Below are positions 1-64,000 of a stretch of 64,000 bases of DNA, piece after piece. Source of the stretch: Craspedostauros australis (lineage: Eukaryota > Bacillariophyta > Bacillariophyceae > Mastogloiales > Achnanthaceae); NCBI GenBank assembly GCA_026770025.1, contig JAMXDE010000044.1:496001-560000 (forward strand), given 5' to 3'. The translations under genes and the position numbers were made by a program. Positions within the stretch are counted from its first letter, which is position 1. Each line of letters starts with the position of its first letter. Below the pieces are notes generated by a model that was not told where the DNA came from, ran no database searches, and saw nothing but the letters and a program-made list of their open reading frames with translations.

Positions 1-2
1 CG

Positions 3-980
3 CATTTCCACCCTGATGAGATAGAAGAGGGATACTCGCTCGCCATCGTGAGCGGGGAGGCGGGTGCGCGGCTGTCGCACAGCCATGAACGGCAGTATTA
101 CTTCGCCTTGCAATCTCTCACATTGTGGCGTGACATCATCGATGACATGTTCCGTTTGTGGGCGATGGCGGAAAACGACCTGCTCAATCAGTCCATCCAA
201 TACTCGCTGCAGGATACGGGTCAGGGCATGCAGAGAGTCCAGCAGTCACCGGAAACGTACAAGGCGATGCAAAAGATCCTGATCCGCGTCCAGGCCAAGG
301 TGAAGCACTGGGTGGGATCCAGCGTCATCCACTTGGGCGATCACAACGTTCCCAACGCGCTTAGTTTCATTGACAAATACACCCAGGGTGAGTCGGGTTG
401 TGAAATCGTTTGAAATGGTGTGGGTGGTGGACATTGAGAGGCTACAGGTAGCGAAAATGCAGCCTTGCACGGCATTCGACTGTGGAGCCGACATCCAGCC
501 GCGCACAAATACGCACATACAAACATGTATACAAACGTGAACTCACACTATCCTTTTGCCTGCGTTGTTTTTTCGCGTTTGTGCGTCGGGAGATGGCACC
601 CCACGTATCCACCTTTGCAATTCACAACACACCGCACTGGAACGGAACTGGAACGGAAACGCTGGGCAGTCCCGCGCATCCTGGGACCGATCGTGGCGTG
701 TCTGGAGAATGCGGAGAAGCTGTGTGAGGAAGACGATGGCATCAAGGCCTTCATCGACAACGGATTCGGTGGCATTGAGAAACTGCGCATGGATATTCTG
801 TACGACTTCTTCCGATCCGCCTTTGACGGTAGCGGCGCCGACAACTTCTACGACGCGGGTTCTTGCATCGATGGGAGGTTAACGAGCGCGTGGAATTGGT
901 GCTCGAACCTGCCGGACAAGAGCTTCTACCCCATCTTTCAACTGACTGGATTCGTTGGCTTTGATGGCGAATTCAAGTAG
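3..980 (+). CDS. DUF2009 family protein, C-terminal part, two exons
   Basis: The reading frame is already open at base 3, so the gene begins outside the window. Exon 1 runs to about 387 and is followed by a GT-AG intron at 388-669 (donor GTGAGT, acceptor GGGCAG). Exon 2 is 670-980. The G left at the end of exon 1 joins TC to give Val, so the product reads through as DKYTQ-VPRILGPIVACLEN. The text HSHERQYYFALQSLTLWRDI, VGSSVIHLGDHNVPNAL, DILYDFFRSAFDGSGADNFY and GFVGFDGEFK at the C-terminus is what I know of the DUF2009 family, a well conserved eukaryotic family of unknown function. No signal peptide can be judged because the N-terminus is missing. Family assignment is firm; a biochemical role is not known to me. 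Confidence 0.88.
388..669 (+). other. spliceosomal intron of the DUF2009 gene
   Basis: It begins GTGAGT and ends CAG. Both flanking exons continue the same conserved protein text with no loss, which fixes the boundaries. Length is 282 bases. Confidence 0.85.
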
Positions 981-1108
981 AGCCAAGTAGAGTACGACGC
1001 TCTCCAGAATGGAGTGCTCCACATGTATGAATGACAAGAGTTACTCCACTCTATTTGGAAACAAAATGCATTGCGAAATAATACTATTGAGGTGTATGGT
1101 ACCATACG

Positions 1109-3901
1109 CTATGGTTGGTTACTCGGAGAACAGGCACTCAACAAAGGGCCAGGACAATCACCGGCGCCACTGATGGTGTATGTCATAGTGCCGCCACCGC
1201 CGCAATCGTCTTGTGTCAGACATGCTTCACATGATGAATCACCCACGCAGGCTCCCTCCTTGATGACAATGTCATTGGTGATAGTTGCATTGTTGGCAAG
1301 ATATTCGCACGCGCTTTCGCCATCGCAAGCACCCTGTTCAATGAGCAAGCTTCCTTCAGTTTTGCTTCCCGCAAATGCAGTCGCATGTACCCTCCAGCAA
1401 GCAAATTTTCCGTGGCATGCTCTCTCCCCAACTGAAATGTCTGCCACAGTCGGTGATGCTGTATCATCCTGTCTGTTGCGTCTGCCAAGAGCGACGCACG
1501 CACTCCTGCCATCGCAAGCCCCACTCTTAATTCTCACATTGCCAAAGATATTAAGGCCAAGGTTATAGCAACTGCTTGGCCTATGGCATGCCTTTGGTCC
1601 AATCACCCGGTACCCGATCTTGAAATCAGGGTGTGGGTCGTCGCTGAATCCGCCCAGTCCAGTACAGGCCCCGTCGCCGACGCAACTCTCGATGATGATG
1701 GTATCAGGGACCATCCTATCGCACAGGGCGCCATCCATACAGGAATTCTCACTGACTGTCATCACACCAGGAAAAAAAGTGCTGCAATCACCGAGGTCTG
1801 TGCAACAACCCGTGCTACAAGCCTCCCGTACTGGATCTTGACTCCCAGTGAACAGTTTTGTGCCTTTTGCCACAGTTTTCACCAGCAACTCAGTCATGTC
1901 GCGGTCGTTCTTGATCTTGTCGAATCGGTCTTGAGCTTCTCCAATTGCCACGATCCCAGGAGTGTCATCATCATCATTGCAACCAAAGATGCTCTTGATC
2001 ATCCTATCTCCATTGCTAGGTAGACCTTCGACTGCGTCAACGAAATCCGCGCACGCACCATTGCCATCATCACAGAGGACCTGATCAGATATCGTGTTGA
2101 AAGTCGATGTCACATTCCCCGGACCTTCGAGGCATCCAACCTCAAGTCTAGGCGTGGTGGTTGGCATGGTGCTTGGCGTCTGAGAACGCGAAGGAGACGA
2201 GCTTGGTCGATCAGTTGGCGTGGTGCTTGGCGCCTGAGAACGCGAAGGAGATGAGCTTGGTCGATCACTTGGCATGGTGCTTGGCGTGGTGCTTGGCGCC
2301 TGAGAACGCGAAGGAGATGAGCTTGGTCGATCAGTTGGCATGTTGGTCGGAATGGGCGTAGGTTCGGACGACACAGTGGGAAGTGGGGTCGGAAAGAAGG
2401 TAGGACACTCCGTTGGCAACGTGTCCTTACCAACGCAATACTTCTCCACCTTGTCACCCGTTGGAAGGAAGTTTGTGTCCCTGCCTCCCTTGGGACAGGC
2501 TCCCTCCGCATCACTGATCAGATACACCGCATCATGATCGCACTCCGACTTCGTCATGCATGCCCAACAGCTCTGATCACCGCCGCACCCACCAGGAGGG
2601 ACGATGATATCCGTCTTCATCCTGTCACTGAAGCCCATCTGCTCGCATGACCCATCGGCGGCGCACCCACCGTCACCGATGGTCAGGCTTCCTTCACGCT
2701 TGCCAGCAGAACCGTGATTCACAGTGGAATGGGCATCCTTGCAGGCATTGCTGCCAACGCAAGCATTCGAGCCAATATCGATGTGGCTTCGATAGCGAAA
2801 GGATGATGCTGACTGTTTGACACGGCGGCCAGCTGAGTAGCATGCTTTGGGGCTGATGCATGCGCCAGTCTGGATGGTCACATCACCGTGTGATCGATGT
2901 CCCACCCCCTCACAGGATTGCGTGTTGGTACATGCGCCTTCACCAACGAACGTCACTCCAGTGATGAAAGGATTGATCTCGTTCTGATTCATGGATTCGC
3001 ATGCACTCACGCCAGTGCAAGAGGCGTCCAGGATGAGAGGGTTCGGTCCCATGTCCTTGCATGCGCTGTCACCGACACACGCAGTGACGGCAACGGTCAT
3101 GAATGGCGGATAGTTGGAGTTGGAAGCCGAAGCGGTGATTGAGGTGCATCCTGCCGCTCCTTGGCAGCATGGATTGGCGGCGGGAGGAGACAGGGCCATT
3201 CCAATGGACATGCATGCCGCCTTCATCGCATCCGGTCGCTCAGTGACGAGGACAGTATTGGTGGTCGCCACCAGAGTGAGTTGCTCAGCAAGGATATCGC
3301 TGGTTGCGTACTTGTGGAAGAGCTTGCGCGCCGCGCCTTCTCCCAAGTTCCCCGCACATCCGAAGAAATTCTGGAGCGCTGTGGATTCCCTCACAGCGGT
3401 CACTGCCTCGCGGCATGATGGCTTGGCAGAGTTGCAGATGATGGTCTTGGGTTTGGTCTCTTCTGGTGTGAGAATGGTGACGCCGTCAGGCCTGCAGACA
3501 ACGGAGATGATGGAATCAAAGTCCATCGGGGGAGATGACGGAGATGATGTCGGCGGCGCGGTGGGTGCAGCCATGGGAGGGGAGGTCAGGGAGCGTGTGG
3601 GATCGACGGTTGGATGGGCGCTTGGAATCCATGTGGGCGTGGTGGTGAGATCTGTAGCCTCCTTGGAAGTTGAAGGCATTTGTGATGGTGGAATGGAGGG
3701 TTCCAAGAAGCCGCTCTTGTTTGTTTTGGCTCCCTTGTTGTTGCCGGCGCCGAAAGCGGCCTTGAGGGTGCGAGTAGCTTGTAACGCCAGGTGCATCTCA
3801 TCGACTGTGTCTGTGGTCTTCTCTCCAGAGAGGCGCGCTTCCACCATTGTCATGAAGGTGACAAGGAGAGTGGTGATGATGATTGTCTTGACGTTGATCA
3901 T
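1109..3901 (-). CDS. large secreted Cys-rich protein with two tandem modules
   Basis: A 930-residue protein whose first 22 residues (MINVKTIIITTLLVTFMTMV, then EA) form a clear signal peptide, so it should enter the secretory route. A Pro/Ser/Thr linker (about 68-127) leads to a first Cys-rich module (about 130-490). A second linker with repeated DRPSSSPSRSQ units (about 495-585) leads to a related module (about 590-930). Both modules start with a stretch around a C..FFGC or SIFGC motif. Each then carries short repeats of the type GACxGxxAC (for example CVGDSACKDMG, GACDGRSACVALG, GACVGDSSCEAC), and each ends in a motif like GxGDCPG or AEGACPKGG. The halves therefore look like an internal duplication. 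Pro/Ser/Thr linkers of this kind are usual in diatom extracellular proteins. A cell-wall or surface role is inference. I do not recognise a named family. Confidence 0.82.
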   Translation of the reverse strand: MINVKTIIITTLLVTFMTMVEARLSGEKTTDTVDEMHLALQATRTLKAAFGAGNNKGAKTNKSGFLEPSIPPSQMPSTSKEATDLTTTPTWIPSAHPTVDPTRSLTSPPMAAPTAPPTSSPSSPPMDFDSIISVVCRPDGVTILTPEETKPKTIICNSAKPSCREAVTAVRESTALQNFFGCAGNLGEGAARKLFHKYATSDILAEQLTLVATTNTVLVTERPDAMKAACMSIGMALSPPAANPCCQGAAGCTSITASASNSNYPPFMTVAVTACVGDSACKDMGPNPLILDASCTGVSACESMNQNEINPFITGVTFVGEGACTNTQSCEGVGHRSHGDVTIQTGACISPKACYSAGRRVKQSASSFRYRSHIDIGSNACVGSNACKDAHSTVNHGSAGKREGSLTIGDGGCAADGSCEQMGFSDRMKTDIIVPPGGCGGDQSCWACMTKSECDHDAVYLISDAEGACPKGGRDTNFLPTGDKVEKYCVGKDTLPTECPTFFPTPLPTVSSEPTPIPTNMPTDRPSSSPSRSQAPSTTPSTMPSDRPSSSPSRSQAPSTTPTDRPSSSPSRSQTPSTMPTTTPRLEVGCLEGPGNVTSTFNTISDQVLCDDGNGACADFVDAVEGLPSNGDRMIKSIFGCNDDDDTPGIVAIGEAQDRFDKIKNDRDMTELLVKTVAKGTKLFTGSQDPVREACSTGCCTDLGDCSTFFPGVMTVSENSCMDGALCDRMVPDTIIIESCVGDGACTGLGGFSDDPHPDFKIGYRVIGPKACHRPSSCYNLGLNIFGNVRIKSGACDGRSACVALGRRNRQDDTASPTVADISVGERACHGKFACWRVHATAFAGSKTEGSLLIEQGACDGESACEYLANNATITNDIVIKEGACVGDSSCEACLTQDDCGGGGTMTYTISGAGDCPGPLLSACSPSNQP
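2165..2340. repeat. tandem repeat coding the Ser/Pro linker
   Basis: Three copies of a unit of roughly 57-69 bases containing GAGAACGCGAAGGAGA and GAGCTTGGTCGATCA, in phase with the minus-strand protein. They encode the DRPSSSPSRSQ repeats. The phase preserves the frame, so copy number could vary without breaking the gene. Confidence 0.85.
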
Positions 3902-6687
3902 CTTGATTTTCGTGTTGGCTTATGTGATTGAGTGATGGAGAATGTTGTTGCTTTTCTTTCCTATTCGAATTGGAGTTTGTTGATATTGTGGGAAAGAGTA
4001 GTGGTAACAATCCTTTTGCCTCCAGTGTTCCCTCCAAACGATGCCAAAGGGCAAGACCTCGTCTGTTGAAGTAGTGCAGCCCATGTTTGGTTCTGTGTGT
4101 GATGCTGCCTCGTTCGTGCCATTCGGGCAAGCGAAGGATCCCTCTTTCATCCCTTGTTTCTGTTGACTCGTCTTTGCTCAGAAACGACCTGTGAATGCGA
4201 TTGCCAACTGATGAGAGTATCACGCAGAATGAACCTGTGGCTGAAGAGGAACATACGTAGTCGTAAGGTATGTAGAACCTCATGTTTCGCATCACCTTGA
4301 ATTGCACGCTGATCTCAACTGCGATTGAAGTCTGTGTGTATCTCCAAGTTGGAACCGAAGTACCAGAAATCACCGACTGCTCTCCGCATGGAGGATGGAT
4401 ACGTTCGCATCGCGTTTTGATCATGTGCGATGTTGCCCATGATGTTGCTGAACCTTCGCCAAATCAAAATGACATGGGCCCACCCCAGCCCGTGCCCTTC
4501 TCTGTTCCTTCGCTCTTGCTTTTGATCTTGATTTCGATCTTGCCCTTGTCCCATGAGAGTCTCGATGTATCATTGCAGACGCACTTCGCTTCACATTGGA
4601 GACCACCACACTATCTTGATTGCAGATGCCTGCCGAACACTTCAATGTGTGTGGTTGGCACAGGGGATTCTCAAGCGAAACGACATGGTTGTGGGAAAAG
4701 AAGAGAAGAAACGGAGTTGCGGTGATTGCGTATTTCTTTCGGATACTGAGATCATTCGATGCTGTCGTCTGTCTAGCTGAATGCGACCTAGTGTCTTTTG
4801 GCTTGAGTGGAGGCCAATTTGTTGGTAACAATTGGTAACTAGTCGTATGAGTCAGTTTCGCTGTAGACGATGGTACAAGTTGTACGTCAGTCCCACACGA
4901 AGTGGCCCAAAACACACCACTTCTGCCGCAAACCTCCTCGGCAAGTCCATGCCGCTCCATTCATATGAGATCTCCTTTCGTGAGCACTCTCATGTGTGGC
5001 TTGTAATCATCATCTCCAACTTTGGTGGCAATTGGTTGGGTAGTTGTCGAGATATGCTTGTTTCTCTGGAGCAGGCACCCGTTGTTCCCATTCACGAATG
5101 CCCATCACCGCGATGTATAGTGGCGAATTTGTGTGTGCCCCAACGCGTGTTAACTCGCGGTTGGAATGATCACAAATCAATGTAGCACCGACCGATGCGT
5201 TCCTCACCTGCTATGATCAGTTCCTTACATCCTGATATCATCCATTACGACTTCGTTCATCGTATTGCATTGTAGTTGATGATATGGTTGATAAGCTCTG
5301 CAATAGCGTTTCAGTTCTACTTCGGAATACCGTACACCAGCAACCATCTTGGCAACAGCAACTTGGATGCATGTGTATCGTTGCATCCATCCTATTTGGG
5401 AGAGCAATGATCCCTGGCTTTGCAGCAGCACACAAGAGCAGTCAAGAATAGAGCAGAGTACATTGTTTCACACCAAAGAGTTTAATCCCGCCATGCTCTG
5501 ACCACTCTTGATTGGATCTTCCACATCGCTGAGCATGTGCAACTGCGCCGCGCATAATTTCCACGCAATGTGCATGCATTTTAGCATGTATCGCGTGCGC
5601 AATGTAGAGGCAAGTGTTCTATTGGCCATAGCGGCGCTGAAGATCAGTAAAGAACATCAGGTTTCCTTCACAGAACGGTTCGAATGCGGTTTGATAGAGC
5701 ACGAACAGCGACTGCGTCAACAACTTCACCCATCGCATGAGCGTGAAATCAATGGCTAGTCTTTGCGAGGGTGTAGCAACCGGCGTCAATGAAGACGCTT
5801 GTGGCGCGTGAGTAGGAAGCGGTGTTTCCTCGCGAGGATAGGACGTGGTAAAGCGACGAAAAGAACTTGCAGTTGGTATATCTGTGGAGGAAGTGAAGGA
5901 CGAAGACCAATACTACATGGGGAGGTAAAAGAGAGGATAATGCGTCTATTACAAGAAACGGCACGATGATCCGACGTCAGGGCGATGCACAACCTTGCAT
6001 AAAGTAAAGAGACTCATGCGAGCAAAACAGTTCGAATCAACAACACGTAAAAACGCACGATAATGTTTTGGCGCGAACTCTTGTGCGTTCACGGATTGAT
6101 GATCATGGCTGTCACGAGCATTAGTGACTGACTTCAAACACCCAAAGCAACGCACAAAAGCACTCTGGGACACTGACCAGCACACCAATCGAAGCAAAAT
6201 GAAGCGAGGAATACAGCCATGCCATCCACTTGAGCAATAGACGAAACAGAATTGGATGCGGGTGTTTGGAAGGCCGTCGGTCGAGATTGGACGAAAAAGC
6301 AACAATGTTCTGTACCAGAACGTCGTAGACTCTACGCAGTCACCAATGGTTACCAACGAAAAAACCCGCAATCACGTCCGTACGTCGTCCGTATGAAAAA
6401 GGCCGATAAAGGGTTAAAAGAGGCATCGAGATGAACAGGAAGCGGAGACCGTTTGCCGACAATGACCACATCAACAGAGAGCTCTCACTCTCCTCTTTCT
6501 AATGATGTGAAGATGTCAGGCAACGGCCATCAACTCATCAAATGGCAGCTTGTGCCGTCGGCGATATGCCAATGGTTACCAATAAATACCAAAAAGTGCC
6601 AAAAAACCGGAAATTAGCCAATGGCCACTAGAGAGTGCTGGCTCGTACTGTTCCATCGAACATGGACACACTCGCGATGGGTCACGA
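3902..6687. other. intergenic, no gene recognised
   Basis: About 2.8 kb between a gene start on the right edge of the secreted-protein gene and the 3' end of the oxygenase gene. Only short overlapping open frames on both strands are present, none with a recognisable domain, signal peptide or clean splice context. The stretch near 6540-6625 has several CCAATGG/ACCAATA words but no terminal repeats I could pair. Confidence 0.5.
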
Positions 6688-8496
6688 TCAATTCCATCGT
6701 CGCCCACAGATGCAGGAGTTGTCCTGCCGCCGGTTCAGCCAACAGCAGGAGCAGACGCGCGAACGCAATCCCACCTTGCTTGACGCACCTTTCGCGTTTG
6801 CCTGATCTGCGGGCACCGTGATGCTGTCCCCCCACGATCGTGCCCACATAATGTAGGCGAATCGATCGCCCTGCGTGATCTGCGTCACTTCATGCAGTTG
6901 CCGCCCTGCATGCACAATCGCGCGGCCGATCCGTGGGACGTATGCATCTTCTTCCGCGTGCGTGCGCTGACCAGCATGGCTGGTACCCCGCAGTCCGTAG
7001 AATTGCAATTTGCCGCCCGTGAATGCGGGGCTACCAACGCAAATGTTCAGCGTGACCTCGGCGTCATCCGTGTGAGGAACCAATCTCTGTCGCGGTTTGG
7101 TGCTGGTCGGGTCTGCGGAGTAGGCCGCGATGAACCCGTGCCTCCAATCCAAATCGCCCTGCGGGAGTTCCGTTTCGACGAAGAGATGCTGTGTCATGGG
7201 GCGCAGGATGAGATGGAACATCAAGTCGTTGAACCAGGATAGGCCCATGTCGTCGATGTTCGATCGTGCTGACGATTGCAGCCGCGATGCGACACTGTCT
7301 TCTTCCAACAACGTCATGAATCTCTCCGCGTACTGCTGTAGCAGTGCGCAAAAGTGCTGCGACAGCAACGGGAATGCGAAGACGTCCATCAATTCCTCGT
7401 CCAAGATATTGACCAACTGCGAGACGTCCAATTCGACGTCCATCTTGCCAGAGATGACATCTTCGATGGACGGAACGGAGCCGTTGCGTTTGACGTTGCG
7501 GTTGCGCCGGAACGTCTTGGACTGTTGGATGGCCTTGGCACAATCCGGATGCAGAATGTGTTGGAAGACATCATCCCACGCCGTCGGCGGCTGAAGAATG
7601 TCGCGCAATGTCCACTTGGCATGCATGTTGCCGTCGCTGGAACTGGGGTTCGACTTGCTGCCATCCTCCGCCAATATTTGCTGGTGCAACTGCTGCGTGA
7701 TGCGCGCGGAAAACTGCTGCCTGATGGCGAGGCGTTCCTTTTGTTGCTGTACCTTGCGCAGCTGCTGCTGCAGAGCTGCTTCTAACGATTGGATATCTTC
7801 GGTGGACCACCTAAGGAGGTAGTTGGGGTAGCGGTCCAGACCCTCGAGGGCATGGAGCAGATGAGACTTGTGCGTGATTGGGTCATATCCAGTGGAATGT
7901 TTGGCGGTTGCTGTTGCTGTTGTGGTTGCTTTGTTGGCATCTTCTTGGGTCGATTTTCCGGACGGCACTGAAGCACGAAGGTGAGCATCACCGTCGAGAG
8001 GAGGGATGTAACGCTCCTTCTCGTTGATGGCTCCGCCACCGATAGTGGAGCGTCCGCCTTTCGCAGCGTCGGCAGCGCCAGCACCGTCCATTGTCGTATC
8101 TGAAAAGTACTTGGCCGCGGCGTCACTATGGCCGCCTCCCCCGCGCGAGATGAAAAGTATCGGTCGCTTTCGAACCGCACACGCTGGATCAGATGCGTGG
8201 GGATCACACTTTTCCCGCGTTGCGCGATTTCGTCGCGATGACTCGCAAAGGTGCGCGTTTGAGAGTGGCTGACTGTGAACTGTGCTCGATGTGGTTGCTG
8301 ATGATGCTGCTGCAGGCGCGGGGGAGACCGAGATGGAAGGAACGATGAGATACACCAGCAGAAGCAGCACCAGCAGGGATGTTATCGTTGGTGGACGGAA
8401 CCAAGCGTTGGGATGCAACATGAACGATGCAGCCTTGCTCGATGGGCTTGTCACTCGTGGCGTGACAGAGCGAGAAGTGATGAGTATGCGTGGCAT
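6688..8496 (-). CDS. OGFOD2-like 2-oxoglutarate/Fe(II) oxygenase, membrane-anchored
   Basis: A 602-residue protein. Residues about 36-56 (ITSLLVLLLLVYLIVPSISV) form one membrane segment near the N-terminus, giving a type II anchor or uncleaved signal. A long low-complexity and coiled region (Gln-rich, about 230-290) follows. The oxygenase domain is at about 440-555. The iron ligands are His475 and Asp477 in PHTDDAEVTLNICVG and His535 in GRQLHEVTQ, with Arg545 (ITQGDRFAYIMWAR) placed to bind 2-oxoglutarate. The spacing FTGGKLQFYGLRG and GRAIVHAGRQLH matches what I know of the OGFOD2/prolyl-hydroxylase-like group. The last 35 residues, after MWARSWGDS, look unlike the family and may be read-through of an intron or a divergent tail. 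Substrate unknown. Topology suggests ER or Golgi lumen. Confidence 0.82.
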   Translation of the reverse strand: MPRILITSRSVTPRVTSPSSKAASFMLHPNAWFRPPTITSLLVLLLLVYLIVPSISVSPAPAAASSATTSSTVHSQPLSNAHLCESSRRNRATREKCDPHASDPACAVRKRPILFISRGGGGHSDAAAKYFSDTTMDGAGAADAAKGGRSTIGGGAINEKERYIPPLDGDAHLRASVPSGKSTQEDANKATTTATATAKHSTGYDPITHKSHLLHALEGLDRYPNYLLRWSTEDIQSLEAALQQQLRKVQQQKERLAIRQQFSARITQQLHQQILAEDGSKSNPSSSDGNMHAKWTLRDILQPPTAWDDVFQHILHPDCAKAIQQSKTFRRNRNVKRNGSVPSIEDVISGKMDVELDVSQLVNILDEELMDVFAFPLLSQHFCALLQQYAERFMTLLEEDSVASRLQSSARSNIDDMGLSWFNDLMFHLILRPMTQHLFVETELPQGDLDWRHGFIAAYSADPTSTKPRQRLVPHTDDAEVTLNICVGSPAFTGGKLQFYGLRGTSHAGQRTHAEEDAYVPRIGRAIVHAGRQLHEVTQITQGDRFAYIMWARSWGDSITVPADQANAKGASSKVGLRSRVCSCCWLNRRQDNSCICGRRWN

Positions 8497-9033
8497 GGAA
8501 CGCGAAGATCGCTAAGGCACTTGAAGTACGAGTGTGGCAGGAGTGGATCGGAGTTTGCCAGCGTGAAGCAGGAAAGTGGATGACCTGGCGAGGGGTCGTG
8601 CTCCAGTTTCTTTCAGATCCGCAGCTACTTGTGGAGACACCAGCGATGACAGTTCGGAGGGACTGCTGCTTTCTGTGGATTTCCGTCACCTCCTGCATGT
8701 GGCGTACGCGATCAAAAGATACCAACATGCTCGCAGTCCTGTTCGAAGCTCCCATTCACGAATAATTCAGTGCTAACTCGATAAGGATAGAGGCAACTTC
8801 GACGTCTCGTTGGTCCAAGAGCTGCCAATCTGCACGTCCAAGCCATCACTTCAAGTACCATACATGTCTCAATATCTCCCATTAACATTATATACTATAA
8901 AAGTACAAGTAGAATACTGATGCATCTACTCTCCCAAGTTGTTCTCGATTGTTGCCACTTGGCCTCGCGCTTGCACTGGTCCTTTCCTCAAAGTGTGGCG
9001 TGGTTGTTCGGATTGCATAACATAAGAGTATCA
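8497..9033. other. spacer between two minus-strand genes
   Basis: 537 bases upstream of the oxygenase start and downstream of the BIN4-like stop. It contains an A/T-rich run, ATTATATACTATAAAAG, near 8887-8903. Frames that cross this area are shadows. No gene seen. Confidence 0.5.
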
Positions 9034-10870
9034 TCACGACCGCGATTTCCTGCCACGCTTTGCCGGTGTCGATTTCTTTGGTGCCGCTTTGTGCTTCGTG
9101 GTGGTGGATTTGCGTGCAGCGGTAGATCTTTTGCGTGTTGTCGCTGCTGGTTCTTCGTAGTCCTCTTCATCGTCCTCCGCCTCTTCGTCGCTATCGTGTT
9201 GAACTTCCACAACGTCATCGTCGTCGTCTTCCGTGTCTGGCTCAGCCATCGACTTGCGCTTCATTCCAGCACCTCGTGTTGACTTCCGTGGCGTTCGTTT
9301 CGTTGGCGAGGAGACATCATCATCATCATCATCGTTGCCGCCTTCGTCATTGCCTTCGAAGGCAGATCCGTCGCCGCTGTCGTCATCTTTGCTGTCCGCA
9401 ATTTCGATCACATCGGTTTCCTTCTTGCGACTGCGACGCGGCGTCGATGCGGCTCGTTTGTTGGGCGTTGTCGTTGCAGTCACTTCCACGTGGGAAACAA
9501 CTGAAGGAGATGCAACAGGAATTGTTCCATCAAGGTCGCCACATATGGCACCCGCAATGGGATTTGAAACCGCAACTGCCACCGCAACAGGGCCCGCTCC
9601 CTTGGCCGGTGTTACAGGAGCGCCCGCCTTGGCCTTGGCGGCTGCCTTGGCTTTGGAGGATGATGATCGTTTCGCACCCCAATCCTCGTTCTGTGCTTCA
9701 AAGTCGTTCGTCGATCCCTGCAGGAGAGTTCCGCTGAGCTGCTTCATGATGTCCTGGCCGTGGACGATCGGAATGAATTCGTCCGTGATGGATTCCACCT
9801 TCATGTGCTTCAGGGGTGGATTCGCCTGCGACGATGCGACTTTGGATGGTGTGGATGCAGCCTTGGAGGCGGCGAAACCACAGGTCGCGGGAAAACCAAT
9901 CACCATGATGGTTGGTCCAGATTGGATCGTGCCTGAGTACTGGGAGCCTTTCAGATCAAGGGTGACTGCGAGAGTTGAGACCGCATAGTGCAATGGAATG
10001 GAATGCAATGCGATACGATGATCATGCGAAGGTAGCGGACGGAGAACTGGCGTGAGAATGAGATGGAGCGAACAATCAACTCAACTCCCAGCAATACCGC
10101 AAAAGCAAGCCCAGTAGCATAGCTCGATGCACAAAGCAAACAAACGACGGACGAATGGCGAGCATAGTCCCAGCGTGCGAGGACGTACCCATATCGTCCG
10201 AAAATGAAGGTGCCTCCCAACGCCCAATCGCACCAGATGCACCCTCAAAGTCCAATTGCGCCGCATCTGCTTCCGCGATCTGTATGAGGACCGTGCATTC
10301 CTTGGTCGATGGCATTCCCAAGGACGGTGGAATTTGGATGATGTAGCCATCGTCGTGGTCCTTGGACGGCGCTGCTTTGAGATTCGACTTGGCCGCTGCC
10401 TGCGCAGGTGTGGCACTGCTCGACACTTGATCAGCATCGGCCATCAGTTCGTTGGGGGTAGATGCGGCTGCCGAAGGCGCAGACAGAGGCGATGGAGATG
10501 ATGATGGGATTTCCTCCACTTGATCTGTCGCATTGGCATCGTCGCGATTGTTCTCGTGGTCATCCTCATCGTCACTGTGCTTGGCGTCAATGGTGGGCTT
10601 GGCCTTGCTGGCGCTACGTCGGCTGCTCGCAGGCTTCTTGGCGGCAGGCTTTGCCTTTGCTTTGGCCTTCGCCTTTGCTTTCGGCGTGGCCTTCCTGCCT
10701 CGTTTTGTTGCTTTTGCTGGACTTGATGTCACTGCCATGTCATCGTCATGGTCGCTGGCGTCATCTGCATCCATGGCTTCATCGACATGGTCTTCATCGC
10801 TGTCATCGACGATATCGACTACGGGAGCCGACAAGCAGCTCCTCTTGGCTCGTCGAGTAGGACGCGGCAT
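9034..10870 (-). CDS. BIN4-like: BIN4-like DNA-binding protein (topoisomerase VI accessory), two exons
   Basis: Exon 1 runs from ATG at 10870 (MPRPTRRAKRSC) to 10189. An intron of 223 bases (donor GTACGT, acceptor CGCAG) separates it from exon 2, 9965 to 9034. The phase fits exactly: ATG G joined to TC ACC gives DDM-VTLDLKG. The joined core LDFEGASGAIGRW, VTLDLKGSQYSGTIQ, GPTIMVIGF and ITDEFIPI parallels the core I remember of Arabidopsis BIN4/MIDGET (SGDMGAVGR, YLDLKGTIYKSTI, MNDFIQLIP, EGTLEGFTFE). Acidic and Lys/Ala-rich tails flank it, with AT-hook-like RGRK at both ends. BIN4 is a partner of the plant-type topoisomerase VI used in endoreduplication and DNA repair, so a nuclear, DNA-bound role is expected. 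An upstream in-frame ATG at 10945 is an alternative start, but it adds text unlike the family. Confidence 0.72.
9966..10188 (-). other. spliceosomal intron of the BIN4-like gene
   Basis: Donor GTACGT at 10188 reading leftwards and acceptor CAG ending at 9966. It is placed inside the conserved BIN4 core. Removing it joins two halves of one domain in frame, while reading through gives unrelated text. Confidence 0.75.
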
Positions 10871-13429
10871 CTTGTCTCCGTTCTCAAGCTGGTGCCTGTG
10901 AAGCAAGATCTCACAAACAATCAATTGCGTTTGCGGCACGAACACGATGCAGCGCGGCGCAGCGCAGCGCAGTGGAGAGTAGTTGAGGAAGAGTGCGTGA
11001 TTGCTTGGAGTAGAGTGCTCTCTTCTTGTATACTACTTTTGCATGGTGGAATGTGGCACAGTTCTCGCCAACGAATCCAACAATTGAAAGGAGCTCAAAC
11101 ATCTCACGCGGGAGAGGATCTCTGCCGTTCGTTGTTTGTCACCATTGTCGGATGCGAAATTTCGCGCCATTTTCGTGTTGTTCCCATATTGAGGTCGATT
11201 GAGTCAAACAGCCGTCGTAAACAGGATTCGTCTGTCACTCGAAGTCGGAAGTAGGATTCGGATGAGTCATGTTAGAATCGATTTCTTTCGATTCCGTCAC
11301 TCGCGTCACAAAATTGAAGGTCGCTCCATCTTCTTCACGGTCGCCCCTCATCCATGGCGAGTAAGAGGATGAGAGGCAAGCTGGAATGCCCTGACTTGGA
11401 GGAGCTCAAAGTGTGCTTTAATTGGGAGGGTTGGGGATACTTGGCGCTGCAATGATCATCTTACTTGTGCCCGTATTGTGTTGTCGTACTCCATGTCGAC
11501 TGATCTCGTTGCGTTGCAGAGTGCGAGTATTCAAATCAATTCTCTTGCGTCTCGTTGTCGTCGTGATGCTGTTCTCAATGCCCTCTTTCTTCATCAAACG
11601 CTTGGGGAGAAGTCATAAAAACGGCACTCGAGACGAATATTCAAGCTTCAGTGTGCATGGATTCAGGACCATCTCTGCGTTATGGTGACGGAGATCAACC
11701 AAATGGCAATGGGGGCATCGGCGGTGTTCGCTGCGCAAGTGACTTGATCGGTCACAGGCAATGCGCTGAAGTGAGATGTTTTCAACGTGAGGAATATTTT
11801 TCTTTGATGCCATTGCAAGGTCGCGTTGCGAGGAAGTGGCCTTTGTACTCGGTAGGGGGTGTTACTTGTTCATGCGACTTGTGGAAATGATGCGACTGCA
11901 CTTTGTTTTGAACTCTCCATGACAACGATGCGGCTGGCACCGCTGCGTCCAACCATGAGAGGCATGCCCATGCGTTGTCCTTGATTCCACGGACACCAGG
12001 GCAACGATAAATTGTGGACTTACCACGAACGTTCTGTGCACGTGCGGCCGTTTGAGCAGAGCATGTCGAATTTGCTGTCGGCGCACGGAATGCGCATCAA
12101 TCTTGCGATCTGTCGTTCAGTCATATGGCAGAGTGGTATGGACCGTGCCATCGTCATCGCTCTCTTCAAGCGCTTCGATGTATGCTGCACAAATCGCATC
12201 TGTGTGACGTTCCATTGACTTGAAGAAACGGCGACATCGTCCTCTTCGGCCGCGCTGCCTTTGCCCTGCTGGTGTCGCATTGCTGGATACCACACCACAC
12301 CATGCCATGCAATACCACATTATGCCATACGAAGACGAGGAGCACCCTCTTTTGATCGATAGTATCCCTCCTCGGATGCGCATGCGCATGCGCACGGTGC
12401 TTGGTATGCCGATGCCCAGGCCATCTGTTGAATCCCAATGAGTTCTTCCACCATGGTGCAGAGTTGAGTACTGCACTTCATGACTTCAGAATTGGAATGG
12501 CAGCATCTGGCGCATCCCATTCCACTCGAGTGAGAGGCAGGATGCAATGCCACTGTGTCTTCATGGATCATCATGCTGGTGCGAGCACCTGATGAGTCCG
12601 GATGGTCGGCACTTATCACTCGTAGACTTGCGCGCTTCAATGCCCATCAATCGTTTCGTTTCGCGTCACAGAGCAGAAGTTGATGAGCCTCGACCGCTTC
12701 CCTACCAGCATTCACATGTAGAGTAAAATCGAGGCTGTTTCGGTGTGGTTGCATTTGGGACTGCGCCTGCAAACGCAACTGCGTCCTTGCCGTTCATCTG
12801 TGATCATCAGATGGATGGGATGAGATGGATGGATGGCCATGGCCGGAGCCAGTTCTTTGCGCTTCCTCCTGGTGACGGAGGTTGGTTTGGTCTTGTGCCA
12901 AGACGATGGTCGTTGTTTTGCAAAAGGTTCGGTTGCGAGCCATGACGTCAACATGTTGTTCGGGACTGGCGTCAAATACGGGACTGAAGTGATGTGGTTC
13001 GGCATGATGACGTCAACGTTGCGTCGCAACACCAAAACGTGTGGTGCGTTTTCCACCAAACAAAGATGAATGATGACATCAGCAAGTGACGTCAGTTGAC
13101 GGATACGTTGAAAATAACACGATGCAACACGAGCAACAACAGGAACACGTTGGGCGCCTGTGCCGCATCATCGAGTGTTCGCAAAGACGGCAAGTTGAAC
13201 AGGGAAACGCACGACAAAGATCCACATCGAAGTCATGGCGTTGACGTTTCGTCTTTGGATGGCTTCGCGTAAAGCAACGCACAACGGTGGATAACAGTAG
13301 ACAACAACGCACATCTACGCACATCTACGCACATCGAAGCGACGAAACAAAAATCAATCTGGCATCACTCCTCAATCCACTCACAAATCACAAAAGCCGC
13401 AACCCACAACGCCCAACACAATTGCCAGA
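10871..13429. other. intergenic, no gene recognised
   Basis: About 2.5 kb between the divergent BIN4-like gene and the plastid NTF2-like gene. Minus-strand frames of 92-119 codons at 12020-12476 overlap one another and carry no domain I know. Short direct repeats of CGCACATCTA lie just before the next gene. Confidence 0.5.
13309..13339. repeat. short tandem repeat upstream of the plastid gene
   Basis: Three near copies of CGCACATCTA (the last is CGCACATCGA), 10-base period, about 90-120 bases before the ATG of the next gene. It could be part of its promoter region; that is inference. Confidence 0.6.
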
Positions 13430-14833
13430 ATGAAGTTCGCAAAGACCGCCCTTGTCCTCGCCGCCACGGCCCTGGCCGCTGATGCCTTCGTGCCAACCGC
13501 ACCAGCCTTCGCTGCCCGCAGCAACGGCCTCCAGATCGTCGATACCGAGATCGCCACCGAGTCCTCCACCGCCCTCAACATGGGCCTCAGAACCTTCTTC
13601 CGTCGCAAGCCAGCCGGAACCGTCGATGCCCCACAGGACATCTCCGAGGAGGAGGTCCGCGCCCTCTTCTCCCTCTGGAACGACTCCCTCGCCACTGGTG
13701 ACTCCCGCATCGTCGCCAAGCGTTACGCCGCCGAGCCAGTCCTCCTCCCAACCGTCTCCGACACCCCAAGAACCGAGTTCGACACCATCAAGGACTATTT
13801 CGATGCCTTCCTCCTCAAGAAGCCACAGGGCAAGATCGTCGATGGAAACATCAAGATCGGCCACAACTGGGCCCAGGACACCGGAATCTACGAGTTCACC
13901 ATGGGTGTCGACGGATCCCAGGTCATGGCCCGTTACTCCTTCGTCTACGTCTACGAGAACGGCAACTGGAAGATCTCCCACCACCACTCCTCCGTCATGC
14001 CTGAGGGCATCGCCATCGGACAGGACATCACCGAGGCCCAGGTCCAGAACCTCTTCCACCTCTGGAACGACGCCCTCGCCACCCTCGACTCCACCGCCGT
14101 CGCCAACCGTTACTCCAAGCAAGCCGTCCTCCTCCCTACCGTCTCCGACGTGCCACGCACCGACTTCGACCTCATCAAGGACTACTTTGACAACTTCCTC
14201 CAGAAGAAGCCCCAGGGTGAGATCCTCGAGTCCAATGTCTTGATTGGAACCAACTGGGCCCAGGATGCCGGAATCTACGAGTTCACCATGGGTGTTGACG
14301 GCTCCAAGGTCAAGGGACGTTACACCTTCGTCTACGTGTTCGAGGACGGACAGTGGAAGATCTCCCAGCACCACTCCTCCGTCATGCCTGAGGGCATTCC
14401 AAAGGGCGCCGAGCCCATCACCGAGGACCAGGTCAAGAACCTCTTCTACCTCTGGAACGACGCCCTTGCCACCCTCGACCCAAAGGCCGTTGCCAACAGA
14501 TACGCCAACAACGCTGTCCTCCTCCCAACCGTCTCCGACGTGCCGCGCACTGACCCAGACCTCATCGAGGACTACTTCGTTGGCTTCCTCCAGAAGAAGC
14601 CCCAGGGTGAGATCCTCGAGTCCAACGTCATGATCGGACACAACTGGGCCCAGGATGCCGGAATCTACGAGTTCACCATGGGCGCCGATGGCTCCAAGGT
14701 CAAGGGACGTTACTCGTTTGTCTACGTCTTCGAGGACGGCGAGTGGAAGATCGCCCACCACCACTCCTCCGTCATGCCAGAGGCCTTCCTCGGTGAGGCA
14801 CCAAAGCCAAAGGTCAAGGCTGCCTCGGAGTAA
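13430..14833 (+). CDS. plastid-targeted protein with three NTF2/SnoaL-like repeats
   Basis: A 467-residue protein. Residues 1-19 are a signal peptide. The cleavage context ADA-FVPTAP, with Phe right after the site, is the known ASAFAP-type motif that sends proteins through the complex plastid of diatoms. Three repeats follow, at about 71-193, 200-322 and 330-453. Each carries LF.LWND.LAT, VLLPTVSD.PRT, KKPQG, GHNWAQD.GIYEFTMG and W.I.HHHSSVMPE, a signature of the SnoaL/DUF4440 or CaMKII-association-like NTF2 superfamily. The repeats are nearly identical in places, which indicates recent internal duplication. Third codon positions are almost all C or G (ATC, GTC, CTC, AAG), unlike most neighbours, and suggest high expression. 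The conserved HHHSS may line the pocket. Enzyme activity or ligand is unknown. Confidence 0.9.
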   Translation: MKFAKTALVLAATALAADAFVPTAPAFAARSNGLQIVDTEIATESSTALNMGLRTFFRRKPAGTVDAPQDISEEEVRALFSLWNDSLATGDSRIVAKRYAAEPVLLPTVSDTPRTEFDTIKDYFDAFLLKKPQGKIVDGNIKIGHNWAQDTGIYEFTMGVDGSQVMARYSFVYVYENGNWKISHHHSSVMPEGIAIGQDITEAQVQNLFHLWNDALATLDSTAVANRYSKQAVLLPTVSDVPRTDFDLIKDYFDNFLQKKPQGEILESNVLIGTNWAQDAGIYEFTMGVDGSKVKGRYTFVYVFEDGQWKISQHHSSVMPEGIPKGAEPITEDQVKNLFYLWNDALATLDPKAVANRYANNAVLLPTVSDVPRTDPDLIEDYFVGFLQKKPQGEILESNVMIGHNWAQDAGIYEFTMGADGSKVKGRYSFVYVFEDGEWKIAHHHSSVMPEAFLGEAPKPKVKAASE

Positions 14834-15764
14834 GTGGCAAACATGATGCACCCAATCCAACAGCAACATCACCGCCACAACTACCATCATCAACGCCAAC
14901 AAGATCCCAACCTTCCAGCACGTGTGGAACCGGAAAAAGATGATCGACGACAACAACGACTGCCAAAAACATTCCACACCGTCTGTGGCAACTGCTTTGC
15001 CATAATGTACGCACAGTGACGCAATGCCTTTTGTAATTGTAGAAAGCTACACCAATTTTTTTGCGAACTTCCGATTGTATTCGTCTGAAATACGAGGTGT
15101 TGTGCATACTTGTGCGTGCATCGTTATGATTGCTCCACTCGACGCACCCATGTCTGACATGCCCCCACACTAGTGTATCTTGTCAGGATGGCATCGGCAA
15201 CAGAGTGAGGTCAACGCCTGCAACAGGCGATTCCAAAACAATGCAGCGACATTACATAGAATGGTACCGACTTGGGCAGCCATTTGAGGGACAATTCTCG
15301 TTGTCGATTGGACCATTTTGTACTGAGTCCATAGTACATACTCGTGCGTAAGGAAAAGCATGGAGGAAGCATCAAACCGCAGACCATGAAGGGATCCAAT
15401 GGAGCCAAAAGGCCAAAGGTGAGACGATGTTCATCACCCTCTCTGCTCGCATTCCATCAGAATGAAATACTGCCCTTCCTCAGATCAACACCTCTTGCTC
15501 TGTTCCACTTCGTTTCATCTCAGTTCGTTCGTACCCAACACTCCGCACACCTCAGACCTGGACACGACGAGGACCTGCATTCCACGTTGATGGTCCTCCT
15601 TGACAAGCCGTGCATGGCATGAGTACATGGTCGTACCATGCCAAGAGGCACCATGCGATACCATACAGCATCCAATCATTCAACCATTCAAACAATCATC
15701 AAATCAAACAATCATCCAACTCCCATCCAGCAACCCCTCAGCAGCAATCGACTACCATCTCAAC
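14834..15764. other. intergenic, no gene recognised
   Basis: 3' flank of the plastid gene, then unique sequence leading into the decayed ankyrin-BTB copy. The last 100 bases are rich in CAATCA and CAACC words, as is the leader of the intact copy at 17.7-17.8 kb, so the leader was probably duplicated too. Confidence 0.5.
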
Positions 15765-16306
15765 ATGCCAGATGTCACAAACAAGCAACTCTTTGCTGCT
15801 ACCAGCACAGGCGAACTGTCAGCATTGAAGAAATGGAAGAAGCGGAATGAAAGACATGATATCAACAAGGTGGCAAGCAGCCGGGGTTGTACTCTGCTTC
15901 ACTATGCACGTGCGTGAGGGAAGTGACAATGAGGATGGTTGCTGAAGATGCACATTCTTCGTTTACCCATGGAGATTCCAGTGAGTTGTGTCAGAAGCCT
16001 CAGCTGATGGGAGACATCCATTCCCTCTGCCGTGGTGGAATGATGAGCAACAGATTTGATGACGAGTGTAGTGCGATGTCCATGGTGGAGTTGTGCAGGG
16101 TTCTGGATGAAGATGAGGGTACTGGGCAAGTTGATTTGTACATGAATTGTGGCATGTTGGCAGACTTTGTGAACTTCATCAAATCATCCTGTGGACAGCT
16201 GAGACTGGTGCCAAGAAAGAGAAAGAGGGGCAAAGTGGAACACTGTAGCAGCGGCCATGGGAAGCCAGCATGCAATGGAATTGAATACTCCAGACGGCTT
16301 GCTTAG
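15765..16306 (+). pseudogene. decayed copy of the ankyrin-BTB gene
   Basis: The first 49 codons (MPDVTNKQLFAATSTGELSA, then LLHYAR near 15910) match the N-terminus of the intact gene at 17846 (MPNVSDEQLIEAARAGDLSV, then PLHWAC). A different frame from about 15910 then reads MRMVAEDAHSS, PQLMGDIHSLC, DDECSAMSMVELCRVLDEDE and QVDLYM. These match the C-terminal 95 residues of the intact gene (TRMAAESEKD, PQLMGGIHAIC, DDEYSAMSMMDLYKVVDESE, QVDSYM). Most of the ankyrin repeats and the whole BTB domain are missing between the two parts. The N-terminal frame meets a stop soon after the junction. The copy lies in tandem with the intact gene about 1.5 kb away, and is best read as an old tandem duplicate that lost its middle. 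Confidence 0.8.
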
Positions 16307-17845
16307 TCATCACAAAGTATCTCTAAAGGCAAGCGATTGACTTATGATCAGAATTACATTCGTTAGAATGATGGATGTGACTGTGAGTGGGCAAGGAGCT
16401 TGGAATATCAGCAGCATCGAACCTCAGCCAGAGTCACTATTGGCACTTTCGTTGCAACCACATCGTTGGGTTGTTGTGATATGCAAGCATTTATTCAGTT
16501 GTTCGGACCAGCCGTGGGCAGCTGGTGAGCAGACAAGTGAGGAAAAAGCCATGCACCTTACCAATTTCACTTTGGTCAAGCTTGATGCAACTGAAGTGCA
16601 CCTTTGCCATATCCAGAGGAGTTCCAACACTTGTGCCCTCATCACTGTGTCTAAGATGCTCTGAATGATCACTTCATGAAGCTTGTGAATGCCACGATGG
16701 CATCTGACTCAACACGTGTGGGTGGCTCTTGATCTGGATTTGGTGCGCAATTGGGATCAAGCTGAGCAATAAGAGAGAACAAGGGATGGCATGCAAGCAG
16801 GAGAGCGACCAAGGTGATGTCATGTGACACCAATTGAAGTTTGTCACTCATGTGATCAAGTATGTGCTGACAGCGAAACCATGCTTACCTGGCTCTACTC
16901 CTCCATTGTCTTGGATTGTTGCTGTTGGAGTGTGCAAGGCTTGCTTTGGTCCAACCAATTGGTTGGATTTGTAAATATTCTGGTGCTCAAAGCAATGCAT
17001 TTTGTGTGCAATGCATTGGTACCATATGATGAATCGGTGCCAAGCTGTTGTTTCTTGCATCTCAGGACCAATTCGCCTCAGGGTGCATGTCTTGAGCAAT
17101 GCTCCAGCTTGACAACTTGGCCAAAGGCATCATTGGATAAAAGATGTGCGGCATTGGCATCAACACTGAGCCATCGCACACATCTCCAGCATGATGCGTG
17201 ATCCAGTCTCAGCTGTGTCGTCCGTCAGCTTCACGTTTCTGTACAACGCGTGCATCCTCCACTCGAACTTGTTCAGATGGGGGAATTGAAGCACCAGCCA
17301 CCGCGCTCATCATCTTGACGGCATTTGCGGAAGGAGGTGTGCTCAGGCGGATATTGCTATTGTGGTAGTCGGATATCATGGTGTGCGAGGTGTTCTGTGG
17401 GAAGTGCACAACAAGGGAAACGAGCGTGATGGAAAAGCTATCACAGCAACCAAGTCGCTCGCACCAACAGTCACGCCGTTGGATGCACACCCTGTGGTCC
17501 GGCACAGCTTGGCACAAACAGGGCAGGGCTATCGAATGACTCAATGGACTCAAGAAAATCGAGTTCGGTCACATGGATTCCTTCTTTGTGTTTCTTTCGT
17601 GTTGTTTGTGTGTGTGTGTTGTGGTTGATGTCGAGAAAGATCTCGTGCCAAACCAGAGTGCGATCATGGAACAGAGAAACAGAACGTGCGAACAAGACAA
17701 CGACAACCTTGCTATTCCTTGCAACAGTTTGGTCTCATACCATCAGTCAGCATCTTCATCATAAGACCGACTCGTACCGTGAACACATTGAGCAATCATC
17801 CAGCAATTGTTTGTTCTCCCAACAGCTCAACAACCAACGACCAAC
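16307..17845. other. intergenic, no gene recognised
   Basis: About 1.5 kb between the decayed and intact ankyrin-BTB copies. Open frames are short and show no known domain. A CAAC-rich leader precedes the ATG at 17846. Confidence 0.5.
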
Positions 17846-19360
17846 ATGCCGAATGTCTCAGACGAACAACTCATTGAAGCTGCTCGTGCAGGTGATCTGT
17901 CGGTGTTGAAGGAATGGAAGGAGCAGAACGAAGGACGTGATGTCAACACGGTCAAAGACGGCAATGGCAGCACTCCCCTTCATTGGGCATGCGATGGAGG
18001 CCACCTCGAGTGCGTCAAGTACCTCATCGAATCCACCAACGCCGATGTCAACTGCAAGAACAATGGTGGTTGGACTCCCCTTCATCGAGCATGCTTCTGG
18101 GACCAGTCTGAATGTGTGAAGTACCTCATCGAATCAACCAACGCCGATGTCAACTGCAAGAACAAATCTGGCTACACTCTACTTCATATAGCATGCGTCA
18201 GAGGCAGCCTGGAATGTGTCAAGCACCTCGTCGAATCAACCAAGGTCAATATCGACATCCAAAACAACGACAACAAAACACCCGCCGAATTAATCGAAGC
18301 GAAATATCAGGTGAGGATGATGACATCAATCATGAAGCGTCTCGGTCATCTCAGTCAACGCAACTTGCAACTGCAGACACAGCTGCAAACAGAGACGCAG
18401 GTGCGCAAGCAAAGCCACACAAACACCATCACAACACCAACCAAGCACGACAATCCTAAAATCCACACAACAACCAACATCAGCATCGACCAAGATCGTC
18501 GCAGCGCTGTTCGTTCTGAGGCCAAGGCAGACATCACCTTCCTGTGCGGACAAGGCGACGAACAACAGTCAATCAAAGCAAACTCCGGAGTCCTCATGGT
18601 CACTGTTCCGTCCATTCAGACATTGATCGACTCGGGAATCCAACATCAGCATGTCGATGACGGCACTGATGATGACACTGATTCTGTCACTGCCCCACCC
18701 CGCAGGCTCATCCCTCTTCCCAACCATCAACCCAAACATGTCCAACGTGTCCTCCAATGCATCTACACAGGCGAGATATCCTTCGATCACAGCGCTCACA
18801 ACGATACTGATACCCGCGATGGCGCTCATGACGATGATGATGGTGCTGACCAGCCAACTTCCACCCGCGATGGACAGGACGATCTACAACAGCTGATCCT
18901 TGTGGCCAACGAGTTCGGCTTCTGGCGACTCAAGCTCGTTATCGAAGCAGAGTTAGTCCACACTCATCTCACAGAGGACACCATGATAGATATGGTGATA
19001 TTCGCTGATCAACACAACTGCGTGGTGTTGAAGGATGCAGCAACGAGAATGGCAGCTGAAAGTGAGAAAGATATGTTCGCTCATCCAGATTTCAGCAAGC
19101 TGATTCTACATCCCCAACTGATGGGAGGCATTCATGCCATCTGCAGTGGGAGAGCAGTAAGCAATGAAGTTGATGATGAGTACAGTGCCATGTCCATGAT
19201 GGATTTGTACAAGGTCGTGGATGAAAGTGAGGGTGCTGCGCAAGTGGATTCATACATGGATCGCGCAACGTTGATGAACCTTGTGCGGTCCGTCACACCT
19301 TCCAGGGTGACTGAGGCCGATACCGCTGCCGCTGAAGAAGAGGAAATGAATAGGCTGTAA
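17846..19360 (+). CDS. ankyrin-repeat plus BTB/POZ protein
   Basis: 504 residues from ATG at 17846. That start is supported by the decayed tandem copy beginning at the same residue; an upstream ATG at 17807 adds 13 residues the copy does not share. Three ankyrin repeats are clear (GSTPLHWACDGGHLECVKYL, GWTPLHRACFWDQSECVKYL, GYTLLHIACVRGSLECVKHL; residues 41-140). A polar, Gln-rich linker follows. Then comes a BTB/POZ-type domain (about 210-350) with ADITFLCG, SVLMV-like strands, CIYTGEISF and ILVANEFGFWRLKLVIEAEL. A short BACK-like tail ends the protein (MIDMVIFADQHNCVVLKDAA). BTB domains of this kind commonly recruit targets to Cullin-3 ubiquitin ligases, with ankyrin repeats binding the target. 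That role is inference here. No signal peptide; probably cytosolic or nuclear. Confidence 0.83.
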   Translation: MPNVSDEQLIEAARAGDLSVLKEWKEQNEGRDVNTVKDGNGSTPLHWACDGGHLECVKYLIESTNADVNCKNNGGWTPLHRACFWDQSECVKYLIESTNADVNCKNKSGYTLLHIACVRGSLECVKHLVESTKVNIDIQNNDNKTPAELIEAKYQVRMMTSIMKRLGHLSQRNLQLQTQLQTETQVRKQSHTNTITTPTKHDNPKIHTTTNISIDQDRRSAVRSEAKADITFLCGQGDEQQSIKANSGVLMVTVPSIQTLIDSGIQHQHVDDGTDDDTDSVTAPPRRLIPLPNHQPKHVQRVLQCIYTGEISFDHSAHNDTDTRDGAHDDDDGADQPTSTRDGQDDLQQLILVANEFGFWRLKLVIEAELVHTHLTEDTMIDMVIFADQHNCVVLKDAATRMAAESEKDMFAHPDFSKLILHPQLMGGIHAICSGRAVSNEVDDEYSAMSMMDLYKVVDESEGAAQVDSYMDRATLMNLVRSVTPSRVTEADTAAAEEEEMNRL

Positions 19361-21909
19361 TCAGAGAAGTAGCTACTCTACCATATTTCGTAAGAAAGAC
19401 ATCAGTGATACATCCAATGGTGCGCCCGGAAAATCTTGGATTTGGCCTTTGGTGACTCGCGCAGCATGCTGTTCTACGCACGACTGTATCGTTTGCAAAA
19501 CAGCCTGACTGGTTGGACGGCAATGCGTGCTCTTTGGCCAATGCATTGCTGATGATCATGCCGCTGCGTTGCAGATGATCCTGGTTGATGAACAGTACGT
19601 TGGTGTACCATACAGCATCATTGGGCAGTGCGGCATGAAGACGATGGTCTGGCCACCGCTGTTGTCGCTGTTGTCGTCGTCGCCAATCAAGTGTTTTCCG
19701 CGTTCGTTGGTTTCAATGATGTGGAAGGAGTTGTGCGGAAAAGGATGGTGGTATCCGCTGGTGCCATGCATGGATCATTGTACCCCACTGCAACTTGACA
19801 GGGCGGGATGTATGTATCGCGACTGTTGGCTCGTTGGTGTTGCTGCCGCCATTTTTGGATGGTATCACGCAAGTCGCAAGCGCATGCCAGCTGCCACATG
19901 GGCTCCAATGCGGCCGGCAAAGATGACGAGCCATGGGAAAAGTTGCTGATTCCTTGGCAGATGATTTCTCCGATTTGTGGGTCCGATGACACAGTGCCTC
20001 CATCTCATCAGTTGCAGTTGTGGCTGCGATGCATCGCTTTGAGCTTCAGCATGAGCAGGCATTGGTGGTAATGATGCGTGCAGTGGTGGCGTAATAGAAG
20101 GAGTATCTCCTAACAGCTGGTGCTAAAGGTCCCAAAGAAGTTGCTGCGTCCGATCTCATGAATGTACTCGTCCAGCAGGTATTGAATCTCAGCTGCCGAC
20201 GGCGCATCCGGTGTGGGCGCTGCTGCAGATCACTTGAATCCTGGGCTTATCACGGAACCATGGCGTCGTTTGCCACTGTTATTGGCACCGTTGTTGGTAC
20301 TGCGATTGTTCATGTGATTGTTTACCTATGCAATTGCCTTGATATCTTCCTTTCTGATGTCGCCGATCGATGCGATGCGTTTGCGATCGCTCCTCATCGC
20401 CACTTCCCATTCGTCGTCATCATCGTCTCCATCTCCATCTCTTGCCATGGTCGCCTTCGTCCATCCTTTTTGCCATGCGACGTTGTGCGTGGCTGCTTGG
20501 TTCCCCCATGCATTGGTTTACTGGTCATGTCTGCGTACGACTATGACACATTGGCTGACACCTCCATCAATGCACGTAGTCGTACGCAAGTACAACAATG
20601 ATCTCTTACACAGAACGAGGACATGTATTGCCATAGTCGTTGAGTAGTTGTTCTGTGTCGCCACAACATCAACAGTTTGTTGTTTTTGGTGATGTGAAGA
20701 ATTCTTGACGCACTTCAATCGTCTGCCTGTCATCCGTGATTGATCGTGTTTGGGTGACGCACTTCAATTTGACACGATCGCGGAATTGGTTTGTGGGTGA
20801 TGATGACACACACAAACGCACCCGCAGAGAAACACGGTCACCATTCTGTTGTTGCACAACCCCGTTCGACGATGGCCATCGACCGCAATGGTCAGAAATG
20901 AGAGGCGACATCGGCAGCGCCATGATGGAACAGCTGAGGAGGAACTCACATCTGTTCACCATCTTCCTCGTACCACATCCCTTCACACCATGAGCATACC
21001 TATCATATACAGCGGGACAAGACAATGAGGCATCAACATCCATGAGGACCAACAGTTGCGGTAGCAAGGCGCCCAGGCTGATGCTCTGATCGGCATTCGA
21101 TACGATCGTAATGAATGGCGTTGATGGGAAACGACGGTGTTTGGCTACGGTGCTGGACTGCCGGGTCCGTGCGCTTCCGTGGAAAGGCACACACACACAC
21201 ATGTGCACATCGCGTCAGCATCACGCACTGCGGTGACAGGCTTTGAGAATCGCAGCCTCCTGCACGCGGTGACCACTGCAAGGCAGCAAGACAGCGAGGT
21301 GTCTGAAACAAATGCTGGCGACGACACACGAAACCGCGCTTCATCGCATCGATTGCATTGACCCACCGGAACGACGGGTGCGGCGCGAACGCAGCTGGTG
21401 TCAACGAAGCCGCAGCACATCATCACTCAGCAGCCACAAACGGTCACAAACGAAGTTGATGCCAGTGCCGGTGCCAGGCTGGGAATCGGATGGGATGAAG
21501 AAGGGCCGAACGCGGCAAGTGCGTCAAAGTAGGGACTGACGTAGACCATGATAGTTGGTAGAAAGACAAGACGTCGCCGTTGGAGGCTACGTGCATCTGC
21601 ACACCAGTTCACACGCTGCGGAACTTCCATTCTGTCCACATCGGCAACATGCGTTGGTCCTCTGCGCACGGACTGATTCAATGTACTGCGAACGAACATG
21701 GGGCGAGCACTTCCAAGTAGAGTTTGGAGTCGAGTACTCTGGAGGTATCAAACGACTAGCAGCAATAGTTACGGTACTGCATTTCAGATCAACTCTTATC
21801 TCATATCATACATTATGACTTACCGTTGCCGTTTTGTCTTTGTTTCTATCTCGCCTTCCATCAACATGTCGGGACTGCAGGGCGGCCGATCCCTCTTCGC
21901 GGCGGTATG
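19361..21909. other. intergenic, no gene recognised
   Basis: About 2.5 kb between the convergent ankyrin-BTB gene and the 15-repeat ankyrin gene. Frames up to 179 codons occur on both strands, but they overlap, are rich in Cys/His/Arg and show no domain. A 12-base inverted repeat (TGCGTACGACTA and its complement, near 20530 and 20576) could form a short hairpin. Confidence 0.5.
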
Positions 21910-23749
21910 CTAAGTCAGCCTCGATTCAAGCAAAGCCAAGATCTTCACATCATGGGTTGCCTTCTGCGCACACTCCAATGCCGTATTGCCAGATTGGTTC
22001 CGCACATGAACATCGATCTCTTCCAGCGTCATCAGATACTCGACCACCATTGCCAGACCATACTTGACCGCACGGTGAAGGACTGTGTCTCCATCATTGT
22101 TCATCATGTTCACATCCACCTTCACGTTGCTTGATTCAATCAGCAGCTTGATCTTCTCCAGGCAGTCGTTACGGTCGTTGGCGTTGCTTCCGACATCGCT
22201 TCCGGTACCAGTGTCGACGCAGCAGATGCAATGCAATGGAGTATCACCATCACTATTCTGAAGTGTTGCGTCTACTGAGTCATGTCCCACCAACTGCTGA
22301 AGGGTGGACATTTCACTCTCCTTGCTCATGCACGCAAGATGGAGAAGTGTGTTGCCAGCACGATTCTGGATGTTTGCAATTGGTTTGGCCTCTTCTATCA
22401 ATCGTTTGGTGATGACTGTATCTCCCACACGATTGTTGAGATGGGAGAGATCGCTGAGGTTGGTGGCGGCGATGAGTTGGTGTTGGATGAATTTGAACAG
22501 GTGGGCGAGTCTGGTGGTGTCATCCAACGGAACGAAAAGACCTCTGCGGAAGGCGAGGTGCGCAGGTGTGTCACCATCATGGTTCTGGATGTTGAAGCTG
22601 CCGTTGGTCTTGGACGCCTGGAGCAGGTATTCAATGGCGTCGCGTTCCTGACGCTTGCATGCAACATGGAGAGGCGTATTCCTGTGCCTGTTTTGAATCT
22701 TGAATATTTCATCGATACTCAACTTGCTGTTGCTGTTGTGTTCGTTGTTGGCATTGTTGGGTTGGTACTCTTCCAGCAACAGCTTCAAGCAAGGTAAGAA
22801 GTTACGGCTGCCGTAAAAGCAAAGGCGATGCAATGGTGTGTTGCTGTCATTGTTTTGGGTACACATGTGGTTGGCTGTGTCAATTTTGTCACAATGGACC
22901 AGATACGCAATCATATCCTGAACATCAACACAGATTGTGTAACAAGCCAGGTGGAGAAGTGTATCACCATTGTTGTTGCGAATGTTGAGACTGACATTGT
23001 CACTGATATCATCTGATTCCACCAGATATCGAAGGCAGCTGGTCCTCATATCCCGACATGCTGTATACAAAGGAGTGTCGCCTCTGTTGTTCTGCTTGTT
23101 GATGTTGGCAGCAGCATCAACTTGGGGACATTGCACCAAGTACTTCAGCACATCGATGTGTCCTTGTTCGCAGGCATGGTGGAGTAAGCTGTTGCCATCA
23201 GTATCATCCATGATGAAGTGGATTCGATCAGATTCCATCAAGTACTCAACAAGATCTCTCTTTCCGCTCCTGCAAGCTAAATGGAGCAATGTCTGCCCTT
23301 TGTTGTTTCGGGCGTTGACATCCACATCGCTTCGATCAGATTGCATGAAGTACTCAATGGTATCTCTGTCTCCACGCTTGGACGCAATGTGCATTGGCGT
23401 ATTGCCGTCCCTGTCTGGAATGTTGAAATCCACGTGAACGCGGTCGGATTCCATCAGGTACTTCACGATAGCCGTGCGCCCATTTTCACAAGCACGATGG
23501 ATTGCTGTCATTCCAAAGCGATCCTGGAGGTTGACATCCACCTTGATTCGATCAGACTCCACCAAGTACTTCACAATGGCCATGTTTCCATGATAGGAAG
23601 CACGATGGAGTGGTGTATCTCTAAGTTCGTGCACAACATCGCAAAGCGTGCCCTCCTTGCATGATTCGACCAAGGCCTGAACCAATGTCAAGCTGTTCCA
23701 ATCGCATGCTTTGTACAATCGCACAAGCCATCTGTCATTGGGGTCATCA
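21910..23749 (-). CDS. ankyrin-repeat protein, 15 repeats, 5' exon not found
   Basis: About 610 residues made almost wholly of ankyrin repeats, each with the TPLHxAC or T.LHLAC start and a helix ending VKYLVES or YLMES; I count about 15. The frame has no ATG near its start. It opens after an ACAG dinucleotide context at 23752-23750 and reads SDDPNDRWLVRLYKACDWN. The paralogue at 36.5 kb has the same layout (ACAG, then SDEAKKKWLLQLCRACDQN), so an upstream exon spliced to this point is likely in both. It ends MLALLESRLT-like at a normal stop. The two paralogues lie in opposite orientation. Ankyrin repeats bind proteins; no other domain, signal or membrane segment is visible, so the partner is unknown. 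Confidence 0.8.
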
Positions 23750-25544
23750 CTGTTTCCATTCCAGTTTCATTTTGATTGCATCGTAGAACAGAGAATGTGC
23801 CCCAGCGGATACATTCAGAGTTGCATGGAAGAGAGAGGAAGAGAGGGTGGATTGCGTCAACGTGAGTGAATGGCAAGTAGGAGCTGATGGTAGTGCCATG
23901 TGCGATCAGCCTGTGGGTCCACATGTATGAGTACGAATGCACACGGGTGCGATCAAGAGGCAGGGGAACAAATGAAAATACTGGTTCGCAGACAGGAAGG
24001 TAGACGTCAAGTCGTTCATGCAAGGGAGGTTACCACCATCTCCGCAGCCACACAGCTACCACGTTTCATGTGTTGGCACATGCACGCATCCACTTCGGTA
24101 GACGCCAGCACAAGGGCAAGTGCCAGTACAAGTAGTGCACTCACATGCGCCTGCGCATGCGCCTGCGCGAAAGCCAGTCGCTGTGTGGGTCGAAAGGTCG
24201 TGGGAAGGAGGGATCCATGCTGCGTCGACGGCGATCCATACTCGCAACGATCTGCTCTTTGTTGTTGAGTTGAGGCTTGGACAGGTGTGGCTGTGCGATG
24301 TACAAGTATGGGTATTGAGAAGGTAGAGTCCTCTCTCCTCGTATGCATGTATTGTACGGTTTTGTACGAACTATTGTATAATAGATGCTATGCCAGGATG
24401 AATGGTTTTGACTTGGTGACGGGTCCAAATAGAATCAATGTCAGTGGTTTGTGGTGTGCGGATCTGTTGATGTCGATGTCGATGTCGATGTCGATGTCGA
24501 TGTCGATGTCGATGTTGCAACTGTTTGTGTTGTGTTCTGCTGTGGACGTGCGTGTTTGCGATAGGTCTTTGTGTTGGTCATTTCAAGGGTTTGGATTCCG
24601 ATTTGTTCGCATACCTCTAGCTTGACTACGACTAGTGTGTTGTCAACGAAGGATGGTTCGCATTCCTTGTTCTCCACACGCATCACACCCATGTTCCGTC
24701 GTCTTTGGTGGTCCGACCAGTCATGGATACCCTTTTCTCAACATGTTCAGAGGCGAATTCATGAGTAGTAGTACGCACCCCACAAGGACACCAATGCGGC
24801 GGTGGCACTGCAGCGTGGCGAACCTGCGTTGATACGAGCTACGCTTGATACAGATGGACAGCCCCTCCATCATGGTTGCGACTGCCTCGTTGTACTCGTA
24901 CATCCGTGGGTCGTTTGTACTTGTCTGTTCCATACTTTCGCTCTTGCTCCAGGACCGCTCTCTGGCAACAGCACGGATGCGCCGTGCTTCGTCGGCCTGG
25001 CCCACCCGACCGATGATCGTTTCATTCATCACACCTGCAGGAGATGCGCTGACAGGAGACACACAGCCGAGGCATTGCCATCTCTCATCATGCATCGCAA
25101 CACCACTCAACCATCCAATCATACTTCTGCAGACCACCCGAGGCACCATAGCTTGTACACAGAGCGCTGTGATCGAGGAGACAGCGGGACGACTTGAGAT
25201 ATGTTGATGGAGATATAAGATACATATGACCATACATGTACGAGTAGCCATCCTGGGTATTGGAGTACATATGCCAGGCAGCTTTCTGATGCATTGGTGC
25301 ATTGATGAAATTTGTTTGTCATTTGTCCGATGCATTGCCAACCTTGTGATCGTTGTTGCGCTTGCTGTCACCACAATGGATGTATTGTTGATCGTGCATG
25401 CATACGCTCTTGCTTTGCATTCTCATTGTTCTTTCCATGTACGATCTCGATTAGTCACAGGGCGGCACGACGAGCCGTCGGCACTGTCATCACGATTGCC
25501 ATTGCTGTTGCTCCAGTGTCACTTCCATCATCGCATACTATGGA
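23750..25544. other. intergenic, with possible 5' exon and a hexamer repeat
   Basis: The first 150 bases are partly conserved with the upstream flank of the 36.5-kb ankyrin paralogue and may hold the missing first exon. A minus-strand frame of 217 codons at 24721-25374 has no recognised domain, and I do not call it a gene. Confidence 0.45.
24469..24515. repeat. GATGTC hexamer microsatellite
   Basis: About 7.5 copies of GATGTC in an unbroken run. It lies in intergenic sequence; the Ser/Met and Thr/Ser runs in open frames across it are by-products. Confidence 0.92.
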
Positions 25545-25548
25545 CTAG

Positions 25549-25564
25549 TGCCTCAAACAAACGG
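25549..25564 (+). repeat. left terminal inverted repeat of the piggyBac-like element
   Basis: Reads TGCCTCAAACAAACGG and is the exact complement of the right end. It is preceded by CTAG and followed 15 bases later by two TTGGCGATT words. Confidence 0.93.
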
Positions 25565-26062
25565 CTGTAGCCAACACCATTGGCGATTTTTGGCGATTTT
25601 TGGATCACGAAAAATGGTCTGTAGAATCTAGTACATTTTCTACGTAAGTCCCGAACAAAAACAGGCCAGAAACAGCATCAACCGCTGTCCAACTCTCCGC
25701 ACTCAGCTCGTATGGGCCATCCTGTACTCGTCTTGCCATTGTAGCATCATATAGCGTTTATATATACCATACTGAAGTTTGGTGGCTGTTTCTCTCTTTC
25801 TCGGTGAGCACTGGTGTGATCCGTCAAGCACCCTTGTCATTCACGAATGCGTTCAGGCATTCGAGACGTGTTTGGGCACCCCAGACACGTTTGGACTCGT
25901 CACACACATCATCTCCGCTTCCCCTCCTCACAATTTCGTTCACGATGAATTGCCAACACCTTGGCAAGCGACGACAGCACAGTCACATTAATCCATTCAT
26001 TCTCTCTTCAGATGCATGTGAAACATGTACAATTAGAGTGTATTTATGGATTCGTATGCGCT

Positions 26063-28678
26063 TCAGTCGCCGTTTGTGGCATGTGTGCGAAAGCACGTGC
26101 GGGCGTCACCTTGTTTGGAAACTTCGGGGCAGCACCACACGAGCGTCCCGGGTGCAGTTGATGGACAATGTTCGCAGATGAAGACAACCAGCTTGTTGCA
26201 GACGATACATCTTCCTCGAGCAGATCTCTGTCCTCGCCTCAAACGCCCTTTGCTGTCCTTGTACACATTTGGCAGCTGTTTCTGCGCTTTTGCAAGGCGA
26301 TGGTTGCCGATTTGGTATGGTGACTGCTGCTGTTGCTGTTTTGTTTGGCTTGTGTTGTTGGTACCGTTTTTACTGTTGCTGGTGTTGTTGGCAGTGGCGC
26401 TGTTGCTTGGCTCGTTGGATTCCATTGTCCCTCCCACCACGTTGTCACTGGTGTGCCCGTGTGCCAGAATGGATCTGGTTTCCAGACATCTTGGTGTGTC
26501 ATGCTCGTCATTGAAGATCATGTCCTCCGCGAGCATGTTGATAAAGGTTCGCAGGGTAAGCTGCTTGTGCCTGTGGCGAGAACCGAGATGATACGTGTAC
26601 GCCTTCATTGCATCCACGACAGTGAGGGCGAACAAAGTCGTAACCAGGCGAAAAAATCCGTCCTTTGTCACCCAGATCCTCTCGAGTCCCAACACATCTT
26701 GGCGAACATGATTGTGCGTGTCCACAGCATTGGACGCACCAAAATACTTACTGGCCACCTCAGGTCTTGGAACTTCCTTCGTTTGATGCCTGCGTTCGTC
26801 ATCGATCCATTTCGCGATGTAGGGTGTGGATGCCCCCAAATGACCTGATCCGGAGGAGAACACAAATGGAATCACGGACGTGCGCGAGTACTTGTATCCC
26901 ATGGCATATATTTCGGTTGTTGTATCACTGCAATTGACATCCCCATCATCGCGGTTGCGTTTCAATAGTAGCTGTGTTCCTGAGGGCCAATTGCTCATCT
27001 TTTCTTGGAGAAACGCGAGGGGGAAGCCAGCGGACGAAGTCTTGATGATGCCGATGAATCCTGAATTTGCCTTCACAGCGATCTCCGAGCACGTCTGCAC
27101 AGATGCGAACCATGAATCTCCCAAGAAGATGCTGTTGGGGAGGGCAAAGTCTGACGTGTCAATGTGGATGTTGTTTTGTCCCATGTTATGCGTTGCCAGA
27201 GCCATACGCAGAGAACAGGCAACAGTTGCTTTCCCGCAATCTCTCACGTGATCGGCCTGGTCCATCTCTTGCTTTCCGCGTTGAATCTCTAAATGGAGCA
27301 TGATACCCGTTTCACTATCGGCAACGGTTTTGAACTCCACCCCAAGCGGTTCCGGCTTGCGTGGAATGTGCGTCAGATGTGGAAGGTTTCCGGTGGGCGA
27401 CAGACGAGGCTTATACGCGGTCATGCTTTCGTCCATGACTTTAACCTGGCCTGGAATGATAGTGTTGCGGCGGCATTTGTTGAACAACTCCACCCCAGGT
27501 TGGATTTGCCACCATTTATCCTCATTTTGTCTGCCAGGGTCGGAGAACAAGTACGGGATAAAGTGTTTGCGAATGTGTTGGAAGCGATGGGAAGGCATGT
27601 GTGTGGTGACATTCCTTGCCTTGCAGAACCCTTCGCTCATCCTGTCACCCCAGAGCTTTGTGGTCGAATCCAGCTTCCCCACAAGCATGATTCCAAAGAA
27701 CACCCACAGTTCACGCTCAGACACAGGGTGATTGTTTCGCCTGCTTCCGACATCAATGGTGCCTGAGATGATACGCCTGTTGAGAGCATCGATTTGTTGC
27801 TTCCAATCTCCTGGCCATAGATGTTGCACCAGTCCCAGGAGGTTGATGCGGTCACGATTGGTGTCATCTTGCGAGCGTTTCTTGCTGAAGTCGAAACCTG
27901 CAACGCCAAACTTGGCTTGAGGCTCTTCATTGCGCTGTTGAATCGATTTGTCTTCAACCACTGTCCATGACACCGCATTCTTCTGCTTGCCGACTGTGAC
28001 CGTTGAATTCATCAATTGATTCTTCTCCTCCATGTGCAAGTATCCTGCAGACTCTTCTTCACGGAGCATGACATAGTCAAATTCTTCGCCAGTGAGCAAA
28101 TCGCCTGTGCTCGAGTCATACGTTGCTTGGGGGTTATCTGTTGCATCATTGGAGACATCCCTGTCTGCGCCATGGCTGGTTGATGCGCTGTTGGGAGTGG
28201 ATGAGACATTTGTACGGTGCGAATAAGATGTGTCACTGGACATGGATGTGTTGCGGCAGAGGTTGTGGTACCGCGACGTCTTGTAGTGTTTGTCTAGTTC
28301 AGCAGATCCCCTCCCAACGCTCTGCGCATGGATGAGCTCCTCAACACAACTGCTGTCCAATTCGACTCGCGTCTTGTCAAGCAGAGTCAGCTTGGTCCCT
28401 GCATGTTCACACACTGCGTTGATGGAACGCCAGTGCACAACCCAGTGATTCTTGGGGAGAGACTTGAGGACGACACCATAAAGGACGCTTCGGACCTTGC
28501 CCTTGCTGTTTCCAGAGGTCACAAGAGGTCCACAGGGACTCGATACGTGGCTTCCAGGGCGGATCTTCATGGTGCGATGTTCAGTGGAGAGTAGATAGAG
28601 AGGAGGGCGATGTCGGTTGGGGCAGAGAAAAGCTGGTGCTGCACCTGTTGTTGCTGTTGCATCTGTTGCTGTTGCCAT
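26063..28678 (-). CDS. piggyBac-type transposase (DDE_Tnp_1_7)
   Basis: An 871-residue protein in one uninterrupted frame. The region about 270-720 matches the piggyBac transposase fold. ELWVFFGIMLVGKLDSTTKL is the N-terminal helical part. VKVMDESMTAYKPR supplies the first catalytic Asp, FLGDSWFASVQTC the second, and SNAVDTHNHVRQDV corresponds to the GVDxxD box with the third. The C-terminus ends in a Cys/His cluster (CIVCNKLVVFICEHC, then WCCPEV, then CFRTH) like the zinc-binding tail that reads the transposon ends in piggyBac proteins. A Gln-rich run lies before it. The N-terminal 250 residues are Ser/Thr-rich and not recognised. The start at 28678 is the first ATG of the frame. It lies on the strand opposite its nearest gene neighbours. 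Confidence 0.92.
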   Translation of the reverse strand: MATATDATATTGAAPAFLCPNRHRPPLYLLSTEHRTMKIRPGSHVSSPCGPLVTSGNSKGKVRSVLYGVVLKSLPKNHWVVHWRSINAVCEHAGTKLTLLDKTRVELDSSCVEELIHAQSVGRGSAELDKHYKTSRYHNLCRNTSMSSDTSYSHRTNVSSTPNSASTSHGADRDVSNDATDNPQATYDSSTGDLLTGEEFDYVMLREEESAGYLHMEEKNQLMNSTVTVGKQKNAVSWTVVEDKSIQQRNEEPQAKFGVAGFDFSKKRSQDDTNRDRINLLGLVQHLWPGDWKQQIDALNRRIISGTIDVGSRRNNHPVSERELWVFFGIMLVGKLDSTTKLWGDRMSEGFCKARNVTTHMPSHRFQHIRKHFIPYLFSDPGRQNEDKWWQIQPGVELFNKCRRNTIIPGQVKVMDESMTAYKPRLSPTGNLPHLTHIPRKPEPLGVEFKTVADSETGIMLHLEIQRGKQEMDQADHVRDCGKATVACSLRMALATHNMGQNNIHIDTSDFALPNSIFLGDSWFASVQTCSEIAVKANSGFIGIIKTSSAGFPLAFLQEKMSNWPSGTQLLLKRNRDDGDVNCSDTTTEIYAMGYKYSRTSVIPFVFSSGSGHLGASTPYIAKWIDDERRHQTKEVPRPEVASKYFGASNAVDTHNHVRQDVLGLERIWVTKDGFFRLVTTLFALTVVDAMKAYTYHLGSRHRHKQLTLRTFINMLAEDMIFNDEHDTPRCLETRSILAHGHTSDNVVGGTMESNEPSNSATANNTSNSKNGTNNTSQTKQQQQQSPYQIGNHRLAKAQKQLPNVYKDSKGRLRRGQRSARGRCIVCNKLVVFICEHCPSTAPGTLVWCCPEVSKQGDARTCFRTHATNGD

Positions 28679-29287
28679 GGTCGCAGGCGTGTTGCTACGT
28701 CCTCCTCATGACGTCATGATGACGCGAATAACGGAAATTGATTTTCAGACATGCTTCCGAGAGTGGATCCGAGTGGTCAAAAAGCACTCCGATTGTCATG
28801 GGAGCACTAAACGCGAGCATACCAACACACCATTGCAATACAACAATGTATAGATCATATAGTTGTGACCGCCTCGGAGAGGGTATTCTAAAATGATATC
28901 TATTGTACAGATTGAGCCAAAGAAGGCTCAGCGCGGAGACTTCAAAGATGGAGGGTCGAATTTCTCGAAAAAAGAGGCCAGATCCTACCGGACCCCTGTA
29001 GAATCCTACTTGTAGCCAATTGTAGCCAATGAAAACCCGGTCCGTCCTTCGTCCGAAGGCAAAACCACACCAAGGGGGTCAACAAACACAAAAAGATCGA
29101 CGAGATAGTGGTAACAACATTATAATGTTATCACTTTCCTGGATAGCCCTGGCTCTTAAGTTTACGTAGATGTGAAGCGATGTTGGATTGAGTGTCTATA
29201 AAACGAAGGCGGAGTTTGGGAAAAACTGATCCAAAATCTGTAGCCAACTGTAGCCAATAATCGCCAATAATCGCCAATTTTTGGGGT
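28679..29287. other. transposon 5' flank (promoter side of transposase)
   Basis: About 600 bases between the transposase ATG and the right terminal repeat. It holds several GTAGCCAA words (near 29014, 29024, 29240 and 29250) and an A/T-rich ACATTATAATGTTA palindrome near 29116-29130. They are probably part of the transposon ends or its promoter; no second gene is seen. Confidence 0.55.
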
Positions 29288-29303
29288 CCGTTTGTTTGAG
29301 GCA
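29288..29303 (-). repeat. right terminal inverted repeat of the piggyBac-like element
   Basis: Complement of TGCCTCAAACAAACGG, followed by CTAG at 29304-29307. Confidence 0.93.
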
Positions 29304-29307
29304 CTAG

Positions 29308-30283
29308 GTCGCACCCTCCCTTTGAACAGCACCCATCATCATTTGTCCAGCACAACGAGGTGGGAAATACGACTACACCACCGATCACGGATCCGCCTTG
29401 ATGATTCTGCCTCCCATCACTCTCTGCCTCCCCAGTGTTCGGTTCTCGTTGTCTCGCTCGGGTGCTGAATGTCTGAAAATGATGGGGGGCCGATGTATCA
29501 TCAAACGGGAAGTCGAGAGAGGTCTTATCACAACGATCACCTGATCCACCAGACGCACTGCCTCATTGCCTCTTCTGATGCCGGAGCGGTGATGGCACAT
29601 TCATCCGTCTCTCTTGCGCTGTTGCTTCCATGACATTGGCTGCACTCTTGCCTGCATTGTGTCTTGTGCCAGATTGTTCTTCGTGTAGTTGCACGTTGCA
29701 CTCTTGCAAACACACAACAATCGTGTAGTCGTTGTTTTTCGTGGTCAATTTTCGTGTTCAGTTGTCGCGCACGTTTCTCCGGGATGAATTTTGTTGGCCA
29801 ATTCAGTACTGAAGTAGGCGCAATATTCACCGGAGGCAATCGGAAAGGTTCGCCGCGACAAACTGGTTGGGCGCGATTGGAAACTACGACCACAATCTGT
29901 TTCAACTACACCAAATAGCGACGTGCATTGTTCTTCAGCTGACACCAATTGTTCCGCATCACAACAAGTTCCCGGCACCAAACAGAAAATGCAATCTATT
30001 CGAGGTTGAAGCCTATCATGTCTGCACCAGACTGATCTCGTGAAAGACAAAGGAAACCACAACACAGACTCCACAGGCTGGGATGTGTTCGATTGAGTTG
30101 CATCGCGCTGCATCGTGACGCATTGTAGTTCTTCACGTCGCGCTGTGTGCAATTCTGTCCACATCCGAGCTTTTCATCCATCGCAGCCTCCCAGCCTCAC
30201 AAAATCAACAACTCGACAACAGCAACAACTCAACTCAACTCAACGATAACAACAACCAACCAATCACCAAAAATAGCATCATC
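29308..30283. other. intergenic, upstream of RING gene
   Basis: Nearly 1 kb. Short frames only. The last 70 bases are an A/C-rich leader with repeated ACTCA and ACAACA words running into the ATG at 30284. Confidence 0.5.
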
Positions 30284-30982
30284 ATGGGTCTTCTGAAACG
30301 ACTGTCGCGACGCAACGTCTTCAAGAATGGCAGCAACCACACATCATCGTCATCCCCTTCGCCATCATTGCTGGTCTCCCCCACACCTGCCCTCATGTCA
30401 CGAAGCATGCACAGGCAGAAGAAGCGCCACTCAGACGGCTACATCCCGGAGACAGTGATGACCCCCATCCGTCACACTGTCAAAGGCTCGCGAGACGCCA
30501 TGCCACGCAGAGCGTCGAGCCATCACACGTGTTCATCGTGCGTCTGTGACACCCCGCGCAAGGATCCCGTCGTGCCACTCACACCGCGCACTCCCGCACG
30601 GCGCGCAGATGATACGGACGACGTGGACAGCTCCGGTCTCGTGCACCTGCGGCTGCGCGGAATCCCCGACGGCTGCAAGGGATGCTCCATCTGCTTCGAG
30701 CTGTTCGAAGTGCGTGACACGGTGACGTACCTTCCATGCGGACACATGTATCATTCATCATGTCTGCTGTACGAGCTGAAACGTCATGGATGCTGTCCGA
30801 CCTGCGAGACCGAGCTCCCCAGCAACGTCACGGAAGAAACGGAGATGGAGGACAGATGGAATGCCAGCATCGCAGCCGCCACCGAAGGAAGTCCATCCTC
30901 CACGCCCTCGGTGGTCAACATCGAATCACAACCACCCATCCTTCCCGATCTCGATGTGAGTACCTCCAGTTTCTCGGATTGA
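30284..30982 (+). CDS. RING-H2 finger protein, probable E3 ubiquitin ligase
   Basis: 232 residues. The N-terminal 120 are basic and Ser/Pro-rich with no membrane segment. A RING-H2 finger lies at 134-174: Cys134 and Cys137 (CSIC), Cys152 (LPCGH), His154, His157, Cys160 (HSSC), then Cys171 and Cys174 (CPTC), which is the C3H2C3 spacing. A Trp is absent at the usual place before the last Cys pair. Family knowledge says such fingers bind an E2 enzyme and transfer ubiquitin; the substrate cannot be told. An acidic Ser/Thr tail ends the protein. The start is the first ATG, after a 5' leader rich in CAACAACTCAACTC words. Confidence 0.87.
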   Translation: MGLLKRLSRRNVFKNGSNHTSSSSPSPSLLVSPTPALMSRSMHRQKKRHSDGYIPETVMTPIRHTVKGSRDAMPRRASSHHTCSSCVCDTPRKDPVVPLTPRTPARRADDTDDVDSSGLVHLRLRGIPDGCKGCSICFELFEVRDTVTYLPCGHMYHSSCLLYELKRHGCCPTCETELPSNVTEETEMEDRWNASIAAATEGSPSSTPSVVNIESQPPILPDLDVSTSSFSD

Positions 30983-32117
30983 TGGATGCGAGATGACGCT
31001 TTATCATGCACCTCGAACACACGCATCAAGGAGAGGGGATAGAGAGCGTGGTATTTCGTGTCATGCCATGGAAAAAACATCGCGCCGCACGCCCAACATC
31101 GCCTCTCATCGAAGGCCGTGGCGGAGGAGCAATCCACGGAGCCAATCCACGGAGCCAATACGATGAAACGGAAACACAGAGGATGCGGCGGAAAGCAGCA
31201 GAACCAACAACACCACACCAATTCGCATGGCGACGAACTCGATCAGACCCGCTCCAGAACCAGAAAGGTGTAGATCGTCAGAGGCACATCGCAGCAGCCA
31301 CCTGTCCAGACACACTCCGGGGAATGGCTTGTCCGTCGCTCGACACACGGGTCGAATAGAGGCTGGGATCTTGTCGGAAACAGCAAAACTGGGCCCACGC
31401 ATGGAGTGAATGGCACAGCGCCAAAGACAAAGAGAGCCTGCGAATGAAAGGGTCAAAGGCGTACGGACGCTCTGCGCCCTCTCTCTCTCGCACACACATT
31501 GGACAAGAGACGCAACGTGGCATCTCACGAACATCATCTCCCATGCAAGTGCATCCTTGGGACATGCACAATACTTGTATAGTACACCTACTTTGCATAA
31601 AGCTACTAAGGCAAGGCCGCTTACTATTCTCGTACTCGCGCACGACATCTTCACCAAACCAGGACAAACAGAACATTCACGTCATCCAACAAGTCGAGAT
31701 ACTCCAAAGTAGAAAATGGCGCGTGTGACGTGATCCCCGATCTGGTCCCTTCACATCTTCTTCATTGTTTCCGTTCGTTTCTGACGTCAACCACAAGAAA
31801 GGCATCTGTTCTTGGGTCGAGTTCTGTGCCTCCATTAGTTCTTTGCACGGCAAAACGCGCAACGAACATCCAACAACGAAAGGATACCACCGATGCAACG
31901 CACATGGACACATCATCCACAAACGCATCATTGCGATCTCCACATTCGGACCAACAGCCATGGCTACCAACGCACCACAATCAGAATCACAATCATTACG
32001 ACATCACACTTGCTGCTTCGTCCGTCACGCCAGGAGTATTGAGCGTACATGTTGACAATGATACCCATGATGGCTACCATGCCAACATGGGCATCGAGAG
32101 ATCCAAAGAACTCCACC
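30983..32117. other. intergenic, no gene recognised
   Basis: About 1.1 kb between the RING gene and the secreted YL-motif gene. Overlapping frames on both strands without domains. Confidence 0.5.
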
Positions 32118-32888
32118 ATGACATCAATAATGATGATCCTCATCGCAGCAATGACATGCAGCGGCACGTCAGCACTCAGCACATCCAACTCGTACCTCGC
32201 CTCTCTCAAGCAACAACCTGCCAACGGTGAGGCCGAGCATCACGTCTCCTTTGCCACATATCGGTCGACAGCCGAGTACCTCAACGCTCTTTCGTCGCCA
32301 GATGCCTCGGATTGTGCAAGCATCGCAATGGATTCATCCCAGTCAACATCATGGAGTGAAGTGACATCTACGCAAGAATCACCACCCGCGGCAGCGATGA
32401 TGCCACCCCATGCATCGGCATCAGAATCAACATCAATGCTCGATGACGGTGCCGAACACCAGGATGCGCCAGATGAGTGGTACGGCAAGTCCAACCCCAT
32501 GGCCGGCTGGGAAGGATACCAACATCCTCGGTGGGGTGGCTACCTGAATAACCTGGGAACTAAAGACTCAGATAATCAACAGCAACAACAACAGCAGCAG
32601 CAGCAGAACAGTGGAAATCCGGCCGAAACGGGAAGAGGAACTCCAAAGAGTCAGAGCGCATGGACACGGAACAAAGACCGATCGAACCAGCGGCCGTCTC
32701 AACCGCGGCCGAACACACCGCAATGGTCTCCTGCTGCGACAAATACGCAACCAGACTCTCAAGCCGACCTACTGAACTCAACGGATGACGATGTCGCGAA
32801 TCCAGTGTTCCGACAGGGCAAACGATCTGACTACGGCAACGACGCGAGATGGGGAGCTGATGTATATCTGGATTCAATCGGACAGTGA
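32118..32888 (+). CDS. secreted acidic protein with short YL..L motifs
   Basis: 256 residues from ATG at 32118. That start gives a clean signal peptide (MTSIMMILIAAMTCSGTSAL); an earlier ATG at 32049 would bury it. The mature part is polar, acidic and low in Cys. It carries four spaced short motifs: SYLASL (25-30), EYLNAL (53-58), GYLNNL (141-146) and VYLDSI (249-254, at the very end). A run of about 10 Gln (154-163) is coded by CAG/CAA triplets. Trp-rich words (WYGKSNPMAGWEGY, PRWGGY, ARWGAD) precede the last two motifs. I do not know a named family. Repeated YLxxL words beside W or R suggest a short binding module, which is inference. It probably enters the ER; later fate is unknown. Confidence 0.66.
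   Translation: MTSIMMILIAAMTCSGTSALSTSNSYLASLKQQPANGEAEHHVSFATYRSTAEYLNALSSPDASDCASIAMDSSQSTSWSEVTSTQESPPAAAMMPPHASASESTSMLDDGAEHQDAPDEWYGKSNPMAGWEGYQHPRWGGYLNNLGTKDSDNQQQQQQQQQQNSGNPAETGRGTPKSQSAWTRNKDRSNQRPSQPRPNTPQWSPAATNTQPDSQADLLNSTDDDVANPVFRQGKRSDYGNDARWGADVYLDSIGQ
32578..32609 (+). repeat. CAG/CAA microsatellite coding poly-Gln
   Basis: A run of CAACAG, CAACAA and CAG triplets in frame within the YL-motif gene, coding about ten Gln in a row. Confidence 0.9.
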
Positions 32889-34034
32889 CGATTGCCTCGT
32901 CTTGATGACAGCGAAGGGGGATTGCGGTGTGTTAACATCTCCTTGCCACTGTTGAGCATAACACAAAATTGGATGGGCAACACAAGAGATCGACAGCAGC
33001 TGAGAAAGATGTATCTGTCCATGCTTGCCAGCGGATGAGATCCATCTTGTGACTTGCGATTTGCGTTCTCAATTCGTTCGTACCATTTATGAATCAATAC
33101 ATGTTTTGCCGCACATCCCACTATGACACGTGTGCGACATGGTCGAGGCTGGCCGATTCGAAAAAGACAGTACTTGATTAGCTTCTCTTGTGGGAAGTCC
33201 GCTTCGGACTGGCGCCAGAAAAGGAGATCTTTGCCCATCAACTCAACGGACACAACGGGAACAACAACAATGATGATGTGACGGAGGGAACACCAAGACA
33301 GCCATACATACCATCATCACAATCACAATCACAATTGCATTCACAACCATCGCAAGCCATGAGGTATCCCACGGAAAGTCCAGTCGGCGACATGGTCGCT
33401 TGAGTACCGCAGTCGGACAATGCGCGACGCATTGTACGAACCAAGCCAGTGGATCGGATGATCGTGTTCCCAACACGTTCCGCCATCGAGCCCGTTTCCA
33501 CATGCCGATACGTCAGCACTCCACCACTCCATCTCTCATCTTGTGCCGATGCATCGGTCGTGGTTGAAGAACAGTGGGCACGACCCATGACAACGAAGAA
33601 GGAGAGGCGACAACCCTCGCACCAACCCAACCCATCTGCAAGTCAATGCGCACCAACAGTGGTCAGACGTTTCATCGCCGTCGCTGCGACTGCTGCGGAT
33701 GTCATCCCACTCTTGTGGCCAACGATGCCATCGCCGTGCTTCACTTTTCCAAAAAAGATGCATTCCGTGGGACCTCCTGTGAGAAACCTACTCCTTCCTA
33801 CTCGTACGAGCACAGCGATGAATGCGCATGGCAATAGTTGACGCGATACACTCCTACACCATTGCATTATTGCAGTATTGCACCATGAGGCCTGCAACAG
33901 GCAACAGACACCGAGAAGGAGCGCTTCAATCTCCAACCTCTCCCCAACCTCTCATAAAACTGAAACAGCCACAAACTGATCTAATACATCCAAACATCTA
34001 GCAACTAAAGCAGCAATCTCAGTAACACCCAAAC
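32889..34034. other. intergenic, no gene recognised
   Basis: About 1.1 kb. Frames of 70-140 codons on both strands overlap each other and lack any domain. The 60 bases before the next ATG are an AACAC- and CAACTA-rich leader. Confidence 0.5.
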
Positions 34035-34730
34035 ATGAAGCTCATCGCCACCACCGCCCTCATCTCCATGATGGCATCCGCCTTCACTCCACTAGCTGAC
34101 GCCGCTGGATACACCTGCGGTATCCAGGCCCACTTCGGTATCGACAGCGAAGTCGATCATGCCCACGAGCCAACCATCGAGGAGCTCAACTTCTCTCGCC
34201 GCATGTTCATGAAGACCTTCCACGATGTGCACCCAGACCTCTCCTTCGACAAGGTCGATCTCATGGACATCTTCGAAGAGAAGCGTCTGGTCGCCTCCAT
34301 GAAGAAGAATGACGCTGCCGGCCTTCGTGGAGCGTCCGCTGGTGTCAACACTCTCGATGGTGGAGAGATGAACCGCCTCACCTGGGATCATCAGCCCATC
34401 TCGTGGGACTACAGCTTCGTGGCTGACATCCTTTGTCCCTACTGCTTCTTCGATGATGACGATGATGATGACTTCTACTCAGCAAGCATCTCCTCTACCA
34501 TCACCTCGTTGGCTCGCAACCTCGGGGAAAAGAAGGCCAACGCCAAGGCGAAGAAATCTGGCGCCAAGAAGTTCCAAGCGGCATTGACTGAGCACAAGGC
34601 CCATCGTTGGGAGACCGCATGGTGCGATGCGTTGAAGAATGGTCCACACGAGTACTACCGCACCGTGGACAAGTGCGTGATCGCCCATAACTCCTTCAGC
34701 TGCACCGAGAAGGCGGACGCCGTCGCATGA
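34035..34730 (+). CDS. small secreted protein, family unknown
   Basis: 231 residues. Residues 1-23 (MKLIATTALISMMASAFTPL, then ADA) are a signal peptide with a good cleavage site before AGY. No Phe follows the site, so a plastid address is not indicated. The mature part has six Cys (28, 134, 137, about 203 and two near the end), a CPYC pair at 134-137 and an Asp run (140-146) straight after it. A basic Lys/Ala stretch (KKANAKAKKSGAKK, about 166-179) follows. Codon use is C-rich and even, as in the other well expressed genes here. The layout resembles small secreted proteins common in diatoms. CPYC resembles a thioredoxin-like pair, but the surrounding fold is not visible. Function unknown. 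Confidence 0.78.
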   Translation: MKLIATTALISMMASAFTPLADAAGYTCGIQAHFGIDSEVDHAHEPTIEELNFSRRMFMKTFHDVHPDLSFDKVDLMDIFEEKRLVASMKKNDAAGLRGASAGVNTLDGGEMNRLTWDHQPISWDYSFVADILCPYCFFDDDDDDDFYSASISSTITSLARNLGEKKANAKAKKSGAKKFQAALTEHKAHRWETAWCDALKNGPHEYYRTVDKCVIAHNSFSCTEKADAVA

Positions 34731-36491
34731 GGTCCTTGTGACCCTTCGGCCATAGTTCGATTGTTTCGACTCTCTTCGGAACGGCAGGCAGTGGAGACAG
34801 ATGGAAAAGAAGTGGCCGCTAACTGTAATCAATCATCGATAGATTTCTCTATTGCAACATCACACAACTGTACGCGTATCATACACAGCTATTCTACTGT
34901 TGTTCAAGTGCCATCTCGTTTCATCAGAGTACGCAAAACCACACACACAAGCGGCATGGCTGGCGTGGCGGTTGCTGCGGTTTGAATGGAGCGGATGCGT
35001 CGGCGGACTGCGCCTGATGATGCGATGGTGCAGTACCCGATGTCAACTTCTCGTTGGAGCATTCCCTTGCAACTGCTGAGGCTCACCCCGTTGTCTATTG
35101 GGCGTGAATGTTGATCATCGGACGCATGTCGTAACATCGAAGCAAGCGCTCTATCACATCGACTTGGCTGAAGCAAAAGCATGATACAGCACCGTTTTGT
35201 CAGCGTCGTCTCGGATGTTGATGCATGCCTATGCCAAATGCACGAGTATTGTGAGTCTCACTGAATCGAAAGATGTGCTTGACGACATGCGTATGGCCAA
35301 ACCTAGCGTGTCTCCTTCCACGGTTGCCCAGTAGTATTACTGCTGTTTCTGCTGTTTCTGTCCTTGTTGCGTATGGGGCAAAGTGCGCACGGCAATGGTG
35401 GAGAATGGGACATTGTGGGCATCCCATACGAACACCAATAGCAACCCAGTTCCATCCAAATCATCTTCCAAGTAAACGAACCATTGAACGAACGAAGCCG
35501 TGCATCATCAACTCACGAGCATACCCGTACTCTTACTCGTACGGCGTAGCGATTTTGCATCATGCGACGAAGATGTTGCAGTGTCGAGGGGATGGCCAAA
35601 GGTCAGCGCAGATTTCTGGTTGTCACTGAAGTCCACAACAAACGAAGATAGACAAATGAGAACCCGATCTTTCAAACACGAACAAACACAAGTGCGAACA
35701 AGCCAACGTGTGCGACCAAGAGGGTGTCGAGAAAGATGAGAATGCTCAACGAAACAGTGCTTCATTAGCTTTGATGCGCCAGCACAACAGCAACAACAAC
35801 GACACCAGCAGCAGTAGGTAGATCACGCTGCTCGTCGCGCTTCGTGCCCGTCCCAGTATGGTACCGTGCTGCCAAGAATCCACATTGATTCGAGGGAAGT
35901 TGAAATGCGCTACTCTCCCTTCCCCTCTCACAACAAATCGCAGCACCACACCAGCTTCATCCACAACAGCGCTGCGCACACACCCCTTCCTCTCCGTCTT
36001 CCTCACACTCGGAGCAGCGCATTTCGAGAACAGGCTGTCGTGCGCTCCTACCCTTCAGCGACCGACCTGTCCATTCGAGGTTCAGCAAAAGCACTGGTAC
36101 AAGCATGAGCTCCGCCAACGATCGATCATCCAGGTGAGTTGATTGCTTGTGTCCACATGTGCTCTGATGCTTGTGTCTGCTTGCGCTTGCGCTTGCGCCT
36201 GCCTGGGTATGCGAATGCTGTCCAGTTCCACCTTCGAGTTTGCGCTCGTTTCCTTTGCTCGCCTCCGTCGTACTTGAGTATCATCGTGCATCTGCGTGTG
36301 CTTGTGTGTGATGTGACACAGCGACGTACACCCATGATCGTAGCTTGTCGACAACATCAGTCTTCTATTAGAGTTACACTCACATTCGTGCTTCTTGTCT
36401 TCTCATCCATCGAATCCGGATTGTATCTGTTGGGACAAATGTTATGCCGGAAATGAAATGCGCATGGAACCCGAATATAAAATGGAAACAG
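34731..36491. other. intergenic, possible first exon of the ankyrin gene at its right end
   Basis: About 1.8 kb. The last 100 bases resemble the upstream flank of the inverted ankyrin paralogue at 23.7-23.85 kb (shared GGAAACAGTGATGA and nearby words). Nothing else is recognised. Confidence 0.45.
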
Positions 36492-38016
36492 TGATGAGGC
36501 AAAGAAAAAATGGCTTTTGCAGTTGTGCAGAGCATGCGATCAGAACAACCTCACACAGGTTCAGGCTATCGTCAATTCATGCGAGGAGGGCACGTTTTGC
36601 GGCATTGTAATGCTTCGGCGGTTGAGTACATCGCCACTCCACGTTGCTTGCGCTCATGGATACACAGCAATTGTGACGTACTTGTTGGAGTCTGATCGAA
36701 TCAAGGTGGACGTCAACCTCCGAGATGACAGCGGACGGACAGCACTCCATCGTGCTTGTCATCATGGAAAAACGAACATCGTGAAGTACCTGATGGAATT
36801 GGCTCGCGCCCACGTGGATATCAACATTCGAGACAACCACAGCAACACTCCAATGCAAAGTGCGTGCTATCATGGACACAAAGATATCGTCGAATACTTC
36901 ATGCGGTCTGATCGAAACAACGTGGATATCAACCCCCGAAACACCAAAGGTGAGACGCCTCCGCATTGGGCGTGTCGGAGGGTGAGCAGCGATCTTCGAT
37001 ATCAGATGGAATCGAATGATGTCGGCGCTGCCATAAATTCCAACGTCCGCAACAACAACGGTGACACACTTCTCCACCTGGCTTGTCGCATGATCTGCTC
37101 TGATGCTGAGGATATGATTGCGTATCTGGTCCAGTGTGACGAAATCGACACAGACAGTCATATCCGTACCCAAAACAACGATGGCGACACACCATTTCAT
37201 CTTCTTTGCTCTCACAGGCACCGTGGAATGCTATCTTCGTTGAAGTTGTTGATCGAAGTCGGTCTACCCAACAATAACAATAACAATAACAATAACGGCG
37301 ACAACAGCAACAAAGACAACATGAATATCGATGAAATCCTCAAGATTCAAAACAGTGACGGCAACACACCTCTCCATGTTGCATGCAAGCATCGGGAAGA
37401 AGATGTCATCGAATACCTGCTCCGGTCACTCAAGACCAACAGCAGTCTCATCATCCAAAACCGCGATGGTGATACACCCTTCCATATTGCCTTCAAGAGA
37501 GGCTTGTTCGTTGTGCTCAATGACACCACCGGACTCACCAGACTCACCCGCCTCTTCGATTTCATCCAATATCAAATCATTCCCACCGCCAACCTTACCG
37601 ATCTCTCACAAGCAGACAACTCCATGGGAAGTCCGGTCATCATCAAGCGATTGATAGAAGAGGCTCAACCAATTGCAAACATCCAGAATCATGAGGGCAA
37701 CACACTTCTTCATCTTGCATGTGCGAGTTGGAAGAGCAGTACAATCGTTCTTCGAGTTTTGGTGGGGTGTGACTCGGTAGATGCAACGCTTGTGAATAGC
37801 GATGGCGACACAGCTCTGCACTGCATTCCCAGTACCGACTCCGACTACTACAAATACCGCCTGCGAAAGATGAAGATCTTGATTCAATTGAGCGATGTAA
37901 AGGTGGACGTGAACACGAGGAACAATTATCGAGAAACAGTGCTGCACTGTGCGGTGGAAAAGAATTGCTTGGGGCTGGTCGAGTATCTGATGACGTTGGA
38001 TGATATCGATATCCAT
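36492..38016 (+). pseudogene. ankyrin-repeat gene, 5' part, interrupted by an insertion
   Basis: Paralogue of the inverted gene at 21.9-23.7 kb: many repeats align (ESDRIKVDVNL, RNNNGDTLLHLAC, GDTALHC, KVDVN, EYLMTLDDIDIH). About 12 ankyrin repeats can be counted, two fewer than the paralogue in the region after residue 150. The frame opens after ACAG at 36488-36491 with no ATG, so a 5' exon is missing here as in the paralogue. The match stops after DDIDIH at 38016. The frame then runs only seven codons into the inserted element before a stop. The expected 3' part, ARNKAGNTALECAREKG, lies at 40.1 kb. A poly-Asn run (AACAATAAC units near 37270-37300) is inside one repeat loop. The coding is otherwise unbroken. 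Confidence 0.83.
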
Positions 38017-38250
38017 AGTGATTTTTCCCCACGATAGAGGACCCCCCTTGCGTCAGGACGCAAAATTTTACTAGCGGTGTGCGTGAACTGTTGCGTCCTG
38101 ACGCAAACGAAAAATAACGCGACGATTTGTCGCGACGTTTAATCGTGATAGACTCGTCCGACTAAATGGCAAACAAGACCCTCCCCACATCGCGTGTTTC
38201 TTCGTGTTGTTTTGGGTTCTCATGCCACCACCCGATTCTTCGTGTTGTTT
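38017..38250 (+). repeat. left long inverted repeat of the Mutator-like element
   Basis: Patchy complement of the right end. It contains two copies of the palindrome TTGCGTC-NN-GACGCAA (38048-38063 and 38091-38106), then CGTGATAGACTCGTCCGA and TTCTTCGTGTTGTTTT. Confidence 0.68.
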
Positions 38251-39423
38251 GTTGCTCCGCACAAAATCGCGTGCTCTTGTGTGCTTTCTATCCCAGGCAC
38301 TATACTTTTGCTTGCTGTTGTTTGGAGAGTGATAACGAGTAGGAAGTTGCCTCTTCCAACTCTTTAGTGCAATATAACTGCCAAGGAACAATCTTCAATC
38401 TGTATTTGAAACCTATAGGTATCCGGTGGCTGCAATGTCCAGCTGATTCCTTTCCTTTCTTCGATGTTGGTCGAACGTGCGATCCTCTCAGCTCCCTCCT
38501 CTTGTCGCCGCGTGGTTGCCCCAGTTACTATGAATATAACCACTGCCATATTCATATCTTCAGTGGCTGCCCATGTGCCTTGATCGCCAACAACAACAAA
38601 GTTGTGCTCCTATATGCAATAGGTATCTTCACTGTTATTCGAATGTATGTTGAGCGTCAGCATTTGTACACATGGCAGTCCCTTTCAGGACATACACGAG
38701 AGTGCCAATCTGCATGTGAGTTGAATGTGCTTGTTGTACTCCTCAGCTGAGTTGTTGACATTGGATGTTGCATCATGATGACCCAACCATCGTAGGATTG
38801 GCTCGAATGGTATCAGTATCAACAGTTCAATAATGACTGACGTAAACATGATACCGCATTCCAAGCTGCTTCATTCTCTGAGGGATTCGGATGCCCATCT
38901 GTCTGGCGATATCTCCGTCTGCAATCTCAGCCATGTCGACACTCCCAATTTAGGGATAATGGAGGAGGTGTACCGAGCGAGGAGGACGGAATGACACACC
39001 ATGGCATTGTATCAGATCACTGTAGACTATTGCTTTCATAGATGTTGGATACATTCACGCCAGCATATGTTTTCCTTTCCTTCATGTAATGCACATGGCC
39101 AAGTGTCTGTTTCATTTCATTGTTCAGTTGGTGCTTTCATTCGCAGGAGGATGGATACCAACATGAATGATCAGATTCATCAAGTTGTGGACGGACAAGT
39201 TGCAATTGAGAGTGCCATCGCCATGTGATTCGTCAGTCCAATCATGCAAAGACCGATACATGAGAAGACACCTATTTGACTTTATGATGGAGGGATGCAC
39301 GATAGGAACATCATCTACCACGCCAAAGTCGGAATGCCACACAAAAGAGAGCAAGTGTACTTCACATAGGACCATTGTAAACCTCACCCTCACATTGTTT
39401 CAGCAGAGGCTCATGGATGGTGG

Positions 39424-39663
39424 TTGTCTGAATCCAGCAAGTGCAAGAATAGGTCTGGGAAATGGAAGGAGATTGAGGTTTGCGCTTGCAAGACAGACGA
39501 GAACATGTCTGATGGAGCTACCAATACAGATGAATGTTTACCGAGTGAACCCGGCGACTGTTGCGGCTGTACGGATGGCAGGAAATCTGAACACAGATTC
39601 CTTATGAGGGGTGCAGGTGCAATCATGGTTGCTACCGATCAAGCCAAGAAGAGCAGCAGATGA
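39424..39663 (+). other. Cys-rich open frame inside the Mutator-like element
   Basis: A 79-codon frame coding KWKEIEVCACKTDENMSDGA and, further on, CCGC. It has a Cys-pair pattern that looks less random than other frames around it. It could be a captured host fragment, as in Pack-MULEs, or chance. No family recognised. Confidence 0.2.
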
Positions 39664-39859
39664 TTTGCAACAGGAATGAAAATTGCACGACGGAGCTGAT
39701 GGACCCACTCATGGAAATGCATGCCACTGTACTCCTCAACACAAACAAAAGTGCAGTCAATAGGCAGAGGGTAATATGTGTAATGAGGTCTATCATAAGT
39801 GAGAGTATCTATTTATCAATCACTATTCACTGGTACCTTGGGCAGAGACGACAGATATC

Positions 39860-40132
39860 TGCCCAATGAAGAAAACAACACGAAGAAAACAACACGAAGA
39901 AAACGCGTGGGAGGCCTTCGATGTCCAAAGAAGCACAGTCAACAGAGGTGGCATTTGGGGAGCTATCTTTTTCGCATCGATCGGGCGAGTCTATCACGAC
40001 TACTCTTCGTGTTAAATTGCCACGGTATTTCTTGGATGCGTCCTGACGCAAACACAAACAGTGCTACATTCTTAGCTTGCGTCAGCTTGCAAAAAGTGGC
40101 TGTTTTGCGTCCTGACGCAGAAAAAAATCACT
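39860..40132 (-). repeat. right long inverted repeat of the Mutator-like element
   Basis: Patchy complement of the left end, with the same 16-base palindrome at 40036-40051 and 40105-40120, and AACACGAAGAA words at its inner edge. Confidence 0.68.
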
Positions 40133-40135
40133 ATG

Positions 40136-40309
40136 GATATTCATGCGCGGAACAAGGCTGGCAATACGGCATTGGAGTGCGCGCGGGAGAAAGGCTGTGG
40201 CAAGAGGATGTTGGCGCTACTTGAGTCGAGGATGTCCGATCATGCCTCCGCGAAAAGAGATCGGCAGAGGCACAGGCCAAAACAGCGACGAAATGGTAAC
40301 GGTAGATAA
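40136..40309 (+). pseudogene. 3' end of the interrupted ankyrin gene
   Basis: Reads DIHARNKAGNTALECAREKG and MLALLESRMSDHASAKRD before a stop. It matches the end of the inverted paralogue (DVHVRNQSGNTALECAQKAT, then ILALLESRLT) and continues the 5' part that stops at 38016. The DIH codons occur on both sides of the insertion because of the target duplication. A basic tail of about 20 residues after LLESR is absent from the paralogue. Confidence 0.82.
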
Positions 40310-42006
40310 TCATTTACTCTCTTTGACATGCCATGCCATCTATACTACTACCGATCGTCAGATCCCCCATTATGCTCTATTCTACACTTCAAGTGCTCTC
40401 TCCATGCTCGTTTGCAGCACATTGGGCCAGTCCGTGCGCAGAGGAGCAACGGATACAGCGAATGGAGAAATGGATGGAAGTCCCGCCGCGACTGCAATGG
40501 TACGTATACAGAAGTAGCTACTGCAGTATCATCTCGCTCTTCTGCCGGCCATCTCAAAACGCCGCTAGCGTACTTGCCACGTCAAACTCTTCTTGATCCC
40601 ACCGGATTCCCAGCCTGCCATCGGCACTGGCATCAACTTCGTTGGTGCCGGCTCAGTTCTCGCCGCTTCCGTTGTTCCGATTGGTGGATACAATTGATGC
40701 TGCGAAGCGCTGCGTCGTATGTCATCGCCAGCAATGGTTCAGCCACGTTGCCGTCTTGATGCCGACGTCCAGGATGCTGCGATCCTTCAAGTCTGTCGCT
40801 GCACTGCTTGATGTCAAGTTTGCGATGTCTGCGTGATACCAGCGCGATGTGTGTGTGTGTGTGCCTTCCGATAGCAGCGCACGCGATCGGTGGTCCGACG
40901 CCGCACGCTTCATGCAACTCCAATCGTTAGGATCGTACGGAATTTCAATCAGAGTATCAGGCGGATGCTTTGCTGCGGCAACTACTCATGGAAGGTTCCA
41001 TGCTCGGAGTGTAGTCGCGGAGAAAGTGGAATGCCTTCACGCAATTCTTCTTGGACGTTGATGCCTCATCATGTTGTCCCACTACTTGTGTTCATGGTGT
41101 GAAGGGATGCGATGCGATGCGGAGCGGAGCGACCAAGAGCAGGATGATAAAGAGGTATTTGTGTTCGTCCTCTGCTTTTCCATCATGACACTGCACTTCC
41201 TCGTCTTGTCTCATTGCTTTGCTTTGCAAGCCTCACGTGGGGTATCATTTCTGATCGTTGGGGAGGTTCACCATCATCGCGGTTGTCGAACGGAGTTGCG
41301 ATTGAACAGAAGTGATGATGGTGCTTGTGTGTGAGTGTTCATGCGTGTCATCGTGGACGACTGCACAGTTGCTCAACCACAACAAATTCAAGTACGTCAT
41401 CAAGAACAATGAACTTTGACTCGGTCGACTCTTTTTTGGCGCGGCGTTGGCGTTCGTGTTCGCTCTTGGCACCAACAAAAAGAACAACAAGGATGGCAAC
41501 AGAACATCCGGCTGTGGATGGCGAGGAGCATCCCACCCCCGCGTTGACTCCGTTGCTTTGCGTGATTCCACGCTCACATGATCCTCGGACGTCTCCACAT
41601 TCCGAGAATGATGATACGTGCAATGATGACATCCGACGCCTGCGCCCACGATCAACTTTCTCCTTCTGTGGCTGGCCACGATCACGTTCAAGACAATGTT
41701 CAAGCTGATGTTCACGTTGATGCCAAAGTTGAGCGGGTGGTCACAGCGACATCGCGGTAACAATGTGAAATGACAAACATCGTGAAACAACAATCAACAG
41801 AATGCCATGCACGTTGGGTGAAACGGAGCACGGGACACCGCCACCAATGACCATGAAGCAGAGCACGATCGCTTCATAAGAAGCAAACAGATGCGATCAA
41901 GCGACCACGATCAGCCAAACAATCATTCAATCACATCGAAAAAGCCCGTCGCATCGATCTGATCTCAGCAACAAGCCATTCCATCTCGACACACACCAGC
42001 CCCATC
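40310..42006. other. intergenic, no gene recognised
   Basis: About 1.7 kb between two ankyrin genes on the plus strand. A 182-codon minus frame at 41245-41793 has no domain and an odd composition. Confidence 0.5.
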
Positions 42007-43766
42007 ATGGTCTTCATCCTCCCCCCACTCGCTGTGCTGTTCGCCTCACCAATGCGCAACCACAACCATCAAGTCCGGACATCACTATCCACGGCCTCAC
42101 CGTCTCTCCTTCCATTCAAGTCGACCCCTGGTGATTCGTCCCCTTCAACCGTCACCGACCAGGATCTCCTGCGCGCCGCAGAACGAGGAGATGTGGACAT
42201 CCTCACTGCGTGGAAGATGGAATTTGCACAAACCTCCATCGACACGATCAAGGATCATCGTGACAAGACTTCGCTCACCTCGCATGCTCCAGCGGTCAGC
42301 CTGAAATGATCAAACAGTTGATGGAGTCATGCGGAGCAAACATCAATGCCCAATCCATGGATGGAGAGACTGCGCTACACTATGCATGCGCACAGGGCAA
42401 CGTCGAGGTTGTGGAATACCTGGCCGGGTCGCATGCTGCAGATGTCAACCTCCAGGATAACTCCGGCAAGGCGGCACTCCACGACGCATGCACCGAGGGG
42501 CATGTGGCCATCGTGAAGACTCTGATCGAGTCATATTCTGCAAGCGCTCTCGTGCAAGATGAGAAAGGTGAGAATGCCCTCCATGCCGCGTGTCTTCATG
42601 GGCGTTTGGATGTTGTGGAGTACCTCGTTGGATCACATGGAGTGGAAATCAATGTGCAAGATGAATTCGGCAATACTGCGATCCACAATACATGTCTGAA
42701 GGGTCATCTTGATATCTTGAAGTATGTGATGGAGACTCGTGCTGTGGCCATCGACATCCAAAACGATGACGGCGATACCGCGCTTCATGTTGCTTACAGA
42801 AATGGCCATTTGGATGTTGCAGAGTACCTGGTGAAGTCGTGCAAGGCAGATGTTCATGTTGAGAATGATGCTGGCGGCACGGCTCTCCAGTCTGCATATT
42901 CCAAACGTCATCTGGATGTTGTGAGATGGTTGGTGGAGTCAGGTCAGGTGGACATCAATGCTAAAGACGAGAATGGCGATACTTTGCTTCACTGCGCAAG
43001 TGCTGGAGGTCATCTGAATTTGGTGAAGCATTTGTTGGAATCAAGCGAAGCCAACATCAATGCTAAGAATCGTGAGTGCGAGACTCCACTCTACAAGGCA
43101 TATTGCCACAGCCACTTCGATGTTGTCGAGTATCTCATCGGAACACCAAGCATACATCCCAACTCCCGACACGAGGATGGCAACACCGTGCTCCATCTTG
43201 CAAGTGGCGATGGCCATCTCGATGTTGTGAAGTGGCTGGTTGAATCCGGTAAGGCCAACATCAACGCCGAGAACGACAACCGTAAGACTCCGCTCTACGA
43301 GGCATATCACACCAATCACTTCGACATTGTCAAGTATCTGGTTGCAGCACCCAATGTTGATTTGAACGTGAAAGACAGGAATAGCGAGACCATCCTCCAT
43401 CGCGCCAGCGCTGATGGCCATTTCGACGTTGTGAAGTCGTTGGTTGAACAAGGCAAGGTCGATATCAACATCAAAACCAGCAATTATGGCAGCACTGCAT
43501 TGCACCTTGCAAGCATGCATGGCAGATTGGAAGTCGTGAAGTATTTGGTGGAATTGTGCAACGCAGAAATCGACATTCAAAACAAGTATGGCATCACAGC
43601 ACTTGGGTGGGCAAGTTGGCGTGGTAAAGTGGAGGTCGTGACGTATTTGGTGGAATCGTGCAACGTAGACATCAGCATCAAGACTAACAGTGGCTTGACT
43701 GCGCTGGGCATTGCGAAACTGCTGGGTCAGACTGATATTGCCAACTACTTGACCACTCTTGTTTGA
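42007..43766 (+). CDS. ankyrin-repeat protein, about 15 repeats, one frame break
   Basis: The frame from ATG at 42007 gives an N-terminus with a mildly hydrophobic start (MVFILPPLAVLFASP) and a repeat-like helix (TDQDLLRAAERGDVDILTAW) before it closes at 42309. The repeats continue in another frame from about 42276 (HLACSSGQPEMIKQLMES) through 14 clear units (GETALHYACAQGN, GKAALHDACTEGH and so on, to GLTALGIAKLLGQ) and stop at 43766. The two parts share one repeat broken at TCGCT-CACCTC near 42275, as if one base is missing. The change could be a true lesion or a sequencing error. If real, translation could still begin at the ATG at 42306. This gene is more divergent from the other ankyrin genes than they are from each other. 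Its partner is unknown. Confidence 0.75.
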
Positions 43767-44195
43767 TGAGAGCATGGCTGTAAAATGAACAAGAACGAAC
43801 CACCCAACCATCTGTCAAAGTAGTCTCCTTTCGCAGCTGTCAAGTGCTTAACATCCATCGTTGACGTCAATCAGTCGTTACTGTACTATTGTTCAGTGGA
43901 CTCCAATTATAGTATGGTTTGCTGCAATCTGCTCAACGTCGCTTCGTGTTGCAAGGTCACTGTGCCTCTGTCCAGCCCATGCGTTGCGACGTACTGTGAT
44001 GTGTTGTGGCAGATACATGTATGGCATGCGATTGCGCTTTGCATCTATTGGAAGCAAGCGGCGCCGTGGTCTGAGATTCACGATACATCTCAATGATACC
44101 ATCGGTGGCATGATGCATGTGTGGATGTGTGGGTGTGTGGATGTATGGGTACGGCGCGATGTAGTTGCACCTCAACGCACCAAGTGTCAACGTGC
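43767..44195. other. spacer between two convergent genes
   Basis: 429 bases between the ankyrin stop and the stop of the silicon transporter. It holds GTGTGGATG words; no gene seen. Confidence 0.5.
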
Positions 44196-44748
44196 TTACT
44201 TCTGCACACCCATCTCCTCGTCACTCTCGGCGGCACTGTCGTTCTCCTCCTGATGCAGCTTGTTCATGGCAGCAGTCTCCATTCGGAGGGCAGACTCGAA
44301 GACGGCGGCATCCTCCTCGTTGCTACACGAGTTGATCTCCTCGCGGAGTCCCTTGATGTTGGACAGGATGCGCTCGCGTTGGGAAGAGAAGGATTCTGGC
44401 TGGGCGGCCAAGGCCTTCTGCATCTCGAGGTTCTCGCGTGGGACGGTGGTGGAACCGGCACCGTTCACAAGCACGTTGGTTCCAAGGTCGAGGTTGCGGT
44501 TGCTCTGGTGGTCTGGTTTCATGCCGGCGGCGCGCTCCTCTGGGGTGCCGATGTACACCTCATCGAGCTGGAAGCCAGAGACGGCCTTGTGGACGGAGGC
44601 AAGGACCCAGGCTCCGGAGCAGATACCAGTGGCTTCCAACAACAGACAGAACTGGAGGAAGATGTAGACGATTGGGTTGGAGAGGAAGGCGATGGGGAAG
44701 ACGGATGCGACCAGCTGCCATGTGATGGAGGCGATGATGGTGGTGATG
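44196..44748 (-). pseudogene. SIT: silicon transporter (SIT), 3' part
   Basis: 183 codons in one frame ending at TAA (44198-44196). It begins TTIIASITWQLVASVFPIAF, inside the transporter's ninth or tenth membrane segment. It then passes LSNPIVYIFLQFCLLLEATG and GAWVLASVHKAV (last membrane segment). The end is a long hydrophilic C-terminus with a coiled coil (SQRERILSNIKGLREEINSC and ESALRMETAAMNKLHQEE). Diatom SITs are known to end in such a cytosolic coiled coil. The missing N-terminal two thirds lies at 52690-53790 beyond the retrotransposon, and the text fits across the target duplication. On its own this part has no start. Confidence 0.9.
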
Positions 44749-45543
44749 TGTCGAGATGTACATGTGAGTATATGTCGAGATGTACGAGTATATGTGCATC
44801 GTTCACCCGCTATTCTCTCATACACACTTGGACGGTATAACTACATTCGTGTCGATAGTATACTGTGATTCGTCAGAATCACAGGGGAAATGGAACACAC
44901 GAAAAGGGGCAAGATTTCTGGAGGAAATTTGCAAATGACGATTTCTGAGAGAATTGGAAGATCGTCCGTCCATCCATCAATGGTACCAAGAGAATCTCGA
45001 GGTACTTCCCAACTAAACCTCAGATGACGATATCATCTGACAGGCTGCTGCATCACCAATGGAACGTGACATCTGGAGAGCAGAAGGACGCCTACTGACG
45101 TCGACAGGATGTCATCATGTCACCACGTCGACATCTGTCTCCAAGTCAGAGCAGAAGGTGAAGATCCGATGACCGAAGGGCATCAGCATCATGGATACGA
45201 AAGGTGAACTTCAAATGGCGAGTACTCATGGAGTAGGAGCCAGTACTGAATGAACGGAGTGTCGAATACGAAGTACGTATTGAACACGGAGTATCGTGTG
45301 CGACGAGTACACGATATTGAGAGAGAGAGAGAATACAGAGAAGAGCGAGAGAGCATCTCGCGTACCGACTCATAGTCGGAGACTGAATCTACGAAACAGA
45401 TTGAAGCGCCGAGAGCATCGGGCAAGAGAACGGGCGTACACCGAGAGCATCGGAGTAGCCAAGTAATGAAATAGCAAACGAACGACTATCAACCAACACC
45501 ATCTTCCACGATCGTAGGTTACCGTGCGCGGAACTTGCCAACA
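44749..45543 (+). repeat. 5' LTR of the copia element
   Basis: 795 bases, TGTCGAG to CCAACA. The first 45 bases hold a doubled TGTCGAGATGTAC word. It is identical to the 3' LTR as far as I could compare. Open frames inside it are not genes. Confidence 0.95.
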
Positions 45544-45625
45544 CGTTTATAAACGATAGATCAGGGCGAGCCCGCGAATCGTATCGTGCGAGGAAGACGA
45601 ACATCATTCAAGAGCAGCAGACTGA

Positions 45626-48600
45626 ATGAGCGAGGAAGAGGAATTGAGAGACATCCCTCTGTCCAACCCGACTATCAAGCAAGAAGAAGGTGCGAGTGAG
45701 ACTCCACCACGAGAAGAGAAGGAAGTAGCCGCGGCTACTGTCCTATCAGGCGCAGACGCAAGCGCGATCGACGAGACCGAAGAGGAACGGTCTGCAAGGC
45801 TACACCGCGAGAAGGAGAGTATCCTCAAGGCGTACAAGCAAGAGGAGACTGGTGTGACGAAGAGCATTCGCACAGCCAAACGAAGTGGTAAAAGTGAGAC
45901 ACCACCAGGAGGAGAATTTGTGACGAAAACAATCTCCGCGCAACAACAGGCGAAAATCGAAAAAGTGACAACACAGAAACAGACGGAAATCAAGGGCGCG
46001 AGCGCACCAACAACGAAACAACGAATCAACATGGCGACATCAGCCAACGTGAACAAGCGACGCATCAAGGCGCCGATGTTCAGCGGTGAACAGGAAGACT
46101 ACAGCGCATGGGAGTCCCAAGCGAAGGCATACGCTCGTGCACAGAAGACGAGAGACGTGATGTTGGGCAAGACCAAGGTGCCAACAGTGAGCGAGATCGC
46201 GGCAGCCGCCGGTGAAGCCAAGGAAGCGATGGAAGAGATCTACGAGCTGGGATGCGACTGCTTCAGCGATCTGATCCTCATGATGGATGCAGAGAAAGGA
46301 AAAGGCAAGCAAGCCATCCAGTACATCAACCAGTGCATCTCCGACGACTACCCCGAAGGAGACGCACACGCAGCGTGGAACGTTCTCGCGGAGAAGTTCC
46401 GACCATCCGACGCGGTGACGAAGATCAAACTCAAGCGCCAATTCAACAACGAAAAGATGAAGAGAGACACGGACCCCGACATCTACATCACGCAACTCGA
46501 GAGTCTACGATCGCGTCTCCACGATGTCAAGTACGAAATCACGGACGAGGAAATGATCATGCAAATCCTCAGCACGGTGAGCAACGAGTACAGAACCCAC
46601 ATCGTGAACTTCCAACATCAACTCACGTTCAATCCAGAACTGGTTACCATCAACACGATCAGAGGAGTACTCCGTACTGCATACGCCACTCACAGAGGAG
46701 GCAAGGCATACGTCGACGACTTCCAAGACAGTAACACGAAGAGCAACGACACCGGCTTCACAAGCACCGGTAACTTCAAGGGTACTTGTCACAACTGTGG
46801 CGTGTATGGCCATAGATCCGCCGATTGTCCAGAACGCAAGAAATCGAACAACAAGAAAAACAACAACAACAACAACAAAATGAACGGAAAGCGTAACAAG
46901 GGAAGCGGCTTCAAGGGCAAGTGCAACTACTGCGGCATCTTCGGACATCGCGAGGCGGAGTGCCGAAAGAAGAAGTTCAACGAAAGCAAAAAGAACAACG
47001 AACAAGCCAACGCGGCTACGGAAGGACACGACAAGAGCGGGCACGAGATGGTACTCTCTGCGAAGGACATGCCGCTCTGCATGTTGGTGTCCGACGACTA
47101 CATCGAAGACTCCTTCTTCGATAACTTCGAGTGCGTCGGAAGTGACGACGAAGTACAGGACGATGAGATCGTCCCGGAGTGGCTCAGCGAGGAGCCAATC
47201 ATCCACGAGGTGGATCCAAGACGCGAGGTGAGCTACGAATGCTGCTTCAACGCGCACGACCTGATCGGTTCATACGGCGACGAAGCTGAGATGGACGACG
47301 AGGCCAACGATAGCGACATCGAAGAGGCCATGAGTGATGACGACGACGACGCCGACGAGAACGGCGCAGATGAAGACGACGAGGCGAATCGCGACGAAAT
47401 GCCTCCTCCCCAAATTGGGAGATACGAGAGAACGGGAACCTTCATCAACCAAGGCCAAGGCGAAACGAACCGCGCAGCGGCGCCACCTCCTCCAGCGGCA
47501 GGGAACAACAGATCGGGCATCTTCGACGAGGATGACAGCGACGAATCCGAGGACGGCAATCATCCAGACGACAGCTTCAATCCAAACGAGCGTGTCATCT
47601 ATCCAGCGAATATCGACTTCCCACCAATCGAAGATCCCAACAGATCCAATTACCTCCATCGTCATGACACCGTCCCATATGCAACAGAGACAGCATTGGT
47701 GATCCAGAAGCAACTCATCTTCGATGCAGTGATGGAAGCAGGAGTGAAACTGTTCTCAGGAATCGAACGAGGAGTACTCAGACCGATATGGGTGAACATG
47801 ATGGGATCCATCCTATCCGAGAACTTCAGATCAATTGAAGAGATTCTCGTCAACGCGGTCGTCATCAACCGCATACTCGAAGCGAACGAGACAGAGACGA
47901 TCCCAGAGACGGATCTACACTACATCCTTGGAGGATGCATGCGCGTACTCTTACGCGAACGACCACGCGTCAACCCCTACGATCCAGCCACAGGATCACA
48001 TCGCAACAGCACGATTCCATCAGACTACGCACAACTACCCGACAACATGGATGACGAGGAACATCACAACCCATACAACGAAGATGGAATTCATGAAAAC
48101 GATGATGACGGCAGCTTCGACGACGAAATAGCTGCGGCAGCCGTGGAGCAGCTCCACAAGCTGAGCACCAAGCACAAGGACAAGGTCAACAAGGACACCT
48201 GGCTCGCCGACAGTGGAGCTTCGTGTCACATCGTCAATTCAGACGCCGCTCTCTTCAACGTGCGGCACATCAAGTCATTCGTCCAAGTGGGAGACAGCAC
48301 GAAGCTGGACTCTCCCAAAATGGGATCCATTCGCTTGAAGGTCAAGCAACGAGACAACACTGGCCACGTCATCCGGCTTGATGATGTGAAGTACACACCG
48401 AAAATGGCGGTGAACCTTTTCTCCACGAACAAGGCTCTGTACAACGGTTACCAGCTTGGTAGCAACGGCATTCTGATGGACATCATCAACGGATCCGGAA
48501 CGAAGATCGTATTCGACCGAGTCTTCCCCACGGCCAACGGATTCATCACGGGAGTGCAGATGCATCCCATCATGCCAACGAACGACGACAAGGCTTGCAC

Positions 48601-51600
48601 AGCCCTCGTCAAGAACCCATCCAAGGAGATCAGCGCGGTGAGCTTGCATCGAATGCTCGGCCACGCGCCACTCGAGGCCATGAAGCGAACGGCAGCTCAA
48701 TACGGATGGAAGATTATCGGCGAGATGCCGGTATGTCGCGACTGCGCGGTCGCGAACGCAAGAGTGAAGAACATTCCGAAGGCAACCATTCCGAGAGCGA
48801 CTCGCCGCGGCGAACGGCTCTTCATTGACATTAGTTACACTAAACACATAAGCTTCGGAGATAAACGCTACTGGACCCTGATCGTGGACGACTGCACGGA
48901 TCACTGCTGGAGTTTCTTTCTCAAGAACAAAAGTGATCAACCAGGATACATCAAACGATTCGTCCAGACGATCAAGTCACAGACTGGTGACCAACAGATC
49001 ATCTTCCGAGGTGACAACAGCGGAGAGAACAAATCCACGCAGGATATTCTCATCGATGCAGGACTCAACGTGAAATTCGAATTCACGGCATCGAACACAC
49101 CGCAACAGAACGGTAGAGTAGAACGCAAGTTCGCGTACCTCTACACCAAGATCCGCTCCATGCTCAACGGAGCACAGCTCGACGAAGAGTATAGGCATGG
49201 CCTGTGGGCAGCAGCTGCTAGCACTGCCACCGCCATCGCCAACATCACCGTAGCGAAGAATCAAAAGGAGTCACCACATCGACAATTCTTCGGCAATGAT
49301 CCACCGTACGCGGATGCACTCCGCACTTTCGGAGAAGTGGGTGTTGTGAAGACTACCTACGGCGGGATCACCGCTAAACTCAAGAATAGAGGAGAAGAGA
49401 TGGTGTTCATCGGATATGCACACCAACACGCATCAGGGGTCTACAACATGTACAGACCATCGACCAAGTCACTCGTCTGCTCACGCGACATCAAGTGGCT
49501 CAATCAATCATACGGACAGTTCCGTGGCTGGGCACCAGCACCGAACGTATCCAATGAAACAGGAACGACGGACGCAGACGGCTTCACGACCATCGGACGG
49601 AAGGGAGCAACGCCAAGGACGGCAACGCGTCAAACATCGGAAGCGAAGAGAGTATCTTTCGCTGACAGCAACAGATACTATATCCTATCGGACAGTGACG
49701 ATGAGGACAATGAGGACGATGGAGTAGTAACTCAACTAATCCATAACGACAAGGAAGATCGGAGCGAATCCAATCATGAGGATGACGAGATCACACCATC
49801 CGGCGACGAAGCCGACAATGACACAGGCGTCACTCCTCCGAACACACCAGCGAGGTCTACACATGGTACACCGTCCAGACCTCCGCCGAGTAAACCAAGC
49901 AAACGTGACATAGACAGAAAGGAGAGGATCCGACGTCACGAAGCACGAGGCAGGAAGGGAGAAGCTAATCCCAATTCAACTACAGGGAAGAGCATTCCCA
50001 GAGCTCTGCGTGAGCTCGCAGACTACAACGAACGAGGTCGAAAGGAAGAAGGATATGAAAGCGATTCATCATCCAACCAAGACAGCGACGAACTCAGCGA
50101 CGAGGAGAACGACGACTCCAACAACGAAACTACAGATGACGAAGAAATTGCAGATGAAGGAGAGATTGAGATCACTCATTATAGCACAACAGGACTGTAC
50201 GGAATGAATGCAATCATTACCGAATCACCAGCGATCGACATCGGACTGTCGATGCAGGACGAGAACAAAGAACCAGAGAAGCACATCGAACCTACAACAT
50301 TCGATGGAGCCTTCAATCACCCAGACCCTATCCATCGAAAGGGATATCGAGCAGCCATTAAGAAGGAGTTCGACTCCATGGACACACGCAAAGTATACAG
50401 CAAGATCAAACGAGACGCCATTCCACGCGGCCGCAGATGCTGCAAATGCAAATGGGTCTTCAAGCTGAAGCGTGACGGCACGCATCGAGCACGGCTCGTT
50501 GCATGTGGCTATTCACAAGTCGCAGGAGTGGATTTCCAAGAGCACTACTCACCCGTCATTCACGACGTGACCTATCGAGTCATGATGGTGATCATGCTGA
50601 TCAAGAAGATGGACTGCGCACTCGTCGATGTCGTAACGGCATTCCTACACGGAGACCTCGACGAGGAGATCTACATGAACTGTCCCAACGGGATGGATCA
50701 TCAACCAGACGAAGCCCTGACCCTACACAAGCCAATCTACGGACTTGTGCAGAGCGCCAGGCAATGGTTCAAGATGTTGGTATCGACCCTCAAGAATATC
50801 AACTTCGAACAGAGCGCGGCAGACCCGTGCCTGTTCTACAGGAAGACGAACGAAGGAAGCATGATCGTGGCCATCTACGTGGACGATTGCTTCTGCTGCG
50901 GAGACTCCAAGGCACTGGAGACATTCCTGAAGGACATCCAAGGCAGCAAATTCAAGGTGACAATCGAGCGTGGACTCGGAGACTACCTTAGCTGCAACAT
51001 CGAACTGAACCATGACAAGACTAGAGCGACATTGCGTCAACCACACCTCATCCGACATCTCATCGAAGAGTTCGGAACCAAGGTTGAGAAGATGCAACGT
51101 TATGGGACACCGGGAACCCCGGGTCAAATCATCGTACGACCATCCGAAGATAACGGACTGCAGAAGGTCGGAGCGGAAGAACATGCCGAGTACCGCCGAG
51201 GCGTCGGCATGCTACTCTTCCTCATCAAGCACTCGCGACCAGATATCGCGAACCCTGTGAGGGAACTCTCCAAGGTATTGATCGGGCCCACCAAGGCCGC
51301 AATGAAGGAGATGTATCGGATCATCAAGTATGTGATCGATACAAAGGACTATGGATTGAAGATCCATCCAGCGCGTCCAGACGACGACGGCTGGGACATG
51401 GAGCTCTTCTGCGATAGCGAATATGCAGGAGACAAGAACACGAGAATCAGCGTAGGGGGATTCATCCTATACCTGTGCAAGGTGCCAATCCTTTGGCGAT
51501 CCAAGGCACAGAAGGCCGTCACACTCAGTTCATCCGAAGCAGAATACGTTGCCCTTTCCGAAGCGGCAAAGGAGATCTTCTTCGTCGTGCAGCTACTCGA

Positions 51601-51874
51601 AAGTGTGGGCGTCCCAGTGAAGACGCCGATCAAGGTCCGTGTGGACAACATCGGAGCGATCTTCATCGCCAAGAACCCATCAACATCCCAACGATCGCGG
51701 CACATCGACGTGCGCCATCACTACGTGAGGAACATGGTAATCAACAAAACCATCGAAATCATTTTCGTCAAATCCGAGCAAAACACAAGCGACGGATTCA
51801 CCAAGAACATCAAGGCCGACTTACAACGTGAACACGAGAAGTCGTACCTTGACACATCGAGAACATTCGAATGA
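45626..51874 (+). CDS. copia gag-pol polyprotein
   Basis: 2082 codons. The capsid-like gag part is at about 130-370, followed by two CCHC zinc knuckles at about 387-400 (CHNCGVYGHRSADC) and 432-445 (CNYCGIFGHREAEC). A long acidic region (480-840) has no clear domain. The aspartic protease is at about 858 on (ADSGASCHIV). The integrase follows, with its His/Cys end (LHRMLGHAPL, then CRDCAVANA) and the Asp-Asp-Glu core (IVDDCTDHCW, then PQQNGRVERKF). Reverse transcriptase is at about 1580-1830, with YVDD near 1750. RNase H is at about 1920-2050 (CDSEYAGDKNTRIS, then LSSSEAEYVALSEA). In this family the single polyprotein is cut by its own protease. The frame is uninterrupted. Confidence 0.97.
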   Translation: MSEEEELRDIPLSNPTIKQEEGASETPPREEKEVAAATVLSGADASAIDETEEERSARLHREKESILKAYKQEETGVTKSIRTAKRSGKSETPPGGEFVTKTISAQQQAKIEKVTTQKQTEIKGASAPTTKQRINMATSANVNKRRIKAPMFSGEQEDYSAWESQAKAYARAQKTRDVMLGKTKVPTVSEIAAAAGEAKEAMEEIYELGCDCFSDLILMMDAEKGKGKQAIQYINQCISDDYPEGDAHAAWNVLAEKFRPSDAVTKIKLKRQFNNEKMKRDTDPDIYITQLESLRSRLHDVKYEITDEEMIMQILSTVSNEYRTHIVNFQHQLTFNPELVTINTIRGVLRTAYATHRGGKAYVDDFQDSNTKSNDTGFTSTGNFKGTCHNCGVYGHRSADCPERKKSNNKKNNNNNNKMNGKRNKGSGFKGKCNYCGIFGHREAECRKKKFNESKKNNEQANAATEGHDKSGHEMVLSAKDMPLCMLVSDDYIEDSFFDNFECVGSDDEVQDDEIVPEWLSEEPIIHEVDPRREVSYECCFNAHDLIGSYGDEAEMDDEANDSDIEEAMSDDDDDADENGADEDDEANRDEMPPPQIGRYERTGTFINQGQGETNRAAAPPPPAAGNNRSGIFDEDDSDESEDGNHPDDSFNPNERVIYPANIDFPPIEDPNRSNYLHRHDTVPYATETALVIQKQLIFDAVMEAGVKLFSGIERGVLRPIWVNMMGSILSENFRSIEEILVNAVVINRILEANETETIPETDLHYILGGCMRVLLRERPRVNPYDPATGSHRNSTIPSDYAQLPDNMDDEEHHNPYNEDGIHENDDDGSFDDEIAAAAVEQLHKLSTKHKDKVNKDTWLADSGASCHIVNSDAALFNVRHIKSFVQVGDSTKLDSPKMGSIRLKVKQRDNTGHVIRLDDVKYTPKMAVNLFSTNKALYNGYQLGSNGILMDIINGSGTKIVFDRVFPTANGFITGVQMHPIMPTNDDKACTALVKNPSKEISAVSLHRMLGHAPLEAMKRTAAQYGWKIIGEMPVCRDCAVANARVKNIPKATIPRATRRGERLFIDISYTKHISFGDKRYWTLIVDDCTDHCWSFFLKNKSDQPGYIKRFVQTIKSQTGDQQIIFRGDNSGENKSTQDILIDAGLNVKFEFTASNTPQQNGRVERKFAYLYTKIRSMLNGAQLDEEYRHGLWAAAASTATAIANITVAKNQKESPHRQFFGNDPPYADALRTFGEVGVVKTTYGGITAKLKNRGEEMVFIGYAHQHASGVYNMYRPSTKSLVCSRDIKWLNQSYGQFRGWAPAPNVSNETGTTDADGFTTIGRKGATPRTATRQTSEAKRVSFADSNRYYILSDSDDEDNEDDGVVTQLIHNDKEDRSESNHEDDEITPSGDEADNDTGVTPPNTPARSTHGTPSRPPPSKPSKRDIDRKERIRRHEARGRKGEANPNSTTGKSIPRALRELADYNERGRKEEGYESDSSSNQDSDELSDEENDDSNNETTDDEEIADEGEIEITHYSTTGLYGMNAIITESPAIDIGLSMQDENKEPEKHIEPTTFDGAFNHPDPIHRKGYRAAIKKEFDSMDTRKVYSKIKRDAIPRGRRCCKCKWVFKLKRDGTHRARLVACGYSQVAGVDFQEHYSPVIHDVTYRVMMVIMLIKKMDCALVDVVTAFLHGDLDEEIYMNCPNGMDHQPDEALTLHKPIYGLVQSARQWFKMLVSTLKNINFEQSAADPCLFYRKTNEGSMIVAIYVDDCFCCGDSKALETFLKDIQGSKFKVTIERGLGDYLSCNIELNHDKTRATLRQPHLIRHLIEEFGTKVEKMQRYGTPGTPGQIIVRPSEDNGLQKVGAEEHAEYRRGVGMLLFLIKHSRPDIANPVRELSKVLIGPTKAAMKEMYRIIKYVIDTKDYGLKIHPARPDDDGWDMELFCDSEYAGDKNTRISVGGFILYLCKVPILWRSKAQKAVTLSSSEAEYVALSEAAKEIFFVVQLLESVGVPVKTPIKVRVDNIGAIFIAKNPSTSQRSRHIDVRHHYVRNMVINKTIEIIFVKSEQNTSDGFTKNIKADLQREHEKSYLDTSRTFE

Positions 51875-51894
51875 CCGAATGCACATAGGAAGGG

Positions 51895-52689
51895 TGTCGA
51901 GATGTACATGTGAGTATATGTCGAGATGTACGAGTATATGTGCATCGTTCACCCGCTATTCTCTCATACACACTTGGACGGTATAACTACATTCGTGTCG
52001 ATAGTATACTGTGATTCGTCAGAATCACAGGGGAAATGGAACACACGAAAAGGGGCAAGATTTCTGGAGGAAATTTGCAAATGACGATTTCTGAGAGAAT
52101 TGGAAGATCGTCCGTCCATCCATCAATGGTACCAAGAGAATCTCGAGGTACTTCCCAACTAAACCTCAGATGACGATATCATCTGACAGGCTGCTGCATC
52201 ACCAATGGAACGTGACATCTGGAGAGCAGAAGGACGCCTACTGACGTCGACAGGATGTCATCATGTCACCACGTCGACATCTGTCTCCAAGTCAGAGCAG
52301 AAGGTGAAGATCCGATGACCGAAGGGCATCAGCATCATGGATACGAAAGGTGAACTTCAAATGGCGAGTACTCATGGAGTAGGAGCCAGTACTGAATGAA
52401 CGGAGTGTCGAATACGAAGTACGTATTGAACACGGAGTATCGTGTGCGACGAGTACACGATATTGAGAGAGAGAGAGAATACAGAGAAGAGCGAGAGAGC
52501 ATCTCGCGTACCGACTCATAGTCGGAGACTGAATCTACGAAACAGATTGAAGCGCCGAGAGCATCGGGCAAGAGAACGGGCGTACACCGAGAGCATCGGA
52601 GTAGCCAAGTAATGAAATAGCAAACGAACGACTATCAACCAACACCATCTTCCACGATCGTAGGTTACCGTGCGCGGAACTTGCCAACA
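51895..52689 (+). repeat. 3' LTR of the copia element
   Basis: 795 bases matching the 5' LTR. The purine tract AGGAAGGG (51887-51894) sits immediately before it, and GTGATG follows it. Confidence 0.95.
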
Positions 52690-53790
52690 GTGATGAGGGC
52701 TCCAAGAAGTCCGGTGTTGAAGAATTCCTGGGTGCTGTCGGAGACTCCGAAGATGTTCTCGCCAGTTCCGACCTCGGCATCGAGAGTGGTGACACGGGCG
52801 ATGGTGAAAAAACACATGGTGACGCAGATCTGACGCCCGATCATGAATCCTGGAAGGTTGCGTCCGTCACCGCGGAAGAGGAGCTCGCAGGTCTTGCGGG
52901 CCATTGGGTGGTCTCCACGGTCCTCCTTTGGAAGCTTGGCGACAGCGAAGAAGGCGATCTGCATACCCTCGAGCATACCCACGATGGACATGAAGAGGAA
53001 GAAGAGGATGACGGCGACTCCGTTTGGCACTCCGGCCCACATGGTGGTCTTTCCATCGAAGAGGGCGACGAGGGTGACGGCCATGGCGTAGCACAGGATG
53101 GCGAGGGAGATGAGGATGCGGCCCCAGTAGAAGAGGTTCTGGGCACCGTCGCGTGGTGGCCCCTTCGACTCGATTTCCTTGCCGGAGGCCCAGACGAACA
53201 ACATCTGGACGAGGTAGCACGAGTGCAGAAGTCCGGAGAACTCGATGGCGAGGGCGACGTAGAGGGTGAAGACGGCGAAGAAGTTGTTGATGTAGTCAAG
53301 CATGCACAGGGAGGCATTGACTTGGGAGTTGAGCTGTCCGGCTTGAGCGGTCATGAGGATCATGGCGGCTCCGGATCCGAGGAAGATCTGGATGATGATG
53401 TCTGGGAGTCCGAAGACTTCGGCGTCGGCGAGGGGGGCACCGCACTGGTTGATGGTGAAGACCATGAGGAGGACCATGAACTGACGCCCATGAGGTAGCG
53501 GTCGAGGTTGTCACCCTTGTGGGCGAGGGAGGTGCACTTGTGGCTAGTTGGGTGGGATTCGACGTAGAGGTCGCGGTCGACGGGTGGGAGACCGACGAGG
53601 GAACCCTGTCCTCCCTCAACCATGTTGAGCCAGACGAGGGCCGTGATCATGATGACGACGGCCACCACTGGGTGGACCTCGGATGAGACCTTGGTCTGCT
53701 CATTGAAGATGAGTCCACAGACGATGGTGATCGAGAAGATGAGGAGTCCGGTGGAACACACACCGACTTGATGAGCTGAAGCGGATCCAT
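52690..53790 (-). pseudogene. SIT: silicon transporter (SIT), 5' part
   Basis: SITs carry silicic acid across the plasma membrane for wall building and occur in silicifying algae. ATG at 53790 starts MDPLQLIKSVC. The transporter text then passes STGLLIFSITIVCGLIF, VWLNMVEGGQGSLVG, DNLDRYLMG, RQFMVLLMVFTINQCGAPLA, CMLDY, SIVGMLEGMQIAFF, MIGRQICVTMCFFTIARV and TGLLGALIT. EGGQ, GRQ, EGMQ and GRQI are the four paired SIT motifs, and CMLD is the SIT signature. Beyond 52690 the frame enters the LTR of an inserted element. The frame also shifts twice: in the ACACACAC run near 53757-53763, and at CTGACGCCCA (53481-53490), which splits the first GRQ. Either these are errors in the sequence, or this copy had already decayed. 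With the 3' part, the length is near 550 residues, the usual size. Confidence 0.93.
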
Positions 53791-54128
53791 GGTTACTTGG
53801 TTGGGGATGAGTTGGTGATGGTTGTCGCTTCTTGTCACTGTGGATTTGACATCAAGCCAAAGAGTAGACTGCTCAATGCTCTGCGAGTACAAGATGATGA
53901 TTGTAGAGTGGTCGATTGTGTATTGTATTCTATTGTATTCTATGTTCTATGGTGTATGGGGTGCTGTATGGTTGCTGTGTATATGGTTGCTGTATTGGTG
54001 TTGATGCTCGGTCGTGATGAGATGCACTTCCTTGCGTGAAAAATTGTGTGTGTGTGGAGATGTGCGAGAATGTGCACAGGGATGCGCGAGGATTCACAAC
54101 AAGCCTCGTGGTGTTGTAGCGCATTTGC
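53791..54128. other. spacer upstream of the silicon transporter
   Basis: 338 bases between the transporter start and the stop of the next minus-strand gene. Tandem TATTCTATTGTATTCTAT and GTATATGGTTGCTG words lie at 53920-54000. They might be promoter sequence for the transporter; no gene seen. Confidence 0.5.
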
Positions 54129-55016
54129 TTATGCCATGATGCTGTCATCCGAAGACTGAAGACGAGCCATGAAGAGGTCAGTCATGCGGTTGCCACCCTG
54201 AAGCTTCGCAGACTTCACGATGCTTGACACATCCTTGTCCCAGATCTCCTCGTAAGACTTGATCAGTCCGGACACTGGGCAGCGCTTCATGACGACAGTT
54301 CCGCTCAGGAAGCACTTGGGCGAGAATGGACCGCGGAATGTCAAGTCCTCCTCGAAGCGGAAGGTCACAGCGTGCTTGGTCACCGAAAGGGTGTCCTCGA
54401 TGAGTCGCGACTCGCATTCAGCTGCGTCAAAGAGCATGCGGCAGCCGCGGACCCATTGCTCGCGGTAGTACTTGCCGTCGAGGTCGGATCCGTCCTTGAA
54501 GGTGGCCTGCTCGTCGTAGATGGATTTGGTGACATCGGCGGTGACGAGCGACTTCTTGTTGACGATGTCGCTGATGATGATCTGTGCCAGTTGCTCGTCC
54601 GACAGGTTGAGCTGTTTCTGTTCCGTTGTGCATGTGGCGGCGACGGCCAATGCGGCCATGGAATGCATCCATGCACGTCGGGATGTCGACGTTGATGGCA
54701 GGGATGGTGTGGCGTCAGCGTTGGCGGTGGCGCTCCAGAGAGGATCGGCAGGTGTGGCTGCATCCTGGAATGATTGTTGTGGCACATTGGATGCGATGGC
54801 TTGTCTGGCGTTCTGGAGGAATGCGAAACGGGATGCCGATGGTTGCTCGGACTCGAACATGGTGGCGAAGAGCTGGGTGTTGGTTGATGTTGGCTGTCTT
54901 GTGGCGAATGCCTGTGCTTGGTTGTTGGCGCATGGTGCTGCGAGGACGAGGAGTCCAAGGAAAAGGGAGAGCTTGACGCTGGATGTGGTTGGCTTGCTGT
55001 TGCTGTTGCTGTTCAT
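54129..55016 (-). CDS. DUF2358-like (NTF2 fold) protein with plastid-lumen presequence
   Basis: 295 residues from ATG at 55016. The start is chosen because it places a signal peptide (14-36) at the N-terminus; earlier in-frame ATGs would put 91 Asn/His-rich residues before it. AQA-FATR after residue 36 is a diatom plastid cleavage motif with Phe. A second hydrophobic stretch after twin Arg (SRRAWMHSMAALAVAAT, 112-128) looks like a Tat-type thylakoid signal, so the mature protein is probably in the lumen. The domain (about 140-280) reads IYDEQATFKDGSDL, YYREQWVRGCRMLFD, HAVTFRFEEDLTF and EEIWDKDV. This agrees with the DUF2358/SnoaL-like group found in algae and plants. Function is not known to me. 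It stands 338 bases upstream of the silicon transporter on the same strand; no operon is implied. Confidence 0.8.
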   Translation of the reverse strand: MNSNSNSKPTTSSVKLSLFLGLLVLAAPCANNQAQAFATRQPTSTNTQLFATMFESEQPSASRFAFLQNARQAIASNVPQQSFQDAATPADPLWSATANADATPSLPSTSTSRRAWMHSMAALAVAATCTTEQKQLNLSDEQLAQIIISDIVNKKSLVTADVTKSIYDEQATFKDGSDLDGKYYREQWVRGCRMLFDAAECESRLIEDTLSVTKHAVTFRFEEDLTFRGPFSPKCFLSGTVVMKRCPVSGLIKSYEEIWDKDVSSIVKSAKLQGGNRMTDLFMARLQSSDDSIMA

Positions 55017-57020
55017 GATTGTATTGTGTGTGGTGTGAGTTGTGTGTATTATTTGTTGTTGATTTGGTGGAGTCTGATTGTGCTCTTTTGCTTCGTTGTT
55101 GTTGTGGTTGTGGTTGTTGTGGATGTTGCTGTTGTGTTTGTGTCGCTTTTGATTTTGTGAGGAGAGGATGGACATCGGAAGAATCCACACCAACGCACAG
55201 TTGCGCACATTCACGAGCACAACCACAATGGAGAAGACTGTACAGAGGGAGAAGAACAACACGTGGGTGTTGGAGTCATGATACTCCATGCAGAATCGCC
55301 ATTCACAGCAACGTCACCAGTTTGACCGATCCCCACTTATCGTCTCCGTTCTCCCCACGAAACTCAATCGCCAATCCCGAAATGTGGAGAAGCGATCTGG
55401 TTGGTTGCCGAAACACGTCATCCATCAGTTCATGCCAGCGGCGAACAATTGGTGCCCACACACAAACACTCAACCAGGCCCGAACAAGGCAAGAGCAATG
55501 ATGCAACAACACCGGTGAGTGGGGAGAGGTTGGTCTTGTGCGGTGATCCGAATCCCAATCCAAATCAAATCACACACCACATACTTCGGGCAAGCAAAGG
55601 CAGAGTGAGGGATGGTGAAATGTTCGTCAGCGATCACACAGCTACAGACACCGGCAACGCCAAGCCACGAGGCAATGCAATACCATACAGACCAGTCCAT
55701 GGGCGCCATCACACCAAGCAACACAAACCAGCACGATACTCGCGCGCTGCAAGTCCGAACCATGGACATCCGGCTGATCGTGCCATCCTTCCTCTTCTTC
55801 TTTCTCACCATGTATTCATACTCGGACAGATGCGCACGTCTCATCATCCACACAGACGACCTACACATGGTCGAAGCCTGTACATGCAACCCAGTAGTCC
55901 AGCAGCTTTCGTGATGATGGAGCATTGACAGGGAACATCAGTTTGAGCACCATCAACAAGCGTGGGACACTTGAAGACCAGCTACTCTGTGTGCCTCGCT
56001 ATTTGAGTCCGAGTATGACGTACAGATGTGGTGGGCGGCCGCGGCAGCATCCGCAGCTCCAAATGCGAGAACAGAGACCCGCACACAGTCGTAGACTGTT
56101 AGCAATGCCACATCTTGCGTGCTTACTCCCATCGTCTTCATCATCATGGTGATACGGATCCAATCATACAGACCAGTACCATCTTCGCCATGCGTACCGT
56201 GCATACCATGCATGTCATCCATCCTCCTCTCTGCAGTTGCTCTGCAACCAGTTTGCTCCATCTTGTTTGGTGAAAATGTGAACTGGTTGAGTCGTGAAGG
56301 GCCCGTTGTCTTGTTGTTCTTGTTGTTGTTCTCTTGAGTACTTGTAGCGCAATGATGATGATACTTGCGGATTTATGGGCTTTTCTCCGAGAGCCAATTA
56401 ACAGTTAGTATGGACAGGATAAGTCATTCGAAACCAGCACGCCCAACTGTACATCTCGTGTTGTTGTTGTTCTTTGTGTGGGGAGAAGGGGTGTTGTCTT
56501 TCGTAATGTGCTATTCGTGGTTGGGTGTGAGACCATTGAAGCCGTGTTGACGAAAGACTGATAGAGGCTTCTGATTGGCCATCAAGGATGGACGTGGCAA
56601 CGAATTCATGACAAACCAGTGTTCATGTTTCCAGACGTTCAGTGAAGCTCACTTTCACCACACAACACCACAACTTCCTGTGTTTTGCGAGTGCTCGCTG
56701 TTTGTGGCCTCACGTGCATTTCCTGTGTGCCGAACAAGACCAATGGTTGGGGATGGAAGTGTGGCTGAGACTGCTCCAGGGCGTTTGTGTTCTCTGCACT
56801 CACATGTATTCCGCCATGACTGAAACCTGTATGACAGATTGCGGAGGTTGTCTCTCCTGAATCGGCACGCTGGCACCTTCTTCGTCCTCTCTCTCTGTGG
56901 TGTCTGTGAGAAACAAAGCAAAACAAAACAGCTCGACCTTCCTCTCACAAAATACAAACCCATCCACCCCACAAACCGCAACAACAACAAACAGCAACAA
57001 CAACAGTAACAGCAACCGCA
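55017..57020. other. intergenic between divergent genes
   Basis: About 2 kb between the DUF2358-like gene (minus) and the hydrolase gene (plus). Frames up to 175 codons overlap on both strands, without domains. Just upstream of each ATG the sequence is rich in CAACA/TTGTT words, as expected of leaders here. Confidence 0.5.
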
Positions 57021-58375
57021 ATGACAGCATACAACAACACGACGGCACTCATCGCACTCACGCTGCTGTGTCTGTGCAACTCAATCACAAACTGCCAAGC
57101 GTGAGTGACACACAACACGCCATCGGCGTCAAAAACATCAACCATACACACACGACAAGGACCGCCACCAGCCGCCACGGCAACTCACATCACTCCACAG
57201 CAAACGCACGTCCTCGTTCTACCAGGCTTCGCAACCGCAGCCAGCGACTACGTCGACGACCTTGTTCCCAACATCGCACAGCAAGCCATCGACGCTGGAT
57301 GGTGGGGCAACAACAACGACAACAGCAACAGCAACAGCAATAACAACAGCAACAACGACGACATGACCAACGCAATGGATCACATCCACGTCCTGCCACT
57401 CCAGCGACATGATTGGGCACAGACCATCGCATTTGGCATGTGCGATCTCGACTTCATGACCTTCAAGGCACCAGCAACCAAGTGGGCGTACCGATGGTAC
57501 CTTCAGAAGGTGGCGAAAGAGGTCAAGAGAATCCAGGATGTCGCCAAGGAGGAAGGCACGACCGCCAAGATCATCCTGGTGGGACACTCCGCTGGTGGCT
57601 GGCTCGCAAGGTGAGTTTGGCGCGGCTTTGCTCTTGTACAACTGCTCCTGTGCATGCTTCAGCCCTCCACTCTGCTCTATTCCATTCATTTCACTCACAC
57701 GATCAACACTCGCGTTCTCCCTCCATGCATCATCACACGCATCTTTCATCATTCATCATTCGCCTCCTTCCAATCAACAGAGCCGCTGTCGGATACGGAA
57801 TGGATGATACCAACGGCAAGGATCTGCAGATTGACATCGACAGCATTCTGGGAATCGTCACGCTCGGGTCTCCCCATATCCCATGCCCCAAGGGCTCCGT
57901 CGACATCACTGGCGGTGCACTCCGCATCGTTCATGACACCTTCCCAGGTGCCTTCTTCAACGACCGTCTCTTCTACGTGTCTGCTGCCGGATCTGCATTG
58001 AACGTCGAGCAGCAGCAAGCGCACATCCCTTCCCCACACACCATCACCTCACAGCCAGATGCTGATCACATGCTTGCGTACCAATCGTACAAGTTGCTTT
58101 CTGGTCAAGGACACCAGGACGGTGATGGCATCGTCCCTGTCCCGCTTGCACACCTGGAGGGTTCCAATCTCCAGATTACGTTGGACAACGTGTACCACAC
58201 CTCCATGCTGCAGAACCAGCATCAGCATCAACATCAACATCAACATGAGCACGATCAACACACATCTCACGCATCCGAAGCCTCGGAATCGAGATGGTAC
58301 GGATCGAAGGACATCGTCCAGCAATGGTTCAGTCCTGTTCTGCACAAGGTGCTACCAGCCATGATGGTTCAGTAG
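57021..58375 (+). CDS. secreted alpha/beta hydrolase, three exons, first junction unresolved
   Basis: Exon 1 starts at ATG 57021 and codes a signal peptide (MTAYNNTTALIALTLLCLCN). Its end is uncertain: the strong donor GTGAGT at 57104 leaves a phase that none of the obvious acceptors before QTHVLVLPGF restores. Exon 2 ends at 57610 and exon 3 is 57781-58375. The junction AG+A gives Arg, and the text runs GHSAGGWLAR-AAVGYGMDD. Catalytic residues are Ser in GHSAGG, a probable Asp in DGDGIVP and His in NVYHTS. The first strand HVLVLPGF carries the oxyanion context. A poly-Asn/Ser insertion (57306-57360) and a Gln/His run (58226-58260) lie in loops. It resembles lipase/esterase members of the alpha/beta hydrolase family; substrate unknown. 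Confidence 0.75.
57611..57780 (+). other. spliceosomal intron of the hydrolase gene
   Basis: Donor GTGAGT, acceptor AACAG, 170 bases. The joined text runs directly on from the nucleophile motif GHSAGGWLAR. Confidence 0.85.
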
Positions 58376-60302
58376 CTTGCTTTCCTGCGCTTAGACTTGA
58401 AGTCGCAGATGCAGTTGCAGCCAATCGCCGAGCGGGTACGCAACCATGAATACCACAGCATCACACTGCCCGTCTACATACAGACGCACACAATTTTCAC
58501 CATACACAACCATATCATACAATAGAATACCCTACAATAGATCACCAAACAATAGAATACCATGAGCGTGCGAATGATAATGGTCGATGCGTCCACCGCG
58601 CTCATGGGGACAGCAGAGATCCTGGCTTGACACCATTCCGGTTTGGCCAATTCTACGAACACGAAGGAGCACTCAACTCAACTCAACTCCATCGTTGCAC
58701 CCTTTGGTTCGAAGCTGGATGTTGCCTCGCTTGCTGCCTCGCTTGCTGCATAGGTAGCGCATAATACTTCAGCTTGATGGATGCCTTCGAACCTGCTTCA
58801 TCCAGTGGTTCAATGATGTTGCTCGGATGAGATGTGCACAAGAGAGAGGAGTTGGAGACGCGGTTTGATGGTTGTGACGGATCTTTGTGGATACCTTTAT
58901 CGACTCATCTGAATGGATCGTGCACTTCGATCGTGGAAGCGAGGGACTCATTTGGACACGATCAAACAAGAACAAAAATGGCGCGCAACATCACCAAATT
59001 TTGTGGCTTCTCTTCTTGTTCGCCAGAATGGCAGACACGAGACAAGGCAAAGGCTGGAGCGGTGGGGGCGGCATGAGGAGGAATGGACATGGTCGTGTGG
59101 TGTGGTGTGGTGTGGTGTGGGACGAGGATGGCAGATGAAGGTGGACTGAAGTGCCACTGCTATTGATGAGCGCCGATGAAGCGCGGCGTTCCCAATGATG
59201 ACCACATGACAATCGCGTTGACAGACATCCATCGAACAGTGAAGAGAAGAGAAGAGATGAGGTATGAACGTAACCGAGCATGACGGGACGTGATGGGACG
59301 ACAAGCAACGGCCATGATCAGGAGAAGGTGATGCGAAACAGAGAGATGGAGAAACGCAGAACACACCATTGCTACTCCAAGCATGCCAGCAACGCATTCA
59401 ACAATCTCATGACGACTCCATCACCACGAATGAAGTCACGATGATCACGATGATCATGATGTCAACGTCCGCGGATGCAGCTCATGCCACCATGGTCAGC
59501 TGCATTATCAATGCCAGCTCCTGCGCCACGCAGATCGATGGTTGGGTACCATCGCAGGATACGATCAGTAGCCGGCATCGCAGTATCCAAGAAGACCACG
59601 CATGCGCAACACGTACCACATACGCTGGTTGTCGGCGAAGCTTCGGCAACAGCGATTGCTCGACATGCTCAAGAGCAGAACACTTCACATGTGCACGGCA
59701 CAGCACGACATAACGAGGCGCTGCAAGCATGTCCGCATGTTGAACGTCCATGGGTTTGGAACTCAGAGGCAGAGACATCGAAAAGCAGAGATATTGTCTC
59801 CACCGACTCCACAATCAGTTCTGCAATCAAGGCAACGACTCGATACCGAGCGACGATGATTGAAACTCGTGCGCCATCTATCAGGTACGCACGATGGGTT
59901 GTGTTCAAGACACTGCACAAGGTGAAGGACGCATCAGCATGTTGCGAAGGGTCATTCATGTCATCACCGTCGAGGCTCCAATTGCATCGCGGCATAGGTC
60001 CAACCCACTGTCTGAAACATAAAGGACAAGAATGCCTGATGCTGCTCCGTCTCCGGAGACCATGCGCTGCGCTACATATCTTTTCCATACACCCTTTGCA
60101 TTTTCCCGATTGGTGGTAACGACAACCACCTTGCGTCAACTGCGTGAGAGTAGGATCGGCATAGAGCGGTGGACTTGACTACGTACGAAGACAATGACGA
60201 GCAGTAACAGAAAAAGGAATCATTGCGAGACTACAGTACTCGAGTGTTCCAACACCGGCGTGGCTCGATCTGCCTTGCCCTGCAGTTGTTGACACCGATA
60301 CC
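58376..60302. other. intergenic between convergent genes
   Basis: About 1.9 kb. It contains a GTGTG pentamer run (TGTGG repeated, 59093-59121). Frames up to 214 codons (59475-60119) overlap each other; no domain seen. Confidence 0.5.
59093..59121. repeat. TGTGG pentamer microsatellite
   Basis: Five to six copies of TGTGG in tandem in intergenic sequence. Confidence 0.85.
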
Positions 60303-62669
60303 TCACATGAACTTGATGCGCTTTCTCCGCCTTCGTCCTCCCAACAATGCAACGATGTCACTGTGCCCTTTCGTCTTCGCGATGCCCATCGCAGTTTCGC
60401 CGGCGTTGTTCTTGATATCCAAATCAATTATCACGCCCGCACTGTTGAGTAATGCTTCAATCACTCGCTTTCCAGCATTCCAACTTGCCACGTGCAACGG
60501 TGTATCACCATGACGATTCTGAATGCTCACATCCACTCCTCCATCTGATTTAATCAGAGACACTGCCATTTTGAGAAACCCGTTGCTGGCTGCGTGGTGC
60601 ATTGGTGTGTCGCCGTTCTTGTTCTTCATATCGGCCAATGGTTGTGCTGATGTGATTAAGCGATCTATCGCATCTCCCCTTTCGACGGTGCGGCCTTGAT
60701 CCAAGTTACGATTCGGAATTATCTCCTTTTGGATTTGATCGTAGAGTTTCGTGAGCTTCATCTCTTGGTCGACGGCAAGCACTCTGTGATCCTTCTTGGA
60801 GTAGTGGACTGGGGTGTCGCCATGGTTGTTTTGAATTGTAATATCAAAACAATCTTCGTGAAATCCATCCAAGTACTTATCCTGGAGGAAATGCAATGAC
60901 TCATTTTGATATGCAAGATGGAGGGCGGTGTTGCCATCATTCTTCTGTGCATTGACATCCACCTTCAGGTTGTTCAACTCGAGCAGCGCGTCGAGCATGT
61001 AAGGTCTGGCGTTCATATACGCGAGATGGAGCGGAGTATTGCCGTTGTCGTTTCGGATGGTACCATCGATATCACGAGACGCAATATCAGCCAACCAATC
61101 CGCATGATTGGGAAAGCCGGATCGCACCAGCAGATGAAGCGGCGTGTCCCTATCGTTGTTCTGGAGTTCCATGTCGAAATACGTATCTTCGTTCTCGTTG
61201 ATGCACCAAAGGAAAGAAATGCTGTCTTCCATTAACGCCAGATGAAGAGGTGTATTGCCATCGTCATTTTGCAATGTCATGCCGATGTTGTCTTCGTCCA
61301 ACCCAAGAAGGTACTCCACCAAGTCTTCACCATATCTGGCGCATGCACTATGGAGCGGTGTGTTACCGGTGCTGTCTCTTGTATAGACGCTGCCATCAAC
61401 TTCACTCGATTCAATCAAGTAGCTCACGACGCCCACACTGCCATATTTGCAGGCGGAATAGAATGGTGTATTGCCGTTCGTGTCATGGATATCAAAATCA
61501 ATTTTGATTTGGTCCGATTCCATGAGGTACTGGATGAAATCTTCTCCATCACCTCTATTCCTACACGCACAATGGAATGGCGTCTCACCGGCGTTGTTTT
61601 GAATGCTGAATGCGTCGTTGAGTTGCTCCAATGCGAGTGCCACCAAGCCTCTCATCAAGCCAGTAAATCCTCTTTCGCACACGTAGTGGATCGGAGTATT
61701 GCCTTGCTTGTCTTGTGCGCTGAAATCAATGGAAGCGAGGTCCAATTGGGCGAAACAAAAAGCCACACCCCGATCATAATTCATGCACACACAGTGGAAT
61801 GGCGTTTGACCGGACTCGTTCGTTCTTTCCAGGTCGGTCTTCGCTTTGGTCGATGTCATCATGAGCTCAATCACCTCTCTCGGTGCACTCTTGGAAGCCA
61901 GGTGGAACGGTGCCTCGCCATTGTTGTCCGCGACGGTGAGATCGACGTAGGCTTGATCCTTTCGAAGCAGAAGTTCCATCAACTGGCCATCCATCAATTG
62001 AGACATGTGATGGGCTGGTGTCCGGCCGTCCTTGTCTTGAATGTTGACATCAAGACTAGATTGGCAGGTATTGATGAGACACTCCGCCATCGATTTGTTG
62101 AAGTATCCGCATGAATAGTGGAGTGCCGTCCGGCCATTCCTATCCGTTGTGTCGCAAACTGTCTTCGTCCGGTCAGCCTGCACCAGGCACTTCAGCGCAC
62201 AAAGATCCCTGTTTGCGCACGCGATGTGAATTGGCATGTCACCGTTATGGTCACGAAGGAACTGATCGATGCGAAGTTCCTTCGTTGTACAGAGGTACTC
62301 GACCACGTCGAGAGATTTGTACAGGCATGCAAAGTGCAATGGCGTGTACATGTCTCTGGTTTGCGCATTTGGGTTAATATCGACCTGCGTGGATTCAACC
62401 AAGTACTCCACAACGTCTAAGTTTTTGCTGCAGCATGCGTGATGGAACAGCGTGAAGCCGTTGAAGTCGGTGAGACTGCCGTTGATACGCAAGGGACTTG
62501 CTTCAATCAGAATCTCGACCTTCCAAACATCTCCATCACGACAAGCCCGCATGAGCTCTGTTCGTCCATATCCGTCCCGTGGGAGATCATCGTCGGGTCC
62601 ATTCGATCGGTCTGTCTCATGACCAACCTTTTTGTTGGCGCCGTGCGAAGCTCGGCCCAGATCAGACAT
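60303..62669 (-). CDS. ankyrin-repeat protein, 20 repeats
   Basis: 788 residues in a single frame from ATG at 62669. The first 40 residues (MSDLGRASHGANKKVGHETD) are polar and precede the repeats. I count about 20 ankyrin units, each starting with G-D/N-TPLH, GETPFH or similar (for example YTPLHFACLYKSLDVVEYL, GNTPFYSACKYGSVGVVSYL, GDTPLHVASWNAGKRVIEAL). The array ends with GETAMGIAKTKGHSDIVALL and a basic tail GGRRRRKRIKFM. That tail could be a nuclear signal or simply a cap. No other domain, signal peptide or membrane segment is visible. Unlike the 21.9-kb and 36.5-kb genes it begins with its own ATG, and its repeats are more distant from theirs. A scaffold or binding role is all the fold supports. 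Confidence 0.86.
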   Translation of the reverse strand: MSDLGRASHGANKKVGHETDRSNGPDDDLPRDGYGRTELMRACRDGDVWKVEILIEASPLRINGSLTDFNGFTLFHHACCSKNLDVVEYLVESTQVDINPNAQTRDMYTPLHFACLYKSLDVVEYLCTTKELRIDQFLRDHNGDMPIHIACANRDLCALKCLVQADRTKTVCDTTDRNGRTALHYSCGYFNKSMAECLINTCQSSLDVNIQDKDGRTPAHHMSQLMDGQLMELLLRKDQAYVDLTVADNNGEAPFHLASKSAPREVIELMMTSTKAKTDLERTNESGQTPFHCVCMNYDRGVAFCFAQLDLASIDFSAQDKQGNTPIHYVCERGFTGLMRGLVALALEQLNDAFSIQNNAGETPFHCACRNRGDGEDFIQYLMESDQIKIDFDIHDTNGNTPFYSACKYGSVGVVSYLIESSEVDGSVYTRDSTGNTPLHSACARYGEDLVEYLLGLDEDNIGMTLQNDDGNTPLHLALMEDSISFLWCINENEDTYFDMELQNNDRDTPLHLLVRSGFPNHADWLADIASRDIDGTIRNDNGNTPLHLAYMNARPYMLDALLELNNLKVDVNAQKNDGNTALHLAYQNESLHFLQDKYLDGFHEDCFDITIQNNHGDTPVHYSKKDHRVLAVDQEMKLTKLYDQIQKEIIPNRNLDQGRTVERGDAIDRLITSAQPLADMKNKNGDTPMHHAASNGFLKMAVSLIKSDGGVDVSIQNRHGDTPLHVASWNAGKRVIEALLNSAGVIIDLDIKNNAGETAMGIAKTKGHSDIVALLGGRRRRKRIKFM

Positions 62670-63817
62670 CTCTGCACAACCTCATCCAACACAGTGCGTT
62701 CGTGTCGATGAATGGAAATAAACGAGACAAAGGCGATGAGGCAGTGGTGTTAGCCTTGGTGATGATGAATCATTCATCGCCCTGTTCATCGGAACCATGG
62801 AAGCATTCCCTCCGACCAAACAACCAATCAATTGGGCAAGAGTGGATGAGGACCGTCACTCACTTGTGTATCGTCCGGAGGATAGTGGCGGTGTGCTCAC
62901 GGCGATCAGAAACGTCCACGATACGCGAAGATGACGGGAGAAGCTGGAAGGGAGGACAAGATTTGCTTGCTTGATCCTGCTGGTGGGATGAAGGGAGACC
63001 GCCGAAGAGGAGAGTGCCGTGCCTGATCTTCTTCGCCACCAGTGTCCTGTTGTCATGTGATGTGATGTGATGTGATGTGATGTTCGCGGCTGACCTCGCA
63101 AATCACTGTGGGAAATCTCTGTCTTCGCTGCTCCTGCAGTTCTTTCTATTGATGGTGCGGATTATATTGGTTATGTGGGTCGCCATGATGGTGCGAGTAT
63201 TCGCACGTGGACGCCCACATCATCTTCTCTTGTGGACGGCCATCATCGCGGTGGTGGCAACAGTCGGAGGACTAAGACGCGGTTCTGTTGCTTGTTCCTT
63301 GTCGTGTCGATTTGGGAATTCTGCGGTCAGCTTCCATGCGTTGTTGCGCTGTTGCGTTGTTGTTGGGCGAAAGGATTCATTCCCGCCGTTTCTGTGATGT
63401 TCTGCAACTTGATCGAATGGGTCAAACTGGCGTCTGCTTCTTGTTTGTTTGTTGGCAATCGGACACTCTTGAGACACAGTATTCATTGGAATGTTGACAT
63501 GTCTGTATTTACCGCATATCACAGAATGTTCGATTTCGACAGACTCGAACACGAACAACAATAACAGAGGTTGATTTGTTAAATCGGAACACTCTTTGAA
63601 CCGCTTCATATTGACTCAAGTAGAACACGCTAATATCCACAGAACAAAAGTGTCGCCACAACAGACCAAGAACAACAGAGAGAAGCAGGAAGAGGGCAAG
63701 ATGTCATCAACAACAACATCGCCGCACGCACATCGCCATCATGCTCGGGTCAACTCCGATTCTCCCTCTTGACCATCGTGATCATCATGGCTGCGGTGGT
63801 TGCATCATGAATCATCG
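62670..63817. other. intergenic, no gene recognised
   Basis: About 1.1 kb, including a TGTGA pentamer run (63056-63082). Overlapping frames on both strands (63077-63609) have no domain. Confidence 0.5.
63056..63082. repeat. TGTGA pentamer microsatellite
   Basis: About five copies of TGTGA in tandem, intergenic. Confidence 0.88.
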
Positions 63818-64000
63818 ATGAACGAGAGGACCAATACCTATGGATACTTCGAAGACCGTAAAGATCCCTCCACCAAGGGAAACGGTGACTTGAGAACCTG
63901 CGACATCCCTGAAGATGCCGAACAAAGCCGATCCCTCTTGTCGAATGCCTGCGCAGTATCAAAAACGATCGTGCCAAGGTGCTCCCATGAACATATAATG
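63818..64000 (+). CDS. possible 5' end of a gene running off the window
   Basis: From ATG at 63818 an unbroken 61-codon frame reads MNERTNTYGYFEDRKDPSTK, then GNGDLRTCDIPEDAEQ and ACAVSKTIVPRCSH to the end of the window. The text is balanced and polar, more protein-like than the Arg/Ser-rich frame on the other strand. No domain or signal peptide is visible in the part seen, and the frame may also be the end of an exon from upstream. Low certainty. Confidence 0.3.
   Translation, partial: MNERTNTYGYFEDRKDPSTKGNGDLRTCDIPEDAEQSRSLLSNACAVSKTIVPRCSHEHIM

Follow-up and report, generated by a model that had tools for sequence, protein, structure and literature searches.

The question raised by this locus is whether a diatom silicon transporter (SIT) gene has been broken by a retrotransposon, and what the state of the gene and of the element says about when and how this happened. 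We analysed a window of 64,000 nucleotides (the whole stretch of DNA under study) from Craspedostauros australis (contig JAMXDE010000044.1, positions 496,001 to 560,000), in which a minus-strand SIT coding sequence, running from an ATG at 53790 to a stop codon at 44196-44198, is interrupted at 44749-52689 by an element of 7,941 bp. This element lies on the plus strand, antisense to the SIT, and the first-pass annotation had given correct coordinates for both. Taken together, the results make it very likely that a full-length Ty1/copia-type element, apparently an autonomous one, recently integrated in antisense orientation into a diatom SIT gene and disrupted it. Published comparisons throughout draw on the available excerpts of the cited papers.

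The translated stretches of the interrupted gene were compared with Pfam. The N-terminal stretch (53486-53761, minus strand), which carries two hydrophobic segments and the motif EGGQ, was covered by a match to PF03842 (Silic_transp) at 53360-53761 (profile 12-102, E=7.4e-41). The middle stretch up to the insertion (52690-53485, minus strand), with GRQ, CMLD, EGMQ and GRQ, was covered by a match at 52665-53477 (profile 106-369, E=2.2e-136), and the C-terminal stretch (44196-44748, minus strand), with the last hydrophobic segments, the tail and the stop codon, by a match at 44196-44747 (profile 368-510, E=1.2e-47). The three stretches together span profile positions 12-510 of 513 near-contiguously, and the profile coordinates meet across the insertion, at 369 before it and 368 after it. 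The results confirmed that the gene is a broken member of the SIT family, as had been proposed from the letters alone. The possibility that the halves belong to another carrier family was ruled out by the same search, in which each piece matched PF03842 and no other Pfam family at E 0.01.

SITs are defined by two EGXQ-GRQ motif pairs (PMC5100055), and CMLD is a SIT motif as well (PMC10700740); the window gene shares all of these with the diatom SIT family and matches the family profile along nearly its whole length, whereas it differs in being split by an element and in carrying two extra frame changes. The first-pass annotation had based the assignment on four paired motifs. All four are present, EGGQ in the N-terminal stretch and GRQ, EGMQ and GRQ in the middle stretch, but the first pair straddles a frame change, with EGGQ and the first GRQ in different reading frames. 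Against the ten transmembrane segments of a SIT, a plain hydropathy scan gave 2 peaks in the N-terminal stretch and, once the middle and C-terminal stretches were joined, a further 13 that overlap in part.

For comparison, we scanned other sequence collections for SITs. Among genome contigs, 12 pattern stretches were found and 1 was confirmed, on a 3,447-bp contig (JACUUV010000112.1) filed under a Clostridia MAG; viral contigs gave 1 pattern stretch and 0 confirmed, and plasmids gave no match. The MAG contig carries an unbroken SIT frame at 1183-2868 with an 877.4-bit PF03842 match over profile positions 2-506, and is probably a eukaryotic, diatom-type contaminant of the Clostridia bin. The window SIT is identical to it at 54 of 87 aligned residues in the N-terminal stretch, 178 of 263 in the middle stretch and 94 of 176 in the C-terminal stretch. 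Differences at codon positions 1/2/3 were 24/17/42, 63/46/141 and 66/53/107, respectively, and this third-position excess indicates that the SIT sequence has evolved as protein-coding both before and after the insertion point.

A C-terminal coiled coil had also been put forward as a mark of SIT identity. One paper reports that none is predicted for SITs (PMC10700740), and in the portions of the literature available it is not a defining feature of the family. The single-sequence fold of the MAG-contig SIT was poor overall (mean pLDDT 44.0; 70 was reached or exceeded by 48 of 557 residues), with blocks above 70 at about residues 491-540 forming two helices, which lends weak support to a helical tail. 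A solved-structure search gave 0 matches at E up to 1, an Rfam search at gathering scores gave 0 matches, and a tRNA search found 0.

The interrupting element is bounded by two LTRs of 795 bp on the plus strand (5' LTR, 44749-45543; 3' LTR, 51895-52689, TGTCGAG...CCAACA), which are identical at 795 of 795 bases and have TG...CA ends. The raw repeat match begins one base earlier (44748/51894), because both LTR copies happen to follow a G. Between the LTRs, a single open plus-strand gag-pol frame of 2,082 codons (45626-51874) gave Pfam matches above cut-off to Retrotran_gag_2, zf-CCHC, Pol_BBD, SH3_retrovirus and RVT_2 in copia order, with RVT_2 at polyprotein positions 1599-1817 (144.2 bits); an rve match at 1059-1151 scored 19.6 bits, under its curated cut-off of 32.6. 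The polyprotein contains two CCHC knuckles and the strings DSGA, DNSGEN, YVDD and SSSEAEY, of which we take DSGA to be protease-like and the terminal region to be an RNase H-like end. A putative polypurine tract, AGGAAGGG (51887-51894, plus strand), directly precedes the 3' LTR. On reading the sequence after 45543, no tRNA primer-binding site was identified; a perfect 12-base palindrome, CGTTTATAAACG (45544-45555), stands directly after the 5' LTR, where such a site is expected.

The LTR pair with TG/CA ends and a target duplication mark the element as an LTR retrotransposon, and the integrase region lies upstream of the reverse transcriptase, as in copia-type elements. The proposed copia identity is thus borne out by a single open frame of 2,082 codons that runs from gag through integrase to reverse transcriptase, and the element would appear to be a full-length and autonomous Ty1/copia-type retrotransposon; the sub-threshold integrase core match and the unsuccessful reading for a primer-binding site count against this. 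A scan of viral contigs for the copia reverse transcriptase gave 1 stretch, 0 confirmed, and no relative. Published diatom LTR elements are 5,182-8,062 bp long; their LTRs span 153-844 bp and are 94-100% identical, and TG/CA ends occur in 23 of 26 families (PMC2806351). The window element falls within the total and LTR length ranges published for the CoDi elements (Maumus et al. 2009, PMC2806351), with which it has TG/CA ends, high LTR identity and copia domain order in common, and its two CCHC knuckles resemble the tandem knuckles reported for CoDi6.2-6.5; unlike the CoDi elements compared, it sits inside a SIT.

The window holds a second putative mobile element and other repeated coding sequences. 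At 25545-29307, perfect inverted ends of 20 bp (CTAGTGCCTCAAACAAACGG) enclose an 880-codon frame for a DDE_Tnp_1_7 transposase (26066-28705, minus strand). TTAA is the usual target duplication of piggyBac-type elements; no TTAA stands beside these ends, and their outer CTAG could be a palindromic target duplication instead. A 510-codon frame at 13301-14830 encodes three tandem CaMKII_AD/SnoaL-like domains, the repeats being about 78-83% identical in DNA. Ankyrin-repeat frames account for five long ones among the ten window frames scanned, and the ankyrin-repeat genes at 21913-23766 and 36481-38034 lie in inverted orientation with about 71-77% DNA identity.

We then consider the junction. Copies of the target site duplication GTGATG stand beside the 5' LTR (44743-44748) and the 3' LTR (52690-52695). 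When the flanks were joined with a single GTGATG, an uninterrupted SIT frame resulted (...NTGLLGALITTIIASITWQ...), parallel to that of the MAG contig (...NMGFLGAIITTILASISWQ...), in which AIITTILASIS corresponds to ALITTIIASIT in the window. The join confirmed the target duplication and the fit of the SIT text across it that had been noted earlier, and its restoring of a continuous frame parallel to that relative argues for a simple integration. The element entered a hydrophobic stretch that follows the second GRQ; provided that the last GXQ motif belongs to segment 8, as published (PMC10700740), this stretch would be membrane segment nine. What remains of the membrane domain is severed, together with the tail. 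Read on into the LTR, the SIT frame adds VGKFRAR and then stops, from which we infer that this copy cannot yield a complete transporter of ten helices.

Integration of LTR elements proceeds by a staggered cut, gap filling and duplication of the target. At this locus, the integrase would have cut the two strands of GTGATG in a staggered way, within the sequence that encodes LLGALIT|TIIAS, and gap filling would have produced the 6-bp duplication; since then, the two LTRs would have stayed without divergence. The loss of the SIT was probably tolerated through transport from other SIT copies or from an uninterrupted allele. With the P. tricornutum mutation rate of 4.77e-10 substitutions per site per generation (PMC6604790), which is borrowed here, zero differences in 2 x 795 LTR sites limit the age of the insertion to at most about 4 million generations (95% bound), and it may be far younger. 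The claim of a recent insertion is therefore upheld by the 795 identical bases.

The element is one of three breaks in the SIT copy as written. Read from the translations, the frame changes at about 53755-53770, between the start codon with the first ten codons (MDPLQLIKSV; 53761-53790, minus strand), which are out of frame with what follows, and the next stretch. It changes again at about 53483-53493, directly before the first GRQ, as seen in the translations and in a codon-usage frame scan. The first-pass annotation overlooked both. The MAG-contig frame is continuous at both places; the window copy has no intact open reading frame, and the two frame changes would suffice to break it even without the element. 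The codon-usage scan, trained on 11 long window frames with the SIT excluded and run with penalties of our own setting and without a control run, gave 26 coding segments and 3 abutting same-strand frame changes, in an ankyrin gene, in the SIT and at 57184/57185; the start-proximal SIT change was absent from its output. The change at 57184/57185 is not regarded as a clear lesion, the PGAP1 and Lipase_3 matches of that gene being weak and below cut-off and its leader being of low complexity.

These frame changes admit two accounts, both compatible with a real insertion. The frame changes may be small assembly indels, with the element as the sole real lesion and an empty, working gene on the other allele, which we rate at slightly short of an even chance. 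The ankyrin-repeat gene near the SIT (42007-43766) likewise changes frame, at about 42270-42280, and a relative at 17792-19357 is continuous there, both sides being matched in one frame (17813-17980, E=9.5e-7; 17981-18265, E=5.1e-18); heterozygous copia insertions are, moreover, documented in P. tricornutum (PMC2806351). Against this, the 6.2-kb copia frame and the other long frames are unbroken, although long frames are unbroken by selection. The ankyrin frame change could be a small sequence error or a real mutation, and the upstream piece of that gene had no Pfam match.

Alternatively, decay may have come first, so that the element landed in a pseudogene that had acquired both frame changes and no longer had a function, which is possible but rather unlikely. 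Such a history would suit a family in which duplication and loss are frequent: across 37 Thalassiosirales with 1-6 SITs each, 62 duplications and 72 losses are estimated (PMC10700740). The N-terminal and middle stretches also score below the MAG contig against PF03842 (137 vs 163 and 455 vs 487 bits), whereas the C-terminal stretch outscores it (163 vs 156 bits). Outside the frame changes, 0 stop codons occur in the 539 codons examined (92 + 447), which speaks against decay, but weakly, because under neutral decay two indels would precede any nonsense change with a probability of about 0.22 (borrowed P. tricornutum rates). The similar frame change in the neighbouring ankyrin gene suggests sequence error instead, and we lean towards small sequence errors rather than decay for the SIT frame changes.

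Long identical LTRs are typical sites of assembly errors, and their identity could in principle come from repeat collapse in assembly; that contigs were falsely linked through the copia repeat is nevertheless highly improbable, since a false join is not expected to give a target duplication at the exact LTR ends and both gene halves in frame. The junction has the structure that a true integration leaves behind, and an assembly join would hardly account for it.

A recent copia integration into a SIT can be set against what is published on SIT copies and on retrotransposon insertions in diatoms. The number of SIT copies varies from one diatom species to another, and copies are often lost (PMC10700740). 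Cyclotella cryptica has six SITs, one of them a partial sequence (PMC5124317), Nitzschia putrida has expanded SITs that are partly in tandem (PMC9054022), and in P. tricornutum one SIT copy is suggested to be a pseudogene (PMC2758714). Blackbeard and Surcouf of P. tricornutum are diatom retrotransposon insertions like the window element, both held heterozygous, and Blackbeard shows a short target duplication, as here, together with an empty allele (PMC2806351); unlike these, the window element has SIT coding sequence as its target. The suggestion that the interrupted gene is a non-essential extra copy and the suggestion that it is one of two alleles are both plausible, fitting published biology. 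A search for a retrotransposon inside a SIT met none in the titles, abstract openings and excerpts covered, from a literature whose subscription part was thinly represented, and the available portions of papers on SIT knock-outs (including PMC11910954) offered no usable evidence as to the dispensability of a SIT.

On this evidence, we consider it rather probable that the locus represents a present-day knock-out of a SIT copy by a copia element that can still move, the knock-out being fixed in the course of SIT birth-and-death evolution or else segregating as a null allele. The mechanism is routine, being ordinary mutation in what is usually a multi-copy gene family, and the notable part is the SIT as the target. 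The young insertion offers a concrete example of the loss of a SIT copy and a natural null copy. If this reading is true, retrotransposition would be a direct route to SIT gene loss in diatoms.
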